A DNA stretch of 64,000 bases from Gemmatimonadaceae bacterium (GCA_025934775.1 JAICWO010000016.1:62001-126000); one strand, 5' to 3'. Shown: positions 1 through 64,000, numbered from the stretch's first letter. Notes: generated by a model not told the origin, from the sequence alone. Translations and numbers: made by a program.

Positions 1-1295
1 CCCGGGCGAACGAAGCTCGCGAGCGCGTCGGCGAGCCGGGGGCGTTCCCCTTGCCATGCCAACGTGCCACCCGCGTCGCGCACCGCATCGGCAATGAGCG
101 CCGATGTGACGCCCGGAATCGGCGCCTCTCGCGCCGGGTAGATCTCCGTGAGAAAGACCGAGTCGGCGACGGCGAGCGATGCGCCGAACTCGCGCGCGAA
201 ATCGCGCGTCCGCGTGTAGAGGTGCGGCTGAAACGCGGCGACGAGCCGCCGGTCCGGATACGCGATGCGCGCCGTCGCGAGCGCGGCGGCCACCTTGGTG
301 GGATTGTGCGCGTAGTCGTCGACGACCGCGATGCCGTGCGCCTCGCCGAGCAGTTGAAAGCGGCGCTCCACGCCCGAGTAGCCGGCGAGCCCCGCCGCCA
401 TCTCGGCGGCTCCGGCGCCCAGCACCAGGCCGGCGCTCAGCGCGGCGAGCGCGTTGAGCACGTTGTGCCGCCCCGGAATGCGCAGCGTGATCTCACCTAG
501 ATGCTCATCATCGAACACTAATTCAAATGTCGCCCCGTCCGGCCGGAGCTCGAGATGGCGAGCGACCACGCGCGCGTCGGGCGAGGTGATGCCATAGCGC
601 ACGACCTCCGTGCTGCTCGGCGTCGCGAGCGAGCTCGCGCCCGCGTCGTCGGCGCAGAGCACGATGTGGCGCGCGCCGCGCACGAACTGCGCGAACGCCG
701 ACTTGATGTCGGCGAGATCGGCGTAGATGTCGAGGTGGTCGGCCTCGATGTTGGTCACCACCGCGACCGTGGGCGAGAGCGCGAGGAACGAACGGTCGTA
801 CTCGTCGGCCTCGACCACGAACAGGCGGTCGAGACCGTGCAGCATGTTCCCCTCCCAGGCGCTCACGCGACCCCCGACGATCGCCGTCGGCTCGCGCCCG
901 GCAGCGGCGAGCGCGGTGGCCGTCATCACCGTCGTCGTCGTCTTGCCGTGCGTGCCCGCGATGGCGACGAGCTCGCGGCCCGCGGTCACTTCGCCGAGCG
1001 CCTCGGCACGGCGGATCACCGGAACGCCGAGCTGGCGCGCACGCACCAGCTCCGGGTGGTCCTTCCGCATCGCCGACGTGACGACGAGCGCTCGTGCGTG
1101 CTCGGCATGCGCGGGGTCGTGCGCCTCGACCCGCACCCCCAACCGGCGGAGATCTTCGGCGGCGGCGGGGTTGCTGTCGCAGCCGCTGATCGGCACGCCG
1201 CGGCGCAGGAACAGCTCGGCGAGCGCGCTCATCCCGGCGCCGGCGATGCCGACGAAGTGCACGGGGCGCGGATCGCTCGTATCGAGGAGGGCCAT
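1..1295 (-). CDS. murC: UDP-N-acetylmuramate--L-alanine ligase MurC (3' end cut by window)
   Basis: MurC adds L-alanine to UDP-MurNAc with ATP in the cytoplasm, the first step of building the peptidoglycan stem peptide. Reading the minus strand from the ATG at 1295 gives an open frame to the window edge (431 codons). The N terminus carries the UDP-binding glycine motif VGIAGAGMSALAEL, followed by the Mur ligase ATP loop GTHGKTTTT; the family's EADEYDRSF segment and the central-domain TNIEADHLDIY are also readable. The typical length is about 460 residues, so roughly 30-40 residues lie outside the window. It is the last visible gene of the dcw cluster and follows murG by 53 bases. The call is secure. 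Confidence 0.96.
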   Translation of the reverse strand, partial: MALLDTSDPRPVHFVGIAGAGMSALAELFLRRGVPISGCDSNPAAAEDLRRLGVRVEAHDPAHAEHARALVVTSAMRKDHPELVRARQLGVPVIRRAEALGEVTAGRELVAIAGTHGKTTTTVMTATALAAAGREPTAIVGGRVSAWEGNMLHGLDRLFVVEADEYDRSFLALSPTVAVVTNIEADHLDIYADLADIKSAFAQFVRGARHIVLCADDAGASSLATPSSTEVVRYGITSPDARVVARHLELRPDGATFELVFDDEHLGEITLRIPGRHNVLNALAALSAGLVLGAGAAEMAAGLAGYSGVERRFQLLGEAHGIAVVDDYAHNPTKVAAALATARIAYPDRRLVAAFQPHLYTRTRDFAREFGASLAVADSVFLTEIYPAREAPIPGVTSALIADAVRDAGGTLAWQGERPRLADALASFVRP

Positions 1296-1348
1296 GTGCG
1301 TGGAAATTAAACCGTCGCGCGCCAGGGGGCGTCCCGCGGCGCCGTCGG

Positions 1349-2449
1349 CTACGCGGCGTCGATGAGCGCGAGAATGCGGCGCGCGATCACCGCGGCGGCG
1401 TTCGGCCTCGCGCGCGCCGCCGCGCCCTCCGCGAGGCGCCGCAATTCCACCGGCGAGTCGAGCAGCCGGCGCACGGTTGCGTCGAGACGTTCCACGGTGA
1501 GGGCGCTCTGCGGAACGTGCACGGCGGCGCCGGCCTGCTCGAGCGTCGCGGCGTTCGCCGTCTGGTGATCCGCCGCCGCGGTGGGCAGCGGAACGAGAAT
1601 CGCCGGGATTCCCCACGCGAAGAGCTCCGCCGTCGTCATGGCGCCCGCGCGCGCCACGGCCAGATCGGTCGCCGCGTACGCCTCGGCGATCGGCGCGAGA
1701 TACTCCCGCACGCGCACGCGCGGGCCTTCACAATTCTTGAATTGATCGTACGTCGCGCGGCCCGTGGCCCAGATCACATGCAGCCCGTCCGGAAGGCCGT
1801 GCTCGATCCATTCCGCGACCACCCGATTGATCGCGAGCGAGCCCTGGCTGCCGCCGTAGATGAGCAGCACGCGCCCATCGTCCGCGGGAAAGCCCCAGCG
1901 CGCGCGCGCCGCGCGTTTGTCCGGGCGCGGCTCCGGCGGCGGCTCGATCGGCGCGCCCGTGTCGACGAGCGCTCCCGGGTGGTGCGCGCTGAGCGCGCGC
2001 GCCGCTTCCGGAAAATTCAGATAAATCTCACGCGACCAGCGGCTGAAGTAGCGCGCCGTGATCCCCGGATAGCTGTCGCCCGCCTGCTGCACGATGGGAA
2101 TGTGATGCAGCACGGAGTAGCTAAGCATCATGCCGGCGGCGTAGCCGCCCGTGCCGACGACCAGCACGGGCGGATCGCGCCGCACGATCCGACTGATCTC
2201 CCGCCACGCGCTCACGGCGCCCCGCGCGGTGCGCCAATTGTTCCAGAACGCCGGCCGATACAGCGGATGCAGATCGAGGAGCACGAACGGGAATCCGCTG
2301 GTCGGAAGCACGTCCCGCTCGATGCCGCGCCGCGCACCGATGAACATCGGCTCGATGCTCGGCCGCTCTCGCACGAGCGCGCGCGCGATCGCGAGCCCGG
2401 GATAGAGGTGTCCCCCCGTGCCGCCGCCGGCGAAGATGACGCGCGTCAT
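1349..2449 (-). CDS. murG: Undecaprenyl-PP-MurNAc-pentapeptide GlcNAc transferase MurG
   Basis: MurG transfers GlcNAc from UDP-GlcNAc to lipid I, making lipid II on the inner face of the cytoplasmic membrane. The 366-residue product starts MTRVIFAGGGTGGHLYPGLA, which includes the GGGTGGHxxPG donor/acceptor loop, and later has IYGGSQGS and the AGAMTTAE segment typical of GT28 enzymes. The frame is open far upstream to 3877, but that part is antisense-like read-through inside ftsW and murD; the start at 2449 matches the family. It lies 8 bases after ftsW, consistent with one operon. Confidence 0.97.
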   Translation of the reverse strand: MTRVIFAGGGTGGHLYPGLAIARALVRERPSIEPMFIGARRGIERDVLPTSGFPFVLLDLHPLYRPAFWNNWRTARGAVSAWREISRIVRRDPPVLVVGTGGYAAGMMLSYSVLHHIPIVQQAGDSYPGITARYFSRWSREIYLNFPEAARALSAHHPGALVDTGAPIEPPPEPRPDKRAARARWGFPADDGRVLLIYGGSQGSLAINRVVAEWIEHGLPDGLHVIWATGRATYDQFKNCEGPRVRVREYLAPIAEAYAATDLAVARAGAMTTAELFAWGIPAILVPLPTAAADHQTANAATLEQAGAAVHVPQSALTVERLDATVRRLLDSPVELRRLAEGAAARARPNAAAVIARRILALIDAA

Positions 2450-2457
2450 GCCGCCGC

Positions 2458-3660
2458 TCAGGCCGCGACCGCGAGCGGGTCGGTGGCCGCGGAGCCCACG
2501 ACGCGCTCCCGCGCGCTGCCGATGTTCACGAGAATCCCGGTGAAGAGCATCGTGAGCACGAGGTTCGATCGCCCGTACGACACGAACGGCAGCGTCAGGC
2601 CCGTCGTCGGCAGCAGGCCGATGACCACGCCGATGTGCAGAAAGGCCGTGAGCACCGTGGTGAACGTCAGCCCCACGGCGACCAACTGAAGGAACGGCGA
2701 GCGCGCCTGGCGCGCGATGCGAAAGCCGAGCAGCGCGTACAGCCCGAACGCGATCGTGATGCCGAGGATGCCGATGAAGCCCCACTCCTCGCCCACGGTG
2801 CTGGCGATGAAATCGCTGTACGGGAACGGCACGAACCCCATCTGCTGCATCCCTTCGCCAAAGCCGCGCCCGAGCCACCCGCCGGATCCGACGGCGATGA
2901 GCGATTGCTGAAGCTGAAAGCTCACCGCTTCCGGCGCATTCCCGGGGTGCAGAAACGCCGTCATGCGAGAGAGCGCATACCGCCACTTCTCGATCTTGAG
3001 CAGCAGCACGGGCAGCGACATCGCGCCGAGCGCGATGAAATGGCTCATCCGCGCGCCGCCCACGAACAGGAGCAGCGCCATGAGCAGCGTGAAGAGCATC
3101 GCGACCGAGAGATCCGGCTCGAGCGCGGCGAGCAGGTCGAGCAGACCGATCACCACGAGGAACGGCACGAGGCCCTTCGTCAGCCGCTTGAGGCTCTCGC
3201 CCTTCTTGACGATCAGCATCGACACCCAGGCCACCACCGTCAGTTTCGCGAACTCTGATGGCTGGAACGATGCGCCGAGCAGGAATCGGCGCGAGCCGTG
3301 AATGGTGGGAGCGATCCGGCCGGGCAGGACGAGCACGGCCGCCATCGTCACGATCGTGAACCACATCAGCGGCCAGGCCCAGCGCCGCAGCTTCTCCGCA
3401 TCGACCTTCGCCGCGACGGCGAACGCGATCATCCCCGCGAGCACGCCCGTGAGCTGCTTGCTCAGGAAATACATGCTGTCGTTGTGATCGTTCATGCCGA
3501 CGATCGCGCTCGCGCTGTACAACACGGCGAGGCCGAACGCGGTGAGCACCGCGCTCACGAGCACGAGCGCGCGCGCCTCCGATCTCATCCGCCAGCGTTC
3601 CCGCACGTGCGGCACCGCGGCAGCGGCGGCCCGGCCAGTCGTTCTGCGCCCCGCGCTCAT
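2458..3660 (-). CDS. ftsW: Septal peptidoglycan glycosyltransferase FtsW
   Basis: FtsW is the SEDS-family polymerase that works with FtsI to build septal peptidoglycan from lipid II. The 400-residue protein has an Arg-rich N-terminal tail and about ten membrane segments. SEDS hallmarks include GSRRFLLGASFQPSEFAKL, in which the PSE motif is conserved, and the C-terminal GLTLPFVSYGRSNL. The ATG at 3660 overlaps the end of murD in an ATGA junction, which supports this start over a longer reading from 3741. RodA is the alternative within the family, but the position between murD and murG argues for FtsW. Confidence 0.95.
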   Translation of the reverse strand: MSAGRRTTGRAAAAAVPHVRERWRMRSEARALVLVSAVLTAFGLAVLYSASAIVGMNDHNDSMYFLSKQLTGVLAGMIAFAVAAKVDAEKLRRWAWPLMWFTIVTMAAVLVLPGRIAPTIHGSRRFLLGASFQPSEFAKLTVVAWVSMLIVKKGESLKRLTKGLVPFLVVIGLLDLLAALEPDLSVAMLFTLLMALLLFVGGARMSHFIALGAMSLPVLLLKIEKWRYALSRMTAFLHPGNAPEAVSFQLQQSLIAVGSGGWLGRGFGEGMQQMGFVPFPYSDFIASTVGEEWGFIGILGITIAFGLYALLGFRIARQARSPFLQLVAVGLTFTTVLTAFLHIGVVIGLLPTTGLTLPFVSYGRSNLVLTMLFTGILVNIGSARERVVGSAATDPLAVAA

Positions 3661-5054
3661 CGATGCGTTGCGCCGGCCGCGAGCTCCTTGAACACGGCAC
3701 CGCGCTGCTCGTAGTTGTCGAACATGTCGTACGACGAGCACGCCGGCGAGAGTAGCACGACGTCGCCCGATTGCGCGAGATGCCGCGCCGTTTCCACGAC
3801 CTCCTCGAATGAGGACCCGAGCCGCGTGAGCGGGACCGCGCCGCCGAGATCCCGCTCGATGATCGGCGCCGCGTCACCGTACGCGATCACCGCGCGACCG
3901 GTGCGGCGCAGCTCCGGAACGAGGTCCGTGTATGGTGCGCCTTTGTGCTTGCCGCCCAGGAGCAGCACGGTCGGCTTCGTCATGCCGCGCAACGCGATCA
4001 ACGTCGACGCGACCGTGGTCGATTTCGAATCGTTGATCCACGTGGCGCCGTCGAACTCCCCGACGGTCTCGATGCGATGCTCGAGCGCGCTGAACGTGCG
4101 CAGCGCCGCGGCGATTCGATCGAGCGCGGGTGCGCCGCGGTGCTCGCGATCGGCGATCATCACGCTGAGCGCCGCCGCGAGCGCGTTGGCCACGTTGTGG
4201 TCGCCGAGGAGCGGCAGATCGTGGCGCGCGAGAATCGGGTGGCCGAGCACGACGAGCATTCCCCCATCGCGGTCGAAGTACGCGTCGCTCCGCCGCTGCA
4301 CCGAAAACCGGCAGTGCATGCCCGGCATGTCGTGCGTCATCGCCTCCACGTCCGCATCATCGGCGTTGGTGACGATGTGCGACGCCGCCGTGGCGTTCCG
4401 AAAGAGGAGCGCCTTATCGCCGTAATACGCCTCGACACTGTCGTAGCGATCGAGATGATTCGCCGAGAGGTTCGTCAGCACCGCGACCGTCGGATCGATG
4501 CTCGGCGTGTCGTGCAACTGGAATGATGAGACCTCGAGCGCGACCCAGTCGGGCGGCGTCGGCTGGAGCGCGAGCTCCGTGAGCGGCGTGCCGATGTTCC
4601 CCGCGGTTTCGGCGCGGCGTCCGACGGCGCGCAGCACGTGCCCGGTGATCGCGGTCGTCGTCGTCTTGCCGTTCGTGCCGGTGATGGCGATGTACGAGAG
4701 CCGCGGTAGAAAGCGCAGGCCGATCTCGATCTCGCTGACGATCGCCACGCCCGCATCGCGCGCCGCGAGGAGCGGCGGTGCGCTCGGCGGAACACCGGGA
4801 CTCGCGACCACGAGCGCGGCTCGGCGAATGCGATCGAGGTCGTGCCCGCCGAGCTGCACGTCGACTTCGTCGTGGTGCAGATCGACCGCGGTCGCCTCCA
4901 ACTCCGGCGAACGCCCGCTATCCGAGGCGTAGACCTCGGAGCCGGTGCGCGCCAGCAACCGGGCGGCCGATCGGCCACTTCGCGCCAGGCCAACGACGGC
5001 GATTTCGCCGCGCAGCCATTCCGACCTCATCGCCGGATCTGAGATGCGTCCCAT
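3657..5054 (-). CDS. murD: UDP-N-acetylmuramoyl-L-alanine--D-glutamate ligase MurD
   Basis: MurD adds D-glutamate to UDP-MurNAc-L-Ala. The 465-residue frame has the Rossmann-like N terminus AVVGLARSGRSAARLL, the ATP loop TGTNGKTTTT, the central NLSANHLDRYDS and the C-terminal INDSKSTT segment of Mur ligases. Two starts are possible: ATG at 5054, three bases after mraY stops, or ATG at 5030, closer to the first beta strand. Neither has a strong Shine-Dalgarno sequence. Its 3' end overlaps the ftsW start by four bases. Confidence 0.96.
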   Translation of the reverse strand: MGRISDPAMRSEWLRGEIAVVGLARSGRSAARLLARTGSEVYASDSGRSPELEATAVDLHHDEVDVQLGGHDLDRIRRAALVVASPGVPPSAPPLLAARDAGVAIVSEIEIGLRFLPRLSYIAITGTNGKTTTTAITGHVLRAVGRRAETAGNIGTPLTELALQPTPPDWVALEVSSFQLHDTPSIDPTVAVLTNLSANHLDRYDSVEAYYGDKALLFRNATAASHIVTNADDADVEAMTHDMPGMHCRFSVQRRSDAYFDRDGGMLVVLGHPILARHDLPLLGDHNVANALAAALSVMIADREHRGAPALDRIAAALRTFSALEHRIETVGEFDGATWINDSKSTTVASTLIALRGMTKPTVLLLGGKHKGAPYTDLVPELRRTGRAVIAYGDAAPIIERDLGGAVPLTRLGSSFEEVVETARHLAQSGDVVLLSPACSSYDMFDNYEQRGAVFKELAAGATHR

Positions 5055-5057
5055 GGG

Positions 5058-6206
5058 TCAACGGAGCTTGAGGGTACTGAGCGCGAAGAACGCGCAGAGA
5101 ATGCCGATGATCCAGAAGCGAACGACGACCTGCGTTTCGTTCCAGCCCAACTCCTCGAAGTGATGGTGCAGCGGCGCTCGTCGAAAGACCCGATGCGCCT
5201 GCGCATACTCGAGTCCGTGCCGCATGCGGCGCACCTTGAAGACGTAGCGCTGGAAGATGACCGACAGCATCTCGGCCACGAACACGGCGCCGACGAACGC
5301 GAGCACGAACTCGGACTTGAGCAGCACGGCGACCGCGCCGAGCGCGCCGCCGAGCGCGAGCGCGCCGGTGTCGCCCATGAACACCTCGGCGGGATGCGTG
5401 TTGAACCAGAGAAAGCCGATCAACGCGCCGAGCATCGCGAGGCAGAACACGGTGAGCTCGCCGGAATCCTGCAGATAGAAGACGAGCAGGAAGCGGCTGT
5501 AGTCGACCCGCCCGATGATGTACGCGAAGATCGCGAATGTGGCGAACGCGATCGCCGAGAGGCCGGCGGCGAGCCCGTCGAGCCCGTCGGTGATGTTCAC
5601 CGCGTTGCTCGTGCCCGTGAGAATGAACGTGGTGAACGCCACGTACGTCCAGGCGAAGCCCGCGATCGGGATAACCAAATAGTACTTAAAGAACGGTAAT
5701 GTCGTGGAGGCCCCGGGCAGGTTGGGCGAGAGCGGGTGCAGCCAGACGTAGAGCCCCAGCGCGATCCCCGCGATGACCTGCCCCGTCAGCTTGTACCGCT
5801 CGACCAACCCGCGGTTCTTCTCGCCGCGCTTCTTCTGCTGAAGCTTGAGGTAGTCGTCGATGAAGCCGATGATGCCCATCCACAACGTCACAAAAATGAC
5901 TATCAACAAATACGGATGAGCGATGCTGAACCTTCCCCACAGAATCACCGAGATGAGCGAGCTGTTCAGGATGATCAGGCCGCCCATCGTCGGCGTACGC
6001 CCCTTTGCGGCGTGCGATTCCGGCGTGCCCTCCCGCACCACCTGATGCATGGACTCGCGGCGCAGCGCGCGAAGAATGATCGGTCCAACGATGAACGACA
6101 GCAGCAGCGCGGTCACCGCCGCGCCCACCGCGCGAACGGAGATGTATTGAAAAACGTTCAGTGCTTTGTAGTGCCGAGCGAGCGGAAACAGAAAGTGGTA
6201 GAGCAC
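5058..6206 (-). CDS. mraY: Phospho-N-acetylmuramoyl-pentapeptide transferase MraY
   Basis: MraY attaches phospho-MurNAc-pentapeptide to undecaprenyl phosphate, forming lipid I in the inner membrane. The 382-residue protein is a polytopic membrane protein with the family motifs PTMGGL, FIDDYLK, the NITDGLDGLAAG active-site segment and the terminal APLHHHFE. It starts with GTG (reading MLYHFLFPL), which matches the family N terminus; no clear Shine-Dalgarno is seen. It lies 39 bases after murF and 3 bases before murD. Confidence 0.97.
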   Translation of the reverse strand: MLYHFLFPLARHYKALNVFQYISVRAVGAAVTALLLSFIVGPIILRALRRESMHQVVREGTPESHAAKGRTPTMGGLIILNSSLISVILWGRFSIAHPYLLIVIFVTLWMGIIGFIDDYLKLQQKKRGEKNRGLVERYKLTGQVIAGIALGLYVWLHPLSPNLPGASTTLPFFKYYLVIPIAGFAWTYVAFTTFILTGTSNAVNITDGLDGLAAGLSAIAFATFAIFAYIIGRVDYSRFLLVFYLQDSGELTVFCLAMLGALIGFLWFNTHPAEVFMGDTGALALGGALGAVAVLLKSEFVLAFVGAVFVAEMLSVIFQRYVFKVRRMRHGLEYAQAHRVFRRAPLHHHFEELGWNETQVVVRFWIIGILCAFFALSTLKLR

Positions 6207-6245
6207 GACGACCCGGGTGGAGGGATGGCGTACGATGTGGTGCGT

Positions 6246-7652
6246 CTAGTGTTCGCTCGCGAGCGGGCGGCCGTTCGCCCACTCCGTGATCGGCGCGACG
6301 AGCCGCTCGAGCCGCATGCCGCGCGACCCTTTGAGCAGAATAACGGCGTCCGGCGAGAGGCGCGACGCGAGGGATGCCCAAAGCGATTCGACGTCGCCAG
6401 CGGTTATGACGCGCGAGTCCGCCGGCGCGATACGCCCGAACGCGGCGGCGAACTCGCCGATCCCGGCCACGATCTCGACGCCGGCGTCCATCGCCGCGCG
6501 GGCCACCTCTTCGTGCAGCCGCGGCGTCTGCGCGCCAAGCTCCAGCATCGTCGCCAGAATCGCCACGCGCTGGCGCCCGCGTCCCGCTTCCGCGAGCAGC
6601 TCGAGCGCCGCCTTCGCCGAGCCCGGGTTCGAGTTGTACGCGTCGTTGATCAGGGTCGCGGCGCCGAGCTGCTCCCAATTCACACGCATCGGCGGCACCG
6701 GCATCGACGCGATGCCGCGCGCCGCGTCGGCCAGCGATACGCCCAGCTCGCGTGCCGCCGCGAGGGCGAGCATGGCATTGCGCAGATTGTGCACGCCACG
6801 AAGCGGCACTCCGATCTGCTCGCCATCCACGGTGAGTCGGCCGCGGCCGTCGGGCTCGATCGCGTGCGCGCTGGCGTGCACGTCGCCCGCGTCGAGGCCG
6901 GCCGAAACGACGCGGCGTGCCCGGTTCCGCGCCGCTTGCACCACCTCCGGCTGTGACGCCGGCACGATCGCGACCGGGACGCCGTCCGCCGCCGCGAGCT
7001 CCTCGCGCATCACGCCCGCGATGTCGCCCAACCCTTCGAGATGCTCTTCGGCGATCGAGGTCACGACGGTAACGTCAGGTTCGACGATCCGACGAAGCCG
7101 CGGCACCTCGCCGGGCGTGTTCGTCCCCATCTCGATCACCGCGACGTCGGCGTGATCGGGAATCGCGAGCAGCGTGAGCGGCACGCCAATGAGATTATTC
7201 AAATTTCCCGTCGTCGCGTGGACTTCGAGCATGCTGCCGAGGGCGGCGCGAATGAGCTCTTTGGTGCTCGTCTTCCCGTTCGTGCCCACCACGCCGACGA
7301 CCGGCTTCCCCCACGCGCGCCGCCGGTACGCGCCGAGCGCGCCAAGGGCCACGAGCGTTTCGCGCACCTCGAACACCGGCACGCCCAAAGCGGCGCCCGC
7401 GGAGCCGCGCGACACGACGACTCCGGCGGCGCCGCGAGCGACGGCGTCGGTGAGAAAGTCATGCGCGTCAAACCGCTCGCCGACGAGCGCGACGAAGAGA
7501 TCGCCCGGTTGGATCGTCCGCGTGTCGGTCCACACGCGGCCGAAGGTGATCGTCGCACGCGGCAGATTCCCGGCTGCGAGCGGGGACAGCGCGTCCGCGA
7601 CGCGATCGCACGTCCAGAACTCCGTCGCGACGGCCTCGGGCGCGGTGCTCAT
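6246..7652 (-). CDS. murF: UDP-MurNAc-tripeptide--D-Ala-D-Ala ligase MurF
   Basis: MurF adds the D-Ala-D-Ala dipeptide, completing the cytoplasmic peptidoglycan precursor. The 468-residue product contains an N-terminal MurF domain (DTRTIQPGDLFVALVGERFD), the ATP loop VGTNGKTSTKE, the central IEMGTNTPGE and INDAYNSNPGS, all typical of MurF rather than of MurE. Its ATG overlaps the stop of murE by four bases, so translation is probably coupled. Confidence 0.96.
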   Translation of the reverse strand: MSTAPEAVATEFWTCDRVADALSPLAAGNLPRATITFGRVWTDTRTIQPGDLFVALVGERFDAHDFLTDAVARGAAGVVVSRGSAGAALGVPVFEVRETLVALGALGAYRRRAWGKPVVGVVGTNGKTSTKELIRAALGSMLEVHATTGNLNNLIGVPLTLLAIPDHADVAVIEMGTNTPGEVPRLRRIVEPDVTVVTSIAEEHLEGLGDIAGVMREELAAADGVPVAIVPASQPEVVQAARNRARRVVSAGLDAGDVHASAHAIEPDGRGRLTVDGEQIGVPLRGVHNLRNAMLALAAARELGVSLADAARGIASMPVPPMRVNWEQLGAATLINDAYNSNPGSAKAALELLAEAGRGRQRVAILATMLELGAQTPRLHEEVARAAMDAGVEIVAGIGEFAAAFGRIAPADSRVITAGDVESLWASLASRLSPDAVILLKGSRGMRLERLVAPITEWANGRPLASEH

Positions 7653-9133
7653 CGCGCTCCGCCGTCGGCGTGCGCGTGACCCGACAGCTCGGCGACGACC
7701 ACCTTCTCATCGAACGGAAGCTTGGCCGTTCCGCGCACCTGATAGGTCTCGTGCCCCTTGCCCGCCAGCACGACGACGTCGCGCGGCGCGGCGAGCTCCA
7801 GCGCGCGTGCGATCGCCGCGCGGCGATCCTCGATACGCTCGTGGTTGTGCTTCGTCATCCCCGCTTCGATCTCGGTGAGAATCGTCTCGGGATTTTCGGT
7901 GCGAGGATTGTCGCTCGTCACGATCGCGATGTCCGCCTTCGACTCCGCGATCGCGCCCATCTCCGGACGCTTGCCCTTGTCGCGATCGCCGCCGCACCCG
8001 AACACGACGATGAGTCGCTGCGACGCGAACGGACGCACGGCGTCGAGCGCGCGCGACAGCGCGTCCGGCGTGTGCGCGTAATCGCGGAGCACCGTCGGCT
8101 CTTCGCGAAGCACCTCGAGCCGGCCGGGCACCTGCGGCATCGTCGAGAGGCGCTCGGCGATCCGCTCCGACGGGACGCCGAGCGCGTAGCATGCCGCCGC
8201 GGCGCCGAGCGCATTGATCACGTTGAAGTCGCCGATGAGCGGCAGATGCACGTGCACGCGGTCCGCCATGAGCGCGAGGGTCCACTCGCTGCCACGCGGC
8301 GTGAATCGAATGTCTTCGGCGTGCACTTCGGCGTTCGGTACGCGCTCGCTGAACGCGACGCGGCGGCGGTCGGTGCGAAGCTGGCGCCAGGCGGGATCGT
8401 CGAGGTTGTAGACGACCGTGCCGTGCGGCAGCAGATGCTCGAGGAGGCGCGCCTTCGCCCCGAAGTAGCGCTCCATGGTCTGGTGGTAGTCCAGATGGTC
8501 GCGCGTGAAATTCGTGTACGCCACGACGTCGAACTGCACGCCCTCCACGCGGCGCTGGTCGAGCGAGTGCGACGAGACTTCCATCGCGACGGACAGCACG
8601 CGCTCATCGCGCAGCGCGCGGAAAAGGCGCTGCAGCTCGATCGGCCCTGGTGTGGTCAAACCACCGCCGCCGTCGAGCGGCGTGCCCTCCGCGCCGATCA
8701 ACACACCCAGCGTGCCGATCGACGCGCTCCGCGTCGACCGCTCGTCGAGCATGTGGCGCAGCATGTTGACCGTGGTCGTCTTGCCGTTGGTGCCGGTAAT
8801 GCCGACGAGGCGCAGCTCTCGCGCCGGCCAGCCGAAGAACGCGGCGGCCGCGATCGCCGCGGCACGCCGACCGTCGTTCACGACCACCGCGGGCAGCGCC
8901 GTTCGTGACGCGTCCTGCACGATCGCCATCGACGCGCCGGCCGTCGCGGCCGCGTCGAGATAGTCGTGCCCGTCGCGCTCCGAACCGCGCACGGCGACGA
9001 AGAGCGCACCCGGAACCACCGTGCGGCTGTCGCCGGTGATTCCGGTCAGCTCTGCCGGCAACGCGCCGCGCGTCTCGACGAGGAGCCCCGCCTCGTCGAG
9101 CGCGCGAACGATCGTTTCGGTCTGTGCTTGCAT
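7649..9133 (-). CDS. murE: UDP-MurNAc-L-Ala-D-Glu--meso-diaminopimelate ligase MurE
   Basis: MurE adds the third stem-peptide residue. The 494-residue protein has the ATP loop GTNGKTTTV near residues 114-122, the ANFTRDHLDYH-like segment TNFTRDHLDYH, and the motif DNPRTENPE around residue 410. DNPR is the known signature of MurE enzymes that accept meso-diaminopimelate rather than lysine, so the wall is predicted to be DAP-type. The start codon directly abuts the ftsI stop (9134), and its end overlaps murF. Confidence 0.97.
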   Translation of the reverse strand: MQAQTETIVRALDEAGLLVETRGALPAELTGITGDSRTVVPGALFVAVRGSERDGHDYLDAAATAGASMAIVQDASRTALPAVVVNDGRRAAAIAAAAFFGWPARELRLVGITGTNGKTTTVNMLRHMLDERSTRSASIGTLGVLIGAEGTPLDGGGGLTTPGPIELQRLFRALRDERVLSVAMEVSSHSLDQRRVEGVQFDVVAYTNFTRDHLDYHQTMERYFGAKARLLEHLLPHGTVVYNLDDPAWRQLRTDRRRVAFSERVPNAEVHAEDIRFTPRGSEWTLALMADRVHVHLPLIGDFNVINALGAAAACYALGVPSERIAERLSTMPQVPGRLEVLREEPTVLRDYAHTPDALSRALDAVRPFASQRLIVVFGCGGDRDKGKRPEMGAIAESKADIAIVTSDNPRTENPETILTEIEAGMTKHNHERIEDRRAAIARALELAAPRDVVVLAGKGHETYQVRGTAKLPFDEKVVVAELSGHAHADGGAR

Positions 9134-11140
9134 TCAGTAATTGTAGAGCAGTCGAACCACTGATCCGGCCGGCTCCATGACCCCTGCCGCGGGGCTGGTG
9201 CTCGCTGCGCCGTCCGCGCCGCCGCGGGCAAGTTGAACGTGGAACCCCGCACTGTGCAACGAACGCACCGCGTCGCGCAGCGGAAGACCCCGCACGTCCG
9301 GTACGGGACGCGCGGTGCGCGGCGCCGGCACGTCCGGCTGAAGCGGCAGCGTCACCACGAACGGCACCGAACCATCGTCGGCCGCCGCCGTCGTATCCGC
9401 GATTCGTGCCAGCGACTCCGGACGCGCCGCCGCCATCTGCTCGACACTCCGCGGTTTCGTCTCCGCCCTGCTCTCGGCAACGACGCTCGCGGCGAGCTTC
9501 GTTCTGTCGAGCGCCGCGTTCTGCGCGGCAACGGCGGCCTCGAGAATCGCCTTCGTGACCGGCGCGGCCGTCGCGGCCGCGTAGATCGAGCTCGTGGGCG
9601 CAGTGAGCTTCACGACGATGACGTATTGCGGATTATCGCCGGGAAACAGCCCGACGAAGTTCGGATTGTAGCGGCCCGCGACATATCGGCCGCGCACCGT
9701 GCCGCGCGGTGTCCCAGTCTTGCCCGCCAACATGTAGTTGTTGAGCGCCGCCTGGAGCGCCGTTCCCTCGTCGACGACGTTCAGCAACATGTGTCGCACC
9801 TTGTCGGCCACGGGCGGCGACACGACCTGCCGCACGACACGCGCCGCGTGGCGGTAGAGCACCGTACCGTCCGGCGCGACCACCTCCTTCACGAGCGCCG
9901 GCTCGATGAGCTTGCCACCGTTGGCGAAGACCGCGTAGCCCGCGGCGAGCTGCAGCGGCGTCACCGCGATCTCGTAGCCCATGGCCATCGACGCCCACGA
10001 CGTCTCCGACCATCGGCTCAGCGGACGGAGGATGCCGGGCGACTCCGTGGGAAACGGCACCCCGGTGGGCATCCCGAAACCGAAGTCGCGGAAGTTGTCG
10101 TACTCCTGCGCGTGGCTGAGCCGCGACGCAAACTTGATGATCCCGATATTACTGGACCATCGTAAGACTTCCTGTAACGGCGCTCGGCCGATCTTGTGGT
10201 CGTCGTGGATCGGCTCCAAGCGTCCCGGGAGCCGGAGCACACCGTCGCCGGTATCGACGGAATCGTGATCGGTGACGAGGCCGTGCTGGAGGAGCGCGGC
10301 CGCGGTGAACGGCTTCATCGTCGAGCCGGGCTCGAACGGCTCCGTCATCACGGTGGCCGAGCTCTGACGCGGATCGAGTCGGCGGCTCGCCATCGCGAGC
10401 ACGTCACCCGTCTTAGGGTCGAGAATGACGATGTCGCCGCCCTCCGCGCCCATGCGCGCCACGGCGTCGGCGAGCGCGTTCTCCGCGATCTCCTGGAGAT
10501 CGGCGTTGATCGTGAGGACGACCGTGTCGCCGTGAATCGGGGCGGTCCCCGGCGCGATGGGCGACTCGCGCATCTGACCGTTCAGATCGTGAAAGACCGT
10601 CGCGCTTCCCGGTGTGCCGCGCAGGATCGAATCGAGCGCGAGCTCGAGGCCGTCGACCGGCTTGTTGTTGATGTCGACGTGGCCGATGATCCCTTGCGCG
10701 CCGCGCGATGCGGCGTACGCCCGCTCGACGGACGCATAGGAGTGGACGCCGCGCAGGCCGATCGCTTCCGCGGCGTCGACGGCGGGAAATCGTCCGGGAA
10801 GCACGAGGTACTTGCCGGCGGGATCGACGGCGCGCGCGACGAGCGACTTGTCGATCCCGAGCTTGGCGAGCGCGCGGCGCAGCTTTGCCGGTTCGTTGAC
10901 CTCGCGAGGCGCGATCTCGAGCCGCACCATCTCGGTGCTCTGCGCGAGCAGGCGGCGCGTTTCGTCGACGATCGCGCCGCGCGGCGCCGGCACCACACGT
11001 TCGGTCGACTGCTGCCGCTCGGCGCGCGCACGCCACACGGCGCCGTCGATGATCTGGACCTTCGCGGCTTTGGCGATGATCGCGAGCCCGAAGAGCGCGA
11101 GCGTCGCGTGGGTGAGTCCGATCCGGCTAGAGCGAATCAT
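9134..11140 (-). CDS. ftsI: Division-specific transpeptidase FtsI (PBP3-like) with C-terminal PASTA domain
   Basis: This class B penicillin-binding protein cross-links septal peptidoglycan, partnering FtsW. The 668-residue protein has one N-terminal membrane segment, a PBP dimerisation domain, and a transpeptidase domain with all three active-site motifs: STMK (in EPGSTMKPF), SSN (in WSSNIGIIK) and KTG (in AGKTGTPRG). The last 65 or so residues form one PASTA domain beginning VPDVRGLPLRDAV; PASTA domains bind peptidoglycan or muropeptides and are more often seen in Gram-positive PBPs. Its start overlaps ftsL by 14 bases. Confidence 0.95.
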   Translation of the reverse strand: MIRSSRIGLTHATLALFGLAIIAKAAKVQIIDGAVWRARAERQQSTERVVPAPRGAIVDETRRLLAQSTEMVRLEIAPREVNEPAKLRRALAKLGIDKSLVARAVDPAGKYLVLPGRFPAVDAAEAIGLRGVHSYASVERAYAASRGAQGIIGHVDINNKPVDGLELALDSILRGTPGSATVFHDLNGQMRESPIAPGTAPIHGDTVVLTINADLQEIAENALADAVARMGAEGGDIVILDPKTGDVLAMASRRLDPRQSSATVMTEPFEPGSTMKPFTAAALLQHGLVTDHDSVDTGDGVLRLPGRLEPIHDDHKIGRAPLQEVLRWSSNIGIIKFASRLSHAQEYDNFRDFGFGMPTGVPFPTESPGILRPLSRWSETSWASMAMGYEIAVTPLQLAAGYAVFANGGKLIEPALVKEVVAPDGTVLYRHAARVVRQVVSPPVADKVRHMLLNVVDEGTALQAALNNYMLAGKTGTPRGTVRGRYVAGRYNPNFVGLFPGDNPQYVIVVKLTAPTSSIYAAATAAPVTKAILEAAVAAQNAALDRTKLAASVVAESRAETKPRSVEQMAAARPESLARIADTTAAADDGSVPFVVTLPLQPDVPAPRTARPVPDVRGLPLRDAVRSLHSAGFHVQLARGGADGAASTSPAAGVMEPAGSVVRLLYNY

Positions 11141-11462
11141 GCGGAACGCGCGCCGAATCGGGGCGCGTGCGCGAAGGTCGAGTCAGGAACACCTGCTGAT
11201 CGGGCGTGGGGATGTGCATGTTGAGCCGCTGCTCCGCGATCGGCTGCAGCGTGGCCCGGCTCGACGCATCGCGGATCGCCGCCTCCAGGCGCGCACGCTC
11301 GGCGGTCAGGCCGTCGCGCTGGCGCTGGAGATCTCGAATCTGGCGCTGCGCCTCGAGACCGAGCACTCGCCGTCCAATGACGCCTATCGTCACCAGGACG
11401 AAACCGACGAGCAGCGCGGCGATGATCGATCGCCGGCCCGGCGCTACTCGGCGCTTCGCCAC
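11127..11462 (-). CDS. ftsL: Cell division protein FtsL-like
   Basis: This is a small bitopic protein of 111 residues in the expected ftsL position between rsmH and ftsI. It has a basic N terminus (VAKRRVAPGRRS), one membrane segment (IIAALLVGFVLVTIGVIG) and a coiled coil rich in Arg, Gln and Leu (EAQRQIRDLQRQRDGLTAER). FtsL normally forms the FtsQ-FtsL-FtsB complex that activates FtsWI. The proposed GTG start at 11462 lies inside the end of rsmH, an overlap of 19 bases. Sequence conservation of FtsL is low, so the call relies on position and topology. Confidence 0.8.
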   Translation of the reverse strand: MAKRRVAPGRRSIIAALLVGFVLVTIGVIGRRVLGLEAQRQIRDLQRQRDGLTAERARLEAAIRDASSRATLQPIAEQRLNMHIPTPDQQVFLTRPSRTRPDSARVPHDSL

Positions 11463-12376
11463 GCTCTGAGGCGCGCGCTGCGCGCCCGCGGGTTGGACGC
11501 GATCTCGGCGTCGCTCGCCGTGATCGCGCGCTTCGTGATTGTGGTGCCGAGCGGCCGGCCGCGACAGGTGCAAATGGGATGCTTGGGCGGGCAGATGCAC
11601 GACGCGCTCCAGTCACGGAACGCGTTCTTCACGAGCCGGTCTTCGCCCGAATGGTACGCGATGACCGCGAGCGTGCCGCCCGGTGTGAGCCGGTCGCGGA
11701 GGGCGGGCAGCGCGCGCGCCAATCCCGTGAGCTCGTCGTTCACGGCGATCCGCGCCGCCTGGAACAGCCGCGCGAACTCGGGCGCTCCGCTCCGCGGCCC
11801 GAGCACGGCGCGAATGGCGCCGACGAAGTCGTCGCTCGTCGTGAACGGGCGCGAGGCGCGGCGCCGAATGATCTCGCGCGCGAGCCGCGGCGCCTTGGGC
11901 TCGTCGCCGTATTCTCTGAAAACGCTCATCAGCGTACGCTCATCGGCCTCGTTCAGCAGATCGGCGGCGCTGTCGGGCGCGTCCGGCCCCATCCGCATGT
12001 CGAGCTGCACGCCCGGGCGGAAGGTGAACCCGCGTTCCTCGAGGTCGATCTGGTGCGACGACACGCCGAGGTCGAGCAGGACGCCGTCGAAGCGGAGGTC
12101 GTCGAGCGCCGGCTGTTCGTCGATCGCGGCGTAGTTGGTCTGCACGGCCGAGAACCGCCCAGCCGCCGCGTACTCATGCAACCTTTTGGTTGCATATTCG
12201 AGCGCCTGCGGATCGCGGTCGACGCCAATCACGCGCTCCACGCCGGCGTCGAGCAGCGCGTGGCTGTGTCCGCCGCCGCCCAGGGTGCCGTCGAGCACCT
12301 GGCGGGCGCCGCGAAGCAGGTCGATCACCTCGGCGGCGAGCACAGGCGCGTGATATGCGCTATCGAAGGCCGCCAT
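11444..12376 (-). CDS. rsmH: 16S rRNA (cytosine-1402-N4)-methyltransferase RsmH (MraW)
   Basis: RsmH methylates N4 of C1402 in 16S rRNA using S-adenosylmethionine. The 310-residue product begins MAAFDSAYHAPVLAAEVIDL with the family's HxPVL motif, followed by the SAM loop DGTLGGGGHSHAL, LDLGVSSHQID and the late LTPGGTLAVIAYHSGEDRLVK-type segment. It is the first gene of the dcw cluster here; mraZ, which usually precedes it, is missing. The ATG (12374-12376 on the plus strand) shares two bases with the ATG of the divergent lipid kinase gene, so its promoter must lie within that gene. Confidence 0.96.
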   Translation of the reverse strand: MAAFDSAYHAPVLAAEVIDLLRGARQVLDGTLGGGGHSHALLDAGVERVIGVDRDPQALEYATKRLHEYAAAGRFSAVQTNYAAIDEQPALDDLRFDGVLLDLGVSSHQIDLEERGFTFRPGVQLDMRMGPDAPDSAADLLNEADERTLMSVFREYGDEPKAPRLAREIIRRRASRPFTTSDDFVGAIRAVLGPRSGAPEFARLFQAARIAVNDELTGLARALPALRDRLTPGGTLAVIAYHSGEDRLVKNAFRDWSASCICPPKHPICTCRGRPLGTTITKRAITASDAEIASNPRARSARLRAWRSAE

Positions 12377-13268
12377 GCGCTCCAAGCATATCGCTCTCAT
12401 CGTCCACGGCGAACGCGCCGACCGCGACGACGTGCGACACCTCGTGAATTGGGTGCGCGACAAGCGCCACCTGGTTGAAGTGCATCCGACGTTCGAGCTC
12501 GGACAGGCCGCGGCGCTCGCCGCCGACGCCGCGCGGCGCGGCGTGGACGTCGTCGTCGCCGCTGGCGGCGACGGCACGGTGAACGAGGTCGTGAACGGGC
12601 TCGATGGGTACGACGTTCCGCTGGGGATCATTCCGGTGGGAACAGCGAACGACTTCGCGCGGCAGGTGGGCATACCGGCGGATGCCGATCATGCCATGGA
12701 TGTTATCCTGCAACGCAAGCCTCGGCGACTGGACACCGCGTCGTTGAACGGACGTCGTTTCCTCAACGTGTCGACCGGCGGCGTCGGCGCCGAGGCCACG
12801 GCGGAAACGCCGCCCGACGTGAAGGAATCGCTCGGCCCGGTGGCGTACGCGATCAGCAGCATGCGCAAGTTCGCGGAGCTCAAGCCGTCGTACGCGCGAT
12901 TCAGCGGCGACGGCTTCGAGTACGAGGGCGAGTTTCTGATGTTCGCGGTGGGCTCCACGCGCTCGACCGGCGGCGGCACGATGATCACGCCCATGGCGTC
13001 GGCGACCGACGGCCTGCTTGATCTCTGCATCGTCGAACGGATGTCGCGCGGCGAGTTCGCGCGGACCGCCTTTCGTGTCAAACGGGGCGAGCATCTGGGG
13101 CAGGATGGCGTGCAGTACGCACAGCTCAAGTCGGTGGTGATCGACGGGCGCGACCCGATCGCGGTGAACGTCGACGGCGAGGCGCTGAACGCGAAGCGGT
13201 TCGCCTACCACGCGCGGCCGCGCGACCTGTGGGTGCACATCGCGCATCTGCCGGGAGAGCCGGACTGA
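12375..13268 (+). CDS. Diacylglycerol/lipid kinase, YegS-DagK family
   Basis: The 297-residue protein belongs to the DAGK catalytic family, which phosphorylates diacylglycerol, sphingoid bases or phosphatidylglycerol with ATP. The nucleotide-binding motif VVAAGGDGTVNEVVNGL and the downstream GIIPVGTANDFAR are the family signature, with the C-terminal beta-sandwich part ending DGEALNAKRF. The N-terminal strand HIALIVHG starts only four residues after the ATG, so the start cannot be much later. It diverges from rsmH with overlapping start codons. A weak GAAGG lies upstream of the ATG. The lipid substrate cannot be told from sequence. Confidence 0.9.
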   Translation: MRSKHIALIVHGERADRDDVRHLVNWVRDKRHLVEVHPTFELGQAAALAADAARRGVDVVVAAGGDGTVNEVVNGLDGYDVPLGIIPVGTANDFARQVGIPADADHAMDVILQRKPRRLDTASLNGRRFLNVSTGGVGAEATAETPPDVKESLGPVAYAISSMRKFAELKPSYARFSGDGFEYEGEFLMFAVGSTRSTGGGTMITPMASATDGLLDLCIVERMSRGEFARTAFRVKRGEHLGQDGVQYAQLKSVVIDGRDPIAVNVDGEALNAKRFAYHARPRDLWVHIAHLPGEPD

Positions 13269-13305
13269 AAAAAGACGACGCCCGCCGCGATCGCGGCGGG
13301 CGTCG
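13267..13305 (-). terminator. Intrinsic terminator of the secreted TPR gene
   Basis: A perfect 30-base palindrome occupies 13276-13305 (half site CGACGCCCGCCGCGA). On the minus strand it is followed by TCTTTTTT, giving a strong Rho-independent terminator about 50 bases after the TPR gene stop. On the plus strand no T tract follows, so it would be a weaker stop for the lipid kinase transcript. Confidence 0.85.
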
Positions 13306-13352
13306 GGTTGTTCGAAGTGACTCGACGGCGCGTCAGGATCAACGCGCAGCGA

Positions 13353-15089
13353 CTATTTGCACTTCAGCGCCTTCTTCACCTGTCCCACGAAATCGGTGAG
13401 CTGGGGGACCGCGCCAAGAATCTGGCCAGCGGAATTCTTGTCGATCGCGCCACCGGCGGGCATCGCCATGGACGTCGTCGCCAACTGATCTTCCGCGACC
13501 TGGGCTTCGCTGCACGCCTGCGCGCGATCTTCCTTCTTCGTGCCTTTGTAGAGTTTCTGAACGTTCTGGACCGCATCGTACGCGACCTGGAACGAGCTCA
13601 CACCAACGAAATACTTGCTCTGCGGGGACGGCGCGATGTTGTCGACGGCCTGCGCCGCCTTCAACGCCGCTTCCCAATCCGCCCGCGTCTTGCTTTGCTG
13701 TGCCTTCTGCAGCGCCGGCCCAACGAGCGCCATCAGTGAGGCACCGATCGAATCCTTCGGGATGCCAGCGGCAATCGCCTTTTGCGCCGTCGCAAGGGCG
13801 CTGTCACCCTGGTTCATCTGATTCTCGACGACGATCTGGAAGATCCACGGCGTCGGCGACTTGGGATCGGCTTCCGCGGCACGACGTGCCGCCTCGAGCG
13901 CCTGCTGCAACTGACCGGCCTTGAGATACGTCTGCGCCATCAGCAGCGAGAAGCTCGTCTCCTTCGGGAACTTCTGCGCCGCTTTGTTCGCGAACTGCGC
14001 GACCGCGGCGGTATTGCTGTCGCTCTGCGCCGCGCCGATCTGACGCTGGTAGTACTCGACCGTCGCGCCCGCAGTGTCCGCCTTCACATACTCCTCGCCG
14101 GTCACGAGCGCCTGCTTGTACTGCTTGCCGTTCAGCTCGAGCAGCCATTTGGTGCGGAGCATCTGCGGGTCGCCCGGATTGTCCTTGAGCAGCGAATCGA
14201 TGATCGGCAGCGCCTTATCCGGCGCGCCCGACTGCGCGAGCTCCTGCACGATGCTCTGGGCCAGCGACTGGTTGGACGGATCCGCGCGGTAGATGCGCAG
14301 GTTGTACTCGATCGCCTTGTCCTTGTCACCCTTCGCCCGGTACGCTTCGGCCGCGCTGTTCAGCGCGATGACGCTCGTCGAATCGATGCCAAGGATCTGG
14401 TTCGAGACGCTGATGATCGAATCGGGCGAGGCCTTCTCCTGATTGAACGCCGTCAGGAGGCAGAGACGCCCGAACGTCGAGTTCGGATACGCCGCGAGCG
14501 CGGCGCGGCCGTCCTTCTCGGCGTCGGAGTACTTGGCCGCACGAAGATCGGTCTCGCACGTCTTGTACGCGGGGAGCGCCTTGCGCGCCGCCTCGTATTC
14601 CTTCTGAACCTGCTTCGCCGCGTCGCCCACGTCCTTGCCGTCGACGGGCGGCAGCGGCTGCGAGAGAATCGTGTTCTGCCGGCGGAGCAGCAGGCGCACG
14701 TCCTCGCGCACGCCGTTCGCCGTCTTGGTCACGGTGCCATCGAGCGTCTCGTCGCCACGGAGCTGCTTGCTCAGCTCCATGAGATCGTTGACGTTGAGCG
14801 CGGAATCCGCGCGGTAGCCCGAGGCTTCGAGCGTGTTGTTGATGTCCTTCTGCGTGAGGACGTACAGCTCCTTCATCGAGAAGTCGGACATCAACCGGTG
14901 CCGCAGCTCCTCGGCGGCGTCCGTGCCGAGCTTGCGGTCGGTGCTATGGAACGTTGCCATGATCAGCCGCGGCGTATCCGAGCCCGGCGGGCCGCCGCGC
15001 TGCTGCGGCTGCGCGAACGCGCGGGTGCCCGCGAGCGAGAGCGCCAGAGTAGCCACGGCTGACACGACATGGCGGTGCGTTGCCTTCAC
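13353..15089 (-). CDS. Secreted TPR-repeat protein
   Basis: The 578-residue product starts with a signal peptide (MKATHRHVVSAVATLALSLAGTRAFA, shown here in two parts: basic MKATHRH, then a hydrophobic run ending ATRAFA-like at residue 26), so it is exported. An N-terminal domain of about 150 residues includes DAAEELRHRLMSDF and ITQKDIN-like LTQKDINNTLE, resembling domains found before TPRs in surface proteins. The rest consists of tetratricopeptide-like helical pairs, e.g. NSAAEAYRAKGDKDKAIEYN and LLMAQTYLKAGQLQQALEAA. The GTG start at 15089 is preceded by GGAGG at a good distance. A single gene with its own terminator; function unknown. Confidence 0.85.
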   Translation of the reverse strand: MKATHRHVVSAVATLALSLAGTRAFAQPQQRGGPPGSDTPRLIMATFHSTDRKLGTDAAEELRHRLMSDFSMKELYVLTQKDINNTLEASGYRADSALNVNDLMELSKQLRGDETLDGTVTKTANGVREDVRLLLRRQNTILSQPLPPVDGKDVGDAAKQVQKEYEAARKALPAYKTCETDLRAAKYSDAEKDGRAALAAYPNSTFGRLCLLTAFNQEKASPDSIISVSNQILGIDSTSVIALNSAAEAYRAKGDKDKAIEYNLRIYRADPSNQSLAQSIVQELAQSGAPDKALPIIDSLLKDNPGDPQMLRTKWLLELNGKQYKQALVTGEEYVKADTAGATVEYYQRQIGAAQSDSNTAAVAQFANKAAQKFPKETSFSLLMAQTYLKAGQLQQALEAARRAAEADPKSPTPWIFQIVVENQMNQGDSALATAQKAIAAGIPKDSIGASLMALVGPALQKAQQSKTRADWEAALKAAQAVDNIAPSPQSKYFVGVSSFQVAYDAVQNVQKLYKGTKKEDRAQACSEAQVAEDQLATTSMAMPAGGAIDKNSAGQILGAVPQLTDFVGQVKKALKCK

Positions 15090-15177
15090 GGTGCTAACCT
15101 CCCAAACGTTGATCTGAAGTACCCGTGACGTGCGCTCGGGTTCGCAATCTCAACCGCATTGATACTGCATCTCACAA

Positions 15178-15251
15178 TGGGCGAAGAGGGACTCGAACCC
15201 CCGACTTCCTGCGTGTAAAGCAGGCGCTCTAACCAACTGAGCTATTCGCCC
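15178..15251 (-). tRNA. tRNA-Val (anticodon UAC)
   Basis: The minus strand folds as a 74-base cloverleaf: acceptor GGGCGAA/TTCGCCC with discriminator A, D arm with AGTTGGTTAGA, anticodon stem CCTGC/GCAGG around loop TTTACAC (anticodon TAC), and T arm with GGTTCGAGTCC. The CCA end is not encoded. It lies 14 bases downstream of a 56-codon ORF and is probably co-transcribed with it. Confidence 0.97.
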
Positions 15252-15265
15252 GCCGACCAGACTTC

Positions 15266-15436
15266 TTATTTCAGAATCGCAATCGGGACGAGAACGCAGT
15301 ACCCGATGGCGAGGAGAATCGGGGCAAGCGTCTCGCCCCCACGAGCCAGGTCGGCGAACCCCGCAAGAAGCACCACGACCGCGATGCCCCACCACAACAA
15401 ACCTCGCGTACGAGGAGACGTGTCGCTTTGCACCAT
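15266..15436 (-). CDS. Small two-segment membrane protein (56 residues)
   Basis: The frame encodes 56 residues with two hydrophobic segments: LLWWGIAVVVLLAGFADLA, then after RGGET a second, APILLAIGYCVLVPIAIL, ending in a lysine. No family was recognised. The ATG lies only about 9 bases after a near-consensus -10 box, so the mRNA would be leaderless or nearly so. The tRNA-Val gene follows 14 bases later on the same strand. The hydrophobic pattern and clean frame support a real protein, but it might be chance in a tRNA leader. Confidence 0.6.
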   Translation of the reverse strand: MVQSDTSPRTRGLLWWGIAVVVLLAGFADLARGGETLAPILLAIGYCVLVPIAILK

Positions 15437-15445
15437 AGGGGATGT

Positions 15446-15474
15446 AGTGTAGACCCCACTGAGAATGCTGTCAA
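15446..15474 (-). promoter_or_regulatory. Sigma70-type promoter for the small membrane ORF and tRNA-Val
   Basis: On the minus strand TTGACA (15469-15474) is separated by exactly 17 bases from TACACT (15446-15451). This is the best sigma70 match seen in the window. Transcription should begin around 15438-15440, within a few bases of the ATG at 15436. Confidence 0.8.
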
Positions 15475-15526
15475 GAAACGTCGTGACGCGAAGTTACGCC
15501 ACGATGAGCGCAGCATTACGGTGAGA

Positions 15527-16489
15527 TTAAGGCGCAGGGGCCCCAGGCGCTCCGCCCCCGAATTCGCCCTCCTCGTCACCACCGAGCAGCGCGTCGATTG
15601 CCGCCACCCGAGCGGCGCGCTCAGCGGCCTCGTCGGCGGCAGCCATCGCCGCGAGCCGCCGCCGGTCGCGCCGTCGCCGCGCAATGTACAGCGGCAGGAT
15701 GAGCACGACGAGGATGAGGCCGGCGACGCTGATGTCGCTCGCGAGCGCGAGCCCGCCATAGCGATGCCGGGTCTCGCTCTGCCAGCGCATCTCGAAATTC
15801 GAGAGTGTGATGCCGTACGTCGCGCGCACCGCGCGATTGAGATCGCGCTCCGTGCGCCACGCGACGAAGAAGCGCGACAACCCGTGCTGCGGGTCGAGCT
15901 GCGCGAGGTCGGCGACCGCGCGATACGCGAGCGCGTATGCATTCTGCGCCGCGGTCGATCCCTCGTAGAACTCGGCGTCGAGCTCGTCGAACGTCGGCGT
16001 TCCCTTGATCGCGAGCGCCAGGTTCGCGGACAACGCGTCCTCGCGCGTCCACTCGTGCGCCGCGTACGCCGCGTACCCCTCGTCGAACCAGCGCGGCGGC
16101 AGATCGCCGAGCATCTCGTGCAGCGCGAGGTGTGCGAGCTCGTGGCGCAGCACGTCGCGCGGATCGCCCGCCTTGGCGCCGAGGCTCCGGCCCTCCATGA
16201 CGATGCGGTGCGAGTCCGGGAAGGTGATCGCGGCGCCCCACTCCGGCGCCCCTGGACCGACCCAGTCGCGGAACGTGCGATGATCCGGCGCGATCGCCAG
16301 CAGCACGTGCTCGACTGGACGCGGCAGCCCCGGAAACGTGTCGCGGCGCACCGCGTCGTCGATGAGCGCGTGCGCGAGCGTCTCCTCGCTCGGATAGTAC
16401 ACGACCGTGAAACGGCCGTGATCCAGACGCTCGGGCGCGGCCTGCGCTGAGAGCGCGCGCGGTACGACGCACGATACCGCGAGCAGCAT
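15527..16489 (-). CDS. Membrane-anchored peptidase MA-like zinc metallopeptidase
   Basis: The 320-residue product has a hydrophobic N terminus ending ALSAQA, probably a signal peptide, a gluzincin-type zinc motif HELAH (residues 116-120) with the expected downstream RWFDEGYAAY providing the third ligand Glu, and a C-terminal membrane segment (AGLILVVLILPLYIA) followed by a basic RRRRDRRR stop-transfer stretch and an acidic, Gly/Pro-rich tail. The catalytic part should therefore face the periplasm. The ATG at 16489 gives an n-region without positive charge; an upstream CTG could add an Arg-rich start. It lies 44 bases after the TPR gene of the chemosensory cluster. Confidence 0.8.
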   Translation of the reverse strand: MLLAVSCVVPRALSAQAAPERLDHGRFTVVYYPSEETLAHALIDDAVRRDTFPGLPRPVEHVLLAIAPDHRTFRDWVGPGAPEWGAAITFPDSHRIVMEGRSLGAKAGDPRDVLRHELAHLALHEMLGDLPPRWFDEGYAAYAAHEWTREDALSANLALAIKGTPTFDELDAEFYEGSTAAQNAYALAYRAVADLAQLDPQHGLSRFFVAWRTERDLNRAVRATYGITLSNFEMRWQSETRHRYGGLALASDISVAGLILVVLILPLYIARRRRDRRRLAAMAAADEAAERAARVAAIDALLGGDEEGEFGGGAPGAPAP

Positions 16490-16533
16490 GGCGCGCGCGC
16501 ACCACCGCCACCGCCGGCCGCGCAGTGCGCGGC

Positions 16534-17385
16534 TTACGGCTCCCCGCCCTCCTCGACGGTCTTCAACACTTCCGCGCAGCGCTTTCCCCACGGATTGAAC
16601 TTGTTCGCCTGGTAGCCGGCATTCCACGTCTCGACGGCCTCGTCGCGCTGGCCATTGAACCAGTACGCGCGGCCCAGCTCGTAATAGGCCTCGATCAGGT
16701 TCGGTCCGAGCGCGAGCGTCTTCTGAAAGAACGTCTGCGCATCCTCGAACATGTCCCGTTCGAGATACACGAGGCCGAGATAAAAGTGCGCGTAGAGCGT
16801 CGCCTTCTTGTCGTTGTCGAGGCGGATCGCGCGCGACAGGTGCTCGATCGCCTCGCCGAAGATGCGCTTCTTCAGGCAAATGTAGCCGACGTTGATCCGG
16901 GCGAGGGCGTTCTGCGGCTCGCGCACGAGCACTTTCTGAAAGTTTAACAGCGCATCGTCGAACTTGTCCTGCAGCATCTGCGCCCAGCCGAGCAGCGACT
17001 CCGCCTGCGGATCGTTGGGCGAGAGCTGGAGCGCTTTCCCGAGCGCCTGCTCCGCGCCGTCGTAGTCGCCAAGGGAGATCCGGCTCCAGCCTTTTTCGAT
17101 GAACGTCGAGGCGCCGATGTGATCGGCGTGAACCACCGGCCGCTCGCCGGCGAACTGCGGCGCGAGCGACGGAGCCGCGCCCTTGAGCGCCTTCCAGCGT
17201 TCGACGAGATGCAGAACGCTTTCCTTGAGCGCGGCGAGCTCGTTGAGCTCGTGCTCCACCGTCTTGAACAGCGCTCCGATCTCCGCCTTGAGCGCGTCCA
17301 TCTCCTGCGGCGCCCCCGGTGCATCGAGACGAGCCGCGAGCGCGGCGTGGCGCGCGCGCAGCTCGTCGGCCGAGCGGTCAGGCAC
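16534..17385 (-). CDS. Cytoplasmic TPR protein at the end of the chemosensory cluster
   Basis: The 283-residue protein has no signal peptide. Residues 1-70 form a predicted coiled coil (DELRARHAALAARLD, ALKAEIGALFKTVEHELNEL), then come about five TPR-like hairpins (e.g. GWSRISLGDYDGAEQALGKA, YLGLVYLERDMFEDAQTFFQ). TPRs bind protein partners; its position directly after two cheW genes, overlapping one by eight bases, suggests an adaptor or scaffold for the chemosensory array. It starts with GTG at 17385. Partner unknown. Confidence 0.85.
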   Translation of the reverse strand: MPDRSADELRARHAALAARLDAPGAPQEMDALKAEIGALFKTVEHELNELAALKESVLHLVERWKALKGAAPSLAPQFAGERPVVHADHIGASTFIEKGWSRISLGDYDGAEQALGKALQLSPNDPQAESLLGWAQMLQDKFDDALLNFQKVLVREPQNALARINVGYICLKKRIFGEAIEHLSRAIRLDNDKKATLYAHFYLGLVYLERDMFEDAQTFFQKTLALGPNLIEAYYELGRAYWFNGQRDEAVETWNAGYQANKFNPWGKRCAEVLKTVEEGGEP

Positions 17386-17869
17386 GCGCCGGCGCCCCCG
17401 CGACGCCGGCGCTCACGGCGCGATCGAACGCGATCCGGTCCGTGCTCGCGATCAGACAATTCACATCGAGCACCACGACGAGCTGCTCCTTCACCTTCGC
17501 CACGCCGCGCACGAATTTGGCGTCGAGTCCGCGAAAGATCGCGGGCGGCGGCGACACCGCGGTCGACGGCACCACCGCGACTTCGTGCACCGCGTCGACG
17601 ACCGCGCCCACGAGGCCCTCGGACGTCGTGAACACGATCACGCGCGTGTCGGGTGTGACCGAGTCCTCCGCGAGCTCGATCCGCCGCCGCATGTCGATCA
17701 CGGGGATCACCTTGCCGCCGTGCTCGAGCACCCCGTCGAGCCACGATGGCACATCGGGCACGCTGCTCGGCGGCGTGTAGCGCAGCACGCGCTCCACGGA
17801 GAACACGTCGGCCGCGAACATGTCCACGCCGAGCTGAAAGATCACGAGTTTGACGACGTCCGCCTTCAT
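17378..17869 (-). CDS. cheW: CheW-like coupling protein
   Basis: The 163-residue protein is a single CheW domain, the SH3-like fold that couples receptors to CheA. The N-terminal LVIFQLGVDMFAADVFSVERVLRY, the central LEHGGKVIPVIDMRRR and VVLDVNCLI match the domain. The ATG overlaps the end of the preceding cheW gene by four bases. One of three CheW paralogues in the cluster; each may serve a different partner. Confidence 0.9.
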   Translation of the reverse strand: MKADVVKLVIFQLGVDMFAADVFSVERVLRYTPPSSVPDVPSWLDGVLEHGGKVIPVIDMRRRIELAEDSVTPDTRVIVFTTSEGLVGAVVDAVHEVAVVPSTAVSPPPAIFRGLDAKFVRGVAKVKEQLVVVLDVNCLIASTDRIAFDRAVSAGVAGAPARA

Positions 17870-18321
17870 GTGCGTTCTCCCTGGCTCACCCCGCCCTCGA
17901 TGGTTGCGTCGAGCAGCGCCCGCGTATCGAGCACCGCGATCAGATCGCGGCCGCGGCGCACCACACCCCGCAACACGCCGTCCGATTCATCGCTGCCGCG
18001 AACTTCGCGTACTTCGCTCGAGTCCACCATGAGTGCATCCTGAACGTCGTCCACCACGAGCCCAACGCGGCGCGTGCCGCGGCGAAAGAGGAGTGCCGCG
18101 CCGCGCGCATCGCTGCCGCCGGCGCGCAGCACCGGGCTGGGGTCGTACAATCGAACGAGCTCGCCGCGAACCGTCGCCACACCGACGACGCCGGGATGCG
18201 CGTCGGGAATGGCGTTGGCCGGTGGCGTGTCGATGACTTCGTCTACCTGCCTCAGCGCGACTCCAAACCGCTCGCGGCCCAGCCGAAAGACGAGAAGGCG
18301 CTCGGCGCCGTCACGAAACAT
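17866..18321 (-). CDS. cheW: CheW-like coupling protein
   Basis: A second single-domain CheW of 151 residues: LLVFRLGRERFGVALRQVDEVID, VVGVATVRGELVRLYDPSPVL, VVDDVQDALMV and LIAVLDTRALL correspond to the usual CheW strands. It starts with ATG inside the end of cheB (11-base overlap) and ends inside the next cheW. The two adjacent CheW proteins are clearly diverged from one another, so this is not a recent duplication. Confidence 0.9.
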   Translation of the reverse strand: MFRDGAERLLVFRLGRERFGVALRQVDEVIDTPPANAIPDAHPGVVGVATVRGELVRLYDPSPVLRAGGSDARGAALLFRRGTRRVGLVVDDVQDALMVDSSEVREVRGSDESDGVLRGVVRRGRDLIAVLDTRALLDATIEGGVSQGERT

Positions 18322-19381
18322 GACGAACCTCCTCGATCAACTCGGCGATCGCCGAGCCGATCTCACCGAGCGGCGCCACGCGGTCGGCGCCCGCGGTTTG
18401 CAGCGCGGCGTGCGGCATACCGAATATCGTCGCCGTCTCGCGATCCTGAAGAATCGCGCGCCCGCCGACTTCGCGAATCTTGCGCGTACCCTCCGCGCCG
18501 TCGCGGCCCATGCCGGTGAGCACGACGGCAACGGTCGACGCGCCGAAGACGGTCACGGCCGAGTCGAAAAGCAGATCCGCCGCGGGACGCACGCCCCACA
18601 CCGGCGGCGAGTCGATGATCGCGATCGATGGCCCGCCGCCGTCATCGCGCACGGTCATGTGGCGGCCGCCCGGCGCAACGTACGCGTGCCCGTGCAGCAC
18701 CGGCTCGCCGTCTTCCGCTTCGGTGATCGAGATCGCGCTCACCGCGTCGAGGCGCTGCGCAAGGCTCCGCGTGAACGACGCTGGCATGTGCTGCACGACG
18801 AGCACCGCCGCGGGCAGCGCGCGCGGCAGTCGCGGCACCACGGCCGCGAGCGCACGTGGACCGCCGGTCGACGACGCGATCACGACGGCGTTCGTCGCGC
18901 GCGTCACCACGTCGGGTCGCGCCGCGCCGCCGTCGGACGAGAGCCGCGGCAGCATGCGGAGGCCGTTCAGGTTCGCCGCCGCGGCTGCACGGAGCGCGTT
19001 GAGCAGCCGGTCGGCAATTATGGGCAAATCGAGACTAATTGTGCCGGACGGCTTGAGCACGAAGTCGACGGCGCCCAGTTCGAGCGCGCGCAGCGTCGCC
19101 TGCTGGCCGCCGCCCGTCATGCCCGCGCTCAGCATCACCACCGGGCGCGGCGTCTCGCTCATGATGTAGCCGAGCGCGCTCAGCCCATCGAGCTCCGGCA
19201 TGTCGACGTCGAGCGTGACGACGTCCGGGTTGAGCTCGTGAATCTGCTTGAGTGCGTCGTAGCCGTTGCGCGCCGTGCCGGCGACGCTGAACTCGCCGGA
19301 ATCGGCGATGATCTGCGACGTCATGCGGCGCATGAACGCGCTGTCGTCCACGACGAGCACGCGCGGCAGCCTAGAGGACAC
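18311..19381 (-). CDS. cheB: Chemotaxis response regulator protein-glutamate methylesterase CheB
   Basis: CheB removes methyl groups from (or deamidates) receptor glutamates once phosphorylated by CheA. From the GTG at 19381 the product has 356 residues: a receiver domain with the acidic pair at DD12-13 and phosphoacceptor D58 (LDVDMPELDG), then a methylesterase domain with catalytic Ser171 (ASSTGG), His198 (QHMP) and Asp294 (GMGRDGAEG). All catalytic residues are intact. The GTG start lies within the last codons of cheD (11-base overlap). No receptor gene is nearby, so its substrate must be encoded elsewhere. Confidence 0.96.
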   Translation of the reverse strand: MSSRLPRVLVVDDSAFMRRMTSQIIADSGEFSVAGTARNGYDALKQIHELNPDVVTLDVDMPELDGLSALGYIMSETPRPVVMLSAGMTGGGQQATLRALELGAVDFVLKPSGTISLDLPIIADRLLNALRAAAAANLNGLRMLPRLSSDGGAARPDVVTRATNAVVIASSTGGPRALAAVVPRLPRALPAAVLVVQHMPASFTRSLAQRLDAVSAISITEAEDGEPVLHGHAYVAPGGRHMTVRDDGGGPSIAIIDSPPVWGVRPAADLLFDSAVTVFGASTVAVVLTGMGRDGAEGTRKIREVGGRAILQDRETATIFGMPHAALQTAGADRVAPLGEIGSAIAELIEEVRHVS

Positions 19382-19862
19382 GCGATCCTTTCCTGAGCGA
19401 ACGCACCTCGACGCGGCCGTCCTCGACGAAGAAATACACGCTCCGTCCGTAGTCGCTCCCGGTGTCCTCGGCCACAATCGGCACGCCGGCCACCGCGAGC
19501 ACCTCGCGCACCGATGTGACGTTGCGCTCTCCGATGTTGATGCCGCCGGGCGGAATCAGGTTTCCAAACATGCTCGCGCCGCCGACGATCTTCGCCCGCA
19601 CGCGCTCGACGCTCGCGCCGAGCCGCGCCATCTGTTCGAGCAGGAGCGGTACGGCGGTGGTTGGGAACTTCGCCGGATTGGAGCGGTCGCGCGACATCGC
19701 CTCGTTCGGCAGCAGCACGTGCGCGAGTCCACCCACGCGCGCCACGGGATCGTGCAGCGCGATCGCGACGCACGATCCCAAACCGATCGTCGACAGCGTG
19801 CCGGAATCCGCCGCCGCGAGCTCGGCGACTTTCACCCGGATCTCCAAGGCCTCGGTGCTCAT
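19371..19862 (-). CDS. cheD: Chemoreceptor glutamine deamidase CheD
   Basis: CheD deamidates receptor glutamines and, in systems such as Bacillus, also binds CheC and raises its phosphatase activity. The 163-residue product contains catalytic Cys31 (GLGSCVAIALHD) and His48 (GGLAHVLLP), plus the FGN/GERN segment ASMFGN and NIGERN. Its ATG overlaps cheR in ATGA. A cheC gene occurs about 10 kb upstream in the same cluster, so a CheC-CheD pair is plausible. Confidence 0.94.
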   Translation of the reverse strand: MSTEALEIRVKVAELAAADSGTLSTIGLGSCVAIALHDPVARVGGLAHVLLPNEAMSRDRSNPAKFPTTAVPLLLEQMARLGASVERVRAKIVGGASMFGNLIPPGGINIGERNVTSVREVLAVAGVPIVAEDTGSDYGRSVYFFVEDGRVEVRSLRKGSRVL

Positions 19863-20674
19863 GCGCGGCGGAACACGCGCTCGCGCGCGTCGATCGGAGC
19901 GAAGCGGCTCCGCGCCCGCCCGAGCAGCGTCTCGACTTTGCCCAGCACCAGGAAGCCGTCGGGCGCGAGCGCGTCGTAGAAGGAATCGAACATGCGTTCC
20001 TGCGTGTCGCGGTCGAAGTAAATCAACACGTTCCGGCACACGATCAGGTCGTGAAGACCCGGGGGCGCCGGGTCGCTCAAGAGATCGCGCCGTTCGAAGC
20101 GCACCATCGCGCGGACCGCGGGATCAATCCGGAACGGGATCTCCGTGGAGAAGTATCGGCGCCGAAGGTCGTCCGGTGTATCGGCGAAGTCGGCCTGATC
20201 GAATTCGCCTTTGGCCGCCCGATCGAGGCTCTGGCGGTCGATGTCGCTGCCGAGCACCGTGACGCGCCCGATCTCGGCGAGCATTCCGTGCTTGAGCGCG
20301 AAATCGTACAGCAGCACCGCCAGCGAATACGGCTCCTCGCCAGAGGAGCATCCGGCGCTCCAGACGCGGATGTGCCCCGGCCGCTGCCAGAGCGCCGGGA
20401 CGACGTGCTCCGCGATCGAGGCGTACGCATCCCAGTTCCGGAAGAGCTTCGTGACGTTGATCGTGAGCGCGTCGAGCAGGCGATCGTACTCGCCTTCGTC
20501 CGTGTCGAGAATCGCGGCGTAGTCGTGATACGTGTGCACGCCGCGCGCGCGCATGCGCACGGCGATGCGGCGGCGGAGGCACTTCTCCTTGTAGCTCGCG
20601 CAGCCAAAGCCGCGCTCCGCCGAGATCTTGTGCGTCAACGCGAGAAAGTCCGCTCCTTCGTGCTGCTCGACCAT
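19859..20674 (-). CDS. cheR: Chemotaxis protein methyltransferase CheR
   Basis: CheR methylates receptor glutamates with S-adenosylmethionine. The product has the CheR N-terminal helical domain (YKEKCLRRRIAVRMRARG, then INVTKLFRN) and the methyltransferase domain with VWSAGCSSGEEPYSLA and DLIVCRNVLIYFD, both family hallmarks. I place the start at the ATG 20674, whose A is shared with the stop of the preceding gene; a TTG one codon earlier is also possible. No TPR or receptor-binding extension is present. Confidence 0.95.
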   Translation of the reverse strand: MVEQHEGADFLALTHKISAERGFGCASYKEKCLRRRIAVRMRARGVHTYHDYAAILDTDEGEYDRLLDALTINVTKLFRNWDAYASIAEHVVPALWQRPGHIRVWSAGCSSGEEPYSLAVLLYDFALKHGMLAEIGRVTVLGSDIDRQSLDRAAKGEFDQADFADTPDDLRRRYFSTEIPFRIDPAVRAMVRFERRDLLSDPAPPGLHDLIVCRNVLIYFDRDTQERMFDSFYDALAPDGFLVLGKVETLLGRARSRFAPIDARERVFRRA

Positions 20675-22296
20675 CAATACACCTGCCGAAGCGATTCGAG
20701 ATTCGTGCGCACGATCGCGTTGTCCGGATCGAGCTCCAACGCCCGTTCCCAGCAGCGCACCGCTTCCCCACGCTCCTGCCGGCGCAGTCGAATGTTGCCG
20801 AGCTTCAGGTACACATCGGCGCCGAGCTCCGGGTTTGCCTTCGTCGCTCGCAAGTAGGCCTCGAGCGCCTCGTCATATCGGGCGGCGCGGTAGTGCAGGT
20901 CGCCCACGTTCTTGTGCAGCTGCGCGAGCCCCGGGTCCTCCTGCAAGCCCCGATCGGCCACGCTTCGCGCTTCGTCGTACTCGCCGTGCCGCTCGAGCGC
21001 GACCGCGAGATTGTTGAGCAGCGCGGCCACGTGCGGGTGCGCCGCGACACCCTCGCGCAGGATGGCCGCGGCGCGCGCACCGTCCCCGAGCAGCGCGGCG
21101 GTGAGTCCGGCGTAATGGAACCACGCCGCGGTCGGCGGCTTCTTGCCGAACTCCGGCCGCGCGGTGGTGAGCGCGGCGTCGGCCGCCTCGAGGTCGCCCG
21201 CCTGGAGATGCACGGCGCCGAGCGAGGTGAGCGCACGAGGATCGCTCGCGGCGCCGCGCTTGGCGGCTTCGTCGAGCGCTTGTCGCGCCTCTTCGATCTT
21301 GTTCTGCCGCTCGAGCACGTACGCGAGATTGTGGAACGCCGCGGCCTTGGCGCCCGGCTGCGCGGTGGCTTCGACGAACGCCGCGGCGGCGTCGTCCCAC
21401 TTCTCCTGGCGCGCGAGCACGAGGCCCGAGTAGAAGCGCGCCGTCGCGTCGCCGGCGCGCAGGTCGAGCACGCGGCGGAATTCGCGCAGCGCCTCGTCGA
21501 GCATGCCAGTTTTATAAAAGGCGATGCCGAGATTCCGGTGCTCCTCCACGCGTCCTTCGGCGACGGCCTGCGGGACCGCCGCCGCCGTCTTGCCGATGCG
21601 ATGGATGAACCCGGCCGAGACGAGGCCGTAGAGCGCCTTGCCGACCTCGAACTCGACGAGCCCGGATGCATCGACGATTGCCTGGACGTCGCGCGCGCCG
21701 TCGACCAGCTCGAGTACGGCGCGCTGCTCGTCGGTGAGCTCGACTTCGCTGGAGAAGACCTTGCCGCGATCCATCTCGAAGACGAGATCGAACGTCGGAA
21801 TCTTCTTCTCTATCAAACCCCACTCGTCGACGCGCCGCGCACCCTCGAGCAGCAGCGACTCCGGGTTGATCGACACGACGTGATCGTGCTGATCGGGAAG
21901 GACGTCGGCCTCGAAGTTGAACGTCCCCTGGTTCCACGTGAACAGGAAATAGACCGCTTCCTGGATCTGCACGTGAATCGCCGCGTGCAGTTGATCCATC
22001 GAGAGCGCGGCGAGCTCCACGAGCAGCTCGCCCAGGCGCTTGTCGCGCCGTTTGTCCTGGAGACCGATCGCCGACTCGAGCTGCGTCTGGGTGACGATGC
22101 CGTTCTTCACGAGCATGTCGCCCAGCCGGTCGCGCCGATTCACGATCGACGCGTAGCAGATGCGGCCTTTGTCGAAGTAGATGTAGCCGAAGTTGTTCCG
22201 ATGCGTGACGCTCAAGCAGCCGGTCTTCTTTCCCATCGCCAGGAGCTGGAGCACGTCGGGGAGGCTCGCCTCTTTGAGGCTTCCGCGAATCGCCAT
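20674..22296 (-). CDS. PATAN (DUF4388) domain protein with C-terminal TPRs
   Basis: The 540-residue protein begins with a PATAN/DUF4388 domain (residues 1-~235): GSLKEASLPDVLQLLAMGKKTGCLSV, GYIYFDKGRICYAS, then a winged-helix-like part with RLGDMLVKNGIVTQTQLESA and a second DLVFEMDRGKVF region. After a linker around 245-255 it has about eight TPR-like units (LGIAFYKTGMLDEALREFRR through LKLGNIRLRRQERGEAVRCW). PATAN domains are known from cyanobacterial and delta-proteobacterial regulators that touch motility and development. It sits between the tandem AAA+ gene and cheR, overlapping each by one base. Confidence 0.88.
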   Translation of the reverse strand: MAIRGSLKEASLPDVLQLLAMGKKTGCLSVTHRNNFGYIYFDKGRICYASIVNRRDRLGDMLVKNGIVTQTQLESAIGLQDKRRDKRLGELLVELAALSMDQLHAAIHVQIQEAVYFLFTWNQGTFNFEADVLPDQHDHVVSINPESLLLEGARRVDEWGLIEKKIPTFDLVFEMDRGKVFSSEVELTDEQRAVLELVDGARDVQAIVDASGLVEFEVGKALYGLVSAGFIHRIGKTAAAVPQAVAEGRVEEHRNLGIAFYKTGMLDEALREFRRVLDLRAGDATARFYSGLVLARQEKWDDAAAAFVEATAQPGAKAAAFHNLAYVLERQNKIEEARQALDEAAKRGAASDPRALTSLGAVHLQAGDLEAADAALTTARPEFGKKPPTAAWFHYAGLTAALLGDGARAAAILREGVAAHPHVAALLNNLAVALERHGEYDEARSVADRGLQEDPGLAQLHKNVGDLHYRAARYDEALEAYLRATKANPELGADVYLKLGNIRLRRQERGEAVRCWERALELDPDNAIVRTNLESLRQVY

Positions 22297-24212
22297 TAGC
22301 GGAGCTCCTCGATCAGCCGGCTCGCGGGATCGGGCCAGTACCAGACGACCTTTTCCACGTCGAGGAAGAACGTGTCGGCCGCGGTGCGCATCGCGGCGCT
22401 CCGCGTGGACTCGGCGTCGTCCGGCTCGAGCTCGGCGCGAATGAATCCGATCGTCACCGGGACGGCCGCGACCTCCGCGGAGGCGACGATCCGGTTGGCG
22501 GTGCCGATGATCTCGCGCACGCTCGCGACCGCGCGTTCGGCCAGGTAGCGCAACATCTCCGCGGTCGGCGAGACGCCGAGGTCGCGCAGGAAGCGCGCGA
22601 AGAGCCGCTCGCGAAGGTCGCGATCCGGCGACTGCATCTCGACGACGAGACCGCCCTCGAAGCGCGAGCGCAGCCGCTCCTCGAGACCGGAGAGCTCTCG
22701 CGGCGGCCGATCGCTCGCGATGACGAGCTGCTTGCCGTCCGCGTACAGCGCGTTGAACACGTGGAACAGCTCTTCCTGCGTCCGCTCCTTGCCGGCCACG
22801 AACTGCACGTCGTCGAGGAGGAGCGCGCTCGCCGCGCGGTAGCGCGAGCGCCACCGATCGACCGTGCCTTCCTGGAGCGCCGCGATCAACTCGTCCACGA
22901 AATGCTGTGCCGGCACACAGGCGACGCCGGCACCCGCGGTCGCGACCAATCCGTTTCCAATCGCGTTGAGCAGATGCGTCTTCCCGACGCCGCTCGGCCC
23001 GTGCACGAACAGCGGGTTGTAGCGGCTCCCCGGCACGGCGACGATGGCGTCCGCGGCGCGAACCGCGAGCTGGTTGCACGTGCTCACCTCGAACCCGGCA
23101 CGCGTGAACGCGGCCGACGGTCCGGGGGGCGGCGTCGACGCGCGGAGCGCGCGCTCGAGGAGCGCCTCGGCTTCCTGGACGCGGTCGGGGTCGTGAAACG
23201 CGTCGTGCGCGGCCAGCGCGGCGTCCATGCGCAGGATCTGCTTTTCGAGATCGCGGAGCTTGCCCACGCTCGCCTCGAACTCGCGGAGCAGCGTCTCGAC
23301 GCTCGCCGGCGGCGTCGCGTCCTGCAGCACGCGATCGAGCCGCCCCGTGCGATAGCCTTCGCTCTTCCAGTACGCGATCGCGTCGGTGACGCGGGTCTTC
23401 CACTGCTCCACGTGCTGCGCGACGGCGGACGCGATGTCCGTGAGGAAATTCTGAAACTCGCCGGAGAGGCGGGGCGGCGTGGCGCGCGGGCGGTCCACGG
23501 CCAGATCGCCGAGGATCCTGAGCACCGCTTCGGGCTCGACGGCTTCGCCGCCCAACGTCTGGAACGCGATGAGGCGGTTGAGCGCCCCCTGGAGCTCGCG
23601 CACGTTCTGGAACTCGAGACGGCTGACCTCTTCGACCACGCCGCCGCGGAAGCGCACGCCGCGCTCCTCGCACTTGGCGCGCAGGATCGCGACGCGGGTC
23701 TCGTAGTCCGGCGCGCCGATGTCGACGATCAAGCCGCCCGAGAGCCGCGTGAGTAAACGCTCATCCACGTCCTTGATATCGGCCGGCGGCCGGTCGCTCG
23801 TCATCACGATCTGGCGGCCGTCCGCCTGGAGCGTGTTGAAGATCTTGAGCAGCTCGGTCTGGGTCTCGCGATGACCGGTGAGGAACTGCACGTCGTCGAT
23901 CAGCAGCACCTCGACGCCGAGGTAGCGGGCGACGAACGCGTCGCCGCGGCCGGCGGCGATCGCCTCGTGCAGCTCCTCGACGAAATCGTCGAGCGTGACG
24001 AGGTCGATGACGGCGCCCTTGTTCCGCTGCAGCACCTGGTTGCCGATCGCGCACATGAGGTGCGTCTTGCCGAGCCCCGAGCTGCTGTACATGAACAGCG
24101 GGTTGTAGACGCTGCCCGGGGTATCGGCGACCGCGCGCGCCGCCGCGACGGCGAGGCGGTTGGCCGAGCCGACGACGAAGTTGTCGAAGCGGAGGCGGGA
24201 GTCGAGGAGCAC
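22296..24212 (-). CDS. Tandem DnaA/Hda-type AAA+ ATPase lacking DnaA domain IV
   Basis: The 638-residue protein holds two DnaA-type AAA+ modules. Module 1: Walker A GLGKTH (46-51), Walker B LLIDDVQF with DD at 106-107, sensor MTSDRPP, box VII ERLLTRLSGGL, sensor II NVRELQGALNR. Module 2: Walker A GVGKTH (408-413), Walker B LLLDDVQF (DD 467-468), sensor IASDRPP, box VII EERLRSRFEGGL, and a weaker sensor II. A helical linker of about 120 residues separates them. The DnaA DNA-binding domain IV is absent, and the C terminus is a short acidic/aromatic tail (EKVVWYWPDP). It is not the replication initiator. It starts with GTG four bases after mglA, so a role with that GTPase is likely. I know of no described function. 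Confidence 0.88.
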   Translation of the reverse strand: MLLDSRLRFDNFVVGSANRLAVAAARAVADTPGSVYNPLFMYSSSGLGKTHLMCAIGNQVLQRNKGAVIDLVTLDDFVEELHEAIAAGRGDAFVARYLGVEVLLIDDVQFLTGHRETQTELLKIFNTLQADGRQIVMTSDRPPADIKDVDERLLTRLSGGLIVDIGAPDYETRVAILRAKCEERGVRFRGGVVEEVSRLEFQNVRELQGALNRLIAFQTLGGEAVEPEAVLRILGDLAVDRPRATPPRLSGEFQNFLTDIASAVAQHVEQWKTRVTDAIAYWKSEGYRTGRLDRVLQDATPPASVETLLREFEASVGKLRDLEKQILRMDAALAAHDAFHDPDRVQEAEALLERALRASTPPPGPSAAFTRAGFEVSTCNQLAVRAADAIVAVPGSRYNPLFVHGPSGVGKTHLLNAIGNGLVATAGAGVACVPAQHFVDELIAALQEGTVDRWRSRYRAASALLLDDVQFVAGKERTQEELFHVFNALYADGKQLVIASDRPPRELSGLEERLRSRFEGGLVVEMQSPDRDLRERLFARFLRDLGVSPTAEMLRYLAERAVASVREIIGTANRIVASAEVAAVPVTIGFIRAELEPDDAESTRSAAMRTAADTFFLDVEKVVWYWPDPASRLIEELR

Positions 24213-24216
24213 GACG

Positions 24217-24825
24217 CTACCGCGCTCCCGCGGGCGCGCCGGCGCTCAGCCGCTTGAGCACGAGCTCCGAGATGGCGCGCAGCGTCTCGAACACCCCGGG
24301 GCCGTGCAGCGCGTCCGCCGAAAACTCGGGGACGCCGCGGAAGTTGAGCGAGTCCGAGAGATCGGCGGTCGAGAGGATGAGGTCCTTCGGCAGATCCTGC
24401 TTGTTGTACTGGATGACGAGCGGCACCGTGCGCGCGTCGATCCCCTGCTCGGCGAGATTGGCGTGCAGGTCCTGGAAGCTTTCGATGTTCTCACTGAGCT
24501 GCCGCGCCTGGCTGTCGGCGACGAAGACCACGCCGTCCGCGCCCTGGAGCACGAGCTTGCGCGTGGTCTGGTAGTACACCTGGCCCGGCACCGTGTAGAG
24601 CTGGAACTTGGTCGTGAAGCCGGAGATGGTGCCGAGATCGAGCGGGAGAAAATCGAAGAAGAGCGTGCGATCCGTCTGCGTGGCGAGGGAAACCATCTTC
24701 CCTTTCCGGTCGTCGGGCACCTGACCGTAGATGTAGTGCAGATTGGTCGTCTTTCCGGACCGACCGGGTCCGTAGTAGACGATCTTGCACGTGATCTCGC
24801 GGGTGGCGTAGTTGACGAGCGACAA
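24217..24825 (-). CDS. mglA: MglA-like small Ras-type GTPase
   Basis: MglA is the bacterial Ras-like polarity GTPase that sets the leading pole in gliding and twitching Myxococcus cells. The 202-residue protein shows G1 GPGRSGKTTN, the MglA-type switch with G3 TVPGQ (Thr where Ras has Asp) and G4 NKQD. The N terminus MSLVNYATREITCKIVYYGP matches MglA closely, which fixes the start at 24825 although the codon is TTG and only a pyrimidine-rich stretch, without Shine-Dalgarno, precedes it. Three roadblock proteins (the MglB GAP family) lie just upstream. Confidence 0.93.
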   Translation of the reverse strand: MSLVNYATREITCKIVYYGPGRSGKTTNLHYIYGQVPDDRKGKMVSLATQTDRTLFFDFLPLDLGTISGFTTKFQLYTVPGQVYYQTTRKLVLQGADGVVFVADSQARQLSENIESFQDLHANLAEQGIDARTVPLVIQYNKQDLPKDLILSTADLSDSLNFRGVPEFSADALHGPGVFETLRAISELVLKRLSAGAPAGAR

Positions 24826-24833
24826 GGGGATGA

Positions 24834-24988
24834 GAGAGTGGAGGGTAGAGAGTGGAGCGTGGAGGGGGTCGAGAAGGGATCGCGGCGGCAGGCGGCTTGA
24901 TGGCGAGAGCGATTTGGCGAATAATGAATTATAATTCTTTGTTTAATATAGTAAATTTATCAACAACCCATCTCTACCCTCCACTCTC
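24834..24988. repeat. Inverted repeat around an AT-rich island before mglA
   Basis: The 18-base arm GAGAGTGGAGGGTAGAGA at 24834-24851 recurs inverted at 24971-24988, and a second arm GAGCGTGGAG (24855-24864) recurs inverted at 24986-24995. Both arms are built of short GTGGAG/GTAGAG-like units. Between them lies a strikingly AT-rich stretch (24917-24962) in an otherwise GC-rich region. One arm ends nine bases from the mglA start codon, the other begins next to the stop of the roadblock gene. It may be a small repeat element or a minisatellite relic. Confidence 0.75.
24928..24955 (-). promoter_or_regulatory. Candidate promoter for the mglA transcript
   Basis: On the minus strand a perfect TATAAT (24928-24933) lies 16 bases from TTTACT (24950-24955; four of six matches to TTGACA) inside the AT-rich island. 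It would give a leader of about 95 bases before the mglA TTG. The core ATTATAAT is palindromic, so the -10 also reads on the plus strand. AT-richness alone could create such a match. Confidence 0.45.
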
Positions 24989-25004
24989 CACGCTCTACTC
25001 TCCC

Positions 25005-25475
25005 TCACCTCCCGAACAACGCCGCCAGATTCGCGTTCAGATCGCGCTCGAAGTCCAGGCCGAGTGCGGGGGCGCGCACCGCGGGGAGCGCGGGGGCCGC
25101 GGAGGCCAGCTCCCGGCACATCTCCTCGAAATACAGCCGCACCAGGCCCAGCGAGCTCTCGGCGTCGAACACGGTGAGACAAATGTAGGAACCGCGGCCG
25201 GTGTCGGCCGGCGCGAGAAAGAGCTGCTTCGCCGTTCCGGCGTAGTGCAGCGCGCGGAACGGCCGGCCGTCGAGCTGGCGACCGAGCTCGGCGGCGGTCG
25301 CGTGAGCCGCGGAGGCGAGCGCGCACGCCGTCATCACGTCGACGGCACGCGTGAAGCCGGCCTGCGCCACCACCTGCCCCGACGGATGGAGCAGGAGCGC
25401 CAGTCGCGCGCGCGCGTCGTCGACGAACCGCCGGAGCGGCGCCTCGATCCACGGCTCAACGGTCGCGATGATCAC
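25005..25475 (-). CDS. Roadblock/LC7-like protein (MglB-type), distal copy
   Basis: The 156-residue protein has the roadblock pattern: an N-terminal helix, LALLLHPSGQVVAQAGF, then ACALASAAHATAAELGRQL, and the strand SYICLTVFDAESSLGLVRLYFEEM. Roadblock proteins dimerise on small GTPases; MglB is the MglA GTPase-activating protein. A Pro/Ala-rich C-terminal tail follows the domain. It starts with GTG overlapping the preceding roadblock gene and ends just before the AT-rich island that precedes mglA. Assignment as a GAP is inference. Confidence 0.75.
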   Translation of the reverse strand: MIIATVEPWIEAPLRRFVDDARARLALLLHPSGQVVAQAGFTRAVDVMTACALASAAHATAAELGRQLDGRPFRALHYAGTAKQLFLAPADTGRGSYICLTVFDAESSLGLVRLYFEEMCRELASAAPALPAVRAPALGLDFERDLNANLAALFGR

Positions 25476-25822
25476 GCCAGCGCTCCCGCGGCCTTCAGCA
25501 TCTCCATGCGAATCAGCCCCACGTTCGCGGCCGGGTCGGCGACCACCACGATCACGAGCTCTCCGTATCCACCAACGGCACAGATTCGCCCTCGCTCGGC
25601 GTCGAGCTGGAGGAACGCGACAGCCCCCAGACGCGCGGCAGCAGCCGAGAGGCGCGCTTTGCGGTACATCGACGCCGCAAGCGCTGCCACCCGGTCGCCG
25701 TCCTGCCCGAACCGGAGGTTGGAATCGACCACTAATCCGTCACTCTCCGAGACGATCAAGCTTGCCCGCACGCCACGCTGCCGGGTGAGCGACTCGAGCA
25801 TCGACGTGAATGGACTCGTCAT
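25472..25822 (-). CDS. Roadblock/LC7 domain protein (MglB-like)
   Basis: A 116-residue single roadblock domain: FTSMLESLTRQRGVRASLIV, SESDGLVVDSNL, the helix DRVAALAASMYRKARLSAAA and the strand GELVIVVVADPAANVGLIRM are typical of MglB-like proteins. It is the best MglB candidate by length and pattern. The ATG overlaps the end of the TPR-roadblock gene in ATGA, and its own stop overlaps the next roadblock gene, pointing to coupled synthesis. Confidence 0.85.
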   Translation of the reverse strand: MTSPFTSMLESLTRQRGVRASLIVSESDGLVVDSNLRFGQDGDRVAALAASMYRKARLSAAAARLGAVAFLQLDAERGRICAVGGYGELVIVVVADPAANVGLIRMEMLKAAGALA

Positions 25823-26625
25823 GCCTGCCCCCGCGCGGTGAGCCAGGTGCTCGCCCGATCGGCACATCGATCGAGAAGCCGGCGGAGAAGGCCAAGCGGC
25901 GTTGCCCGCGACGCCGCGACGACGAGCAGGCTGGAATCGGCCGCCGGGGACATCGCGACCACCGCGTGCTGCGTCTCGAACGTGATCGACCGCCACTCGC
26001 CGATGTCGAGGTGCCGCGTCGAGCGCTGCACCTCTTCCGAGATGCCGCTCAATTGGGCCCCTACTTCTTGCGAGACGTCCGAACCGTCGGCGTCGACGTA
26101 GATGCCGCCGAGCACGAAACCGCTCGCGTCGAGCAGGATCGCCGTTTGCCCCTCGTCCGTGAGCACCTCGGCGAAGAGCATGCGCGGATCGTTCGGTGTG
26201 GGGTGCTCGAGCGGACTGCCGACGATCCCGGACGAGCGCCGCACCGTCTGCAGGGCGGCGGAGACGTCGGCGCCCGCGCCGCCGGCCTGAGCCTCGCCGA
26301 GAAAACGCTCCGCATCTTCGAATCGGCCCTGCTGGAACGAGATGTAGCCCAAGCCCTTCATCGCGCCCACGTGATGCGGCATGATCTTGAGGACCGTCTG
26401 CCATTCCTCCGCCGCGCGCGCGAAATCCCGCCGGTCGACGGCGATGCGCGCCACGAGATCGTGCGCCTCCGCGCTGCGCGCATGCCGCTCGAGGCCGCGG
26501 AGCGCGATCTTGAGCGCCACCTCGAGCTGGCCTTGACGCCGCAGCGCTTCGCCAAGCTGGATGAACACGAGGCTCGACGGGTCGTGCGCGAGCTCGTCGC
26601 TCCAGCGCCGAATGTCTTCAGCCAT
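25819..26625 (-). CDS. TPR protein with a C-terminal roadblock-like domain
   Basis: The 268-residue protein has about three TPR-like hairpins (residues 15-115: LGEALRRQGQLEVALKIALR, LVARIAVDRRDFARAAEEWQ, LGYISFQQGRFEDAERFLGE), a linker, and from about 145 a roadblock-like domain: LFAEVLTDEGQTAILLDASG, FVLGGIYVDADG, LLVVAASRATPLGLLRRLL. This fuses a scaffold with a potential GTPase-binding module. It lies between the second PATAN gene (eight-base overlap) and two stand-alone roadblock genes. Confidence 0.8.
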   Translation of the reverse strand: MAEDIRRWSDELAHDPSSLVFIQLGEALRRQGQLEVALKIALRGLERHARSAEAHDLVARIAVDRRDFARAAEEWQTVLKIMPHHVGAMKGLGYISFQQGRFEDAERFLGEAQAGGAGADVSAALQTVRRSSGIVGSPLEHPTPNDPRMLFAEVLTDEGQTAILLDASGFVLGGIYVDADGSDVSQEVGAQLSGISEEVQRSTRHLDIGEWRSITFETQHAVVAMSPAADSSLLVVAASRATPLGLLRRLLDRCADRASTWLTARGQA

Positions 26626-27559
26626 CGCCGTGGGCCTCCAGCACGCGCTGCAGCCGGACCAGGGCCTCGAGCGCGTCGCGGGCCTCCGGCGACGCCGGCC
26701 CGCTCGGCGATTGTTTTAGAAAATGCTCAATCTCCTTGCGCGACGCGGCGATCTCCTCCGCCAACGAGCGCACGAGACCCGCGGGGAGCCGCGATTCGGC
26801 GATGCTCCGCTCGGCCTCCGACGTCGTTCGGTGCGGCACGCGCAGCGTGATGATCCCCGTCGTGGCGAGTCCGTAGGCGATCTTCGCGACCTCGAACTCG
26901 TCGCGGCCGAGCGTGGCCGCCATGCCCCGCAGATCGCGCTCCCCGTCGATGATCGTGAGCACCTGCCATTCGTGCGGCAGCAAATCGAGCATCGCCCCTT
27001 CCCGCCCGTCTTCCACCGGCGCGAGCTCCGGAACGACGGACACGTTCGGCACGATGTCGGCGATGCGCGACCATTCGTCGATCCGACGCGCGCCTTCCAT
27101 GAGAAGCGACTCGGTCGAGACCGTGATGCGCGTGTCGCGAGGCATCTCCTCCTTCGTGCGCTCCTCGAAGGAGAAGAAGCCCTCCTGCCAGGACATCAGC
27201 TCGAACACGACGCTCTCGATCTGCAGCCGAAGCTGGCGTTCCAACTCCCGCTGCGTGATCGCGCCGATCTCGACGAGGAGCTCCGGGATCTCGCGCGACG
27301 CACGGCCGTTGGCCTTGCGCTGCTTCGCCCGTTCGATGTCCGTCTCACTGATGCGTCCGGCCTGCACGAGCGCCAGCTCGGTGGGCACGGTCTTGCTGCG
27401 GATGGTCGCCTGCACGACGCGGCCGCCGTCGAAGTAGACCAGCCCTTCGTCTTCGCGCAGCTCGGACGAGACGCGCAGCATCCCGGTCTTCCGGCTCAAG
27501 TCGAGAAGCTGGAAGACGTCGTGGATGCCGAGCTCGCGGAGCGGTCCCTCGATCGCCAT
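26618..27559 (-). CDS. PATAN (DUF4388) domain protein
   Basis: The 313-residue protein is a PATAN/DUF4388 protein: GPLRELGIHDVFQLLDLSRKTG, LVYFDGGRVVQATI, ALVQAGRISETDIERA, LRLQIESVVFELMSWQEGFF and VSTESLLMEGARRIDEW. It lacks TPRs and ends in a helical stretch (SLAEEIAASRKEIEHFLK). It parallels the N-terminal half of the protein at 20674-22296, so the cluster has two diverged PATAN proteins. Its ATG overlaps the stop of the large TPR gene by one base. Confidence 0.88.
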   Translation of the reverse strand: MAIEGPLRELGIHDVFQLLDLSRKTGMLRVSSELREDEGLVYFDGGRVVQATIRSKTVPTELALVQAGRISETDIERAKQRKANGRASREIPELLVEIGAITQRELERQLRLQIESVVFELMSWQEGFFSFEERTKEEMPRDTRITVSTESLLMEGARRIDEWSRIADIVPNVSVVPELAPVEDGREGAMLDLLPHEWQVLTIIDGERDLRGMAATLGRDEFEVAKIAYGLATTGIITLRVPHRTTSEAERSIAESRLPAGLVRSLAEEIAASRKEIEHFLKQSPSGPASPEARDALEALVRLQRVLEAHGDG

Positions 27560-30252
27560 CAGGACACCGCCCGCGGACCGAGGATGCGCTGGAGATCGCT
27601 TGCGGTGCGGATCTCGCGCCGCGCGCGGCGAGCGAACTCCGAGCTCGGTGCGAGCTCGATCACGCGCTGCCAGCGCTCGATCGCATCGCGGTACCGATGC
27701 TGCTCGGCGAGGATCGTTCCCTCATAGAACAGCGCCCCCGCATGCGAGGGATCGAAGCGCAGTACGCGCGCGAACGCGTGCACCGCGTCGCGCTTGCGGC
27801 CGAGCGCGAGCAGCGTTTCGCCGAGGGCGATGAGCGCGTCGAAGTGGTAGGGATCGCGCTGGAGCAGATCGACGAGCAACGAGATCGACTCGGCCGGGCG
27901 GCCGAGCCGCCGGCGCAGGTTCGCCAGCTCGAGGGTCGCTTCCGCGTACGTCGGCACCGCGTCGAGCGCGGCGACGAGCTCCTGCTCCGCCTCGCGGTTC
28001 TGCCCTTTGCCCTGGAGCAGTCGCGCGAGATGAAACCGCACGACGGCGAAATCATTGTCGAGCGTCAGCGCGTGCCGGTACGCGGAGATCGCGCCTTCGT
28101 TGTCGCCGAGCGAGCGCGCGATGTCGCCGATCTTCTGCTGAATATCGGCGCGCATTGGCGCGACGCGGCGCGCGGCCTCGAGCACCGACAGCGCGGCGGC
28201 GGGATCGCCGCCCTCCGCGCACGCGGATGCGGTGAGCATCAGAATATCGACGTCGTCCTGCGAATCGGCGAGCAGGCGTTCGGCGATGGGACGTGCCTCG
28301 GGCGCGCGGCCAAGCTTGATCAGCGACCACGCTTCGCCAATGCGCGCCGAGCGAAGCGCCGGCTCCAGTCGCAGCGCCTCGCGATACCGCTCGAGCGCCT
28401 CGCCGTACAGTCCCTGCCGGGCAAAGACCTCGCCGTGGAGCGCGAGGCCGTCCGCGCGCGCGTTGCCGCGCGCCATCGCGCGGCTGATCTCCGCCGAGGC
28501 GCGATCGTAGAGTCCCTTCGAGAGAAAATCGGTCGCCATCGCGAACGGCGACGAATCGATCGTGCGCGACTGCGCCGGCACGGGCGCTGGGGCCACCGGC
28601 GTGAGCTCGGTGAAGAGCGTGTCGAGCGACTGGGGATCGAAGCTGAAGTCCGCGACGGCAACGTCGGTGGCGCGCTCGGCGCCGCCCAGGTCCGGCTGGA
28701 TCGAGAGATCAGGATCCTCATATTCGACATCCATCGCGAGCTCGAATTTCTGCGCGACGTAATACGGGTCGAGCTCGAGCGCGCGCTTGGTCTCGCGCAG
28801 CGCGCCCTCGAAGTCACCGAGGTTGGACAGCGTGAAGCTCATGTTGTAATGCGCTTCCGCGTACTCGGGCTTGGCCTGGATCGCGCGGGCGAACGCATTC
28901 CGCGCATCTTCGAACTTTCGCAGCTCCGTGAGCACGAGGCCGATGCCGTTCCACGCGACCGGGTGCTCCGGTTCGCCGGTGAGCACCTGCCGGTACGCGT
29001 CGAGCGCCGGCGGAAATCGCTTTCCGCGGCTCATGAGCAGCGCGAGATTCAGTCGCGCCTTGGTGAAGTTCGGCTGCGTGTCGAGCGCCGTGCGAAACGC
29101 CGCGACGGCTTCGTCGGCCGCGCCGCTATGGTAGAGCGCGACGCCGAGATTGTTCTGCGCGATCGCGTACGTCGCTTCGGCGGCGAGCGCACGGCGATAA
29201 CTCTCCTCGGCATCGGCGAACCGCCCGTCCTGGTGCAGCGACACGCCGCGTTCATTCCAGAGCTTGGGGCTCGACGGCTGCCGGCCGAGCAGCTCCTCAT
29301 AGAGCGCGAGCGCTTCCTTCGGCTGCTTGAGGAGCAAGTGGAGCTCGGCCATCGCCTGCAGCACGAGGTCGCGCTCCTCGCCGCGCTCGAGGGCCACGCG
29401 GTACTCGCGCATGGCCTCGGCGTAGTAGCCCTTGCTGCGGAAGGCGAGGCCGAGGTTGTAGCGGGCGAGCTGTCCCTCGCCGGAGACCTGGAGCTCGCGG
29501 CGCGCCGGCTCGGCCGCTTCCGGCCGCGCGGCGCGCTGTTGATCGATGGCGAGATTGGCGTGCGCGCGCGAGAGCGTGGGATTGAGCTTGATCGCGCGGC
29601 GGGTGGCGGCTTGCGCGTCCTCGTGGCGCCCCATGTCGCCGAGTACGAACCCCATGAGGTAGAGCGCGTCGTGGTTCTCGGCGTTGAGCTCGACCGCGCG
29701 CTCGAGCTCGTGCAGCGCTTCCTCGTTCAGCCCGCGATGGTAGAGCACCTCGCCCATCGCGACGTGAAGGAGCGAGCTCTCGGGATCGAGGCGGAGCGCG
29801 CGCTCGAGCGACTGCTGCGCGCGCTCCATGTCGCCGGCCTGCTTCTCGGCGAGGGCGAGCTGGAGGAGGGCGCCGACGTCGTGCGGCGCGTACTGGAGGA
29901 GGGTGCGGAATTCATCGATCGCCTCGTCCTGCTGGCCGAGGAGGGCGAAGGTGCGGCCGAGCTCCCAGCGGGCCTCGCGGTCATCCGGCTTGCCGCGGAG
30001 CCGTTCTTTCAGTTCTGGTATTCTAGAATCATAATACCCGGTATTGAAATACGCGATCTCCAGGTTGCGCTGGGCGACCTGCATCTTCTGGTCGAGCTCC
30101 AGCGCCTTCATGAACGCGGCGACGGCCTCCTCATACAGCCCCTTGTTGTAGTAGAGGACTCCGAGGTTGTTGTGCGCGCCCGCGTCCGACGGATCGATCC
30201 GCCGGGCGAAGGAGCGCAGGACGTCGCGGTCGCGCTCGGAGGTGAGCACCAT
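27559..30252 (-). CDS. Large multi-TPR scaffold protein
   Basis: The 897-residue cytoplasmic protein is almost wholly made of TPRs, probably twenty or more, starting NNLGVLYYNKGLYEEAVAAF and including repeated tandem units. Around residues 520-595 the repeats are broken by an acidic, Pro-rich linker (EYEDPDLSIQPDLG, VAPAPVPAQS), after which TPRs resume to about 880. No signal peptide or membrane segment is seen. TPR scaffolds occur with MglA systems and chemosensory arrays. It lies 13 bases after cheC and overlaps the PATAN gene. Confidence 0.85.
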   Translation of the reverse strand: MVLTSERDRDVLRSFARRIDPSDAGAHNNLGVLYYNKGLYEEAVAAFMKALELDQKMQVAQRNLEIAYFNTGYYDSRIPELKERLRGKPDDREARWELGRTFALLGQQDEAIDEFRTLLQYAPHDVGALLQLALAEKQAGDMERAQQSLERALRLDPESSLLHVAMGEVLYHRGLNEEALHELERAVELNAENHDALYLMGFVLGDMGRHEDAQAATRRAIKLNPTLSRAHANLAIDQQRAARPEAAEPARRELQVSGEGQLARYNLGLAFRSKGYYAEAMREYRVALERGEERDLVLQAMAELHLLLKQPKEALALYEELLGRQPSSPKLWNERGVSLHQDGRFADAEESYRRALAAEATYAIAQNNLGVALYHSGAADEAVAAFRTALDTQPNFTKARLNLALLMSRGKRFPPALDAYRQVLTGEPEHPVAWNGIGLVLTELRKFEDARNAFARAIQAKPEYAEAHYNMSFTLSNLGDFEGALRETKRALELDPYYVAQKFELAMDVEYEDPDLSIQPDLGGAERATDVAVADFSFDPQSLDTLFTELTPVAPAPVPAQSRTIDSSPFAMATDFLSKGLYDRASAEISRAMARGNARADGLALHGEVFARQGLYGEALERYREALRLEPALRSARIGEAWSLIKLGRAPEARPIAERLLADSQDDVDILMLTASACAEGGDPAAALSVLEAARRVAPMRADIQQKIGDIARSLGDNEGAISAYRHALTLDNDFAVVRFHLARLLQGKGQNREAEQELVAALDAVPTYAEATLELANLRRRLGRPAESISLLVDLLQRDPYHFDALIALGETLLALGRKRDAVHAFARVLRFDPSHAGALFYEGTILAEQHRYRDAIERWQRVIELAPSSEFARRARREIRTASDLQRILGPRAVS

Positions 30253-30265
30253 GCTCAGGCGCCGC

Positions 30266-30880
30266 TCAGGCGACGCGAACGGCCTTCAGGATGGCCTGCA
30301 GCGACGCAGGATCGGGAAGGAGGAGAAAGTAGCCGCGGAGGTGTTCCTCGATGTCGTTCATCACGAACTCGCTCTCGACGCAGAACACGTAGTCCTTGTC
30401 GCTCCCGAACTGCAGGTACGCGGTGGTCAGTACGGCGTTCGACATGTCGATGGCGAGACTCGGCGGCGACGGCAGCAGCATCATCCCCATGAAATCGCTC
30501 AGCGCGTTCATGTACGCCGAGCTCAGGATGTTGCCCGCCTCCTTGATCGCCGACTGCTCCATCTCGGTGAACTCGTCCGAGCTGGCGCGCCGGAGGAGCA
30601 AGCCCGCGAGCCGGAGCGCCGTGCGCCGCGGGAAGACGAGCAGCGTGCGGCCCGTGAGATCGCCGAGCATGTGCATCAACACGGCCGCCACCGGCTCGTC
30701 CGGCTCGGCGACTTGCGGCGGGACTTCCTCGAGCGGTGACACGTTGATGCGCGGCACCGTGATCATGATGGTCTCGCCGATCATCTGCGAGAGCGCGGTG
30801 GCGGCGTGTCCGGCGCCGATGTTCGCGACCTCGCGGAGCGCGTCGAGCTGGATCGCCTTCAGGGTACGGAGATCTTCCAT
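30266..30880 (-). CDS. cheC: CheY-phosphate phosphatase CheC
   Basis: CheC removes phosphate from CheY-P to end the signal. The 204-residue protein carries both active-site motifs of the CheC/FliY family: LREVANIGAGHAATALSQM and IKEAGNILSSAYMNALSDF, each with the Glu and Asn pair. No CheZ is encoded here, so CheC is the visible phosphatase. CheD, its usual partner, is encoded at 19371-19862. It follows cheA by seven bases. The ATG at 30880 fits the family N terminus. Confidence 0.93.
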   Translation of the reverse strand: MEDLRTLKAIQLDALREVANIGAGHAATALSQMIGETIMITVPRINVSPLEEVPPQVAEPDEPVAAVLMHMLGDLTGRTLLVFPRRTALRLAGLLLRRASSDEFTEMEQSAIKEAGNILSSAYMNALSDFMGMMLLPSPPSLAIDMSNAVLTTAYLQFGSDKDYVFCVESEFVMNDIEEHLRGYFLLLPDPASLQAILKAVRVA

Positions 30881-30887
30881 GCCGTCC

Positions 30888-32852
30888 TCAGAGAAGACTG
30901 CTGACGTCGAGTATGAGCGACGGCGAGCCGTCGCCAAGGAGCGTCGCTCCGCCAAAGAACGGCAGACCGTCGCGGACCGCGTCGTACTGCTTCACCACGA
31001 TTTCATCCTGCCCCGTCAACTCGTCGATCACGAGCGCCGCACGGCGGTCGCCCAAGTCGATCACGACCGCCTGCTCCAGATCGATGTCGCTCGCCGCGGT
31101 GTATTCCGGAAGACCGACGAGCGAACGAAGGCGCACGAGCGGAAGGACCTCGTCCCGCGCGAGCAGCACGTCGCGTCCCTTCACCGACGCGATCACGTCC
31201 GGCGCCAGCTCGATCGTCTCGCTCACGTGCGCGAGTGGAATGGCATACACCTCATCGGCGACGCGCGCCAGCAGCGCGCGCACGATCGCGAGCGTCAGCG
31301 GCAGCCGCAGGATCATCGTCGTGCCCTGGCCGGGCACGGAGCGAATGTCCATGGCGCCGCCGAGCGAACGCACGCGCGTGTACACGGCGTCGACGCCGAC
31401 GCCGCGGCCAGACAGATCGGTCACCTTCTCGGCGGTCGAAAAGCCCGGGCGCGCGATGAGGCGCAGCAGCTCGTCTTCGGTGAGCTCCGTCTTGTGCTCG
31501 TCGACGAGGCCGTTGGCCTTTGCCTTCGCGAGCACACGCGCCCGATCGATGCCCTTGCCGTCGTCCGCGACTTTGATCACGACGGCGGACCGGTCGCGCG
31601 TCGCGCTGAGCACGAGCCGGCCCGCGGCCGGTTTGCCCGCCGCGACGCGCTGCTCCGGCGATTCGATGCCGTGATCGATCGCGTTGCGCAGCAGGTGCAC
31701 GAGCGAGTCGGCCATCTCGTCGAGCATCGAGCGATCGAGCTCGATGTCCTTGCCTTCGACGATGAAATCGACCTGCTTGCCGACGGCGCGGGACGCGTCG
31801 CGGACGACGCGCGGGAAGCGGTCGAAGACGTTCGAGACCGGAACCATGCGGCTCGCCGTGATCTCGTCGCGCAGCTCGGTGATCAACCGCGACGACTGCG
31901 CGACGGTCTCCTCGAGGGCGCCGTCGCCGAGATCGTCCGCGAGCTGCGAGAGCCGTCCGCGCGCGATCACGAGCTCGCCGATCAGATTCATCAGATTGTC
32001 GAGCCGCCGCACATCGATGCGCACGTGTCGCGCGCGGCTGCCGTCCGCGCGCATCGCATCACGCGGCGCCGCCGCTGTCATCGCGGACGCCGGCGTCTCG
32101 ATGCCCATGTCATCGCGTGGCGGCGTGATGCCCGCCGACGACGCGGGCACGGCCGCCGCGACGGGAACGCTGTCGTCGCCGATCTGCACGTCGACGACGT
32201 CGCCGGCGCCGCGCGCGACGCGCTCGAGGTCCGCCGGCTCGAGCGTCGTGCGGACGCGGATCGCGAAATCGGATTCGAACGCGTCGATCTGCAGATCGTC
32301 GACCGACGGCGCGGTCGCGAGGATCTGTCCGACCTTGGCCAGCGTCTGAAGAATCACATACGCGCGCACACCGCGGAGCGGCGTGTCGGGCGCCAGCCGC
32401 ACGCGGACGAGCGTGCCCGGCCCTGGCGGCGCGGCGACGGTCCATGCGACGGTGCGCTCCGCGGCCGGCGTGCCGAGCGTCTTGAGCGCGGCCACGAGCT
32501 CCGTCGCGGTGACCTCGCCTTCGCGTCCGGCGACCGCGGCCTCGACGGACTTCTCGAGCACGTCGGCCGCGCGGAAGAGCACGTCCATCACGCCGGCGTC
32601 GATTGCGAGCGCGTTGCGGCGCGCGCGATCGAGCACGCTCTCCAGCTCGTGCGCGAGCTCGGCGACGACGGCGTACCCCATCATCGCGCTCATGCCCTTG
32701 ATCGTGTGGACCGAGCGGAAGATCTCGCCGACGGCCGTGAGCGCGGCGGGCCCGGGCGGCTGGCGCTCGAGCTCCAGCAGCGCGCGATTCACCGCCGCGA
32801 CGTGCTCGCGACTCTCGGCGAGAAAGAGCTCCGCGTACTCGAGATTATCCAC
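30888..32852 (-). CDS. cheA: Chemotaxis sensor histidine kinase CheA
   Basis: CheA autophosphorylates on a histidine and passes the phosphate to CheY and CheB. Domains in the 654-residue product: P1/HPt with His49 in FRSVHTIKG; a P2-like domain (about 150-230); P3 dimerisation (about 270-340, LDNLMNLIGELVIARGRL); P4 kinase with N box HLLRNAIDHGIES, G1 VADDGKGID, F/G2 GRGVGVDAV; and a C-terminal CheW-like P5. All catalytic boxes are intact. It starts with GTG 21 bases after cheY. Confidence 0.97.
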   Translation of the reverse strand: MDNLEYAELFLAESREHVAAVNRALLELERQPPGPAALTAVGEIFRSVHTIKGMSAMMGYAVVAELAHELESVLDRARRNALAIDAGVMDVLFRAADVLEKSVEAAVAGREGEVTATELVAALKTLGTPAAERTVAWTVAAPPGPGTLVRVRLAPDTPLRGVRAYVILQTLAKVGQILATAPSVDDLQIDAFESDFAIRVRTTLEPADLERVARGAGDVVDVQIGDDSVPVAAAVPASSAGITPPRDDMGIETPASAMTAAAPRDAMRADGSRARHVRIDVRRLDNLMNLIGELVIARGRLSQLADDLGDGALEETVAQSSRLITELRDEITASRMVPVSNVFDRFPRVVRDASRAVGKQVDFIVEGKDIELDRSMLDEMADSLVHLLRNAIDHGIESPEQRVAAGKPAAGRLVLSATRDRSAVVIKVADDGKGIDRARVLAKAKANGLVDEHKTELTEDELLRLIARPGFSTAEKVTDLSGRGVGVDAVYTRVRSLGGAMDIRSVPGQGTTMILRLPLTLAIVRALLARVADEVYAIPLAHVSETIELAPDVIASVKGRDVLLARDEVLPLVRLRSLVGLPEYTAASDIDLEQAVVIDLGDRRAALVIDELTGQDEIVVKQYDAVRDGLPFFGGATLLGDGSPSLILDVSSLL

Positions 32853-32873
32853 GCGACCGCGACCGTCCGCCGA

Positions 32874-33236
32874 TCAACCGAGCACGCGCTGCACCGCTTC
32901 GAGCACGCGGCTGGGCTGGAACGGCTTGACGACGAAATCCTTCGCGCCCGCCTGAATGGCTTCGACGACGAGCGCCTGCTGCCCCATCGCGCTGCACATG
33001 AGGATTTTGGCATTCGTGTCGAACTTGCAGATCTCGCGCACGGCGTCGATGCCGCCCATGTCGGGCATCACGATGTCCATGGTCACCAGATCGGGGCGAA
33101 GCTGCTGGTACTTCTCAACCGCCTGCACACCCGTTTCTGCCTCGCCGACGATTTCGAAGCCGGCCTGGCTGAGAATGTCTCCCACCATGGTGCGCATGAA
33201 GATCGCGTCGTCGCAGATGAGTACCGTGTGACTCAA
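32874..33236 (-). CDS. cheY: Chemotaxis response regulator CheY
   Basis: A 120-residue single receiver domain with acidic pocket D9/D10, phosphoacceptor D54 (MDIVMPDMGG), Ser82 in the switch position and Lys104 (VVKPF). It should receive phosphate from CheA; whether the output is a flagellar motor, type IV pili or another target cannot be told, as no such genes occur in the window. The start is TTG, supported by GGAGG six bases upstream. Confidence 0.95.
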   Translation of the reverse strand: MSHTVLICDDAIFMRTMVGDILSQAGFEIVGEAETGVQAVEKYQQLRPDLVTMDIVMPDMGGIDAVREICKFDTNAKILMCSAMGQQALVVEAIQAGAKDFVVKPFQPSRVLEAVQRVLG

Positions 33237-33247
33237 GAACGCCTCCG

Positions 33248-33736
33248 TTAGGCGAGCAAAACTTGCGTGATCAGCGCATCGAGATCGAGAATCACGACCG
33301 CCGTGTCATCGACCGTCGCGACCCCGCGCACGATCGATGCGCTGCTTCCCTGCTCCTCCTCCGGCACCGCGCCGCCGGCGGCGCGCCCGGAATCCTCCTC
33401 CGGCGCTTCGACGGCGAGCGGCCGTACGTCGACCACTTCGTTCACCACCACACCGACGAGCCGGTCCCGGTGCCGCACGAGCAGGATCGACCCATCCGCC
33501 GTCGCGGGCCGCGAGGCGTCGAACCGCACGGCCAGATCGAGCACCGTCACGATCGTGCCGCGCATGTTGATCAGCCCGCGAACGAACGGCGGCGTTCCCG
33601 GAAGCCGGGTCGTGCGCCGCAGCGGAATGATCTCCTGCGCGTCCGCGATGTGACAGCCGTACAACGTCTCCCCCGCGCGGAACAGCAGCGTGGGAGTCAA
33701 GAATTCTATTTCAGGAATCGACGTTGTAGAATCCAA
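33248..33736 (-). CDS. cheW: CheW-like coupling protein (proximal copy)
   Basis: Third CheW of the cluster, 162 residues. It has the CheW strands TLLFRAGETLYGCHIADAQEI, VRGLINMRGTIVTVLDLAVRF and VVVNEVVDVRPLAVE, but with an acidic insert (EAPEEDSGRAAGG, EEEQGS) in the last third. The longest start, TTG at 33736, lies 26 bases inside rluD; another TTG at 33700 just after the rluD stop is equally possible. Neither has a clear Shine-Dalgarno. It opens the chemosensory part of the long minus-strand gene run. Confidence 0.9.
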   Translation of the reverse strand: MDSTTSIPEIEFLTPTLLFRAGETLYGCHIADAQEIIPLRRTTRLPGTPPFVRGLINMRGTIVTVLDLAVRFDASRPATADGSILLVRHRDRLVGVVVNEVVDVRPLAVEAPEEDSGRAAGGAVPEEEQGSSASIVRGVATVDDTAVVILDLDALITQVLLA

Positions 33737-34685
33737 AGAACTCGAGCGGGTTGGCGTCGGCGAGCGGAACGTCCGGGCCGGCGGCGGCCACGAGCGCGCG
33801 ATGCAGCTCCTCCGGCAGCGGCGACCGCAGGTCGACCATCGCCCCGGTGACCGGGTGGCGAAAGATCAACCATGCCGCGTGCAGAAAATGCCGGCGCGGC
33901 GGAAGTCCCACCAGCTTGCGCCCTCCGCCTCCGCCATAAGTATCGTCGCCAACCACGGGATGGCCGATCGATGCCAGGTGGACGCGAATCTGATGCGTGC
34001 GTCCCGTGAAGAGATGCGCCCGCAGCAGATCGCCGGAGTCGAACCGCGCAAGCCGGGTGAGATCCGTCCTCGCCGGCCGTCCGGTACTGACGATTGCCAT
34101 GCGCTTTCGGTCTCGCGGATCGCGGGCAACGGGCTTCTCGATCGTGATCCGGTCCTCCGTCAGGTGTCCCCACGACAGCGCGGCGTAGCGCCGGATGATC
34201 TGGCGGGCCTGGAGCGCCGCGCCGAGCACGCGATGCGCCCGATCGCTCTTGGCGACGAGGAGGAGCCCCGACGTCTCCTTATCCAGCCGGTGGACGATCC
34301 CCTCGCGCCCCTCTTCCGATGCCGACGACAGCGGGCCGCCGCGGCCCTTGAGCGCGTTGACCAGCGTCCCGGTCCAATTGCCCGGCGCCGGGTGCACGAC
34401 CATGCCGGCCGGCTTGTCGACGACCAACACGTCGTCATCCTCGAAGACGATCGTGAGCGGGATGTCCTCGGCGAGCACCTCCCGGCCGGCCGGCGGCGGG
34501 ACGTCCGCCTGCACGATCTCGCCCGGCCTCGCCAGATAGCTTGCCCGTTCGCGCCGGCCGTCCACGAGCACGTGCCCGTTCGCGATCAGCGTCGCGGCGT
34601 GATTGCGCGAGAGATCGAGCTCGGTCGCGACGAGCACGTCGAGGCGAGGCGCACGGTCGGGAGCCTCGAACTTGTGGATGGACAT
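33711..34685 (-). CDS. rluD: 23S rRNA pseudouridine synthase, RluD/RluA family
   Basis: The 324-residue protein has an N-terminal S4 RNA-binding domain (PRLDVLVATELDLSRNHAATLI) and the RluA catalytic core with the conserved HRLDKETSGLLLVA containing the catalytic Asp, plus FTGRTHQIRVHL and HPVVGDDTYGG. RluD makes pseudouridines in helix 69 of 23S rRNA; related members use other sites. The start at 34685 sits 26 bases after lspA. The lspA-rluD order is common. Confidence 0.93.
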   Translation of the reverse strand: MSIHKFEAPDRAPRLDVLVATELDLSRNHAATLIANGHVLVDGRRERASYLARPGEIVQADVPPPAGREVLAEDIPLTIVFEDDDVLVVDKPAGMVVHPAPGNWTGTLVNALKGRGGPLSSASEEGREGIVHRLDKETSGLLLVAKSDRAHRVLGAALQARQIIRRYAALSWGHLTEDRITIEKPVARDPRDRKRMAIVSTGRPARTDLTRLARFDSGDLLRAHLFTGRTHQIRVHLASIGHPVVGDDTYGGGGGRKLVGLPPRRHFLHAAWLIFRHPVTGAMVDLRSPLPEELHRALVAAAGPDVPLADANPLEFFGFYNVDS

Positions 34686-34711
34686 CGCCCGCCCGGGCGT
34701 GGCTGGAGGAA

Positions 34712-35239
34712 TTACGGTTCGCGCGCCGCGGCTTCGGCGGCGGCTTCGGCCAGCGTGCGACGATCTTCGCGCCAGAGCACCCACGCGAGCAGGATCGCCC
34801 CGACCGTCACCGCGGAATCGGCGACGTTGAACGTCCAGAAGCGCACGTCCCCGACGCCGATGTCGATGAAATCGACCACGCCGGCCGCCGAACGCACGCG
34901 GTCGAGCAAGTTGCCGGCCGCGCCGCCGAACGCGAGACCCAGCGACAGCGCGCGCACGACCTCGCCCGGCTTGCTCTGGCGATACAGCCACCACAACACG
35001 ACGAGCGCAATCAGCGCGAACAGGCCGAACGCGTAGCGCGAGTAGTCGCCGAGCGACATGCTGAACGCCGCGCCGGGATTGAAGGCGAGCGTGAATCGCA
35101 CGACGCTGCCCACGATGTCATGCGGGACGTGCTCGGGCAGCAGATAGCGCACGGCGAGGGCCTTCGTGATCACGTCGAGCACGATCACGAGGACGGCCGC
35201 GGTCCAGAACACGCGGCCGTTATGGTTGGTTGAGCTCAT
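34712..35239 (-). CDS. lspA: Lipoprotein signal peptidase LspA, downstream paralogue
   Basis: LspA cleaves signal peptides of diacylglycerol-modified prolipoproteins in the inner membrane. The 175-residue product has four membrane segments and the family motifs FTLAFNPGAAF, GNLLDRV and FWTFNVADSAV; the catalytic Asp pair in NLLDR and NVAD is intact. A second lspA gene lies 12 bases upstream, so the organism has a tandem pair. Both look functional. Confidence 0.94.
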   Translation of the reverse strand: MSSTNHNGRVFWTAAVLVIVLDVITKALAVRYLLPEHVPHDIVGSVVRFTLAFNPGAAFSMSLGDYSRYAFGLFALIALVVLWWLYRQSKPGEVVRALSLGLAFGGAAGNLLDRVRSAAGVVDFIDIGVGDVRFWTFNVADSAVTVGAILLAWVLWREDRRTLAEAAAEAAAREP

Positions 35240-35251
35240 GTGGGTGGGATC

Positions 35252-35797
35252 TTACGAAAACTCCCCGGGTTCGCTCGTCACGGCGATCGGCGCATTCACC
35301 TGCGCGGGCGCCGGCTGGCTCTCGGCATCCTCGCCCCACAGCACCCAGGCGAGGAGAAACGCGCCGAGGCTCACCGCCATGTCCGCGACGTTGAACGTCG
35401 GCCAGCGCGAGTCGCCGAAGCCGATGTCGATGAAGTCCACGACCCCGAGCGGCGAGCGGACGCGGTCGATGAGATTGCCCAGCGCGCCGCCGCACACGAG
35501 CGCCAGGGAGAGCGTGCGGATCGCGTCGCCCGGCCTCGTGGTGACGTACAGCCGGCCAAGAATGAGCAGCGCGACCAGCGTCAGCACCATGAAGATCCAG
35601 CGCGAGTACTGGCCCACGTGCAGCCCGAACGCCGCGCCCGGATTGTAGACGAGGGTGAAACGAACCAGCTCACCGTAGACGTCGTGCGGCAGACGTTGCG
35701 GGACGAGCCGTGTCACGGCGAGCGCCTTCGTCACGGCGTCGACCGCCGCGACCACGACCAACACGGGCCAGAAAAGCCCTGCGTTACTTCTTTGCAT
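35252..35797 (-). CDS. lspA: Lipoprotein signal peptidase LspA, upstream paralogue
   Basis: A second LspA of 181 residues, with FTLVYNPGAAF, GNLIDRV and PTFNVADMAV; both catalytic aspartates are kept. By eye about half of aligned positions agree with the downstream paralogue, so the duplication is old. The C-terminal tail is Pro/Ala-rich. The ATG at 35797 overlaps the end of the traR/dksA gene by 14 bases. Confidence 0.93.
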   Translation of the reverse strand: MQRSNAGLFWPVLVVVAAVDAVTKALAVTRLVPQRLPHDVYGELVRFTLVYNPGAAFGLHVGQYSRWIFMVLTLVALLILGRLYVTTRPGDAIRTLSLALVCGGALGNLIDRVRSPLGVVDFIDIGFGDSRWPTFNVADMAVSLGAFLLAWVLWGEDAESQPAPAQVNAPIAVTSEPGEFS

Positions 35798-36209
35798 CTT
35801 CCTCGCGCTGTTTGCAATCGATGCAGTACCGGGCGTGTGGGAGCGCGTCCAGCCGGTCGAACGCAATCTCGTTGCCGCACTGATGGCACTTCCCGAAATT
35901 ATCGGGATCGCGGTACAGGCGGCGCAGCGCTTCGTCGATGTGCCAGAGGAAACGGCCCTCCGAGCTCGCGAACAGGAAGGCCTTCTCCCGCTCCATGGCG
36001 TCGGTCCCTTGATCGGCCATGTGGAACGAGTAGCTGCTCAAGTCGCCATCCGCCGACTGCGGCGTCGCACCAAACGCCTCCTCGTTCCGGCCGAGCTCCT
36101 TCAACACGCGTTTGCGCTCGTCCAGCAACCGCTTCTCGAAATGCTGAAGGTTCTTCTTGCTCATGCCCTTCGGCTTCTTGGTGGTGCTGGCGCTGTTGGT
36201 CGTCGGCAT
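35784..36209 (-). CDS. TraR/DksA-type C4 zinc-finger protein
   Basis: The 141-residue protein has a coiled-coil N-terminal half (FEKRLLDERKRVLKELGRNE) and a C-terminal C4 zinc finger (CHQCGNEIAF, then ARYCIDCK), the architecture of DksA/TraR proteins that bind the RNA polymerase secondary channel. Whether it acts as DksA on rRNA promoters or as another member is open. It lies two bases after ileS and overlaps lspA, an order seen in several phyla. Confidence 0.9.
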   Translation of the reverse strand: MPTTNSASTTKKPKGMSKKNLQHFEKRLLDERKRVLKELGRNEEAFGATPQSADGDLSSYSFHMADQGTDAMEREKAFLFASSEGRFLWHIDEALRRLYRDPDNFGKCHQCGNEIAFDRLDALPHARYCIDCKQREEDAKK

Positions 36210-36211
36210 CG

Positions 36212-39200
36212 CTACACTATCCTGGTAATGGCCACGCGGGCCGTGATTCCGTCGAGATCGATGGTCTGCATGTCCGCCCCTGGCGCTGTCGTCCGCGCGT
36301 CGCCGATGGGCAGGAACACGAGCTCGGCTGCCAACACTTCATCCGCGATCCGCGCCCCCTGGGCATCGATCACGTTCTGAACTTCGCGATCACCCTCGAC
36401 CGTCAAGTGGATGCGGTCGCTGACCGCGAACCCGAGCTCTTTTCGCATACGTTGTACCCGGCTGATGAGCTCTCGTGCGTAGCCTTCGAGCCGAAACGCC
36501 GGCGTGATCGTCGGATCGAGCGCCGCGAAAAAGCCCGCGTCCTCCTGCACCGCCAACTCGCCCGACGCGCGGTGGACGATCGTGACGTCGTCCGCCGTGA
36601 GCTCGTGCGAATTCCCATCAACGCTAACCACCAGCGGCTCCCCGCGCTCGAACCGGCGCAGATCGTCGCTCGTGAACGCTGCCACGGCCTGCGCGGCCAG
36701 TGGCGTCGCTTTCCCGAACTTCTTACCCAGCGAACGGAAATTCGGTTTCGATTCGAGCGTCACGAGGGAGTCACCGGACCTCGCGAACTCGACCTGCTTG
36801 ACGTTGAGCTCCGCCTCGAGGAGCGGAATCAGCGGCTCGAGCGCGGCGAGCGGCACGTTGGGGGCGACGCACACCATCCGGCCCAGCGGCTGCCGCACCT
36901 TGATCCCGATATCCTCGCGCACGGCTCGGCCAAGCCGCGCCAGCGTACGAATCGCCTGCATCGCGGTGTCGAGCGTGGCGTCGACCGCCTCGCTCCGCGG
37001 CGCGATGAACGGCGCCAGGTGCACGGACTCACCCGTCAGCTCGCGGTGCATCCAGTCGCTCACGAACGGGCAGAACGGCGCGAGCAGCCGGCAGACCGAC
37101 ACGAGCGCCTCGTGGAGCGTGGCGAAGGCGGCGCGGTTATCGGCGCTTCCCACGTCGTAGAACCGCGAACGGTTGAGCCGCACGTACCAGTTCGCGAGAT
37201 CGTCGTCGACGAAGTCGATGATGGCGCGTGCCGCGGTCGTCGCATCGTACGATCCGAGCGCCTCATCCACCGTACGCTCGAGCGATGCGAGCCGCGTGAT
37301 GAGCCAGCGGTCGATCACCGGCCGCTCGGCGGGCGACGGATCGTCGTCCGATGGCGACCAGCCGAAGTTCGCGTACTGGGCGAAGATTCCGCTGTAGACG
37401 TTCTTTAGCGTTCTCAAAAACCGGCCCGCCTGTTCGGCGAGCAGGCGCTCGTCGAAGCTGCGCGGCACCCACACGTTGCTCGATGCCACGAGGAAGAGCC
37501 GGACCGCGTCGACCCCGTGCCGGCCGATCACCTCCCATGGATCGACCACGTTGCCCTTGCTCTTGGACATCTTCTGGCCGTCGGCATCGAGCACGAGATC
37601 GTTGACGACCACCGCCTTGTACGGCGCGGCCACGCCTCGGTCGCCGTTGTTCGGCAGCGCGTCGCCCAGCCCCGTCGCGATCGCCAGCAGCGAGTAGAAC
37701 CAGCCGCGCGTCTGGTCCACGCCCTCGGCGATGAAGTCGGCCGGATACTGGCCCTCGATCATCTCGCGATTCTCGAACGGGTAATGCCACTGCGCGAACG
37801 ACATCGAGCCCGAGTCGAACCACGTGTCGATCACCTCGGCCGCGCGACGCATCGTTCCGCTGCACCCGGGCTGGCTGCACGCCCACGTGTAGCGGTCGAC
37901 GTGCGGCTTGTGTGGATCGAAATCGGAGGGGAGCGACTCGCCGACGTGCGCGGCCAGATCGGCATACCCGCCGATCGCCTCGACGTGGGCGTCATCCGCA
38001 CTGCAGATCCAGACTGGGAGCGGCGTTCCCCAGTACCGATCGCGCGAGATGGCCCAATCGATGTTGTTCTCGAGCCATTCGCCGAATCGGCCTTCGCCCA
38101 CCGATGCGGGGTGCCAGTCGACGCGCGCGTTGCGCGCGAGCATCGCGTCGCGCACGGCGGTGGTGCGGACGAACCACGACGTGCGCGCGTAGTAGAGGAG
38201 CGGCGTGCCGCAGCGCCAGCAGTGCGGATAGGGATGCGAGATCCGCTGCACCTTCCAGAGCACGCCGCGTTTTTTCAGCTCTTCGATCAGCAGCGGATCG
38301 GCGTCCTTGACGAACAAGCCGCCGGCGACGGGCAGACTCGCCGGAAACGCCCCGCGCGCGTCGACGGGCTGCAGGAACGCGAGATTGTGCCGCCGCCCCG
38401 CCGCATAGTCGTCCGCGCCGAAGGCAGGTGCCATGTGCACCACGCCGCTGCCATCCGTCGCGAGCACGAAGTCCTCGCCGACGACGATCTCGTGCGCCGC
38501 GCCATCCGGATACTCGATCCAGTCGAACGGCCGGCGGTAGCGCGATCCGACGAGATCGCGTCCCCGCAGCCGACCCACATGGGTCCATCGCGCGTCAAAA
38601 TCCTCGCCGAGGACGGCGCGGACGCGCGATTCGGCGAGGATGAGTGTTCTCTGATCTTTGTCTTCCTCGCGCCGCCGGAGCTCGACGTACTCCAAGTCCG
38701 GATGCACGGCGAGCGCCGCGTTCGACACGAGCGTCCACGGCGTGGTCGTCCAGACGAGGATGCGGCGGCCGCTCGGCGCGCCCTGCGCGTCGACCAGATC
38801 GAGCGCGACATAGACGCTCGGATCTTCCACGTCCTGATAGCCGAGGGCGAGCTCGTGGCTCGAGAGCGCCGTGCCGCAGCGCGGGCAGTACGGCAGGATC
38901 TTGTGCCCGCGATACAGCAGATTCTTGTCGAACAACGTCTTGAGCGCCCACCACACGCTCTCGACGTAGTCGTTAGAGAACGTGACGTACGGGTTCTCGT
39001 AATCGAGCCAGTAGCCGATCCGCGCGCTCAGCCGCTCCCAATCCGAACGGTACTTGAATACGCTCTCGCGGCAGAGCCGATTGAACTCGGCGACGCCGAG
39101 CGCTTCGATCTGCTGCTTGCCGCTGATCCCGAGCTGCTTCTCCACCTCGATCTCGACGGGCAGTCCGTGCGTGTCCCAGCCCGCTTTGCGCGAGACGCGG

Positions 39201-39451
39201 TAGCCCTTCATCGCGCGGTGGCGGCAGAAGAGATCCTTGATCGTGCGCGCGAACACGTGATGAATGCCGGGCCGGCCGTTCGCCGTCGGCGGCCCTTCAA
39301 AGAACACGAATACCGGCGCATCCGCCCGCGCGTCGAGCGTGCGGCGGAACAGCTCCTCCTCGTCCCAGCGCGCGAGCAGCTCGAGCTCGAGCTCGTCGGC
39401 GGGGCGTTCGGGCGGAAGCGGTTGATAGCGCATCGTGCTCGCCGCGGTCAT
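36212..39451 (-). CDS. ileS: Isoleucyl-tRNA synthetase, type 2
   Basis: IleRS charges tRNA-Ile. The 1079-residue product has the class I core, an editing (CP1) domain with WTTTPWTL, KMSKS signature, and a long anticodon-binding C-terminal region as in eukaryotic-like type 2 enzymes. The HIGH position (residues 62-65) reads GIHH rather than HxGH, a swapped motif reported in some type 2 IleRS. The start at 39451 shares ATGA with the end of the phosphorylase gene; a longer frame from 39559 is not needed. No T-box is present, since the gene lies within an overlapping run. Confidence 0.97.
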   Translation of the reverse strand: MTAASTMRYQPLPPERPADELELELLARWDEEELFRRTLDARADAPVFVFFEGPPTANGRPGIHHVFARTIKDLFCRHRAMKGYRVSRKAGWDTHGLPVEIEVEKQLGISGKQQIEALGVAEFNRLCRESVFKYRSDWERLSARIGYWLDYENPYVTFSNDYVESVWWALKTLFDKNLLYRGHKILPYCPRCGTALSSHELALGYQDVEDPSVYVALDLVDAQGAPSGRRILVWTTTPWTLVSNAALAVHPDLEYVELRRREEDKDQRTLILAESRVRAVLGEDFDARWTHVGRLRGRDLVGSRYRRPFDWIEYPDGAAHEIVVGEDFVLATDGSGVVHMAPAFGADDYAAGRRHNLAFLQPVDARGAFPASLPVAGGLFVKDADPLLIEELKKRGVLWKVQRISHPYPHCWRCGTPLLYYARTSWFVRTTAVRDAMLARNARVDWHPASVGEGRFGEWLENNIDWAISRDRYWGTPLPVWICSADDAHVEAIGGYADLAAHVGESLPSDFDPHKPHVDRYTWACSQPGCSGTMRRAAEVIDTWFDSGSMSFAQWHYPFENREMIEGQYPADFIAEGVDQTRGWFYSLLAIATGLGDALPNNGDRGVAAPYKAVVVNDLVLDADGQKMSKSKGNVVDPWEVIGRHGVDAVRLFLVASSNVWVPRSFDERLLAEQAGRFLRTLKNVYSGIFAQYANFGWSPSDDDPSPAERPVIDRWLITRLASLERTVDEALGSYDATTAARAIIDFVDDDLANWYVRLNRSRFYDVGSADNRAAFATLHEALVSVCRLLAPFCPFVSDWMHRELTGESVHLAPFIAPRSEAVDATLDTAMQAIRTLARLGRAVREDIGIKVRQPLGRMVCVAPNVPLAALEPLIPLLEAELNVKQVEFARSGDSLVTLESKPNFRSLGKKFGKATPLAAQAVAAFTSDDLRRFERGEPLVVSVDGNSHELTADDVTIVHRASGELAVQEDAGFFAALDPTITPAFRLEGYARELISRVQRMRKELGFAVSDRIHLTVEGDREVQNVIDAQGARIADEVLAAELVFLPIGDARTTAPGADMQTIDLDGITARVAITRIV

Positions 39452-40317
39452 AGCCGCTTCAGGACGCCGCGGACCACGGACGTGAGCCTGGGCTCCGCCT
39501 CGTTCGCCACGCCGATGATCTTCTCGACCGTCGCCGGCTCGAGCGCATCCGGCAGGCACATGTCGGTGACGATCGACAGCCCGAGCACGCGCATCCCCGC
39601 GTGCACGGCGACGATCACCTCGGGGACCGTCGACATCCCGACCACGTCCGCACCGATCGCCCGCAGCATCCGATACTCGGCGCGCGTCTCGAGGTTCGGG
39701 CCGCTCACCGCCACGTACACTCCTTCACGAAGTGTGATGCCCTCGTCCATCGCCACGCGGCGCGCGAGCGCGCGCAGGCCGCCGTCGTACGTCGCCGAAA
39801 GATCCGGAAAGCGCGGCCCGAGCCGGTCGTCGTTCGGGCCGATCAAGGGACTGTCGCCGAGCAGGTTGATGTGATCGGCGATCAGCATCAGGTCGCCCGC
39901 CGACCAGAGCGGATTGAGGCCGCCGCACGCGTTCGACACGACGAGCGTCTCCGCGCCAAGCGCGCGCAGCACACGCACCGGAAAGGTCACCTGGCGGAGC
40001 GTATATCCCTCGTACCGATGGAAGCGCCCCTGCATCGCGACGACGGTCTTGCCGCCGAGGGTGCCGCAGAGCAGCCGTCCCGCGTGCGACTCCACCGTCG
40101 ATAGCGGGAAACCGGGTACGTCGCCGTACTCGATCACGGTCGGCGACTCGATCTCCGAGGCGAGACGGCCAAGACCGGTGCCGAGGATGATCGCCACCTC
40201 CGGGCGCGTCGACCAATGCGTGCGGACGATCGACGCCGCCTCCTCGATCGATTCGTGCGCGTGAAGGTCCGGCGCGCTGGCGCGCGCCGTGGGGAAGGTC
40301 GTATTCATGTTGATCAT
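39448..40317 (-). CDS. Purine nucleoside phosphorylase (trimeric, PNP-II type)
   Basis: The 289-residue enzyme phosphorolyses inosine and guanosine (or methylthioadenosine) in purine salvage. Signatures: IILGTGLGRLA, VESHAGRLLCG, MQGRFHRYEGY, VSNACGGLNP, SGPNLETRAEYRML and GMSTVPEVIVAVH, all of the PNP/MTAP class. GMSTVPEV with the preceding E and a later DMCLPDALEP favour PNP over MTAP. Two ATGs (40317 and 40308) are possible; the first overlaps the divIVA stop. Confidence 0.93.
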   Translation of the reverse strand: MINMNTTFPTARASAPDLHAHESIEEAASIVRTHWSTRPEVAIILGTGLGRLASEIESPTVIEYGDVPGFPLSTVESHAGRLLCGTLGGKTVVAMQGRFHRYEGYTLRQVTFPVRVLRALGAETLVVSNACGGLNPLWSAGDLMLIADHINLLGDSPLIGPNDDRLGPRFPDLSATYDGGLRALARRVAMDEGITLREGVYVAVSGPNLETRAEYRMLRAIGADVVGMSTVPEVIVAVHAGMRVLGLSIVTDMCLPDALEPATVEKIIGVANEAEPRLTSVVRGVLKRL

Positions 40318-40853
40318 TCTTTAACGAGCGATCCCATCCACTCGGGCGAGCCGCCGCCAGCGTCGCGTTGACTCGCGTCGGTCACGGACGTCTGCTCGGC
40401 GGCCGTGATCTCCGAGAGCTGGCGCTCGACCAGGGTGCGGATCTGCGCGAGATAGGCGCGCCGCGCGCGCTCGAGCGTGCCGAGTTGATCTTCCATGCGG
40501 CGAATTTCCGTGCGCGCCTGGTCGAGCAGACGCTCCGCATCGCTTCGCGCCTCGCGGATGATGAGCTGCCCCTCTTTCTCGGCCTGTTCGCGGATCTCCG
40601 CGCGGAGCTGCTGCGCCGAGATGAGCGCTTCGTTGATCGCCTTGTCCCGCTCGCGGAACGCGCGGAGCTGCTCGTGAAAGCCGCGCGCCTTGGCGTCGAG
40701 ATCCTGGTTCACCCGCGTGAGCCGCTCGAGCTCCTCGGCGACCTGATCGCGAAACTGGTCGACGCGCTCCGGATCGTAGCCGCCGATCGCCTTCTTGCCG
40801 AACTCGTAGCGCCGAACGTCGAGCGGCGTGAGATGAAACGTCTCGTCGATCAT
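40314..40853 (-). CDS. DivIVA domain protein
   Basis: The 179-residue protein begins with the DivIVA lipid-binding motif: FHLTPLDVRRYEFGKKAIGGYD, then PERVDQFRDQV, followed by a long coiled coil (RVNQDLDAKARGFHEQL to about residue 155) and a short polar tail. DivIVA-like proteins recognise curved membranes at poles and septa. Given a polarity GTPase in the same gene run it may serve cell polarity, but this is only inference. Overlaps yggS and the phosphorylase by four bases each. Confidence 0.88.
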   Translation of the reverse strand: MIDETFHLTPLDVRRYEFGKKAIGGYDPERVDQFRDQVAEELERLTRVNQDLDAKARGFHEQLRAFRERDKAINEALISAQQLRAEIREQAEKEGQLIIREARSDAERLLDQARTEIRRMEDQLGTLERARRAYLAQIRTLVERQLSEITAAEQTSVTDASQRDAGGGSPEWMGSLVKE

Positions 40854-41533
40854 GCGGGCCTCGCTCCGAAGAGAACCGTTCCGAGGCGGACAAACGTCGC
40901 CCCTTCCTCCACCGCGACCTCGTAGTCGTTGGACATCCCCATCGACAGCTCGGTCGCGGCAAAGCCGGCGGCGCACAGCGCATCGCGCAGGCCGCGCGCG
41001 CCGCTGAACACCTTGCGCAGCGTACGCTCGTCGGCATCCAACGGTGCCATCGACATCACGCCGCGCAGTTGGATACCCGGCATGCCGCGCAGGCGTTCGG
41101 CCTCGCGCTCGGCGTCCGCTGGCGCGAAGCCGCCCTTGCTCTCCTCGCCGACCACGTTGACCTGGAGCAGCGCGTTCACGGGGCGGCCGGACGCCTCACC
41201 GACTTCGTTGACCGCGTCGGCGAGACGGCTGCTATCCAACGAGTGTAGAAGCTCGAACCTGGGAAGGGACTTCACCTTGTTCCGCTGCAGATGCCCGATG
41301 AGATGCCACCGCACGGGCGCCGAAACCGCGTCCATTTTCGGAAGCGCCTCCTGCACCCGGTTCTCGCCAACATCGCCGAGCCCGGCGTGGTATGCGGCCT
41401 GGACTGCCTCGGGGCCGTGCGTCTTGGTCACCGCCACGATCGTCACCGCTTGTCCATGAGCGCCGCGTGCCTTGGCGGCCTCGATTTTCTGACGCACTTC
41501 GAGCAGCCGGTCCGGAAGGTCTGGAAACGGCAT
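40850..41533 (-). CDS. Pyridoxal phosphate homeostasis protein, YggS family
   Basis: The 227-residue protein has the PLP-binding fold-type III barrel: VTIVAVTKTHG with the Schiff-base lysine, GENRVQEALPKM, WHLIGHLQRNKVK and LSMGMSNDYEVAVEEGATFVRLG. Family members bind PLP and help keep its level steady, with no known enzyme activity. Neighbouring divIVA is reminiscent of the yggS-sepF-divIVA division region of other bacteria. Confidence 0.94.
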   Translation of the reverse strand: MPFPDLPDRLLEVRQKIEAAKARGAHGQAVTIVAVTKTHGPEAVQAAYHAGLGDVGENRVQEALPKMDAVSAPVRWHLIGHLQRNKVKSLPRFELLHSLDSSRLADAVNEVGEASGRPVNALLQVNVVGEESKGGFAPADAEREAERLRGMPGIQLRGVMSMAPLDADERTLRKVFSGARGLRDALCAAGFAATELSMGMSNDYEVAVEEGATFVRLGTVLFGARPA

Positions 41534-41544
41534 AAGACACCAAG

Positions 41545-43503
41545 TTACCGTAGGTTACAAAGCGAATCAAGGGAAGCGACTTGAGCCGCGCTGGGCGATC
41601 GCGCGAGCATCATCGCGGGACACGATAGCACCCCTTGGAAGTACTCGTGAATCGGATCGATCGCCGGGTGAACGACCGCTCCGCGCTGCCATGCGGCAAT
41701 CGACCGGGCAGCGCTCCGAACCGCGGCCGTATCAACGAGGGCTTTCGACGAGTCCGCCGCCGGAAGCGCCACGCCCCCGGCTCCGTCATCGACCGCGACC
41801 AGCCCGACGATGGTGGGGCGGACGAGAAGCCGATGACGATGCTCGTAGGTGACGGTGAGCGCCGCGGCAACGGGCCGGCCGGCGGCGCGCGCCGCCGCTG
41901 CGACGTCGGCCGCGATTCCGACGACATCGGGGCCCGAGTGGTCGAAGACGAGCTTGGCCCGCCGCTCGATCTCATCGGTGTACCACGGCGCGGCGAGGAG
42001 CGGCATCGTCACGACCAGCACGTCGGGCCGGAATCTTTCGACAGTTTGCTCATACCACAATGGATATGTGTCGTTGTCTCCGGCCACGAAGAGAACCGCA
42101 TCCTTCGGCAGTGGCCCGAGCAGCGTGCGCGCGACTTCGCGCGGCATGCTCGCCTCCGGCTCGGCGCGGCGGTTCATCGGTCCCCAGTTGAGCGCGATGG
42201 GGAGCGCCGCGATCACCAGTCCGAGTGCACGCGGGAGCGACAACCGCTGCGCGAGGCGCGTCGCGCCGAGGCCGGTCCAGATTCCCCACGCCCAGAAGCC
42301 GAGCACGAAGAAATAGTCGCGGTCGCGGGCTTCATGTCGCGCGTCCTCGGGAATGAAGTTCCACGCGAACGACCGGCCCGCACGCAAGTTCAAATAGAGC
42401 ACGACACCGAGGGAGCCACACAGGAAGAGCAGCGCAACGGCGCGCCACCGCCGCCGATCGTGCACCCGCTGCCAGATCGCGCCGTAGACCGCGAGGGCCG
42501 CGAATACGACCGTCGCGACGACGCGCGCGATGGTCGGTATGACCGTGGGCCCGAGCGACAGCGCGAATTGCCAGTCCGCGTACTCGAACCAGTTCGCGAT
42601 CTGAAGCCAGATCGGCGCCTCGCGCGGATAGACTCCTTGAACGTCGTACTGCCGCCGCCCGATCACGTACGCGAGTTGATGCCAGCTCGAGGGATCGGCC
42701 TGATTGATTCGCGGATCGTGGCGCGCGCGAACGAGCAGAAACAGGAGCGCGGACATCGCCGCCACGATCGCCAGCAGCGCCAGGGCGGCGTCGCGCACGC
42801 GGAGCCGGATCGCGCGATCCGTTGGCAGGAACGGCGTCGCGGCGAGCAGCACGAATCCGAGCCCAACGAGCGCGAGCGAGAGCCTCGCCACGCCCGCCGT
42901 GGCAATCGCCGTCGCGAGGAGCGCGACGCCCGCGCTCCAATCGATGCCGCCGTCGCCGCGATCGGCCGCCAGATAGATGACCACCGGCGCCGCAACGAGC
43001 GCACTGAGATGGAGCGGCACCGACATCGCCGTGAGATACGCCGCGAGCACGAGCCACCGGCGCTCGCCGCTCCGCCCCGCTCGATCCGCGACCGCGATGG
43101 TGATCAGCGCGAGCGCGAGCGACGCCGCGTAGACCTCCGTCTCGGTCGCGTTCTGCCAGACGGACGACATGCCGCCGGCCGTGATCGCCGCCGCGACCGC
43201 GAACCAGACGGACGCGTCGTCGCGCGATAGCCACCAGACCGTCACGCCAGCCGCCGTCGCGGTGCACGCCGAGGAGAACAGATTGCTCGCGAACGCGAAT
43301 GGCAGGAGCACGCCGAGCGCGCGCGTCCACGCGCCGAGCGCGATCATGAACACCGGCGTGCCCGGCGGATGCGGAATCCCGAGCGCGTGCGCCGCGGCGA
43401 GGAATTCGCCGGAGTCCCAGAACGTGAGTCCCGGCGCGGCCGTCGCGGCGTACACGGCGAACGCGCCGATGCCGACGCCGAACGCCGCGCGGCGCGCGGT
43501 CAC
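41545..43503 (-). CDS. DUF2723 polytopic membrane glycosyltransferase-like protein
   Basis: The 652-residue product has about eleven membrane segments. The N-terminal TAAPGLTFWDSGEFLAAAHAL followed by GIPHPPGTP is the DUF2723 signature, a family related to dolichyl/polyprenyl-phosphate-dependent (GT-C) mannosyltransferases; WDSGE carries the acidic residue typical for the first loop. The C-terminal 200 residues are soluble and include GDNDTYPLWYEQ. The start is GTG at 43503, overlapping cdaA in GTGA. The sugar and target (protein or lipid) are unknown. Confidence 0.88.
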   Translation of the reverse strand: MTARRAAFGVGIGAFAVYAATAAPGLTFWDSGEFLAAAHALGIPHPPGTPVFMIALGAWTRALGVLLPFAFASNLFSSACTATAAGVTVWWLSRDDASVWFAVAAAITAGGMSSVWQNATETEVYAASLALALITIAVADRAGRSGERRWLVLAAYLTAMSVPLHLSALVAAPVVIYLAADRGDGGIDWSAGVALLATAIATAGVARLSLALVGLGFVLLAATPFLPTDRAIRLRVRDAALALLAIVAAMSALLFLLVRARHDPRINQADPSSWHQLAYVIGRRQYDVQGVYPREAPIWLQIANWFEYADWQFALSLGPTVIPTIARVVATVVFAALAVYGAIWQRVHDRRRWRAVALLFLCGSLGVVLYLNLRAGRSFAWNFIPEDARHEARDRDYFFVLGFWAWGIWTGLGATRLAQRLSLPRALGLVIAALPIALNWGPMNRRAEPEASMPREVARTLLGPLPKDAVLFVAGDNDTYPLWYEQTVERFRPDVLVVTMPLLAAPWYTDEIERRAKLVFDHSGPDVVGIAADVAAAARAAGRPVAAALTVTYEHRHRLLVRPTIVGLVAVDDGAGGVALPAADSSKALVDTAAVRSAARSIAAWQRGAVVHPAIDPIHEYFQGVLSCPAMMLARSPSAAQVASLDSLCNLR

Positions 43504-44300
43504 GAGTGGAGCTCGAGCCCCGCGTCTTCGGTCGCCTGGCGCAGGGACCGGCCAGAAACGAGCGCGCGCACCTGCACCGCGGTCACGTCGCGCCAGAGAC
43601 GGCCGTTCGCGGCGACCGAGATCGCCGCCGTCTCTTCCGACACGACGATCACGAGCGCGTCCGTCTCCTCGCTCAATCCGAGCGCGGCGCGATGCCGCGT
43701 GCCGAGCGACCGGTCGATCAACGCCGATTGCGAGAGCGGGAGGATGCATCCGGCGCCGACGATCGTGTCGCCGCGAATGATCACGGCACCGTCGTGGAGC
43801 GGCGAGTACGGCGTGAAGATCGTCGCGATCAGATCCGCCGAGACTTTCGCCTGCATCTCGGAGCCGGACTGGACGTACTCGTCGAGCGCCACCTCGCGCT
43901 CGATGGCGATGATGGCGCCGATCCCCGACCGGCTCAACCGCTCGACCGCCTCGGCGATCGCGTCGGCGATCTCGCTCTCCGCGAGATGCACGAACAAGCG
44001 CGACATCGGCGAGCGGCCGATCTGGGCGAGCGTGGCGCGCAGCTCCGGCGCGAACACGACGAGCAGCGCGATCGCCCCGTAGCTGAACACCAGCGTGAGC
44101 AGGTAGACGATCATGCTGAGCTGAAGCACGTAGGCCAGCCCGTACGCCACGGCGAGCACCGTGATGCCGACGAAGACCTGCATCGCGCGCGTCCGGTGAA
44201 ACAGCAGCAGCCCGCGGTACAGCGCGTAGCTCACGATGATCACCTCGAGCAGATCGCGCCAACCTGGGTGCAGCAGCCGGAGCTGTTCGAGAATGTTCAT
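43500..44300 (-). CDS. cdaA: Diadenylate cyclase CdaA
   Basis: CdaA makes the second messenger cyclic di-AMP from two ATP. The 266-residue product has three N-terminal membrane segments and a DAC domain with the DGA (SPLHDGAVIIRG) and RHR (LGTRHRAALGLSEE) motifs intact. In Firmicutes cdaA is followed by ybbR and glmM; here folP precedes it and a DUF2723 gene follows. The ATG at 44300 overlaps the folP stop. Confidence 0.95.
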   Translation of the reverse strand: MNILEQLRLLHPGWRDLLEVIIVSYALYRGLLLFHRTRAMQVFVGITVLAVAYGLAYVLQLSMIVYLLTLVFSYGAIALLVVFAPELRATLAQIGRSPMSRLFVHLAESEIADAIAEAVERLSRSGIGAIIAIEREVALDEYVQSGSEMQAKVSADLIATIFTPYSPLHDGAVIIRGDTIVGAGCILPLSQSALIDRSLGTRHRAALGLSEETDALVIVVSEETAAISVAANGRLWRDVTAVQVRALVSGRSLRQATEDAGLELHS

Positions 44301-45160
44301 AGCGCGTGCGCCGGCTCGTGCATGATCGCCCACGCCACGTCGAGCGCCTCGCGCGACGGCCGCACGTCGTGCACGCGGAAGAGCATCGCCCCGCGCTCGA
44401 GCGCCGCCACGTTCGCGCCCACCGTCCCGGCCATGCGCTGATACGGAATGTCGACGCCGGTGATCTCGCCAATGAACCGCTTGCGCGAGATCCCGACGAG
44501 GACCGGCAATTCCAGTTCTCTAAAGCGCGCCAGGTGGTGCAGCATGGCCAGCGAGTGCTCCGCGCGTTTCGAGAAGCCGATCCCGGGATCGATCACGATC
44601 CGCGCGCGATCGATGCCGCGCGCCTCCGCCGCGGAGACGCGCGCCCGCAGCTCGGACAGCACTTCGCTCACCGGATCACCGCCGTACGCTGCGTGCACGA
44701 AGGTCGCCATGTCGGCAACGTCGCCGCGCGAGTGCATGAGGACAACCCCCGCCCTGCCCTCCGCGCAGATGCCCGCCATGCGCTCGTCCAACCTGAAGCC
44801 GGAGACGTCGTTCACGATCGAGGCGCCAGCCGCGAGCGCGGCGGCGGCCACGCGCGACTTCACCGTGTCGACCGAGAGCGGAACGTCCGGCAGATCACGA
44901 TGCACGGCCTCGATCACCGGCAGCACGCGCCGGAGCTCCTCATCGGCCGATACCGGGATGGCGCCCTGCGGCCGCGTCGATTCGCCGCCGATGTCGATGA
45001 TGTCCGCGCCTTCGCGCACGAGCTGCGCGGCGTGCCGCCTCGCGTCGTCCACGGTCCGAAGGCGGCCGCCGTCGCTGAAGCTGTCCGGCGTCACGTTCAC
45101 GATCCCGAGAATGCGCGGCTTGTCGAGTGACAGCGATCCCGTCGCGTGGTGCCAATGCAT
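44297..45160 (-). CDS. folP: Dihydropteroate synthase FolP
   Basis: FolP condenses p-aminobenzoate with dihydropterin pyrophosphate in folate synthesis, the target of sulfonamides. The 287-residue protein has the family motifs ILGIVNVTPDSFSDGG, DIIDIGGESTRPQ, SVDTVKSRV, SIVNDVSGF and PVLVGISRKRFIG. The start at 45160 follows the ftsH terminator, so folP may have its own promoter; none is clear. It opens the twenty-gene run down to 25005. Confidence 0.95.
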   Translation of the reverse strand: MHWHHATGSLSLDKPRILGIVNVTPDSFSDGGRLRTVDDARRHAAQLVREGADIIDIGGESTRPQGAIPVSADEELRRVLPVIEAVHRDLPDVPLSVDTVKSRVAAAALAAGASIVNDVSGFRLDERMAGICAEGRAGVVLMHSRGDVADMATFVHAAYGGDPVSEVLSELRARVSAAEARGIDRARIVIDPGIGFSKRAEHSLAMLHHLARFRELELPVLVGISRKRFIGEITGVDIPYQRMAGTVGANVAALERGAMLFRVHDVRPSREALDVAWAIMHEPAHAL

Positions 45161-45232
45161 GCGAGAATGGTTACCGGAAGCCGATCGAGACCTGAGTCTC
45201 ACTCCTCGATGTGACGAATGTATCGAGCGAAC

Positions 45233-45263
45233 AAAGGCCCGTCGCCATGAGCGACGGGCCTTT
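45233..45263 (-). terminator. Intrinsic terminator after ftsH
   Basis: A 13-bp stem AAAGGCCCGTCGC / GCGACGGGCCTTT with a five-base loop spans 45233-45263, about 34 bases after the ftsH stop. On the minus strand the stem ends in TTT and is followed by GTTCG, a short but usable U tract. It separates tilS-hpt-ftsH from folP. Confidence 0.8.
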
Positions 45264-45296
45264 GCAGATCCGGAATCATCGATGCCGGCCCGCGGT

Positions 45297-47282
45297 TCAC
45301 GCCGGGCTGGGCTCCGGTCCGCCAAGCAGCGGCGGATTCGTGCGACGCGGCTCGAGCACGGGCTGCGGCACCGGCGCCGGCGTGCTCGGCGGCAATCCGG
45401 TGCTGCGCGGCGGCAGCTTCTCGCCCCGCGCGAGCGTCTCGATGTCGCCGCGCGTCAACGTCTCGCGCTCGAGCAGCGCCGCGGCCACCTGGTGCAGCAG
45501 CTCGATGTTCGCCTGCAGCGTCGCCATCGCGCGTTCGTACGCGTTGTCGATCACCCGCTTCACCTCCGCGTCGACCAACTGCGCCGTCTTCTCCGACACC
45601 TCGCGCCGGTGCTGAATCTCGCGGCCGAGGAAGAGCTCCTGCTCGTTGTCGCCGACGAGAATTGGACCGATCGCGTCCGAGAGGCCCCACTGCGTCACAT
45701 ATCGGCGTGCGATCTGCGTCGCCTGCTGGATGTCGCTCGCCGCGCCCGTGGTCACGTGGTCGTGGCCGAAGATCAGCTCCTCCGCCACACGGCCGCCGTA
45801 CGCCATCACGAGACGCGCCTCGAGCTGCTGGCGCGTCACCGACACGCGGTCGTCCTCGGGAAGCGTGAACGCCAAGCCGAGTGCGCGACCGCGCGGGACG
45901 ATGGTGACCTTGTGCAGCGGATCGTTGCCCGCGACGCGCATCGCGCAGATGGCGTGTCCGCCCTCGTGGTACGCGGTGAGCCGGCGCTCCTCTTCCTTCA
46001 TCACCATCGACTTGCGCTCGGCGCCGAGCATCACTTTGTCCTTCGCGTCCTCGAGATCCATCATGTGGATCTTGTCATGGTTGCGGCGCACCGCGAGCAG
46101 CGCGCCCTCGTTCACGAGGTTCGCGAGATCGGCGCCCGCCATGCCCGGCGTTCCGCGCGCGAGCGTCGTGATGTCCACGTCGTCCGCGATCGGCTTGTTG
46201 CGCAGGTGCACCTTGAGAATGCCTTCGCGCCCTTTGAGATCCGGCGCGTCGACCACGATCTGCCGGTCGAACCGGCCCGGCCGCAGCAGCGCCGGATCGA
46301 GCACGTCGGGGCGGTTCGTCGCGGCGATGAGAATCACGCCGTCGTTCGACTCGAACCCATCCATCTCGACGAGCAACTGGTTGAGCGTTTGCTCACGCTC
46401 GTCATGTCCCCCGCCAAGACCGGCGCCGCGATGGCGGCCGACCGCATCGATTTCGTCGATGAAGATGATGCACGGCGCGTGCGCCTTCCCCTGCTCGAAG
46501 AGATCGCGAACGCGCGATGCGCCGACGCCCACGAACATCTCCACGAAGTCGGAGCCCGACATCGAGAAGAACGGGCGCGCGGCTTCTCCGGCGACCGCTT
46601 TGGCGAGCAGCGTCTTGCCCGTGCCGGGCGGGCCGACGAGCAGCGCACCCTTCGGGAGACGTCCGCCAAGCTTGGTGAACTTCTGCGGGTCGCGCAGGAA
46701 CTCGATGATTTCCTGAAGCTCCTGCTTGGCTTCATCGGCCCCGGCAACGTCGGCGAACGTGATCTTGGGCGTGTCGCCCGTGAGGAGCTTCGCCTTCGAC
46801 TTGCCGAACGAGAACGCCTTGGCGCCGCCCGCCTGCATCTGCTTGAACAGGAACAGGTAGAAGCCGATCAGCAGCAGCCACGGCACGAAGTTGAGAATCC
46901 ACGCCGTGACGGACACGCCGGCGTCCTTCGCGTCGATCTGAACGCCTTTCTGATTGAGCGCAGCGACTTCCGCCTCGGAGTTCTCGACCGGGAGCCGGAC
47001 GTTGAAATTCTTGGTGTCACCCTCGCCCGGCACGGCGACGCGGTTCTTGAACGTCCCGTTCACCGTTTTTCCCGCGGTGATCGTGACCTTCGAGATGTTG
47101 TCCTGCGCCAACTCGTCCCGGTACTGCGTATAGGTGATCTGCTTCGACGCCTCGGACTTGCTGCCCGAGAGCTGAATCAGCACCACCGGAATGAGGAGGA
47201 TGAGAATCCAGAATGAGAGCGTCTTGGAGAAGCGCCCCCAACTGAATTCCTTCTTGGGTTTCTGCTGAATTGGACCTGGCAT
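45297..47282 (-). CDS. ftsH: ATP-dependent zinc metalloprotease FtsH
   Basis: FtsH degrades misfolded and regulatory proteins at the inner membrane. The 661-residue protein has two membrane segments flanking a periplasmic domain (residues 22-40 and about 125-145), the AAA+ domain with Walker A GPPGTGKT, Walker B IIFIDEID and [22 protein letters not shown], and the protease domain with HEGGH and the third ligand Asp in GAASDIQQA. The C-terminal tail is Pro-rich. The ATG abuts the hpt stop. Confidence 0.97.
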
Positions 47283-47840
47283 TTACTGCAAGCTCGCTAT
47301 GTACGGAATGTGCCGGAAATTTTCCGCGTGATCTAATCCATACCCCACAAGGAACTCGTTGGGTGCGTCAAAGCCGATGAACCGGGTCGGATATCTGAGC
47401 TCGGTGGCGATGTGCTTGTGCAGCAGCGCGCAAATCTCAACCGAACGCGGTTTCCGTGCCTGGAGTAAGTCCATCAGCCGGCTCAACGTACGGCCGGTGT
47501 CGACGATATCCTCGACGAGGAGAATGTGCTTTCCCTCGAGCTCGGTCTCGGGGTCGTAGAGTAGGCGGACGTTCCCACTGGATACCGTCCGATCGCCGTA
47601 GCTGGAGGCGACCAGAAAGTCGACGTGGATCGGGCGTCCGATTTCCCGCACCAGGTCGCTGAGAAATATAAAGCTGCCCTTGAGCAGTCCCAGCACCAAC
47701 AGGTCGCCCTCGGGATAATACGCCGTGATCTCGGCGCCGAGCTCACGAACGCGCTGCGCGAGAATGTCTTCGGTATAGACGATCCGACGGACTTTTCGTC
47801 CGAGCAGACGGGGGTCAGCGGTTGACGTATTCACAGGCAA
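47283..47840 (-). CDS. hpt: Hypoxanthine phosphoribosyltransferase
   Basis: Converts hypoxanthine or guanine with PRPP to IMP or GMP. The 185-residue product has the PRPP loop LLVEDIVDTGRTLSRL, GLLKGSFIFLSDLVR and FIGFDAPNEFLVGYGLD. The start is uncertain: TTG 47840 (inside tilS) or GTG 47834, both without a clear Shine-Dalgarno. The tilS-hpt-ftsH order is widely conserved. Confidence 0.95.
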   Translation of the reverse strand: MPVNTSTADPRLLGRKVRRIVYTEDILAQRVRELGAEITAYYPEGDLLVLGLLKGSFIFLSDLVREIGRPIHVDFLVASSYGDRTVSSGNVRLLYDPETELEGKHILLVEDIVDTGRTLSRLMDLLQARKPRSVEICALLHKHIATELRYPTRFIGFDAPNEFLVGYGLDHAENFRHIPYIASLQ

Positions 47841-49119
47841 AAGGTAACCCGGCTGTGCCGGACAGTGCGGCCGCCGCGGAACTGCGGCGGATTCCGGGAA
47901 TCCAGACGATCTGATCCCCAGCCAGGACTACGGGCCAGCCGGCCCGTTCGTGTCCGGTCACTCCCCCGTCGGTCAACAGTCGCTTCACCTTCGTCGGACG
48001 GTTGCCATCGGCGACGGTCATCGCGTCGCCGGCGGCCCACGGCCGAATCGTGAGCGGCAGGTCCTGCGGCAAAACCGCGCTCCAGTGGTCGTCGTCCGGC
48101 GCCACGGCGACCGACGCGAAATGCCACGCCCCCCACCGCGTCTCCCCGCCCGCGACGAGCGGCGCCGCCACCTGCTCATCGAGCGCCAAGCGGCGAATCT
48201 GGAAGGCGTCGCGCGAACGAACGACCTGCCAACCACCCGAGAGCTGCACGCGCGCACCGACCCGGCCGTCCCGAGCAAAATCCGCGACGCGCTCCGTGCC
48301 CCGACGGTCGAGGACCAAGCCCGCCTTCGCCGCGATTGCCGGCCAGAGAGCGCGCAGCTCCATGACCGACATGTGCGTCAGCGCGCCCGCGCAGACATCG
48401 ACATCGTCCGTCTGCTCGCGACGGTGAATTTCCACGTTGCCGTCGACGTATGCCTCGACGTCGGCGCGCCACTTCGCCGCTTTTCGCGCGATCTTGAGCA
48501 AATCGTCATCGAGTCCCGGCCGCACGTGCCGGAGCGCCGGCAGGAGGTCGTGCCGCACCCGGTTGCGCAGGTACTGCGGCGTCGCGTTCGACGGGTCCTC
48601 GACCCAGACGAGCCCCTCGTTCCGCGCATACCGCGCGAGATCGCGGCGCGGGAATCGGAGCAGCGGCCGAATCACGTCGCCGTCCGCATAGAGTCCCGCG
48701 AGTCCGCGGGCGCCGGCCATGCGCAGCACGCGCATCAACACGGTCTCGATCTGGTCGTCGATGGTGTGGGCCGTCGCGACCGCCGCCCGGCGCTCGCCGG
48801 CAACTCGGCGGAGAAACCTCCATCGTGCCACGCGAAGGTCGGATTCACTTCGCAGCTCCTCGGTCGTGCGCTCGGCGACGCATTCGCCGCCGAGCGCGCC
48901 GGCTCGTCGTTCGACGAGAGCCGCCGCGGCCGTTGCCGCGGTGCCGGTGGCGTGATCGAACGTCGCGACCACGAGGCGCTCGCGCGGCACCGAGATCGCG
49001 GCCGCATCGAGCAGCACCATGGAGTCCAAGCCGCCCGACACGGCGAGCACGATGTGCTCGTGCTTGCCGAGAGCGGCGCGCACGGATTGGCGAACGGAGG
49101 TGGTCTCGCGCAGCGTCAC
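47815..49119 (-). CDS. tilS: tRNA(Ile)-lysidine synthetase TilS
   Basis: TilS modifies C34 of tRNA-Ile(CAU) to lysidine so that it reads AUA. The 434-residue product has the PP-loop SGGLDSMVLL, the family's ATAHTIDDQIETVLMR and PLLRFPRRDLARYA, and a C-terminal TilS domain of the longer type. It starts with GTG at 49119. It is the first gene of the minus run; the next gene on the left overlaps by 26 bases. Confidence 0.94.
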   Translation of the reverse strand: MTLRETTSVRQSVRAALGKHEHIVLAVSGGLDSMVLLDAAAISVPRERLVVATFDHATGTAATAAAALVERRAGALGGECVAERTTEELRSESDLRVARWRFLRRVAGERRAAVATAHTIDDQIETVLMRVLRMAGARGLAGLYADGDVIRPLLRFPRRDLARYARNEGLVWVEDPSNATPQYLRNRVRHDLLPALRHVRPGLDDDLLKIARKAAKWRADVEAYVDGNVEIHRREQTDDVDVCAGALTHMSVMELRALWPAIAAKAGLVLDRRGTERVADFARDGRVGARVQLSGGWQVVRSRDAFQIRRLALDEQVAAPLVAGGETRWGAWHFASVAVAPDDDHWSAVLPQDLPLTIRPWAAGDAMTVADGNRPTKVKRLLTDGGVTGHERAGWPVVLAGDQIVWIPGIRRSSAAAALSGTAGLPFACEYVNR

Positions 49120-49210
49120 ACGGCGAAAGATAGCCGGGCGACGGCTCTGGAACCGGCGAATCGGGCTATGTAAGTTTCTCTCGTTCGATCAACCTTCAGG
49201 AGCGCTCGCT

Positions 49211-49387
49211 TTGCAAACGCACGGACCGCTCGGCACCCTCTGGGTCAGTCTCGGCCTTGGCTGCTTCTACATCGCGCTGGTTTGGCTGAACACGCTGCTC
49301 GGCTTCTTTCTCACGCCGCTGTTCATCATTCCGTCGACGTGGTTGCAGGATCGCCTCGCTCCGCCGCGTCCACACAGCCAGCGCTGA
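49211..49387 (+). CDS. Small hydrophobic protein (58 residues, TTG start)
   Basis: The frame encodes 58 residues with a hydrophobic stretch from about 9 to 42 (TLWVSLGLGCFYIALVWLNT, then LLGFFLTPLFIIPSTW) and a polar C-terminal tail. TTG at 49211 is preceded by AGGAG at eight bases, which makes this the likely start; the frame stays open upstream but overlaps tilS. A strong terminator hairpin follows 50 bases after the stop. No family was recognised. Confidence 0.6.
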   Translation: MQTHGPLGTLWVSLGLGCFYIALVWLNTLLGFFLTPLFIIPSTWLQDRLAPPRPHSQR

Positions 49388-49437
49388 CGGGCCGCGGCTC
49401 GCCCCATTGGCAATGCGGATGGTGCGGAGGCTCGTGA

Positions 49438-49465
49438 GGACGGGGATGTTCCCCGTCCTTTTTTT
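49438..49465 (+). terminator. Terminator-like hairpin that overlaps the next gene's start
   Basis: A nine-base stem GGACGGGGA / TCCCCGTCC with loop TGT is followed by seven T. It is a textbook Rho-independent terminator for the small ORF at 49211-49387, yet it lies across the N-terminal codons of the metallopeptidase gene: the ATG at 49446 includes the loop. Confidence 0.85.
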
Positions 49466-52364
49466 GTGCCGCGTGGTCGGGTTCGTCGCGCTCGTCGCCT
49501 GGGCGGCCGTACCTCGCGTCGCAAGCGCGCAAGTGCTGGTGCGCGCCTGGCTGCCGTGGAATACCATCGAGACGAAGCACTTCGTCTTCCACTATGTCGA
49601 TGACTTCGGCGATTGGACCGCCGAGCTGGCGAGCCACGCCGACGCGATCGACTCGGCGGTCGCGCGGCTCGTGGGATACACGCCGCCGCGCCGCACGCAC
49701 GTGCTCGTGCACGATCCATATGAAGATCCTAATGGTTCGGCATGGCCGTACCTGGATCAGCCGCTGATCGACGTGTGGGCGGCCCCGCCGTCGCCACGCG
49801 ACGACATCGGCAATTTTCGCGTGTGGGGCGAGATGCTCATCTCGCACGAGTTCGCGCACATCGCACACCTCTCCCGCCCGTCGCGCAATCCATTCACGCG
49901 CCGTCTCTGGCAGGCGCTCCCGGTCGACCTGGGCCCGCTCACGCTTCGCACGCCGCGATGGGCGTTCGAGGGCTACGCCACCTTCGTTGAGGGCAGAGTG
50001 ACGGGCTCCGGCCGACCGAACGGCGCGTGGCGCGCCGCGGTGCTCCGCACCTGGGCGCGCGAAGGCCAGCTCCCTCGGTACGAGCAGCTCGACGCAACGA
50101 CGGGCGGCTACGAGGCGGGCTCGTTCGCCTATCTCGCCGGCTCCGCGTTTCTCGAGTGGCTCGCGAGGGAGCACGGCGACTCGAGCCTCATCGCCGTGTG
50201 GCGACGACTCTCGGCGCGCCAGACTCGCACGTTCGACGAAGCGTTCATCGGCGTGTACGGCGAAGCGCCCGCCACGCTGTATCAACGCTTCGCGGCCCAG
50301 GTGACGCGGCTCGCGTTCGAGGCGAGTCCGGCATCGCCACGCGTCGCCGACACGGGCCAAATCGTGCAGCGGCTCGCGCGAAACACCGGCGATCCCGCGA
50401 TCTCTCCGGACGGTCGCCGGGTCGCGCTCGTCGTCCGTTCGGCCACGCTCCCGTCGCGCGTCGTGGTGTGGAGCACCGCGCCGGAGCCCGACACCGCGCG
50501 GGCGCGGCGCGATTCTCTTTTACTCATGAGAGATCCGGAAGACGTTCCGGCGCGCTCCATCTACCCGCCGCCTAAGAAAATTCTCGAATCGCTGCGGTCA
50601 CCAGGCGGCGCACCATACGAGGGCCCGCGCTTCCTGCGCGATGGGCGGATCCTGCTCTGGCGCAATACCGCACGCGGCGACGGATCGCTTCGCCCTGACG
50701 TGTACGTCTGGGATACGACGTCGCATCGCGTGCGGCGGATCACGCACGGCGCGTCCGTTCGCGATCCAGATCCTCTCCCGGAGGGCCGGTCGGCGATCGC
50801 GACCCAATGCCTCCACGGCTGGTGCGACGTCGTTGCCGTCGATCTTGGAACGGGCGCCGTTCGGATCGTGCTGCGCGGCAGTCCCACCGTTTCGTATTAC
50901 CGGCCGCGCGTCTCCGCCGATGGCGCGCGGTTCGTCGTCGCGGCGAATCGCGGCGACGGATGGGGCCTCGTCATCGCCGACAGCAGCGGTCGCGGCCTAC
51001 GATGGATTCGCGACGACAGCGTGAACACGTACGACGGCGACTGGATCGATCCACACACCCTCGTCGCGGTCACCGAGCGGGGCGGCGTGCCGAATGTCGC
51101 CCGCGTCGAGCTCGCGGACGAACACTGGACGCACCTCACCAACGTCGTCGGCGCCGCGGTCGCGCCAGTCGCGAATCCCGCCGACAGCTCGATCTGGTTT
51201 CTCTCGCTGTACCCCAAGGGCTTTGACCTGCGACGGCGGCCCGCGAGCGCCGAGGTGGCGCCCACTCCGCGTCTCGCGACCGGGCTCGAGCCAGCCACCC
51301 CGCCGCCTCCGCAGAGCACTGCGCCCTTCCCGACCAACACGATCTCGTCGCCGCGCCCGTATGATATCTCTAATCGCCAGTTTCGCTGGCTCCCGGCCGC
51401 GCAATACAGCGCGGACGGCGCGAACGGCGGCATCACCCTCGTCAGCAGCGACCTGATCGCACGCAGCGAGCTGCTGCTGAAAGCCGGCTACGGTGAGCGC
51501 GCGACCTGGCGCGGTGCGACGGTGGATTTCACCTGGCGCGGTACGTGGCCCCACCTCCGGGCACAGCTCTACGGCGCCGCGCAGCGGCCAAGCGCAAACC
51601 GTGCGCACGTCGCACCGCCGAACGACATCGATGCCGGCCTTGCGGGGATCGCGCTCGGAATCGACGGCGCCGCGCTGTTCGACACCTGGCAGGCGAGCTA
51701 TCGGCTGACGGCAACGGCCGGCGGCATCGACGAATTATTACCCCTCGGGCGCGGCACGGCGGACGGCCACGGCTTCGGGAGCCTCCGCGCGCTCGCCGTC
51801 GGCGAGGGCGCGACCGCCTGGACGCAGCGCGGCGACGGCGCGGCGTTGACCGAGTCGATGAGCGGCAGCGTGACCGGCGGCGACACGTTCAGCCACGCGT
51901 TCTCACGCGAGGTGGCGAGCGTCGGGATCGCGACGGGCGGTCCGCGGCTCATCCCCCTCGCCGCGTCCGCCGCCTACGGCCGCACCGATGCCGCCGACCA
52001 GTTCGAGCGTTTCGCGCTGGGCGGCGATCCGTCGCCGCTCGTCGACCGCGCGCTCCTCAGCCAGCGCATCGCGATGCCGGTGCTCCCGACGGGCATTAGC
52101 ATTGGCTCATCAGTGTTCACATATCGAGTCGCCGTGCCGGCGTTCACGCTCACGCCGTACATCTGGGCCGGCAGCGCCGCGGGCCTCGGTCAGCGATTCG
52201 CGAGCTGGCACCGGGTCATCGGCTTGGATTGGACGACCGCCGTGCCGCACATCGCGGTGACCGGCACGCCCGCGGCACGCGTGCAGCTCGGCGCCGGCGA
52301 GTCGCTCGACGCCCCGCTCCGCAAACGCGTCGGCGCGTACCTGAGCGTCGTCCTCGATCCCTGA
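49446..52364 (+). CDS. Secreted gluzincin metallopeptidase with TolB-like propeller and possible barrel C terminus
   Basis: The product of about 972 residues has a signal peptide ending VASA, then a peptidase domain with zinc motif HEFAH (near 134-138) and the expected RWAFEGYATFVEG. It continues with WD40/TolB-like propeller blades (DPAISPDGRRVALVV, YRPRVSADGARFVVA) and, from about 650, beta-rich sequence that may form an outer-membrane barrel. ATG 49446 has GAGGA five bases upstream; ATGs at 49413 and 49419 and a TTG at 49407 are in frame. A terminator hairpin covers the chosen start, so transcription of this gene may be conditional. Confidence 0.75.
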   Translation: MFPVLFLCRVVGFVALVAWAAVPRVASAQVLVRAWLPWNTIETKHFVFHYVDDFGDWTAELASHADAIDSAVARLVGYTPPRRTHVLVHDPYEDPNGSAWPYLDQPLIDVWAAPPSPRDDIGNFRVWGEMLISHEFAHIAHLSRPSRNPFTRRLWQALPVDLGPLTLRTPRWAFEGYATFVEGRVTGSGRPNGAWRAAVLRTWAREGQLPRYEQLDATTGGYEAGSFAYLAGSAFLEWLAREHGDSSLIAVWRRLSARQTRTFDEAFIGVYGEAPATLYQRFAAQVTRLAFEASPASPRVADTGQIVQRLARNTGDPAISPDGRRVALVVRSATLPSRVVVWSTAPEPDTARARRDSLLLMRDPEDVPARSIYPPPKKILESLRSPGGAPYEGPRFLRDGRILLWRNTARGDGSLRPDVYVWDTTSHRVRRITHGASVRDPDPLPEGRSAIATQCLHGWCDVVAVDLGTGAVRIVLRGSPTVSYYRPRVSADGARFVVAANRGDGWGLVIADSSGRGLRWIRDDSVNTYDGDWIDPHTLVAVTERGGVPNVARVELADEHWTHLTNVVGAAVAPVANPADSSIWFLSLYPKGFDLRRRPASAEVAPTPRLATGLEPATPPPPQSTAPFPTNTISSPRPYDISNRQFRWLPAAQYSADGANGGITLVSSDLIARSELLLKAGYGERATWRGATVDFTWRGTWPHLRAQLYGAAQRPSANRAHVAPPNDIDAGLAGIALGIDGAALFDTWQASYRLTATAGGIDELLPLGRGTADGHGFGSLRALAVGEGATAWTQRGDGAALTESMSGSVTGGDTFSHAFSREVASVGIATGGPRLIPLAASAAYGRTDAADQFERFALGGDPSPLVDRALLSQRIAMPVLPTGISIGSSVFTYRVAVPAFTLTPYIWAGSAAGLGQRFASWHRVIGLDWTTAVPHIAVTGTPAARVQLGAGESLDAPLRKRVGAYLSVVLDP

Positions 52365-52382
52365 TCCGGTGTCGCCCGCGGC

Positions 52383-53762
52383 TCAGGCCGCGGGCGGCGT
52401 CAGGTCGTCCGCGATCGGCGCGTCGGCGCGAGGGATGACGGTGCGTTCCTGCGCCACCCCATCCGCGTTCACGACCGAGCGAAATTGCGCCGCCTCCGTC
52501 GATCCGTGCAGCGCGGCCGTCGAGCTCACCCCACCGGTGATCGTCGTCAGCACCTGATCGAAGTAGCCGGTGCCGGCCTCGCGTTGATGCTTGGTCGCGG
52601 TATAGCCGTCGCCCTCGCGCGCGAACTCGCGCCGCTGCACGCGCACGTACGCGGGCATCCCTTCCGTGGCGTAGGCGTGCGCCAGCTCGAACGTATTCAG
52701 GTTGACGAGATGCCAGCCCGCGAGCGTGATGAACTGGAACATGTAGCCCATCGCGCCCAACTCGCGCTGGAATTTCGCGATCGTGTGCGCGTCGAGATTC
52801 CGCTCCCAGTTGAAGGACGGCGAACAGTTGTACGCGAGCACCTTGTTCGGGTAGAGCTCGCGAATGCCGTCCGCGAACTCGCGCGCCTCGTCGAGATCCG
52901 GCGTCGCGGTCTCGCACCACACCACGTCCGCCAGGCGCGCGTAGGCTCGACCGCGGGCGATCGCGGACGCCATCCCGCCCTTCACGCGGTAGTAGCCCTC
53001 GACCGTCCGATCGCCCGTCATGAATTCGCGATCACGCTCGTCCACGTCGCTCGTCATGAGCGGCGCGCCCAGCGCATCCGTCCGCGCGATGATCACGCTC
53101 GGCACGCCCAGCACGTCGGCGGCGAGGCGCGCCGCGGTGAGCGTGCGCTCGAACTGCGCCGTCGGGATGAGCACCTTGCCGCCCATGTGCCCGCACTTTT
53201 TTTCCGCCGCGAGTTGATCCTCGAAGTGCACGCCGGCGGCGCCGGCTTCGATCATCGCCTTCATCAGCTCGAACGCGTGCAGCGGTCCGCCAAATCCCGC
53301 TTCGGCGTCGGCGACGATCGGCACGAGCCAGTCGCGCTCCGCGCCGCCTTCCGCGGTCTCGATCTGGTCCGCGCGGAGCAGCGCGTTGTTCAGCCGGCGC
53401 ACGAGCATCGGCACCGAGTTGCTCGGATAGAGACTCTGATCGGGGTACGTCTGTCCCGCGATGTTCGCGTCGGCCGCCACCTGCCAGCCGCTCAGGTAGA
53501 TCGCCTCGAGTCCGCCGCGCACCATCTCCACCGCCTGCGCGCCCGTCATCGCGCCGAACGTTCGCACGAAACGCCCGGAGCTCAGCCGGTCCCACAGCCG
53601 CTTCGCGCCGCGGCGCGCGAGCGTGTGCTCGATGCGCACCGATCCCTGAAGGCGCATCACGTCGGCGGCGGTGTACGTGCGCTCCACGTCCGCCCATCGC
53701 GCGCTCGACGTCCACGCCTGGTCGAGCGCTTGCGCGCCGGTCGTGCCGTTGGTCGCGTCCAT
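52383..53762 (-). CDS. aceA: Isocitrate lyase AceA
   Basis: Splits isocitrate into succinate and glyoxylate in the glyoxylate shunt, allowing growth on acetate or fatty acids. The 459-residue protein has the catalytic [14 protein letters not shown] with active Cys, [12 protein letters not shown], and [16 protein letters not shown]. Start chosen at ATG 53762 because GGAGGGG lies at a suitable distance; GTG 53777 and ATG 53768 are too close to it. It lies 28 bases after aceB in a two-gene operon. Confidence 0.96.
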
Positions 53763-53790
53763 GCTCATCCCCTCCACCCGTGAGCCCCTG

Positions 53791-55389
53791 TCAGCCGGCC
53801 CGATCGTCGAGCAGCTTGTACCCGGGGACCGTTAGAAATTCCTGAAATTCTCCGAGCACGAGCACGTCGAGCAGCGCGGCGGCGTCATCCCATCGCGTCG
53901 GGTCGCCGTCACCGGCCGCCTTCAACGACGCGAGCACGCGATCGCGCACATCGTGATAGCCCTGGGCACTCATCGTGCCGTCGTCCGCGATCGGCGCCTC
54001 GTGCCGCACCCACTGCCAGAGCTGCGAGCGCGAGATCTCCGCCGTCGCCGCGTCTTCCATGAGATTGTGAATCGCGACGGCACCCTGCCCGCGCAGCCAC
54101 GACTCGATGTACTGCAGCGCGACGTCGACGTTCGTCTCGATTCCGCCGAGGGTGATCGCCGCGTTCGGAACGGCGAGATCCGTGAGCTGCGATGCGTCGA
54201 TGTGCACGTCCTCGCGAAGCCGGTCTTTCTGGTTGGGCCGCTCGCCCATCACGCGATCGAATACGTCGGCCGCGACGGGAACCAGATCCGGATGCGCGAC
54301 CCACGTCCCGTCGAACCCGTCGCCGGACTCGCGCTCCTTGTCCTCGCGAACCTTGGCGAGGGCACGCGCGTTGACTTCGGGATCCCGCCGGCTCGGAATG
54401 AACGCCGCCATGCCGCCGATGGCGTGTGCGCCGCGCCGATGGCAGGTCCGCACGAGCAACTGCGTGTACGCGCGCATGAACGGCACCGTCATCGTGAGCT
54501 GCGCGCGATCGGGGAGCACGCATTCGGGCCGCTCCCGGAATACTTTGATGACGCTAAATAAATAGTCCCACCGGCCGGCGTTGAGTCCCGCCGCGTGCTC
54601 CCGTAGCTCGAACAGGATCTCGTCCATCTCGAACGCGGCCAGGATCGTCTCGATCAGCACCGTGGCCCGAATCGTTCCGCGTGGAACGCCGAGCGCCTCC
54701 TGCGCGAAGATAAATACGTCGTTCCAGAGCCTCGCCTCGAGGTGGCTCTCCATCTTGGGCAGGTAGAAGTACGGTCCGGTGCCCCGCTCGATCAGCTCGC
54801 GCGCATTGTGATGGAAGTACATCCCGAAGTCGAACAGGCTCGCCGAGATCGGCGCGCCGTCGACCACGACGTGCGACTCGACGAGATGCCATCCCCGCGG
54901 CCGGACGAGCAGCGTCGCGACACGCTCGTTGAGCTGGTAGCGCTTGTCCGGCGTCTCGAGCGCGAGAGTGCGCCGAACGGCGTCCATGAGATTGGCCTGC
55001 CCCTCGACCACGTTCTCCCATGTCGGCGAGAGGGCATCCTCGAAATCCGCCATGAAAATCTTTGCGCCCGAGTTGAGCGCATTGATCATCATCTTCCGGT
55101 CGACCGGCCCGGTGATCTCGACCCGCCGGTCGTCGAGATCCGCGGGCGTGGGCGCCACCCGCCAGTCCCCCGTACGGATGTTCAGGGTATCCGCTACAAA
55201 ATCCAAACGCTCCCCGGACTGGATCCTCCGCCTGCGCTCGGCGCGATTTGCGAGTAGCTTTTCGCGCCGGGGATTGAACTCGCGGTGCAACCGGGTGACG
55301 AAATCCAGGGCTTCCGGAGTCAACACGCGCGTCGAAGCCGGCGTGCCTGGACCCAACACCGCGATGTCGTCCGTCGTGGGAATGCTCAT
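53791..55389 (-). CDS. aceB: Malate synthase A AceB
   Basis: Condenses glyoxylate with acetyl-CoA to malate, the second glyoxylate-shunt step. The 532-residue length fits malate synthase A. Motifs: [50 protein letters not shown]-type catalytic segment with the Glu, and [24 protein letters not shown]. The start at 55389 fits the family, though no strong Shine-Dalgarno is seen; ATG 55407 is possible. Divergent from the FadL gene, with 122 bases between. Confidence 0.96.
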
Positions 55390-55511
55390 CGGTGATCCAC
55401 GATACATGGGAGTGCAGATCTGAGGCGCATTTGGCCAGTTGCATGCCATCGGATCGTGGCGCTCGCCTTTCCACGGCTCATCCCCCTCCCCGTTCCCTCG
55501 GAGGAACAATC

Positions 55512-56921
55512 ATGAAGTGTCCCCGTGTCGTTGGGCTGCTCACCATCGTTGCGGCGCTCGGCATCCCGATCAGCCTCAGAGCGCAAGCGTTCGGGCTGAA
55601 CGAGATCGGCTCGTGCGCCATCGCGCGCGGCTTCGCGACCACGGCCTCGCCGTGCCGCGATGCCTCGACCATTTACTGGAACGCCGCGGCCGCGACGTCG
55701 CTCCCGGGCTGGAACGTGTCGCTGGGCGCCGCGGTCATCGCGCTCAAGGGCAGCTTCCGGCAGGACACCACGCACGCGCTCTTCAACGCCGACGCGCCGA
55801 CGAAGACGATTCCAAACTTTTTCATCAACTACCACTCGCCCTCGAGCAAGGCGGCGTACGGGATCGGCGTCTACGTGCCCTACGGCCTCACGTCGCAGTG
55901 GAGCCCTGACTTTCCCGGGCGATTCGAGGCGCAGAAGGCTTCGCTCGCCACCGTCTACGTGCAGCCGAACTTCGCCTGGCAGATCAACGACAAATGGTCG
56001 ATCGGCGGTGGCCCGGTGTGGGGGCACTCCACCGTGGAGCTGATCCAGGCGCTGGATCTCTCGACGCAGGCCACGGCGCCCGGCGGCCCCACGTTCGCAC
56101 AGATCGGCATCGCGGGCGGCACACAGTTCGGACTTGCGCGACTCAAAGGAAGCGCAAACGGCTTCGGCGCGCAGATCGCGATCTCTGGCCACCCCGCGCA
56201 GAACTTCATGGTGGGCGCGCGGTTCCTCACTCCCGTCACGTTCAAGTACGACAACGCCGACGCGACGTTCACCGAGACGCAAACGGGCCTCGTGCTCGGC
56301 GCAGGTCTGCCGACTGCCGGCGGCGTCATTCCCGCCGGCACGCCCATCGACGCGCTCGTCGCTCCCGAGTTCGCGACGGGCGGGCCCCTCGTCGCCCAGA
56401 AGGTTTCCACGAGCATCACGCATCCCGCCCAGCTTCAGGCGGGCGCATCGTACGCCGGCTTCGCGAACTGGCTGCTCGAGGCGGACTATTCGTGGGTCGG
56501 TTGGAAGCGATTCAACGTGCTGCCCGTGCAGTTCCAGGGTCCGGCCGCCAACGTGGCGAGCCGCAACCTGATCGAGGATTACAACAACTCGTCGGCGATC
56601 CGCCTGGGCGCCGAGTACACGATCCCGACCGACGGCTGGAAGCTCCGCGCCGGTCTGGCGGGCGCGGCGAGCGCGGCTCCGCCAGAGACGGTGACGCCAC
56701 TCCTCCCCGAAGAGGATCGCGCGTACTTCACCGTCGGCGCGGGCATTCCGTTCATGCACCGCTACGCACTCGACGCGAGCTACGCGCGGGTGTGGACACC
56801 GGGCGCGCGCGGTCGAATCGCCGAGCGCACGAGCGAGACGCAGACGGCCGCGGACCTCAATACCGGCGTGTACACGTTGTCGGCCAACATCTTCGCGTTC
56901 ACGCTCAGAGCATCCTTCTAA
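55512..56921 (+). CDS. FadL/OmpP1/TodX-family outer-membrane transport protein
   Basis: The 469-residue protein has a signal peptide ending LRAQA and an N terminus AFGLNEIGSCAIARGFA that matches the FadL pattern (AxxxxExgsxAxGxAxAgxA), then ASTIYWNAAAATSL. The rest is a beta barrel ending in Phe (FTLRASF), a usual outer-membrane insertion signal. Such proteins bring in fatty acids or hydrophobic compounds. A GGAGGA Shine-Dalgarno precedes ATG 55512. With glyoxylate-shunt genes divergent and an SGNH lipoprotein downstream, fatty-acid use is a plausible theme. Confidence 0.9.
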   Translation: MKCPRVVGLLTIVAALGIPISLRAQAFGLNEIGSCAIARGFATTASPCRDASTIYWNAAAATSLPGWNVSLGAAVIALKGSFRQDTTHALFNADAPTKTIPNFFINYHSPSSKAAYGIGVYVPYGLTSQWSPDFPGRFEAQKASLATVYVQPNFAWQINDKWSIGGGPVWGHSTVELIQALDLSTQATAPGGPTFAQIGIAGGTQFGLARLKGSANGFGAQIAISGHPAQNFMVGARFLTPVTFKYDNADATFTETQTGLVLGAGLPTAGGVIPAGTPIDALVAPEFATGGPLVAQKVSTSITHPAQLQAGASYAGFANWLLEADYSWVGWKRFNVLPVQFQGPAANVASRNLIEDYNNSSAIRLGAEYTIPTDGWKLRAGLAGAASAAPPETVTPLLPEEDRAYFTVGAGIPFMHRYALDASYARVWTPGARGRIAERTSETQTAADLNTGVYTLSANIFAFTLRASF

Positions 56922-56936
56922 CCAGGAGAACACCGC

Positions 56937-58154
56937 ATGTCACGCATGCAGCAATGGATTCGCGGCGGACTCCTGTTCGGCGCGAGCGCGGCGATTCTCG
57001 CCGCCTGTAACTCGGATACCACCGTCATCGCCCCCACGCCGGTCAACGCGATCTTCAATAGCTACGTCGCGCTCGGAAACAGCATCACCGCCGGCTATCA
57101 ATCCGGTGGGATCAACGACTCCACGCAGCGGCAGAGCTACGCCGTGTTGATCGCGCAGCAGATGGGGACGCGCTTCGCCTATCCGTCGCTCGTCGCCCCG
57201 GGGTGCCCACCGCCGATCGCGAACTTCCAGACGCAGGCGCGCGTCGGCGGCGCGAGCTCCACGAGCACGAGCTGCGCGTTCCGGCCAAACGTGCCCGTCG
57301 CGACCCTGAACAACGTCGCGGTGCCGGGCATCCTCGCCGCGGACCCGACCGCCGTCGGCGGCACCAAGGGCAACCAGGGCAACCCGCTCATCGACCTGAT
57401 CCTGGGCGGCGAGACGATGGTGCAGAAGGCCCTCGACGCCCACCCGACCTTCGCGACCGTTTGGGTTGGAAACAACGATGTGCTGGCGGCGGCGATCAGC
57501 GGGCTTCCCGGCACGGCGACGCCGCAGGCGAGCTTCGTCCAGAGCTACGCGGCGATGATCAACCAGCTCGTCGCCGGCGCGCCTGGGATCAAGGGTGTGC
57601 TGATTGGTGTGGCGCAGGTGAGCGTGGTGCCGGTGCTGTTCACCGGCCGGGCGCTCAACAACATTGCGTTCCTGAACGCGCTGAGCGCCGCGGCGCACAA
57701 GTCCATCGGATTCGACCCGGCGACGTGTACGGCGACGACCAACACGCTCATCGGCTTCCCGATCATCTCGGCGATCGCGAGCGGCCAGCACCCGCCATTC
57801 ATCGAGTGCGAGAAGACGCCCACGCCGCCGCTCGGCGACGTCTACATCCTCGACGCGGCGGAGCAGGTGCAGGTGGCCGGGATCGTGAACGGGTACAACG
57901 CCTACATCAAGGCGAAGGCGGACAGCATCGGCTTCGCGTACTACGACCCGAACACGACGTTCGGTAAGATCGAATCGAGCGACCCGATTCTGGCGTCGCG
58001 TGTGCCGAATCTGGCGAGTGCCACCGCGACATTTGGGCAGTACTTTACGCTCGACGGCATCCATCCGTCGGCAGCGGCACACAAGCTCCTTGCCAACGAT
58101 TTGATCACGGTGATCAACGCGAAGTACGGCACATCGTTGGCGCCCGTGCCGTGA
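56937..58154 (+). CDS. SGNH/GDSL-family hydrolase lipoprotein
   Basis: The 405-residue product has a lipobox (AILAAC, Cys24), so it is a lipoprotein. SGNH blocks: VALGNSITAGY with Ser49, WVGNNDVLAAA (block III Asn), and LDGIHPSAAAH with the catalytic Asp-His pair. It is likely an esterase or lipase at the cell surface. It follows the FadL gene by 15 bases with AGGAGA before its ATG, so release of fatty acids and their uptake may be coupled. Substrate unknown. Confidence 0.88.
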   Translation: MSRMQQWIRGGLLFGASAAILAACNSDTTVIAPTPVNAIFNSYVALGNSITAGYQSGGINDSTQRQSYAVLIAQQMGTRFAYPSLVAPGCPPPIANFQTQARVGGASSTSTSCAFRPNVPVATLNNVAVPGILAADPTAVGGTKGNQGNPLIDLILGGETMVQKALDAHPTFATVWVGNNDVLAAAISGLPGTATPQASFVQSYAAMINQLVAGAPGIKGVLIGVAQVSVVPVLFTGRALNNIAFLNALSAAAHKSIGFDPATCTATTNTLIGFPIISAIASGQHPPFIECEKTPTPPLGDVYILDAAEQVQVAGIVNGYNAYIKAKADSIGFAYYDPNTTFGKIESSDPILASRVPNLASATATFGQYFTLDGIHPSAAAHKLLANDLITVINAKYGTSLAPVP

Positions 58155-58173
58155 CCGACGCGGTACGATGATC

Positions 58174-58214
58174 GAAAACGGGGCGGGCCGATTCCTCGGC
58201 CCGCCCCGTTTTCG
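58174..58214 (+). terminator. Intrinsic terminator after the SGNH gene
   Basis: An extended inverted repeat CGAAAACGGGGCGGGCCGA ... TCGGCCGCCCCGTTTTCG with one bulged G and a loop TTCC lies 20 bases after the stop, ending in TTTT. It works on both strands by symmetry (AAAA/TTTT). From here to 58420 no gene is seen; the stretch is less GC-rich and contains one exact DnaA-box-like TTATCCACA on the minus strand at 58234-58242. Confidence 0.85.
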
Positions 58215-58420
58215 TTCCGACCTGCGAGGCGGTTGTGGATAATCTTCGTAATAGCAATTGTGTGATGAAGCCTTCGAGCCCTCCGCATGGAGATCGAGGC
58301 CGGGTAGCGTCAGCATGCCTCGGTTCAGGCTATCAAAATATTTGTGAGATCCCTGTAATTGGTTGACTGTGATTCGATTATGAGCTGCCTCATCAGCTTC
58401 TACAGCACATCGATGTCAAC

Positions 58421-59446
58421 ATGAGCTCGTCAGGATCCGCTCACGGTGCGTTCGAGAAATCACCGCACGCCAGTGCCCACGACACGGCGTTCACGCGGCA
58501 GGTCGGCATCGCGCTGCCGATCATCTGCGGCGCGATGTACCCCTGCACCAACCCGGAGCTCGTCGCCGCCGCTTCGGATGCCGGCGCGATCGGCGTCGTG
58601 CAGCCCGTGTCGATGAGCTACGTGTACGGGCACGAGCTCCGGGCAGGGCTGCGGCTCATCAAGAGCCTCACCCCCCGCCCTTTTGGCATGAACGCGCTGA
58701 TCGAGAAATCGTCTCGATCGCACATGGATCGCGTCCGGCGATGGATCGATATCGCGCTCGAGGAGGGCGTTCGGTTCTTCGTCACCTCACTCGGCAATCC
58801 GCGTTGGGTCGTCGACGCGGCGAGCCAGGTCGGGGGCATCGTATACCATGACGTCACCGATCGCCGGTGGGCCGTGAAGGCGATTGATGGAGGTGTCGAT
58901 GGCCTGATCGCGGTGAACAACGTCGCTGGCGGACACGCCGGCAAGTTGAGCCCCGAGGGGCTGCTCGATGACGTGCGAGACCTCGGCCTGCCGGTGATCT
59001 GCGCCGGCGGCGTGGGCGACCCGGCGACGTTCCGGCGCATGATGGACCTTGGCTACGCCGGCGTGCAGATGGGCACGCGATTCATCGCCACGACGGAGTG
59101 CAAGGCGCACCAGGAATACAAGCAGGCGATCGTGGATGCGCGGCCGGAAGACATCGTGCTCACGGAGAGGCTCACCGGTCTGGGCGTCGCCGTGATCAAC
59201 AACGAGTACATCAAGCACCTCGGCACCAGAGCAGGGCCGGTCGCCCGCTACATGCTTCGGCACCCCAGAATGAAATACTGGATGCGGTCCATCTACCAGC
59301 TCACGTCACTGCGCCGGCTCAAGAGGTCGGCGCTGAGCTCCCGGGGCGCAAACGAATACTGGCAGGCGGGAAAGAGCGTTGCCGGCATTCACGCCGTGCA
59401 ATCCGTGCGTGAGGTGATCGACGAGTTCGCGGCGGCGCTGAGCTAG
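58421..59446 (+). CDS. Nitronate monooxygenase/2-nitropropane dioxygenase-like flavoprotein
   Basis: The 341-residue protein belongs to the NPD/NMO TIM-barrel FMN family: PIICGAMYPCTNPELVAAASDAGAIGVV, then DGLIAVNNVAGGHAGK with the family's GxAGGHxG, and LPVICAGGVGDPATFRRMMDLGYAGVQMGTRFIAT with the phosphate-binding glycines. NNVAGGHAG supports a flavin enzyme on a nitroalkane or other substrate; some relatives are enoyl reductases. The ATG lacks a clear Shine-Dalgarno. Its stop shares CTAG with the convergent CPBP gene. Confidence 0.85.
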   Translation: MSSSGSAHGAFEKSPHASAHDTAFTRQVGIALPIICGAMYPCTNPELVAAASDAGAIGVVQPVSMSYVYGHELRAGLRLIKSLTPRPFGMNALIEKSSRSHMDRVRRWIDIALEEGVRFFVTSLGNPRWVVDAASQVGGIVYHDVTDRRWAVKAIDGGVDGLIAVNNVAGGHAGKLSPEGLLDDVRDLGLPVICAGGVGDPATFRRMMDLGYAGVQMGTRFIATTECKAHQEYKQAIVDARPEDIVLTERLTGLGVAVINNEYIKHLGTRAGPVARYMLRHPRMKYWMRSIYQLTSLRRLKRSALSSRGANEYWQAGKSVAGIHAVQSVREVIDEFAAALS

Positions 59447-60201
59447 GCGAGCAGCAGGAAGGCGTCGTAGAGGGCGTGGGTCCACGCCGTGATTCCGAAG
59501 CCGCGCAGCAGGTACAGCCCGCTGAACGCGAGGCCGCTCAGCATCCGAAACATGAACGACTGGAGTTGGAGCTGGTCGCCGTACGGCCCGATGTAGTGGA
59601 ACGCGGAAAACACGAACGCCCCGACAATCGCCGCCAGGATTCCAGCGCCGCGGCGCCCGAAGCCGAGTACGACGCGCGCTCCCGCCGCCAAGCCGCCGAC
59701 GAGCAGCACGCGGAAGAAGAGCTCCTCGTACAGACCGGCGCCGAGCGAGAGCATCAGTCGCGTTGGCCAACTCGTCTGCGCGATGGGACCAAGGCTGAGC
59801 GCGTGGAGCGAGCCGAGAAGCTTGGCCGTCGTGAGGCCGATCACGAAGCCGAAGAGCGCCGCCAGCACCGCGGCCTCTACGATCATCCCGGCGAACACCC
59901 CTGCCCTGAGCCCGCCGCCGCTCCGCTTCATGTCGCGAACGACGAGGCCTATGCCGAGCAGCACGACCACGGCGATGAAGATGATCGAGCCGTACGGGCC
60001 GGCGATCAGGATGAATGTGCCGCGCAGAATGGCGTCGGCGCCGTTTCGCAGCTCCGGCTTGCCCGGCTGCGCCAGGAGCGCGGCGAGCGCCTCGTAGCCG
60101 ATGAGCAGCGGAAGCGCGAACAGGATGCTGTATCGGTGCGAGCGGCTGACCTGGTAGTACGACCCCTTTCCGCTGCCGCCGGCAGAACGTGCTGTGGCCA
60201 T
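59443..60201 (-). CDS. CPBP-family intramembrane metalloprotease
   Basis: The 252-residue protein has about seven membrane segments and the Abi/CPBP (Rce1-like) motifs: GLYEELFFRVLL with EExxxR, FSAFHYIGPYG with FxxxH, and a last ITAWTHALYDAFLLL. Prokaryotic members process or bind membrane proteins or peptides; most have no known substrate. The ATG at 60201 precedes a basic Ser/Gly-rich start. It ends tail to tail with the flavoprotein gene. Confidence 0.85.
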   Translation of the reverse strand: MATARSAGGSGKGSYYQVSRSHRYSILFALPLLIGYEALAALLAQPGKPELRNGADAILRGTFILIAGPYGSIIFIAVVVLLGIGLVVRDMKRSGGGLRAGVFAGMIVEAAVLAALFGFVIGLTTAKLLGSLHALSLGPIAQTSWPTRLMLSLGAGLYEELFFRVLLVGGLAAGARVVLGFGRRGAGILAAIVGAFVFSAFHYIGPYGDQLQLQSFMFRMLSGLAFSGLYLLRGFGITAWTHALYDAFLLLA

Positions 60202-60329
60202 GGCAGACAGTACGCTGGTCGAGGCTCGGAAGTTCTGCCGGCCGCGATTGCGGAACCGCCGCGCAATATTTAGGGTACGAAGACCCGTCGCGATCGGCGC
60301 GACGCGAAGCATTGTCGAACCCGCAACCG

Positions 60330-60387
60330 AGGAGGTGATCCATTGTCTATCGGAACTCGTAACGGCAGGATCGCCGGAAGCCGCTAA
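60330..60387 (+). other. Perfect extended Shine-Dalgarno with a 14-codon ORF
   Basis: AGGAGGTGATCC at 60330-60341 is complementary over 12 bases to the 16S rRNA 3' end. One base later TTG opens a 14-codon frame (MSIGTRNGRIAGSR) to TAA at 60387. The spacing from GGAGG to TTG is seven bases. No promoter is clear. The stretch 60202-60557 otherwise holds only the hairpin at 60441-60474 and no recognisable gene. Could be a leader peptide or chance. Confidence 0.4.
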
Positions 60388-60440
60388 GTCGGTTTGCACA
60401 GCTTAGCATCCGGAAGCCTGTCAGTTCCGGACCAGAGTGA

Positions 60441-60474
60441 AAGGGGTTCATCGTCGAGAGGCGATGAACCCCTT
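60441..60474. terminator. Strong hairpin, probable terminator
   Basis: A perfect 13-bp stem AAGGGGTTCATCG / CGATGAACCCCTT with an eight-base loop. On the plus strand CTTGGCTTTG follows, a poor U tract; on the minus strand CCCCTTTCAC. It lies 54 bases after the 14-codon ORF and 84 bases before the AhpD-like gene. Confidence 0.55.
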
Positions 60475-60557
60475 CTTGGCTTTGCGGAAGCGATTCGAGC
60501 CGGCCGCACCCTCCCGCCCATCCTAACTTTCGGTTGACAGCGATCCACGGAGGACTG

Positions 60558-61016
60558 ATGGAACCGAGACTGCGCTATGCCGTCGCCTCACCCGGCGCGG
60601 TGCACGCGATGGGAAAGCTTCAGGAATTCACGAGCAACTGCGGCCTCGAGCACTCCCTGCTCGAGCTGGCGAAGATGCGCGCCTCGCAGATCAACGGCTG
60701 CGCGTACTGCCTCGACATGCACAGCAAAGATGCACGCGCTGGCGGCGAGACCGAGCAGCGTCTCTACGTGCTCTCGGCTTGGCGTGAGGCGCCGTTCTAC
60801 ACGCCACGCGAACGCGCCGCACTCGCCTGGACGGAGGCGGTCACGCTCATTTCTCACGGCGGCGTTTCGGACGAGGTATACCACGAGGCGCTCCAGCACT
60901 TCACCGAGAAAGAGCTGGTCGATCTCACCATGGCGGTGATCACGATCAACGGCTGGAACCGCCTCGCGATCACGTTCCGGTCCGAAGTTGGGACCTACCA
61001 GCCGGCGAAGAAATAA
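60558..61016 (+). CDS. AhpD-like carboxymuconolactone decarboxylase family protein
   Basis: The 152-residue protein has the AhpD-type redox motif CAYCLDMH (Cys48, Cys51, His55) within NGCAYCLDMHSKDAR, and the later TPRERAALAWTEAVTLI typical of this family. AhpD proteins act as alkylhydroperoxidases or thiol reductants. A strong Shine-Dalgarno GGAGGA precedes ATG 60558, favouring it over a GTG-like upstream start at 60534. A TTGACA at 60534-60539 is too near to be a usable -35 for this gene. Confidence 0.9.
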   Translation: MEPRLRYAVASPGAVHAMGKLQEFTSNCGLEHSLLELAKMRASQINGCAYCLDMHSKDARAGGETEQRLYVLSAWREAPFYTPRERAALAWTEAVTLISHGGVSDEVYHEALQHFTEKELVDLTMAVITINGWNRLAITFRSEVGTYQPAKK

Positions 61017-61037
61017 TTCGGCGGGAGCGCGGGTTGT

Positions 61038-61538
61038 TTAGCGGCCCGTGCTCCCGAATCCGCCCACGCGCTCGGTCGTAATGCTCACGCGTCCGCGCTC
61101 GACCGGCAGCACCTCGTAGCGCGCGAGCACCATCTGCGCGATCCGCTCGCCGTGCTCGATGCGAATCGCGTGCGGCATCGGGTTCCGCACGATCACCATC
61201 CACTCATCGGGAAAGTCCGAGTCGATCGTGCCGGGCGCGTTCGGAATCTGGAGTCCCTTCTTGAACGACGTTCCGCTGCGCGGGCGGATCTGCGCCTCGA
61301 TCCCCTGCGGGAGCCGCGCCTTGAAGCCGAGCGGAACGAGCGCGGTCACTCCGCTCTCGAGCGAGAACACGTACATCCCGCCTTCGTCGTTCGCCGCGGT
61401 GTCCCACGTGCGCGTCCCGTCGCTGCACTTGATCGCCCGGCCGGTGAGATACGCGCACAGGTCGTAGCCGGCCGAGCCCTCGGTCGCCCGGCGGGGCGGC
61501 TGCGCGTCGGGGTGCAGAAGCTCGATGGTGAGTTGCAT
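61038..61538 (-). CDS. dut: dUTP pyrophosphatase Dut
   Basis: Dut hydrolyses dUTP to dUMP, keeping uracil out of DNA. The 166-residue protein has the five trimeric dUTPase motifs: SAGYDLCAY, PRSGTSFKKG, GTIDSDFPDEWMVIVRN, ERIAQMVL and GGFGSTGR. Motif 3 carries DSDF where GxIDxDY is usual, and an insert around residues 37-55 (IKCSDGTRTW) makes it somewhat longer than most. The start is ATG 61538; it diverges from the M1 peptidase with 58 bases between. Confidence 0.93.
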   Translation of the reverse strand: MQLTIELLHPDAQPPRRATEGSAGYDLCAYLTGRAIKCSDGTRTWDTAANDEGGMYVFSLESGVTALVPLGFKARLPQGIEAQIRPRSGTSFKKGLQIPNAPGTIDSDFPDEWMVIVRNPMPHAIRIEHGERIAQMVLARYEVLPVERGRVSITTERVGGFGSTGR

Positions 61539-61596
61539 CGGGGAAATGTAGAGCGGCGGCCTTGCTTCGCGCAGCGTCCGCGCGATAGCGTCACGC

Positions 61597-64000
61597 ATGC
61601 CATCACTCACGCGACTCCTCACCTGCGCACTCGCCCTGCCCCTCCTCGGCGCATCGGGCGCACCGAAGCCGGATCCAATGATGGGACCCGGCATCTCGCG
61701 CGAGCTCGCCGCCGCACGCGCCGCGTTCATCTCCGACGTCCGCTACGGCCTCCAGCTCTCGGTCATGTCGCGCGACACGGCGTCCGGCGACGTGACGATC
61801 CGATTCCACGCGCGCCATCCGGCCGACGTGATCGTCGATTTTCGCGGGCCGTCGCTCGCGCAGGTGGCTGTCAACGGCCGCAGCGCGCCGACCGTCTTCA
61901 ACGGCGCGCACCTCGAGATTCCAAAATCCGAAGTCAAGGCTGGCGAGAACGTCGTGACCGCCTCGTTCAAGGCGCTCATCGCGCCGGCCGGTGCGAGCAT
62001 CATTCGCTTCCATGATGACAAGGACGGCAACGACTACCTGTACACCCTCCTCGTGCCGTCCGATGCGAACGCGCTCTTTCCGTGCTTCGACCAGCCGGAT
62101 CTCAAGGCGCGGCTCACGCTGACGCTCGCCGTGCCCTCTCAGTGGCGCGCGCTCGCGAACGGAATCACGGAGCGCGTGGACAGCACGAGCACGGCCGGCG
62201 TGGCGACGTACTCCTTCCGGGAGACGGACCCGCTGCCGACCTACCTGTTCGCGTTCGCCGCCGGCCCGTGGACCGAGTTCAAGGGCGGTCCGCGGAACAC
62301 CGCGCTCTGGGTGCGTGCGTCGCGTGCCAAGGAAGTCGAAGTCGATTCGCTCCAGGACCAGGTGGGCTCCGCGCTCACCTCGCTCGCGCGGTACTTCGAC
62401 GTGCCGTACCCGTTCCAGCAATTTCAGTACATGCTCTCGCCAGCTTTTCCGTTCGGCGGCATGGAGCATCCGGGCGTCACGATGTTTAATGAGGAATCCT
62501 TTATCTACCGCGAGCCGCCCACTCTGAGCCAGCGGCTCGGCCGCCGGGCGACGATCTATCACGAAGTCGCGCACCAGTGGTTCGGCGACCTCGTGACGAT
62601 GCGCTGGTTCGACGACCTCTGGCTCAAGGAAGGGTTCGCGACCTACATGGCCGCGAAGATGCAGGACATCGAAGGGCTGCCGAACCCGTGGATGTCGTTC
62701 TACCTGCGCAACAAGCCGGCGGCGTACGACGTCGATCAGACGTCGGGGACGACACCGGTCTGGCAGCAGCTCGCGAATCTCGACCAGGCCAAGAGCAACT
62801 ACGGCGCGATCGTCTACAACAAGGCGCCAGGCATTCTCAAACAGCTCAACTATCTCGTCGGCGACTCGGCGTTTCGCGCCGGGCTGCACGACTTCCTCGT
62901 CGCCCACCGATACGGCAACGCAACGTGGCGCGATCTGCTCGGCGCGATCGGCCGGGCATCGCACCGTTCGCTCGACGACTGGGGCAAGCAGTACATCCTG
63001 CGGCCGGGCATGCCGGTGCTCGAGCAGCACGTCGACGTGGCGAACGGAAAGATCACTCGGCTGATGCTCGTGCAGCATCCGGCGCAGCCGCTCTCCGGCC
63101 CGGGCGTGTGGCCCATGCGGACGGAGGTCGCGCTCTGGTCGCACGGCGCGGGCGCAACGTCGATTCCCGTCGAGATCACGGCGGAGACGACGTACGTCCG
63201 CGAGGCCGCGGGGCGGCCGGCGCCGGATTTCGTGTTTGCGAATGAGAATGACAACGCCTACGGCCTGGTGATGCTGGACGCGCGCAGTACCACGTGGCTG
63301 CTCGATCACGTGGGCGAGGTGCAGGACAATTTCCTCCGCGCCATGCTGTGGGGCGCGATGTGGGATCTCGTGCGCGAGGCGCGGCTCGATCCGAGTCGAT
63401 TCATCGCCGCGGCAGTCCGCGAGCTGCCGCGCGAGACCGACGAACAGATCGCCGGCGGAATCGTGAGCCGCATGACGCGCGCCACATCGAGCTATCTCTC
63501 CGAGACGCAGCGCGCGAGCGTCATCGAGAGCGTGGAGAATGTTCTGCTGCAAGGCGCCTCGGATCCGCACCGGGCGTACGGCATCCGAAAGACGTCTCTT
63601 GATGCGTACATCGGCGTCTCGCGCACACCAACCGCGCTGGCGCGCGTCTCGTCGTGGCTCGACAGCACGAGCACCGCTGGGCTTCCGCTTCGCCAGCCGA
63701 CTCGCTGGTCGATCGTGACGCATCTCGTCGAGCGCGGCGTGCCGAATGCGGCGGCGCTGCTCGCGAGCGAGTCGCGTCGCGATACCACGGTGAATGGCAA
63801 GCGGAGCGCCTTCGTCGCCGCCGCCGCGCAGCCCGCGCCGGACATTAAGGCGCGCTACTTCGCGCGATACTTCCGCGACACCACGCTGAACGAGGACTGG
63901 GTCACGGCGAGTCTGCGCGCGTTCAACGATCCGGAGCACGCATCACTGAGCCTGCCGTACCTGGTGCCGGCACTCGACAGCCTGCCATGGATTCAGAAGA
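61597..64000 (+). CDS. Secreted M1-family aminopeptidase (3' end cut by window)
   Basis: From ATG 61597 the frame is open to the right edge (801 codons). It has a signal peptide (LLTCALALPLLGASGA), an M1 N-terminal domain with FPCFDQPDLKARLTL, and a catalytic domain with HEVAHQWFGD and downstream Glu in DLWLKEGFATYM (HExxH-x18-E). The substrate-binding GAMEN position reads GGMEHPG, with His for Asn. An ERAP1-like C-terminal helical domain follows and is incomplete. It should act on peptides in the periplasm or outside. Confidence 0.93.
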   Translation, partial: MPSLTRLLTCALALPLLGASGAPKPDPMMGPGISRELAAARAAFISDVRYGLQLSVMSRDTASGDVTIRFHARHPADVIVDFRGPSLAQVAVNGRSAPTVFNGAHLEIPKSEVKAGENVVTASFKALIAPAGASIIRFHDDKDGNDYLYTLLVPSDANALFPCFDQPDLKARLTLTLAVPSQWRALANGITERVDSTSTAGVATYSFRETDPLPTYLFAFAAGPWTEFKGGPRNTALWVRASRAKEVEVDSLQDQVGSALTSLARYFDVPYPFQQFQYMLSPAFPFGGMEHPGVTMFNEESFIYREPPTLSQRLGRRATIYHEVAHQWFGDLVTMRWFDDLWLKEGFATYMAAKMQDIEGLPNPWMSFYLRNKPAAYDVDQTSGTTPVWQQLANLDQAKSNYGAIVYNKAPGILKQLNYLVGDSAFRAGLHDFLVAHRYGNATWRDLLGAIGRASHRSLDDWGKQYILRPGMPVLEQHVDVANGKITRLMLVQHPAQPLSGPGVWPMRTEVALWSHGAGATSIPVEITAETTYVREAAGRPAPDFVFANENDNAYGLVMLDARSTTWLLDHVGEVQDNFLRAMLWGAMWDLVREARLDPSRFIAAAVRELPRETDEQIAGGIVSRMTRATSSYLSETQRASVIESVENVLLQGASDPHRAYGIRKTSLDAYIGVSRTPTALARVSSWLDSTSTAGLPLRQPTRWSIVTHLVERGVPNAAALLASESRRDTTVNGKRSAFVAAAAQPAPDIKARYFARYFRDTTLNEDWVTASLRAFNDPEHASLSLPYLVPALDSLPWIQK

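Follow-up and report, generated by a model that had tools for sequence, protein, structure and literature searches.

A candidate PATAN-TPR adaptor family with zero to two DnaA-type AAA+ modules, probably linked to type IV pilus motility in Gemmatimonadota

Introduction

DnaA and related proteins are known for their work on nucleic acids. Hda needs its arginine finger to stimulate DnaA-ATP hydrolysis, and in the clamp loader an ATP-dead AAA+ module, delta-prime, supplies an arginine finger to its neighbour.

In cyanobacteria, PATAN regulators bind the PilB motor (PMC7690835, PMC10519157), and in Myxococcus the GTPase MglA and the TPR protein SgmX stimulate pili (PMC7519303, PMC11580455). The location of MglA genes near PATAN genes was noted earlier (PMC4316618).

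Here, we analyzed a 64,000-nucleotide stretch of a Gemmatimonadaceae genome (the window), in which a protein with two DnaA-type modules is encoded between an MglA-type GTPase and a PATAN-TPR protein. A literature search found no paper joining DnaA, MglA and DUF4388 and no description of the tandem protein, in agreement with the initial annotation, which knew of no function for it. We consider the family real, conserved and apparently undescribed; its best reading, drawn from sequence comparison, is not 'two ATPases beside MglA' but a putative adaptor of the PATAN-TPR protein carrying zero to two DnaA-type modules.

Results

A tandem DnaA domain III protein

The reading frame at 22296..24212 (minus strand, GTG start) encodes a tandem DnaA-domain-III protein of 638 aa, named DnaA2 here. 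Bac_DnaA matched it twice in Pfam (E 1.1e-103, 344.8 bits), the NCBIfam DnaA model gave two matching stretches, and solved DnaA structures matched at E 3e-56, those of B. subtilis, A. aeolicus and T. maritima being the best. The chain starts at domain III: no Pfam match to DnaA_N (domain I) was obtained, nor any to Bac_DnaA_C (the domain IV helix-turn-helix), and the linker and tail match nothing in Pfam either. Ordinary DnaA is encoded on another contig of the same genome. Orthologues of DnaA2, about 50-81% identical, keep the gene order across the phylum Gemmatimonadota, so the gene is neither a chance reading frame nor a pseudogene. Elsewhere in this genome, a weak Bac_DnaA match (29 bits) was seen in a 578-aa frame (L004, G000:C17:135136-135447).

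Module 1 (aa 1-238; 23499..24212, minus strand) is a complete DnaA domain III with its lid, carrying Walker A K49, Walker B D106/D107, sensor 1 D140, box VII R152/R156 and sensor 2 R205. Module 2 (aa 369-598; 22419..23108, minus strand), likewise complete in the window protein, has Walker A K411, Walker B D467/D468, sensor 1 D501, box VII R513/R517 and sensor 2 R566. In a structure alignment, module 1 was superposed on B. subtilis DnaA domain III with Z 29.4 over 238 residues (rmsd 2.5), and R264, the published arginine finger of the B. subtilis protein, aligns with R156 of module 1. The predicted full-chain model (pTM 0.40) does not fix the arrangement of the modules. The matches and motif residues bear out the initial annotation in its description of two complete modules with Walker A, Walker B and box VII arginines, as the Pfam searches do for its claim that domains I and IV are missing.

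Gene cluster and the constant partner

DnaA2 belongs to a gene cluster encoded on the minus strand. Directly downstream, with an overlapping start, lies the gene of a 541-aa PATAN (DUF4388)-TPR protein (20674..22299), its near-obligate partner. On the other side, Pfam and conserved order identify an MglA-type Ras-like GTPase of 202 aa (24217..24825), a Roadblock/LC7 protein (25472..25840), a TPR-roadblock protein (25819..26625), a second PATAN (DUF4388) protein (26618..27559) and a long TPR protein of 897 aa (27559..30252); a further Roadblock/LC7 protein (25005..25475) scored just under the Pfam cut-off. These are followed at 30266..33736 by CheC/CheX (30266), CheA (30888), CheY (32874) and CheW (33248), with CheC and CheW assigned by Pfam and CheA and CheY by sequence reading and conserved order. 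The latter basis also applies to the genes at 16534..20677, which encode CheR (19859), CheD (19371), CheB (18311), two CheW proteins (17866 and 17378) and a TPR protein (16534). Thus, the Ras-like GTPase and PATAN-TPR neighbours of the initial annotation were found where it had placed them, at 24217 and 20674.

The neighbourhood of Che, MglA and PATAN genes is conserved, most families keeping the order CheY-CheA-CheC-TPR-PATAN-TPR/Robl-Robl-Robl-MglA-DnaA2-PATAN_TPR-CheR-CheD-CheB-CheW-CheW-TPR. The analyzed collection comprised 200 Gemmatimonadota genomes, 107 of which gave a strong match beyond canonical DnaA, divergent forms coming in addition; full-length tandem relatives were found only in Gemmatimonadota-type MAGs by a genome-contig scan that reaches close relatives only. 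DnaA2 and PATAN_TPR were adjacent and on the same strand in all 103 genomes with both on one contig (66 of them within 20 bp), the DnaA2 core lying directly upstream of the PATAN-TPR gene. Among the remaining genomes, two had the genes on different contigs and two had no PATAN_TPR match over threshold.

The adjacency outlasts the rest of the cluster, since the DnaA2 core stays with PATAN-TPR where the AAA+ modules, MglA, roadblock or Che genes have left the locus. In one genome (G023), the MglA, roadblock, long TPR and second PATAN genes are gone, and a mini-adaptor, PATAN_TPR, CheA, CheC, CheR and CheB remain. In family f5, only DnaA2 and PATAN_TPR are found together, near yggS, divIVA and ileS (names by sequence reading), with MglA elsewhere in the genome. 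MglA as an obligatory partner was rejected on the G023 locus, which keeps PATAN-TPR without it; MglA as the key partner is likewise not supported, several lineages having it at another place in the genome or having lost it from the cluster, with the PATAN-TPR neighbour retained. Comparison of the loci thus presents PATAN-TPR as the nearly constant partner and MglA as not obligatory. A defence function was also considered and rejected, PADLOC hits being only at the generic AAA+ level.

The window cluster adjoins a yggS-divIVA-pnp-ileS-dksA/traR-lspA block (window 33248-41533), and the f5 pair sits near the same yggS/divIVA/ileS genes without Che or MglA genes (L099, L101); because of this shared block, both probably occupy the same chromosomal place. 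A probable cell-wall and division block, murD, mraY, murF, murE and ftsI as read from sequence starts, also lies near the cluster (window 2458-11140).

The proximity of divIVA to both the cluster and the lone DnaA2/PATAN-TPR pair is compatible with a polarity scaffold, in which an ATP-dependent head-to-tail filament or spiral of DnaA2 would mark a pole or gather the MglA, PATAN and Che proteins, and the two covalently joined modules would nucleate the filament or set its pitch. DnaA domain III assembles into helices that depend on ATP (PMC10721633), and both modules of the window protein keep all polymer-forming residues. However, the divIVA linkage may be mere shared ancestry of the locus, and relatives with one module or none keep the same gene slot, so that polymerization cannot be the central function. 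We regard the scaffold as rather unlikely.

From two modules to none

Module content varies within the family, and the conserved part lies elsewhere in the chain. Family f9 has one module with the linker; in three further genomes (G026, G108, G105), module 2 is missing, with linker and tail present; and G159 lacks AAA+ modules altogether, its 185-aa protein consisting of linker and tail. The smallest forms (G010, G113, G016, G023) are minis of about 60-75 aa, made of the first linker helix and the tail, encoded directly before PATAN_TPR and overlapping its start (L123, L124, L125, L126). In the PATAN_TPR tree, the four minis form one group, and the module-free state arose at least two times. 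The PATAN_TPR proteins beside the minis are shorter at the C-terminus (412-434 versus about 535 aa aligned), a hint, given by one event, that the C-terminal TPRs are tied to those adaptor parts that the minis lack.

The constant part of the family, as judged from sequence, is the helical linker and the W-x-W-P tail, not the AAA+ modules. The linker (aa 246-364; 23121..23477, minus strand) is an unannotated helical domain that survives in relatives without AAA+ modules, and the C-terminal peptide (aa 613-638; 22299..22376, minus strand), with EKVVWYWPDPASRLIEELR, is present in nearly every family member, including the mini-adaptors, its family consensus being EKVVWxWPDxxxRLIEELR. The predicted structure of the linker alone is a bundle of helices (pLDDT 87.3, pTM 0.70). 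It matched no Pfam family at cut-off and gave no convincing match among solved structures by sequence or fold: the best Foldseek E was 4.3, and the best second-look Z was 4.2 over 78 residues, meaningless for a helical bundle, although a domain without a structural match need not have a new fold. A hidden DNA-binding domain was accordingly rejected, and the initial annotation's view that the protein has none was upheld by Pfam, by solved-structure profiles and by the linker fold search. The tail has pLDDT of about 33 in the full-chain model, as expected of a putative docking peptide modeled without its partner, and we infer that it docks to PATAN_TPR.

The strict reading that two ATPases are needed was rejected, since the modules are not equally essential across the family. 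The initial annotation had taken the two complete ATPases as the point of the protein, a part that is not supported, because the number of modules in relatives is two, one or none and ATP binding can be lost from module 2; its proposed role outside replication is supported, as are a link to a Che/MglA/PATAN system and, as the likely way of working, an ATP-dependent assembly or switch.

ATP sites, arginine fingers and single-stranded DNA contacts

The Walker A lysine of module 1 is kept in 48/48 sequences, the sensor 2 arginine in 47/48 and, among the tandem forms, the module's own arginine finger in 45/48. Module 2 is intact in relatives of the window protein, and several lineages have it without its lid and sensor 2. 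In family f5, it has lost Walker B and the Walker A lysine (0/9) and retains both box VII arginines (9/9 and 9/9); an ATP-dead module keeping these residues suggests that it donates an arginine finger to module 1. By these counts, module 1 is the conserved ATP site, and module 2 can be deprived of ATP binding with its finger retained. Homo-oligomerization via module 1 alone is as possible as finger donation by module 2, because module 1 keeps a finger of its own.

In the tree, module 1 forms one clade (100/99) and module 2 another (100/100). A single old internal duplication is judged likely and not more, because the two group apart from canonical DnaA with support of only 92/77.

Conserved fingers would also suit an Hda-like regulator, whose modules would bind DnaA domain III and couple replication to motility or polarity, with DnaA2, DnaA and Hda all members of one AAA+ family. 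Yet a pattern scan of the chain found no clamp-binding motif, the gene context is motility control and not replication, DnaA2 is absent from many genomes that have DnaA, and the AAA+ part is lost while the gene slot persists. The NCBIfam Hda model reached 174.5 bits, summed over two stretches, and stayed below its cut-off of 194.8. We find this regulator highly improbable. The NCBIfam IstB/DnaC helicase-loader models, among those shown, were all far under cut-off for DnaA2.

The single-stranded DNA contacts of A. aeolicus DnaA, which we take to be K188, R190 and T191 (numbering checked against the structure match), differ between the modules. In module 1, the R190 equivalent is E in 43/48 sequences, and these contact residues are lost; in module 2, R190 is kept in 36/39 and K188 in 31/39. 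At the position of B. subtilis I190 (PMC10721633), module 1 has H82, and module 2 keeps the isoleucine as I443. Module 2 may thus have a role on DNA, and one could imagine it binding incoming single-stranded DNA during natural transformation through pili. The losses in module 1, the net acidic character of all parts of DnaA2, and a cluster with signalling genes and no uptake genes speak against such DNA handling, to which we give hardly any credence.

Type IV pili or flagella

PilT, the type IV pilus retraction motor, scored over the model cut-off in 129 of the 130 genomes with the DnaA2/PATAN-TPR pair versus 57 of 70 without it, and FliG was matched in 51/130 versus 7/70. As PilT is common without the pair too and FliG is enriched with it, co-occurrence is confounded by descent. 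No pilus gene lies inside the cluster. The Che genes, the FliG enrichment and the presence of FliG in this genome would fit a cluster that steers flagella or gliding, with DnaA2 as an adaptor there. Against this, 79 of the 130 pair-bearing genomes have no FliG match and nearly all have PilT; flagella are clearly not required for the pair, and we hold steering of flagella or gliding to be very unlikely. The gene cluster probably steers type IV pilus surface motility.

A DnaA-type protein upstream of pilB in another phylum

A second association of a DnaA module with pilus genes was found outside Gemmatimonadota. Locus L051 (4512-9085) encodes a protein that joins MshEN to a DnaA domain III and has no domain IV; PilB and PilT come next. 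The same order is present in a Hydrogenedentota locus (L050, 2-3696), whose contig starts inside the DnaA gene, so that the MshEN part is not seen. A strong MshEN-DnaA-type match was counted from the table in 42/60 genomes of the L051 phylum (E <=1e-63), many of which also have ordinary DnaA matches. The pilB gene lay directly downstream in all 14 further loci (L144-L157), hence in 16/16 loci read, and pilT followed where the contig reaches. No linker or tail shared with DnaA2 was seen in these proteins. Their modules form one clade (100/100) apart from DnaA2 modules 1 and 2, and for this reason MshEN-DnaA is probably a separate recruitment; DnaA modules without domain IV would then probably have been tied to type IV pili twice. 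As the literature search returned no description of MshEN-DnaA before pilB, a domain IV-free protein of this kind upstream of pilB in a second phylum is apparently undescribed.

Discussion

Taken together, we propose DnaA2 as an ATP-gated adaptor of PATAN-TPR in a chemosensory/MglA pathway controlling type IV pili, a model that we consider about evenly balanced between holding and failing. The box VII arginine of module 2 would complete the ATP site of module 1, within a chain or between neighbouring chains, in a contact like that of the helical DnaA oligomer. The module pair would close on binding ATP and open on hydrolysis, thereby exposing or hiding the linker and tail that may hold PATAN-TPR, whose PATAN domain would act on the motor of pilus extension. 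Probable upstream inputs are MglA-GTP and Che phosphorylation. The broader proposal, that DnaA-type AAA+ modules were recruited at least two times as nucleotide-dependent switches of pilus control outside nucleic-acid work (the Gemmatimonadota tandem and MshEN-DnaA), is put forward tentatively, and we lean somewhat against it.

These results suggest a replication engine reused as a cell-movement switch; if this is true, the family shows the DnaA engine at work in cell movement. The natural series of two, one, ATP-dead and no modules lets the role of each module be probed, and control of surface motility in Gemmatimonadota becomes directly testable.

Among known systems, DnaA domain III shares with both DnaA2 modules its sequence, fold (Z up to 29.4), ATPase motifs and arginine finger, whereas DnaA2 joins two modules in one chain without domains I and IV, and its module 1 has lost the single-stranded DNA contacts. 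Hda is also a DnaA-type AAA+ protein without domain IV; DnaA2 differs in having no clamp motif, and in its two modules, additional helical linker and tail, and motility context. The clamp-loader delta-prime, a separate subunit of a DNA clamp loader, offers an analogy only for module 2 in one lineage. A Ras-like GTPase, roadblock and TPR proteins and a chemosensory array are held in common with MglA/MglB, SgmX and Frz of Myxococcus (PMC7519303, PMC11580455), but we found no DnaA-type ATPase described in the MglA/MglB system, and MglA is not always in the cluster here. The cyanobacterial PixG and PixE combine PATAN with chemotaxis-like signalling and bind PilB (PMC7690835, PMC10519157); here, TPRs take the place of the receiver domain in the PATAN protein, and its partner is a DnaA-type adaptor. 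The MshEN-DnaA protein upstream of PilB also links a DnaA domain III that lacks domain IV to type IV pilus genes, but it has one module and an N-terminal MshEN domain.
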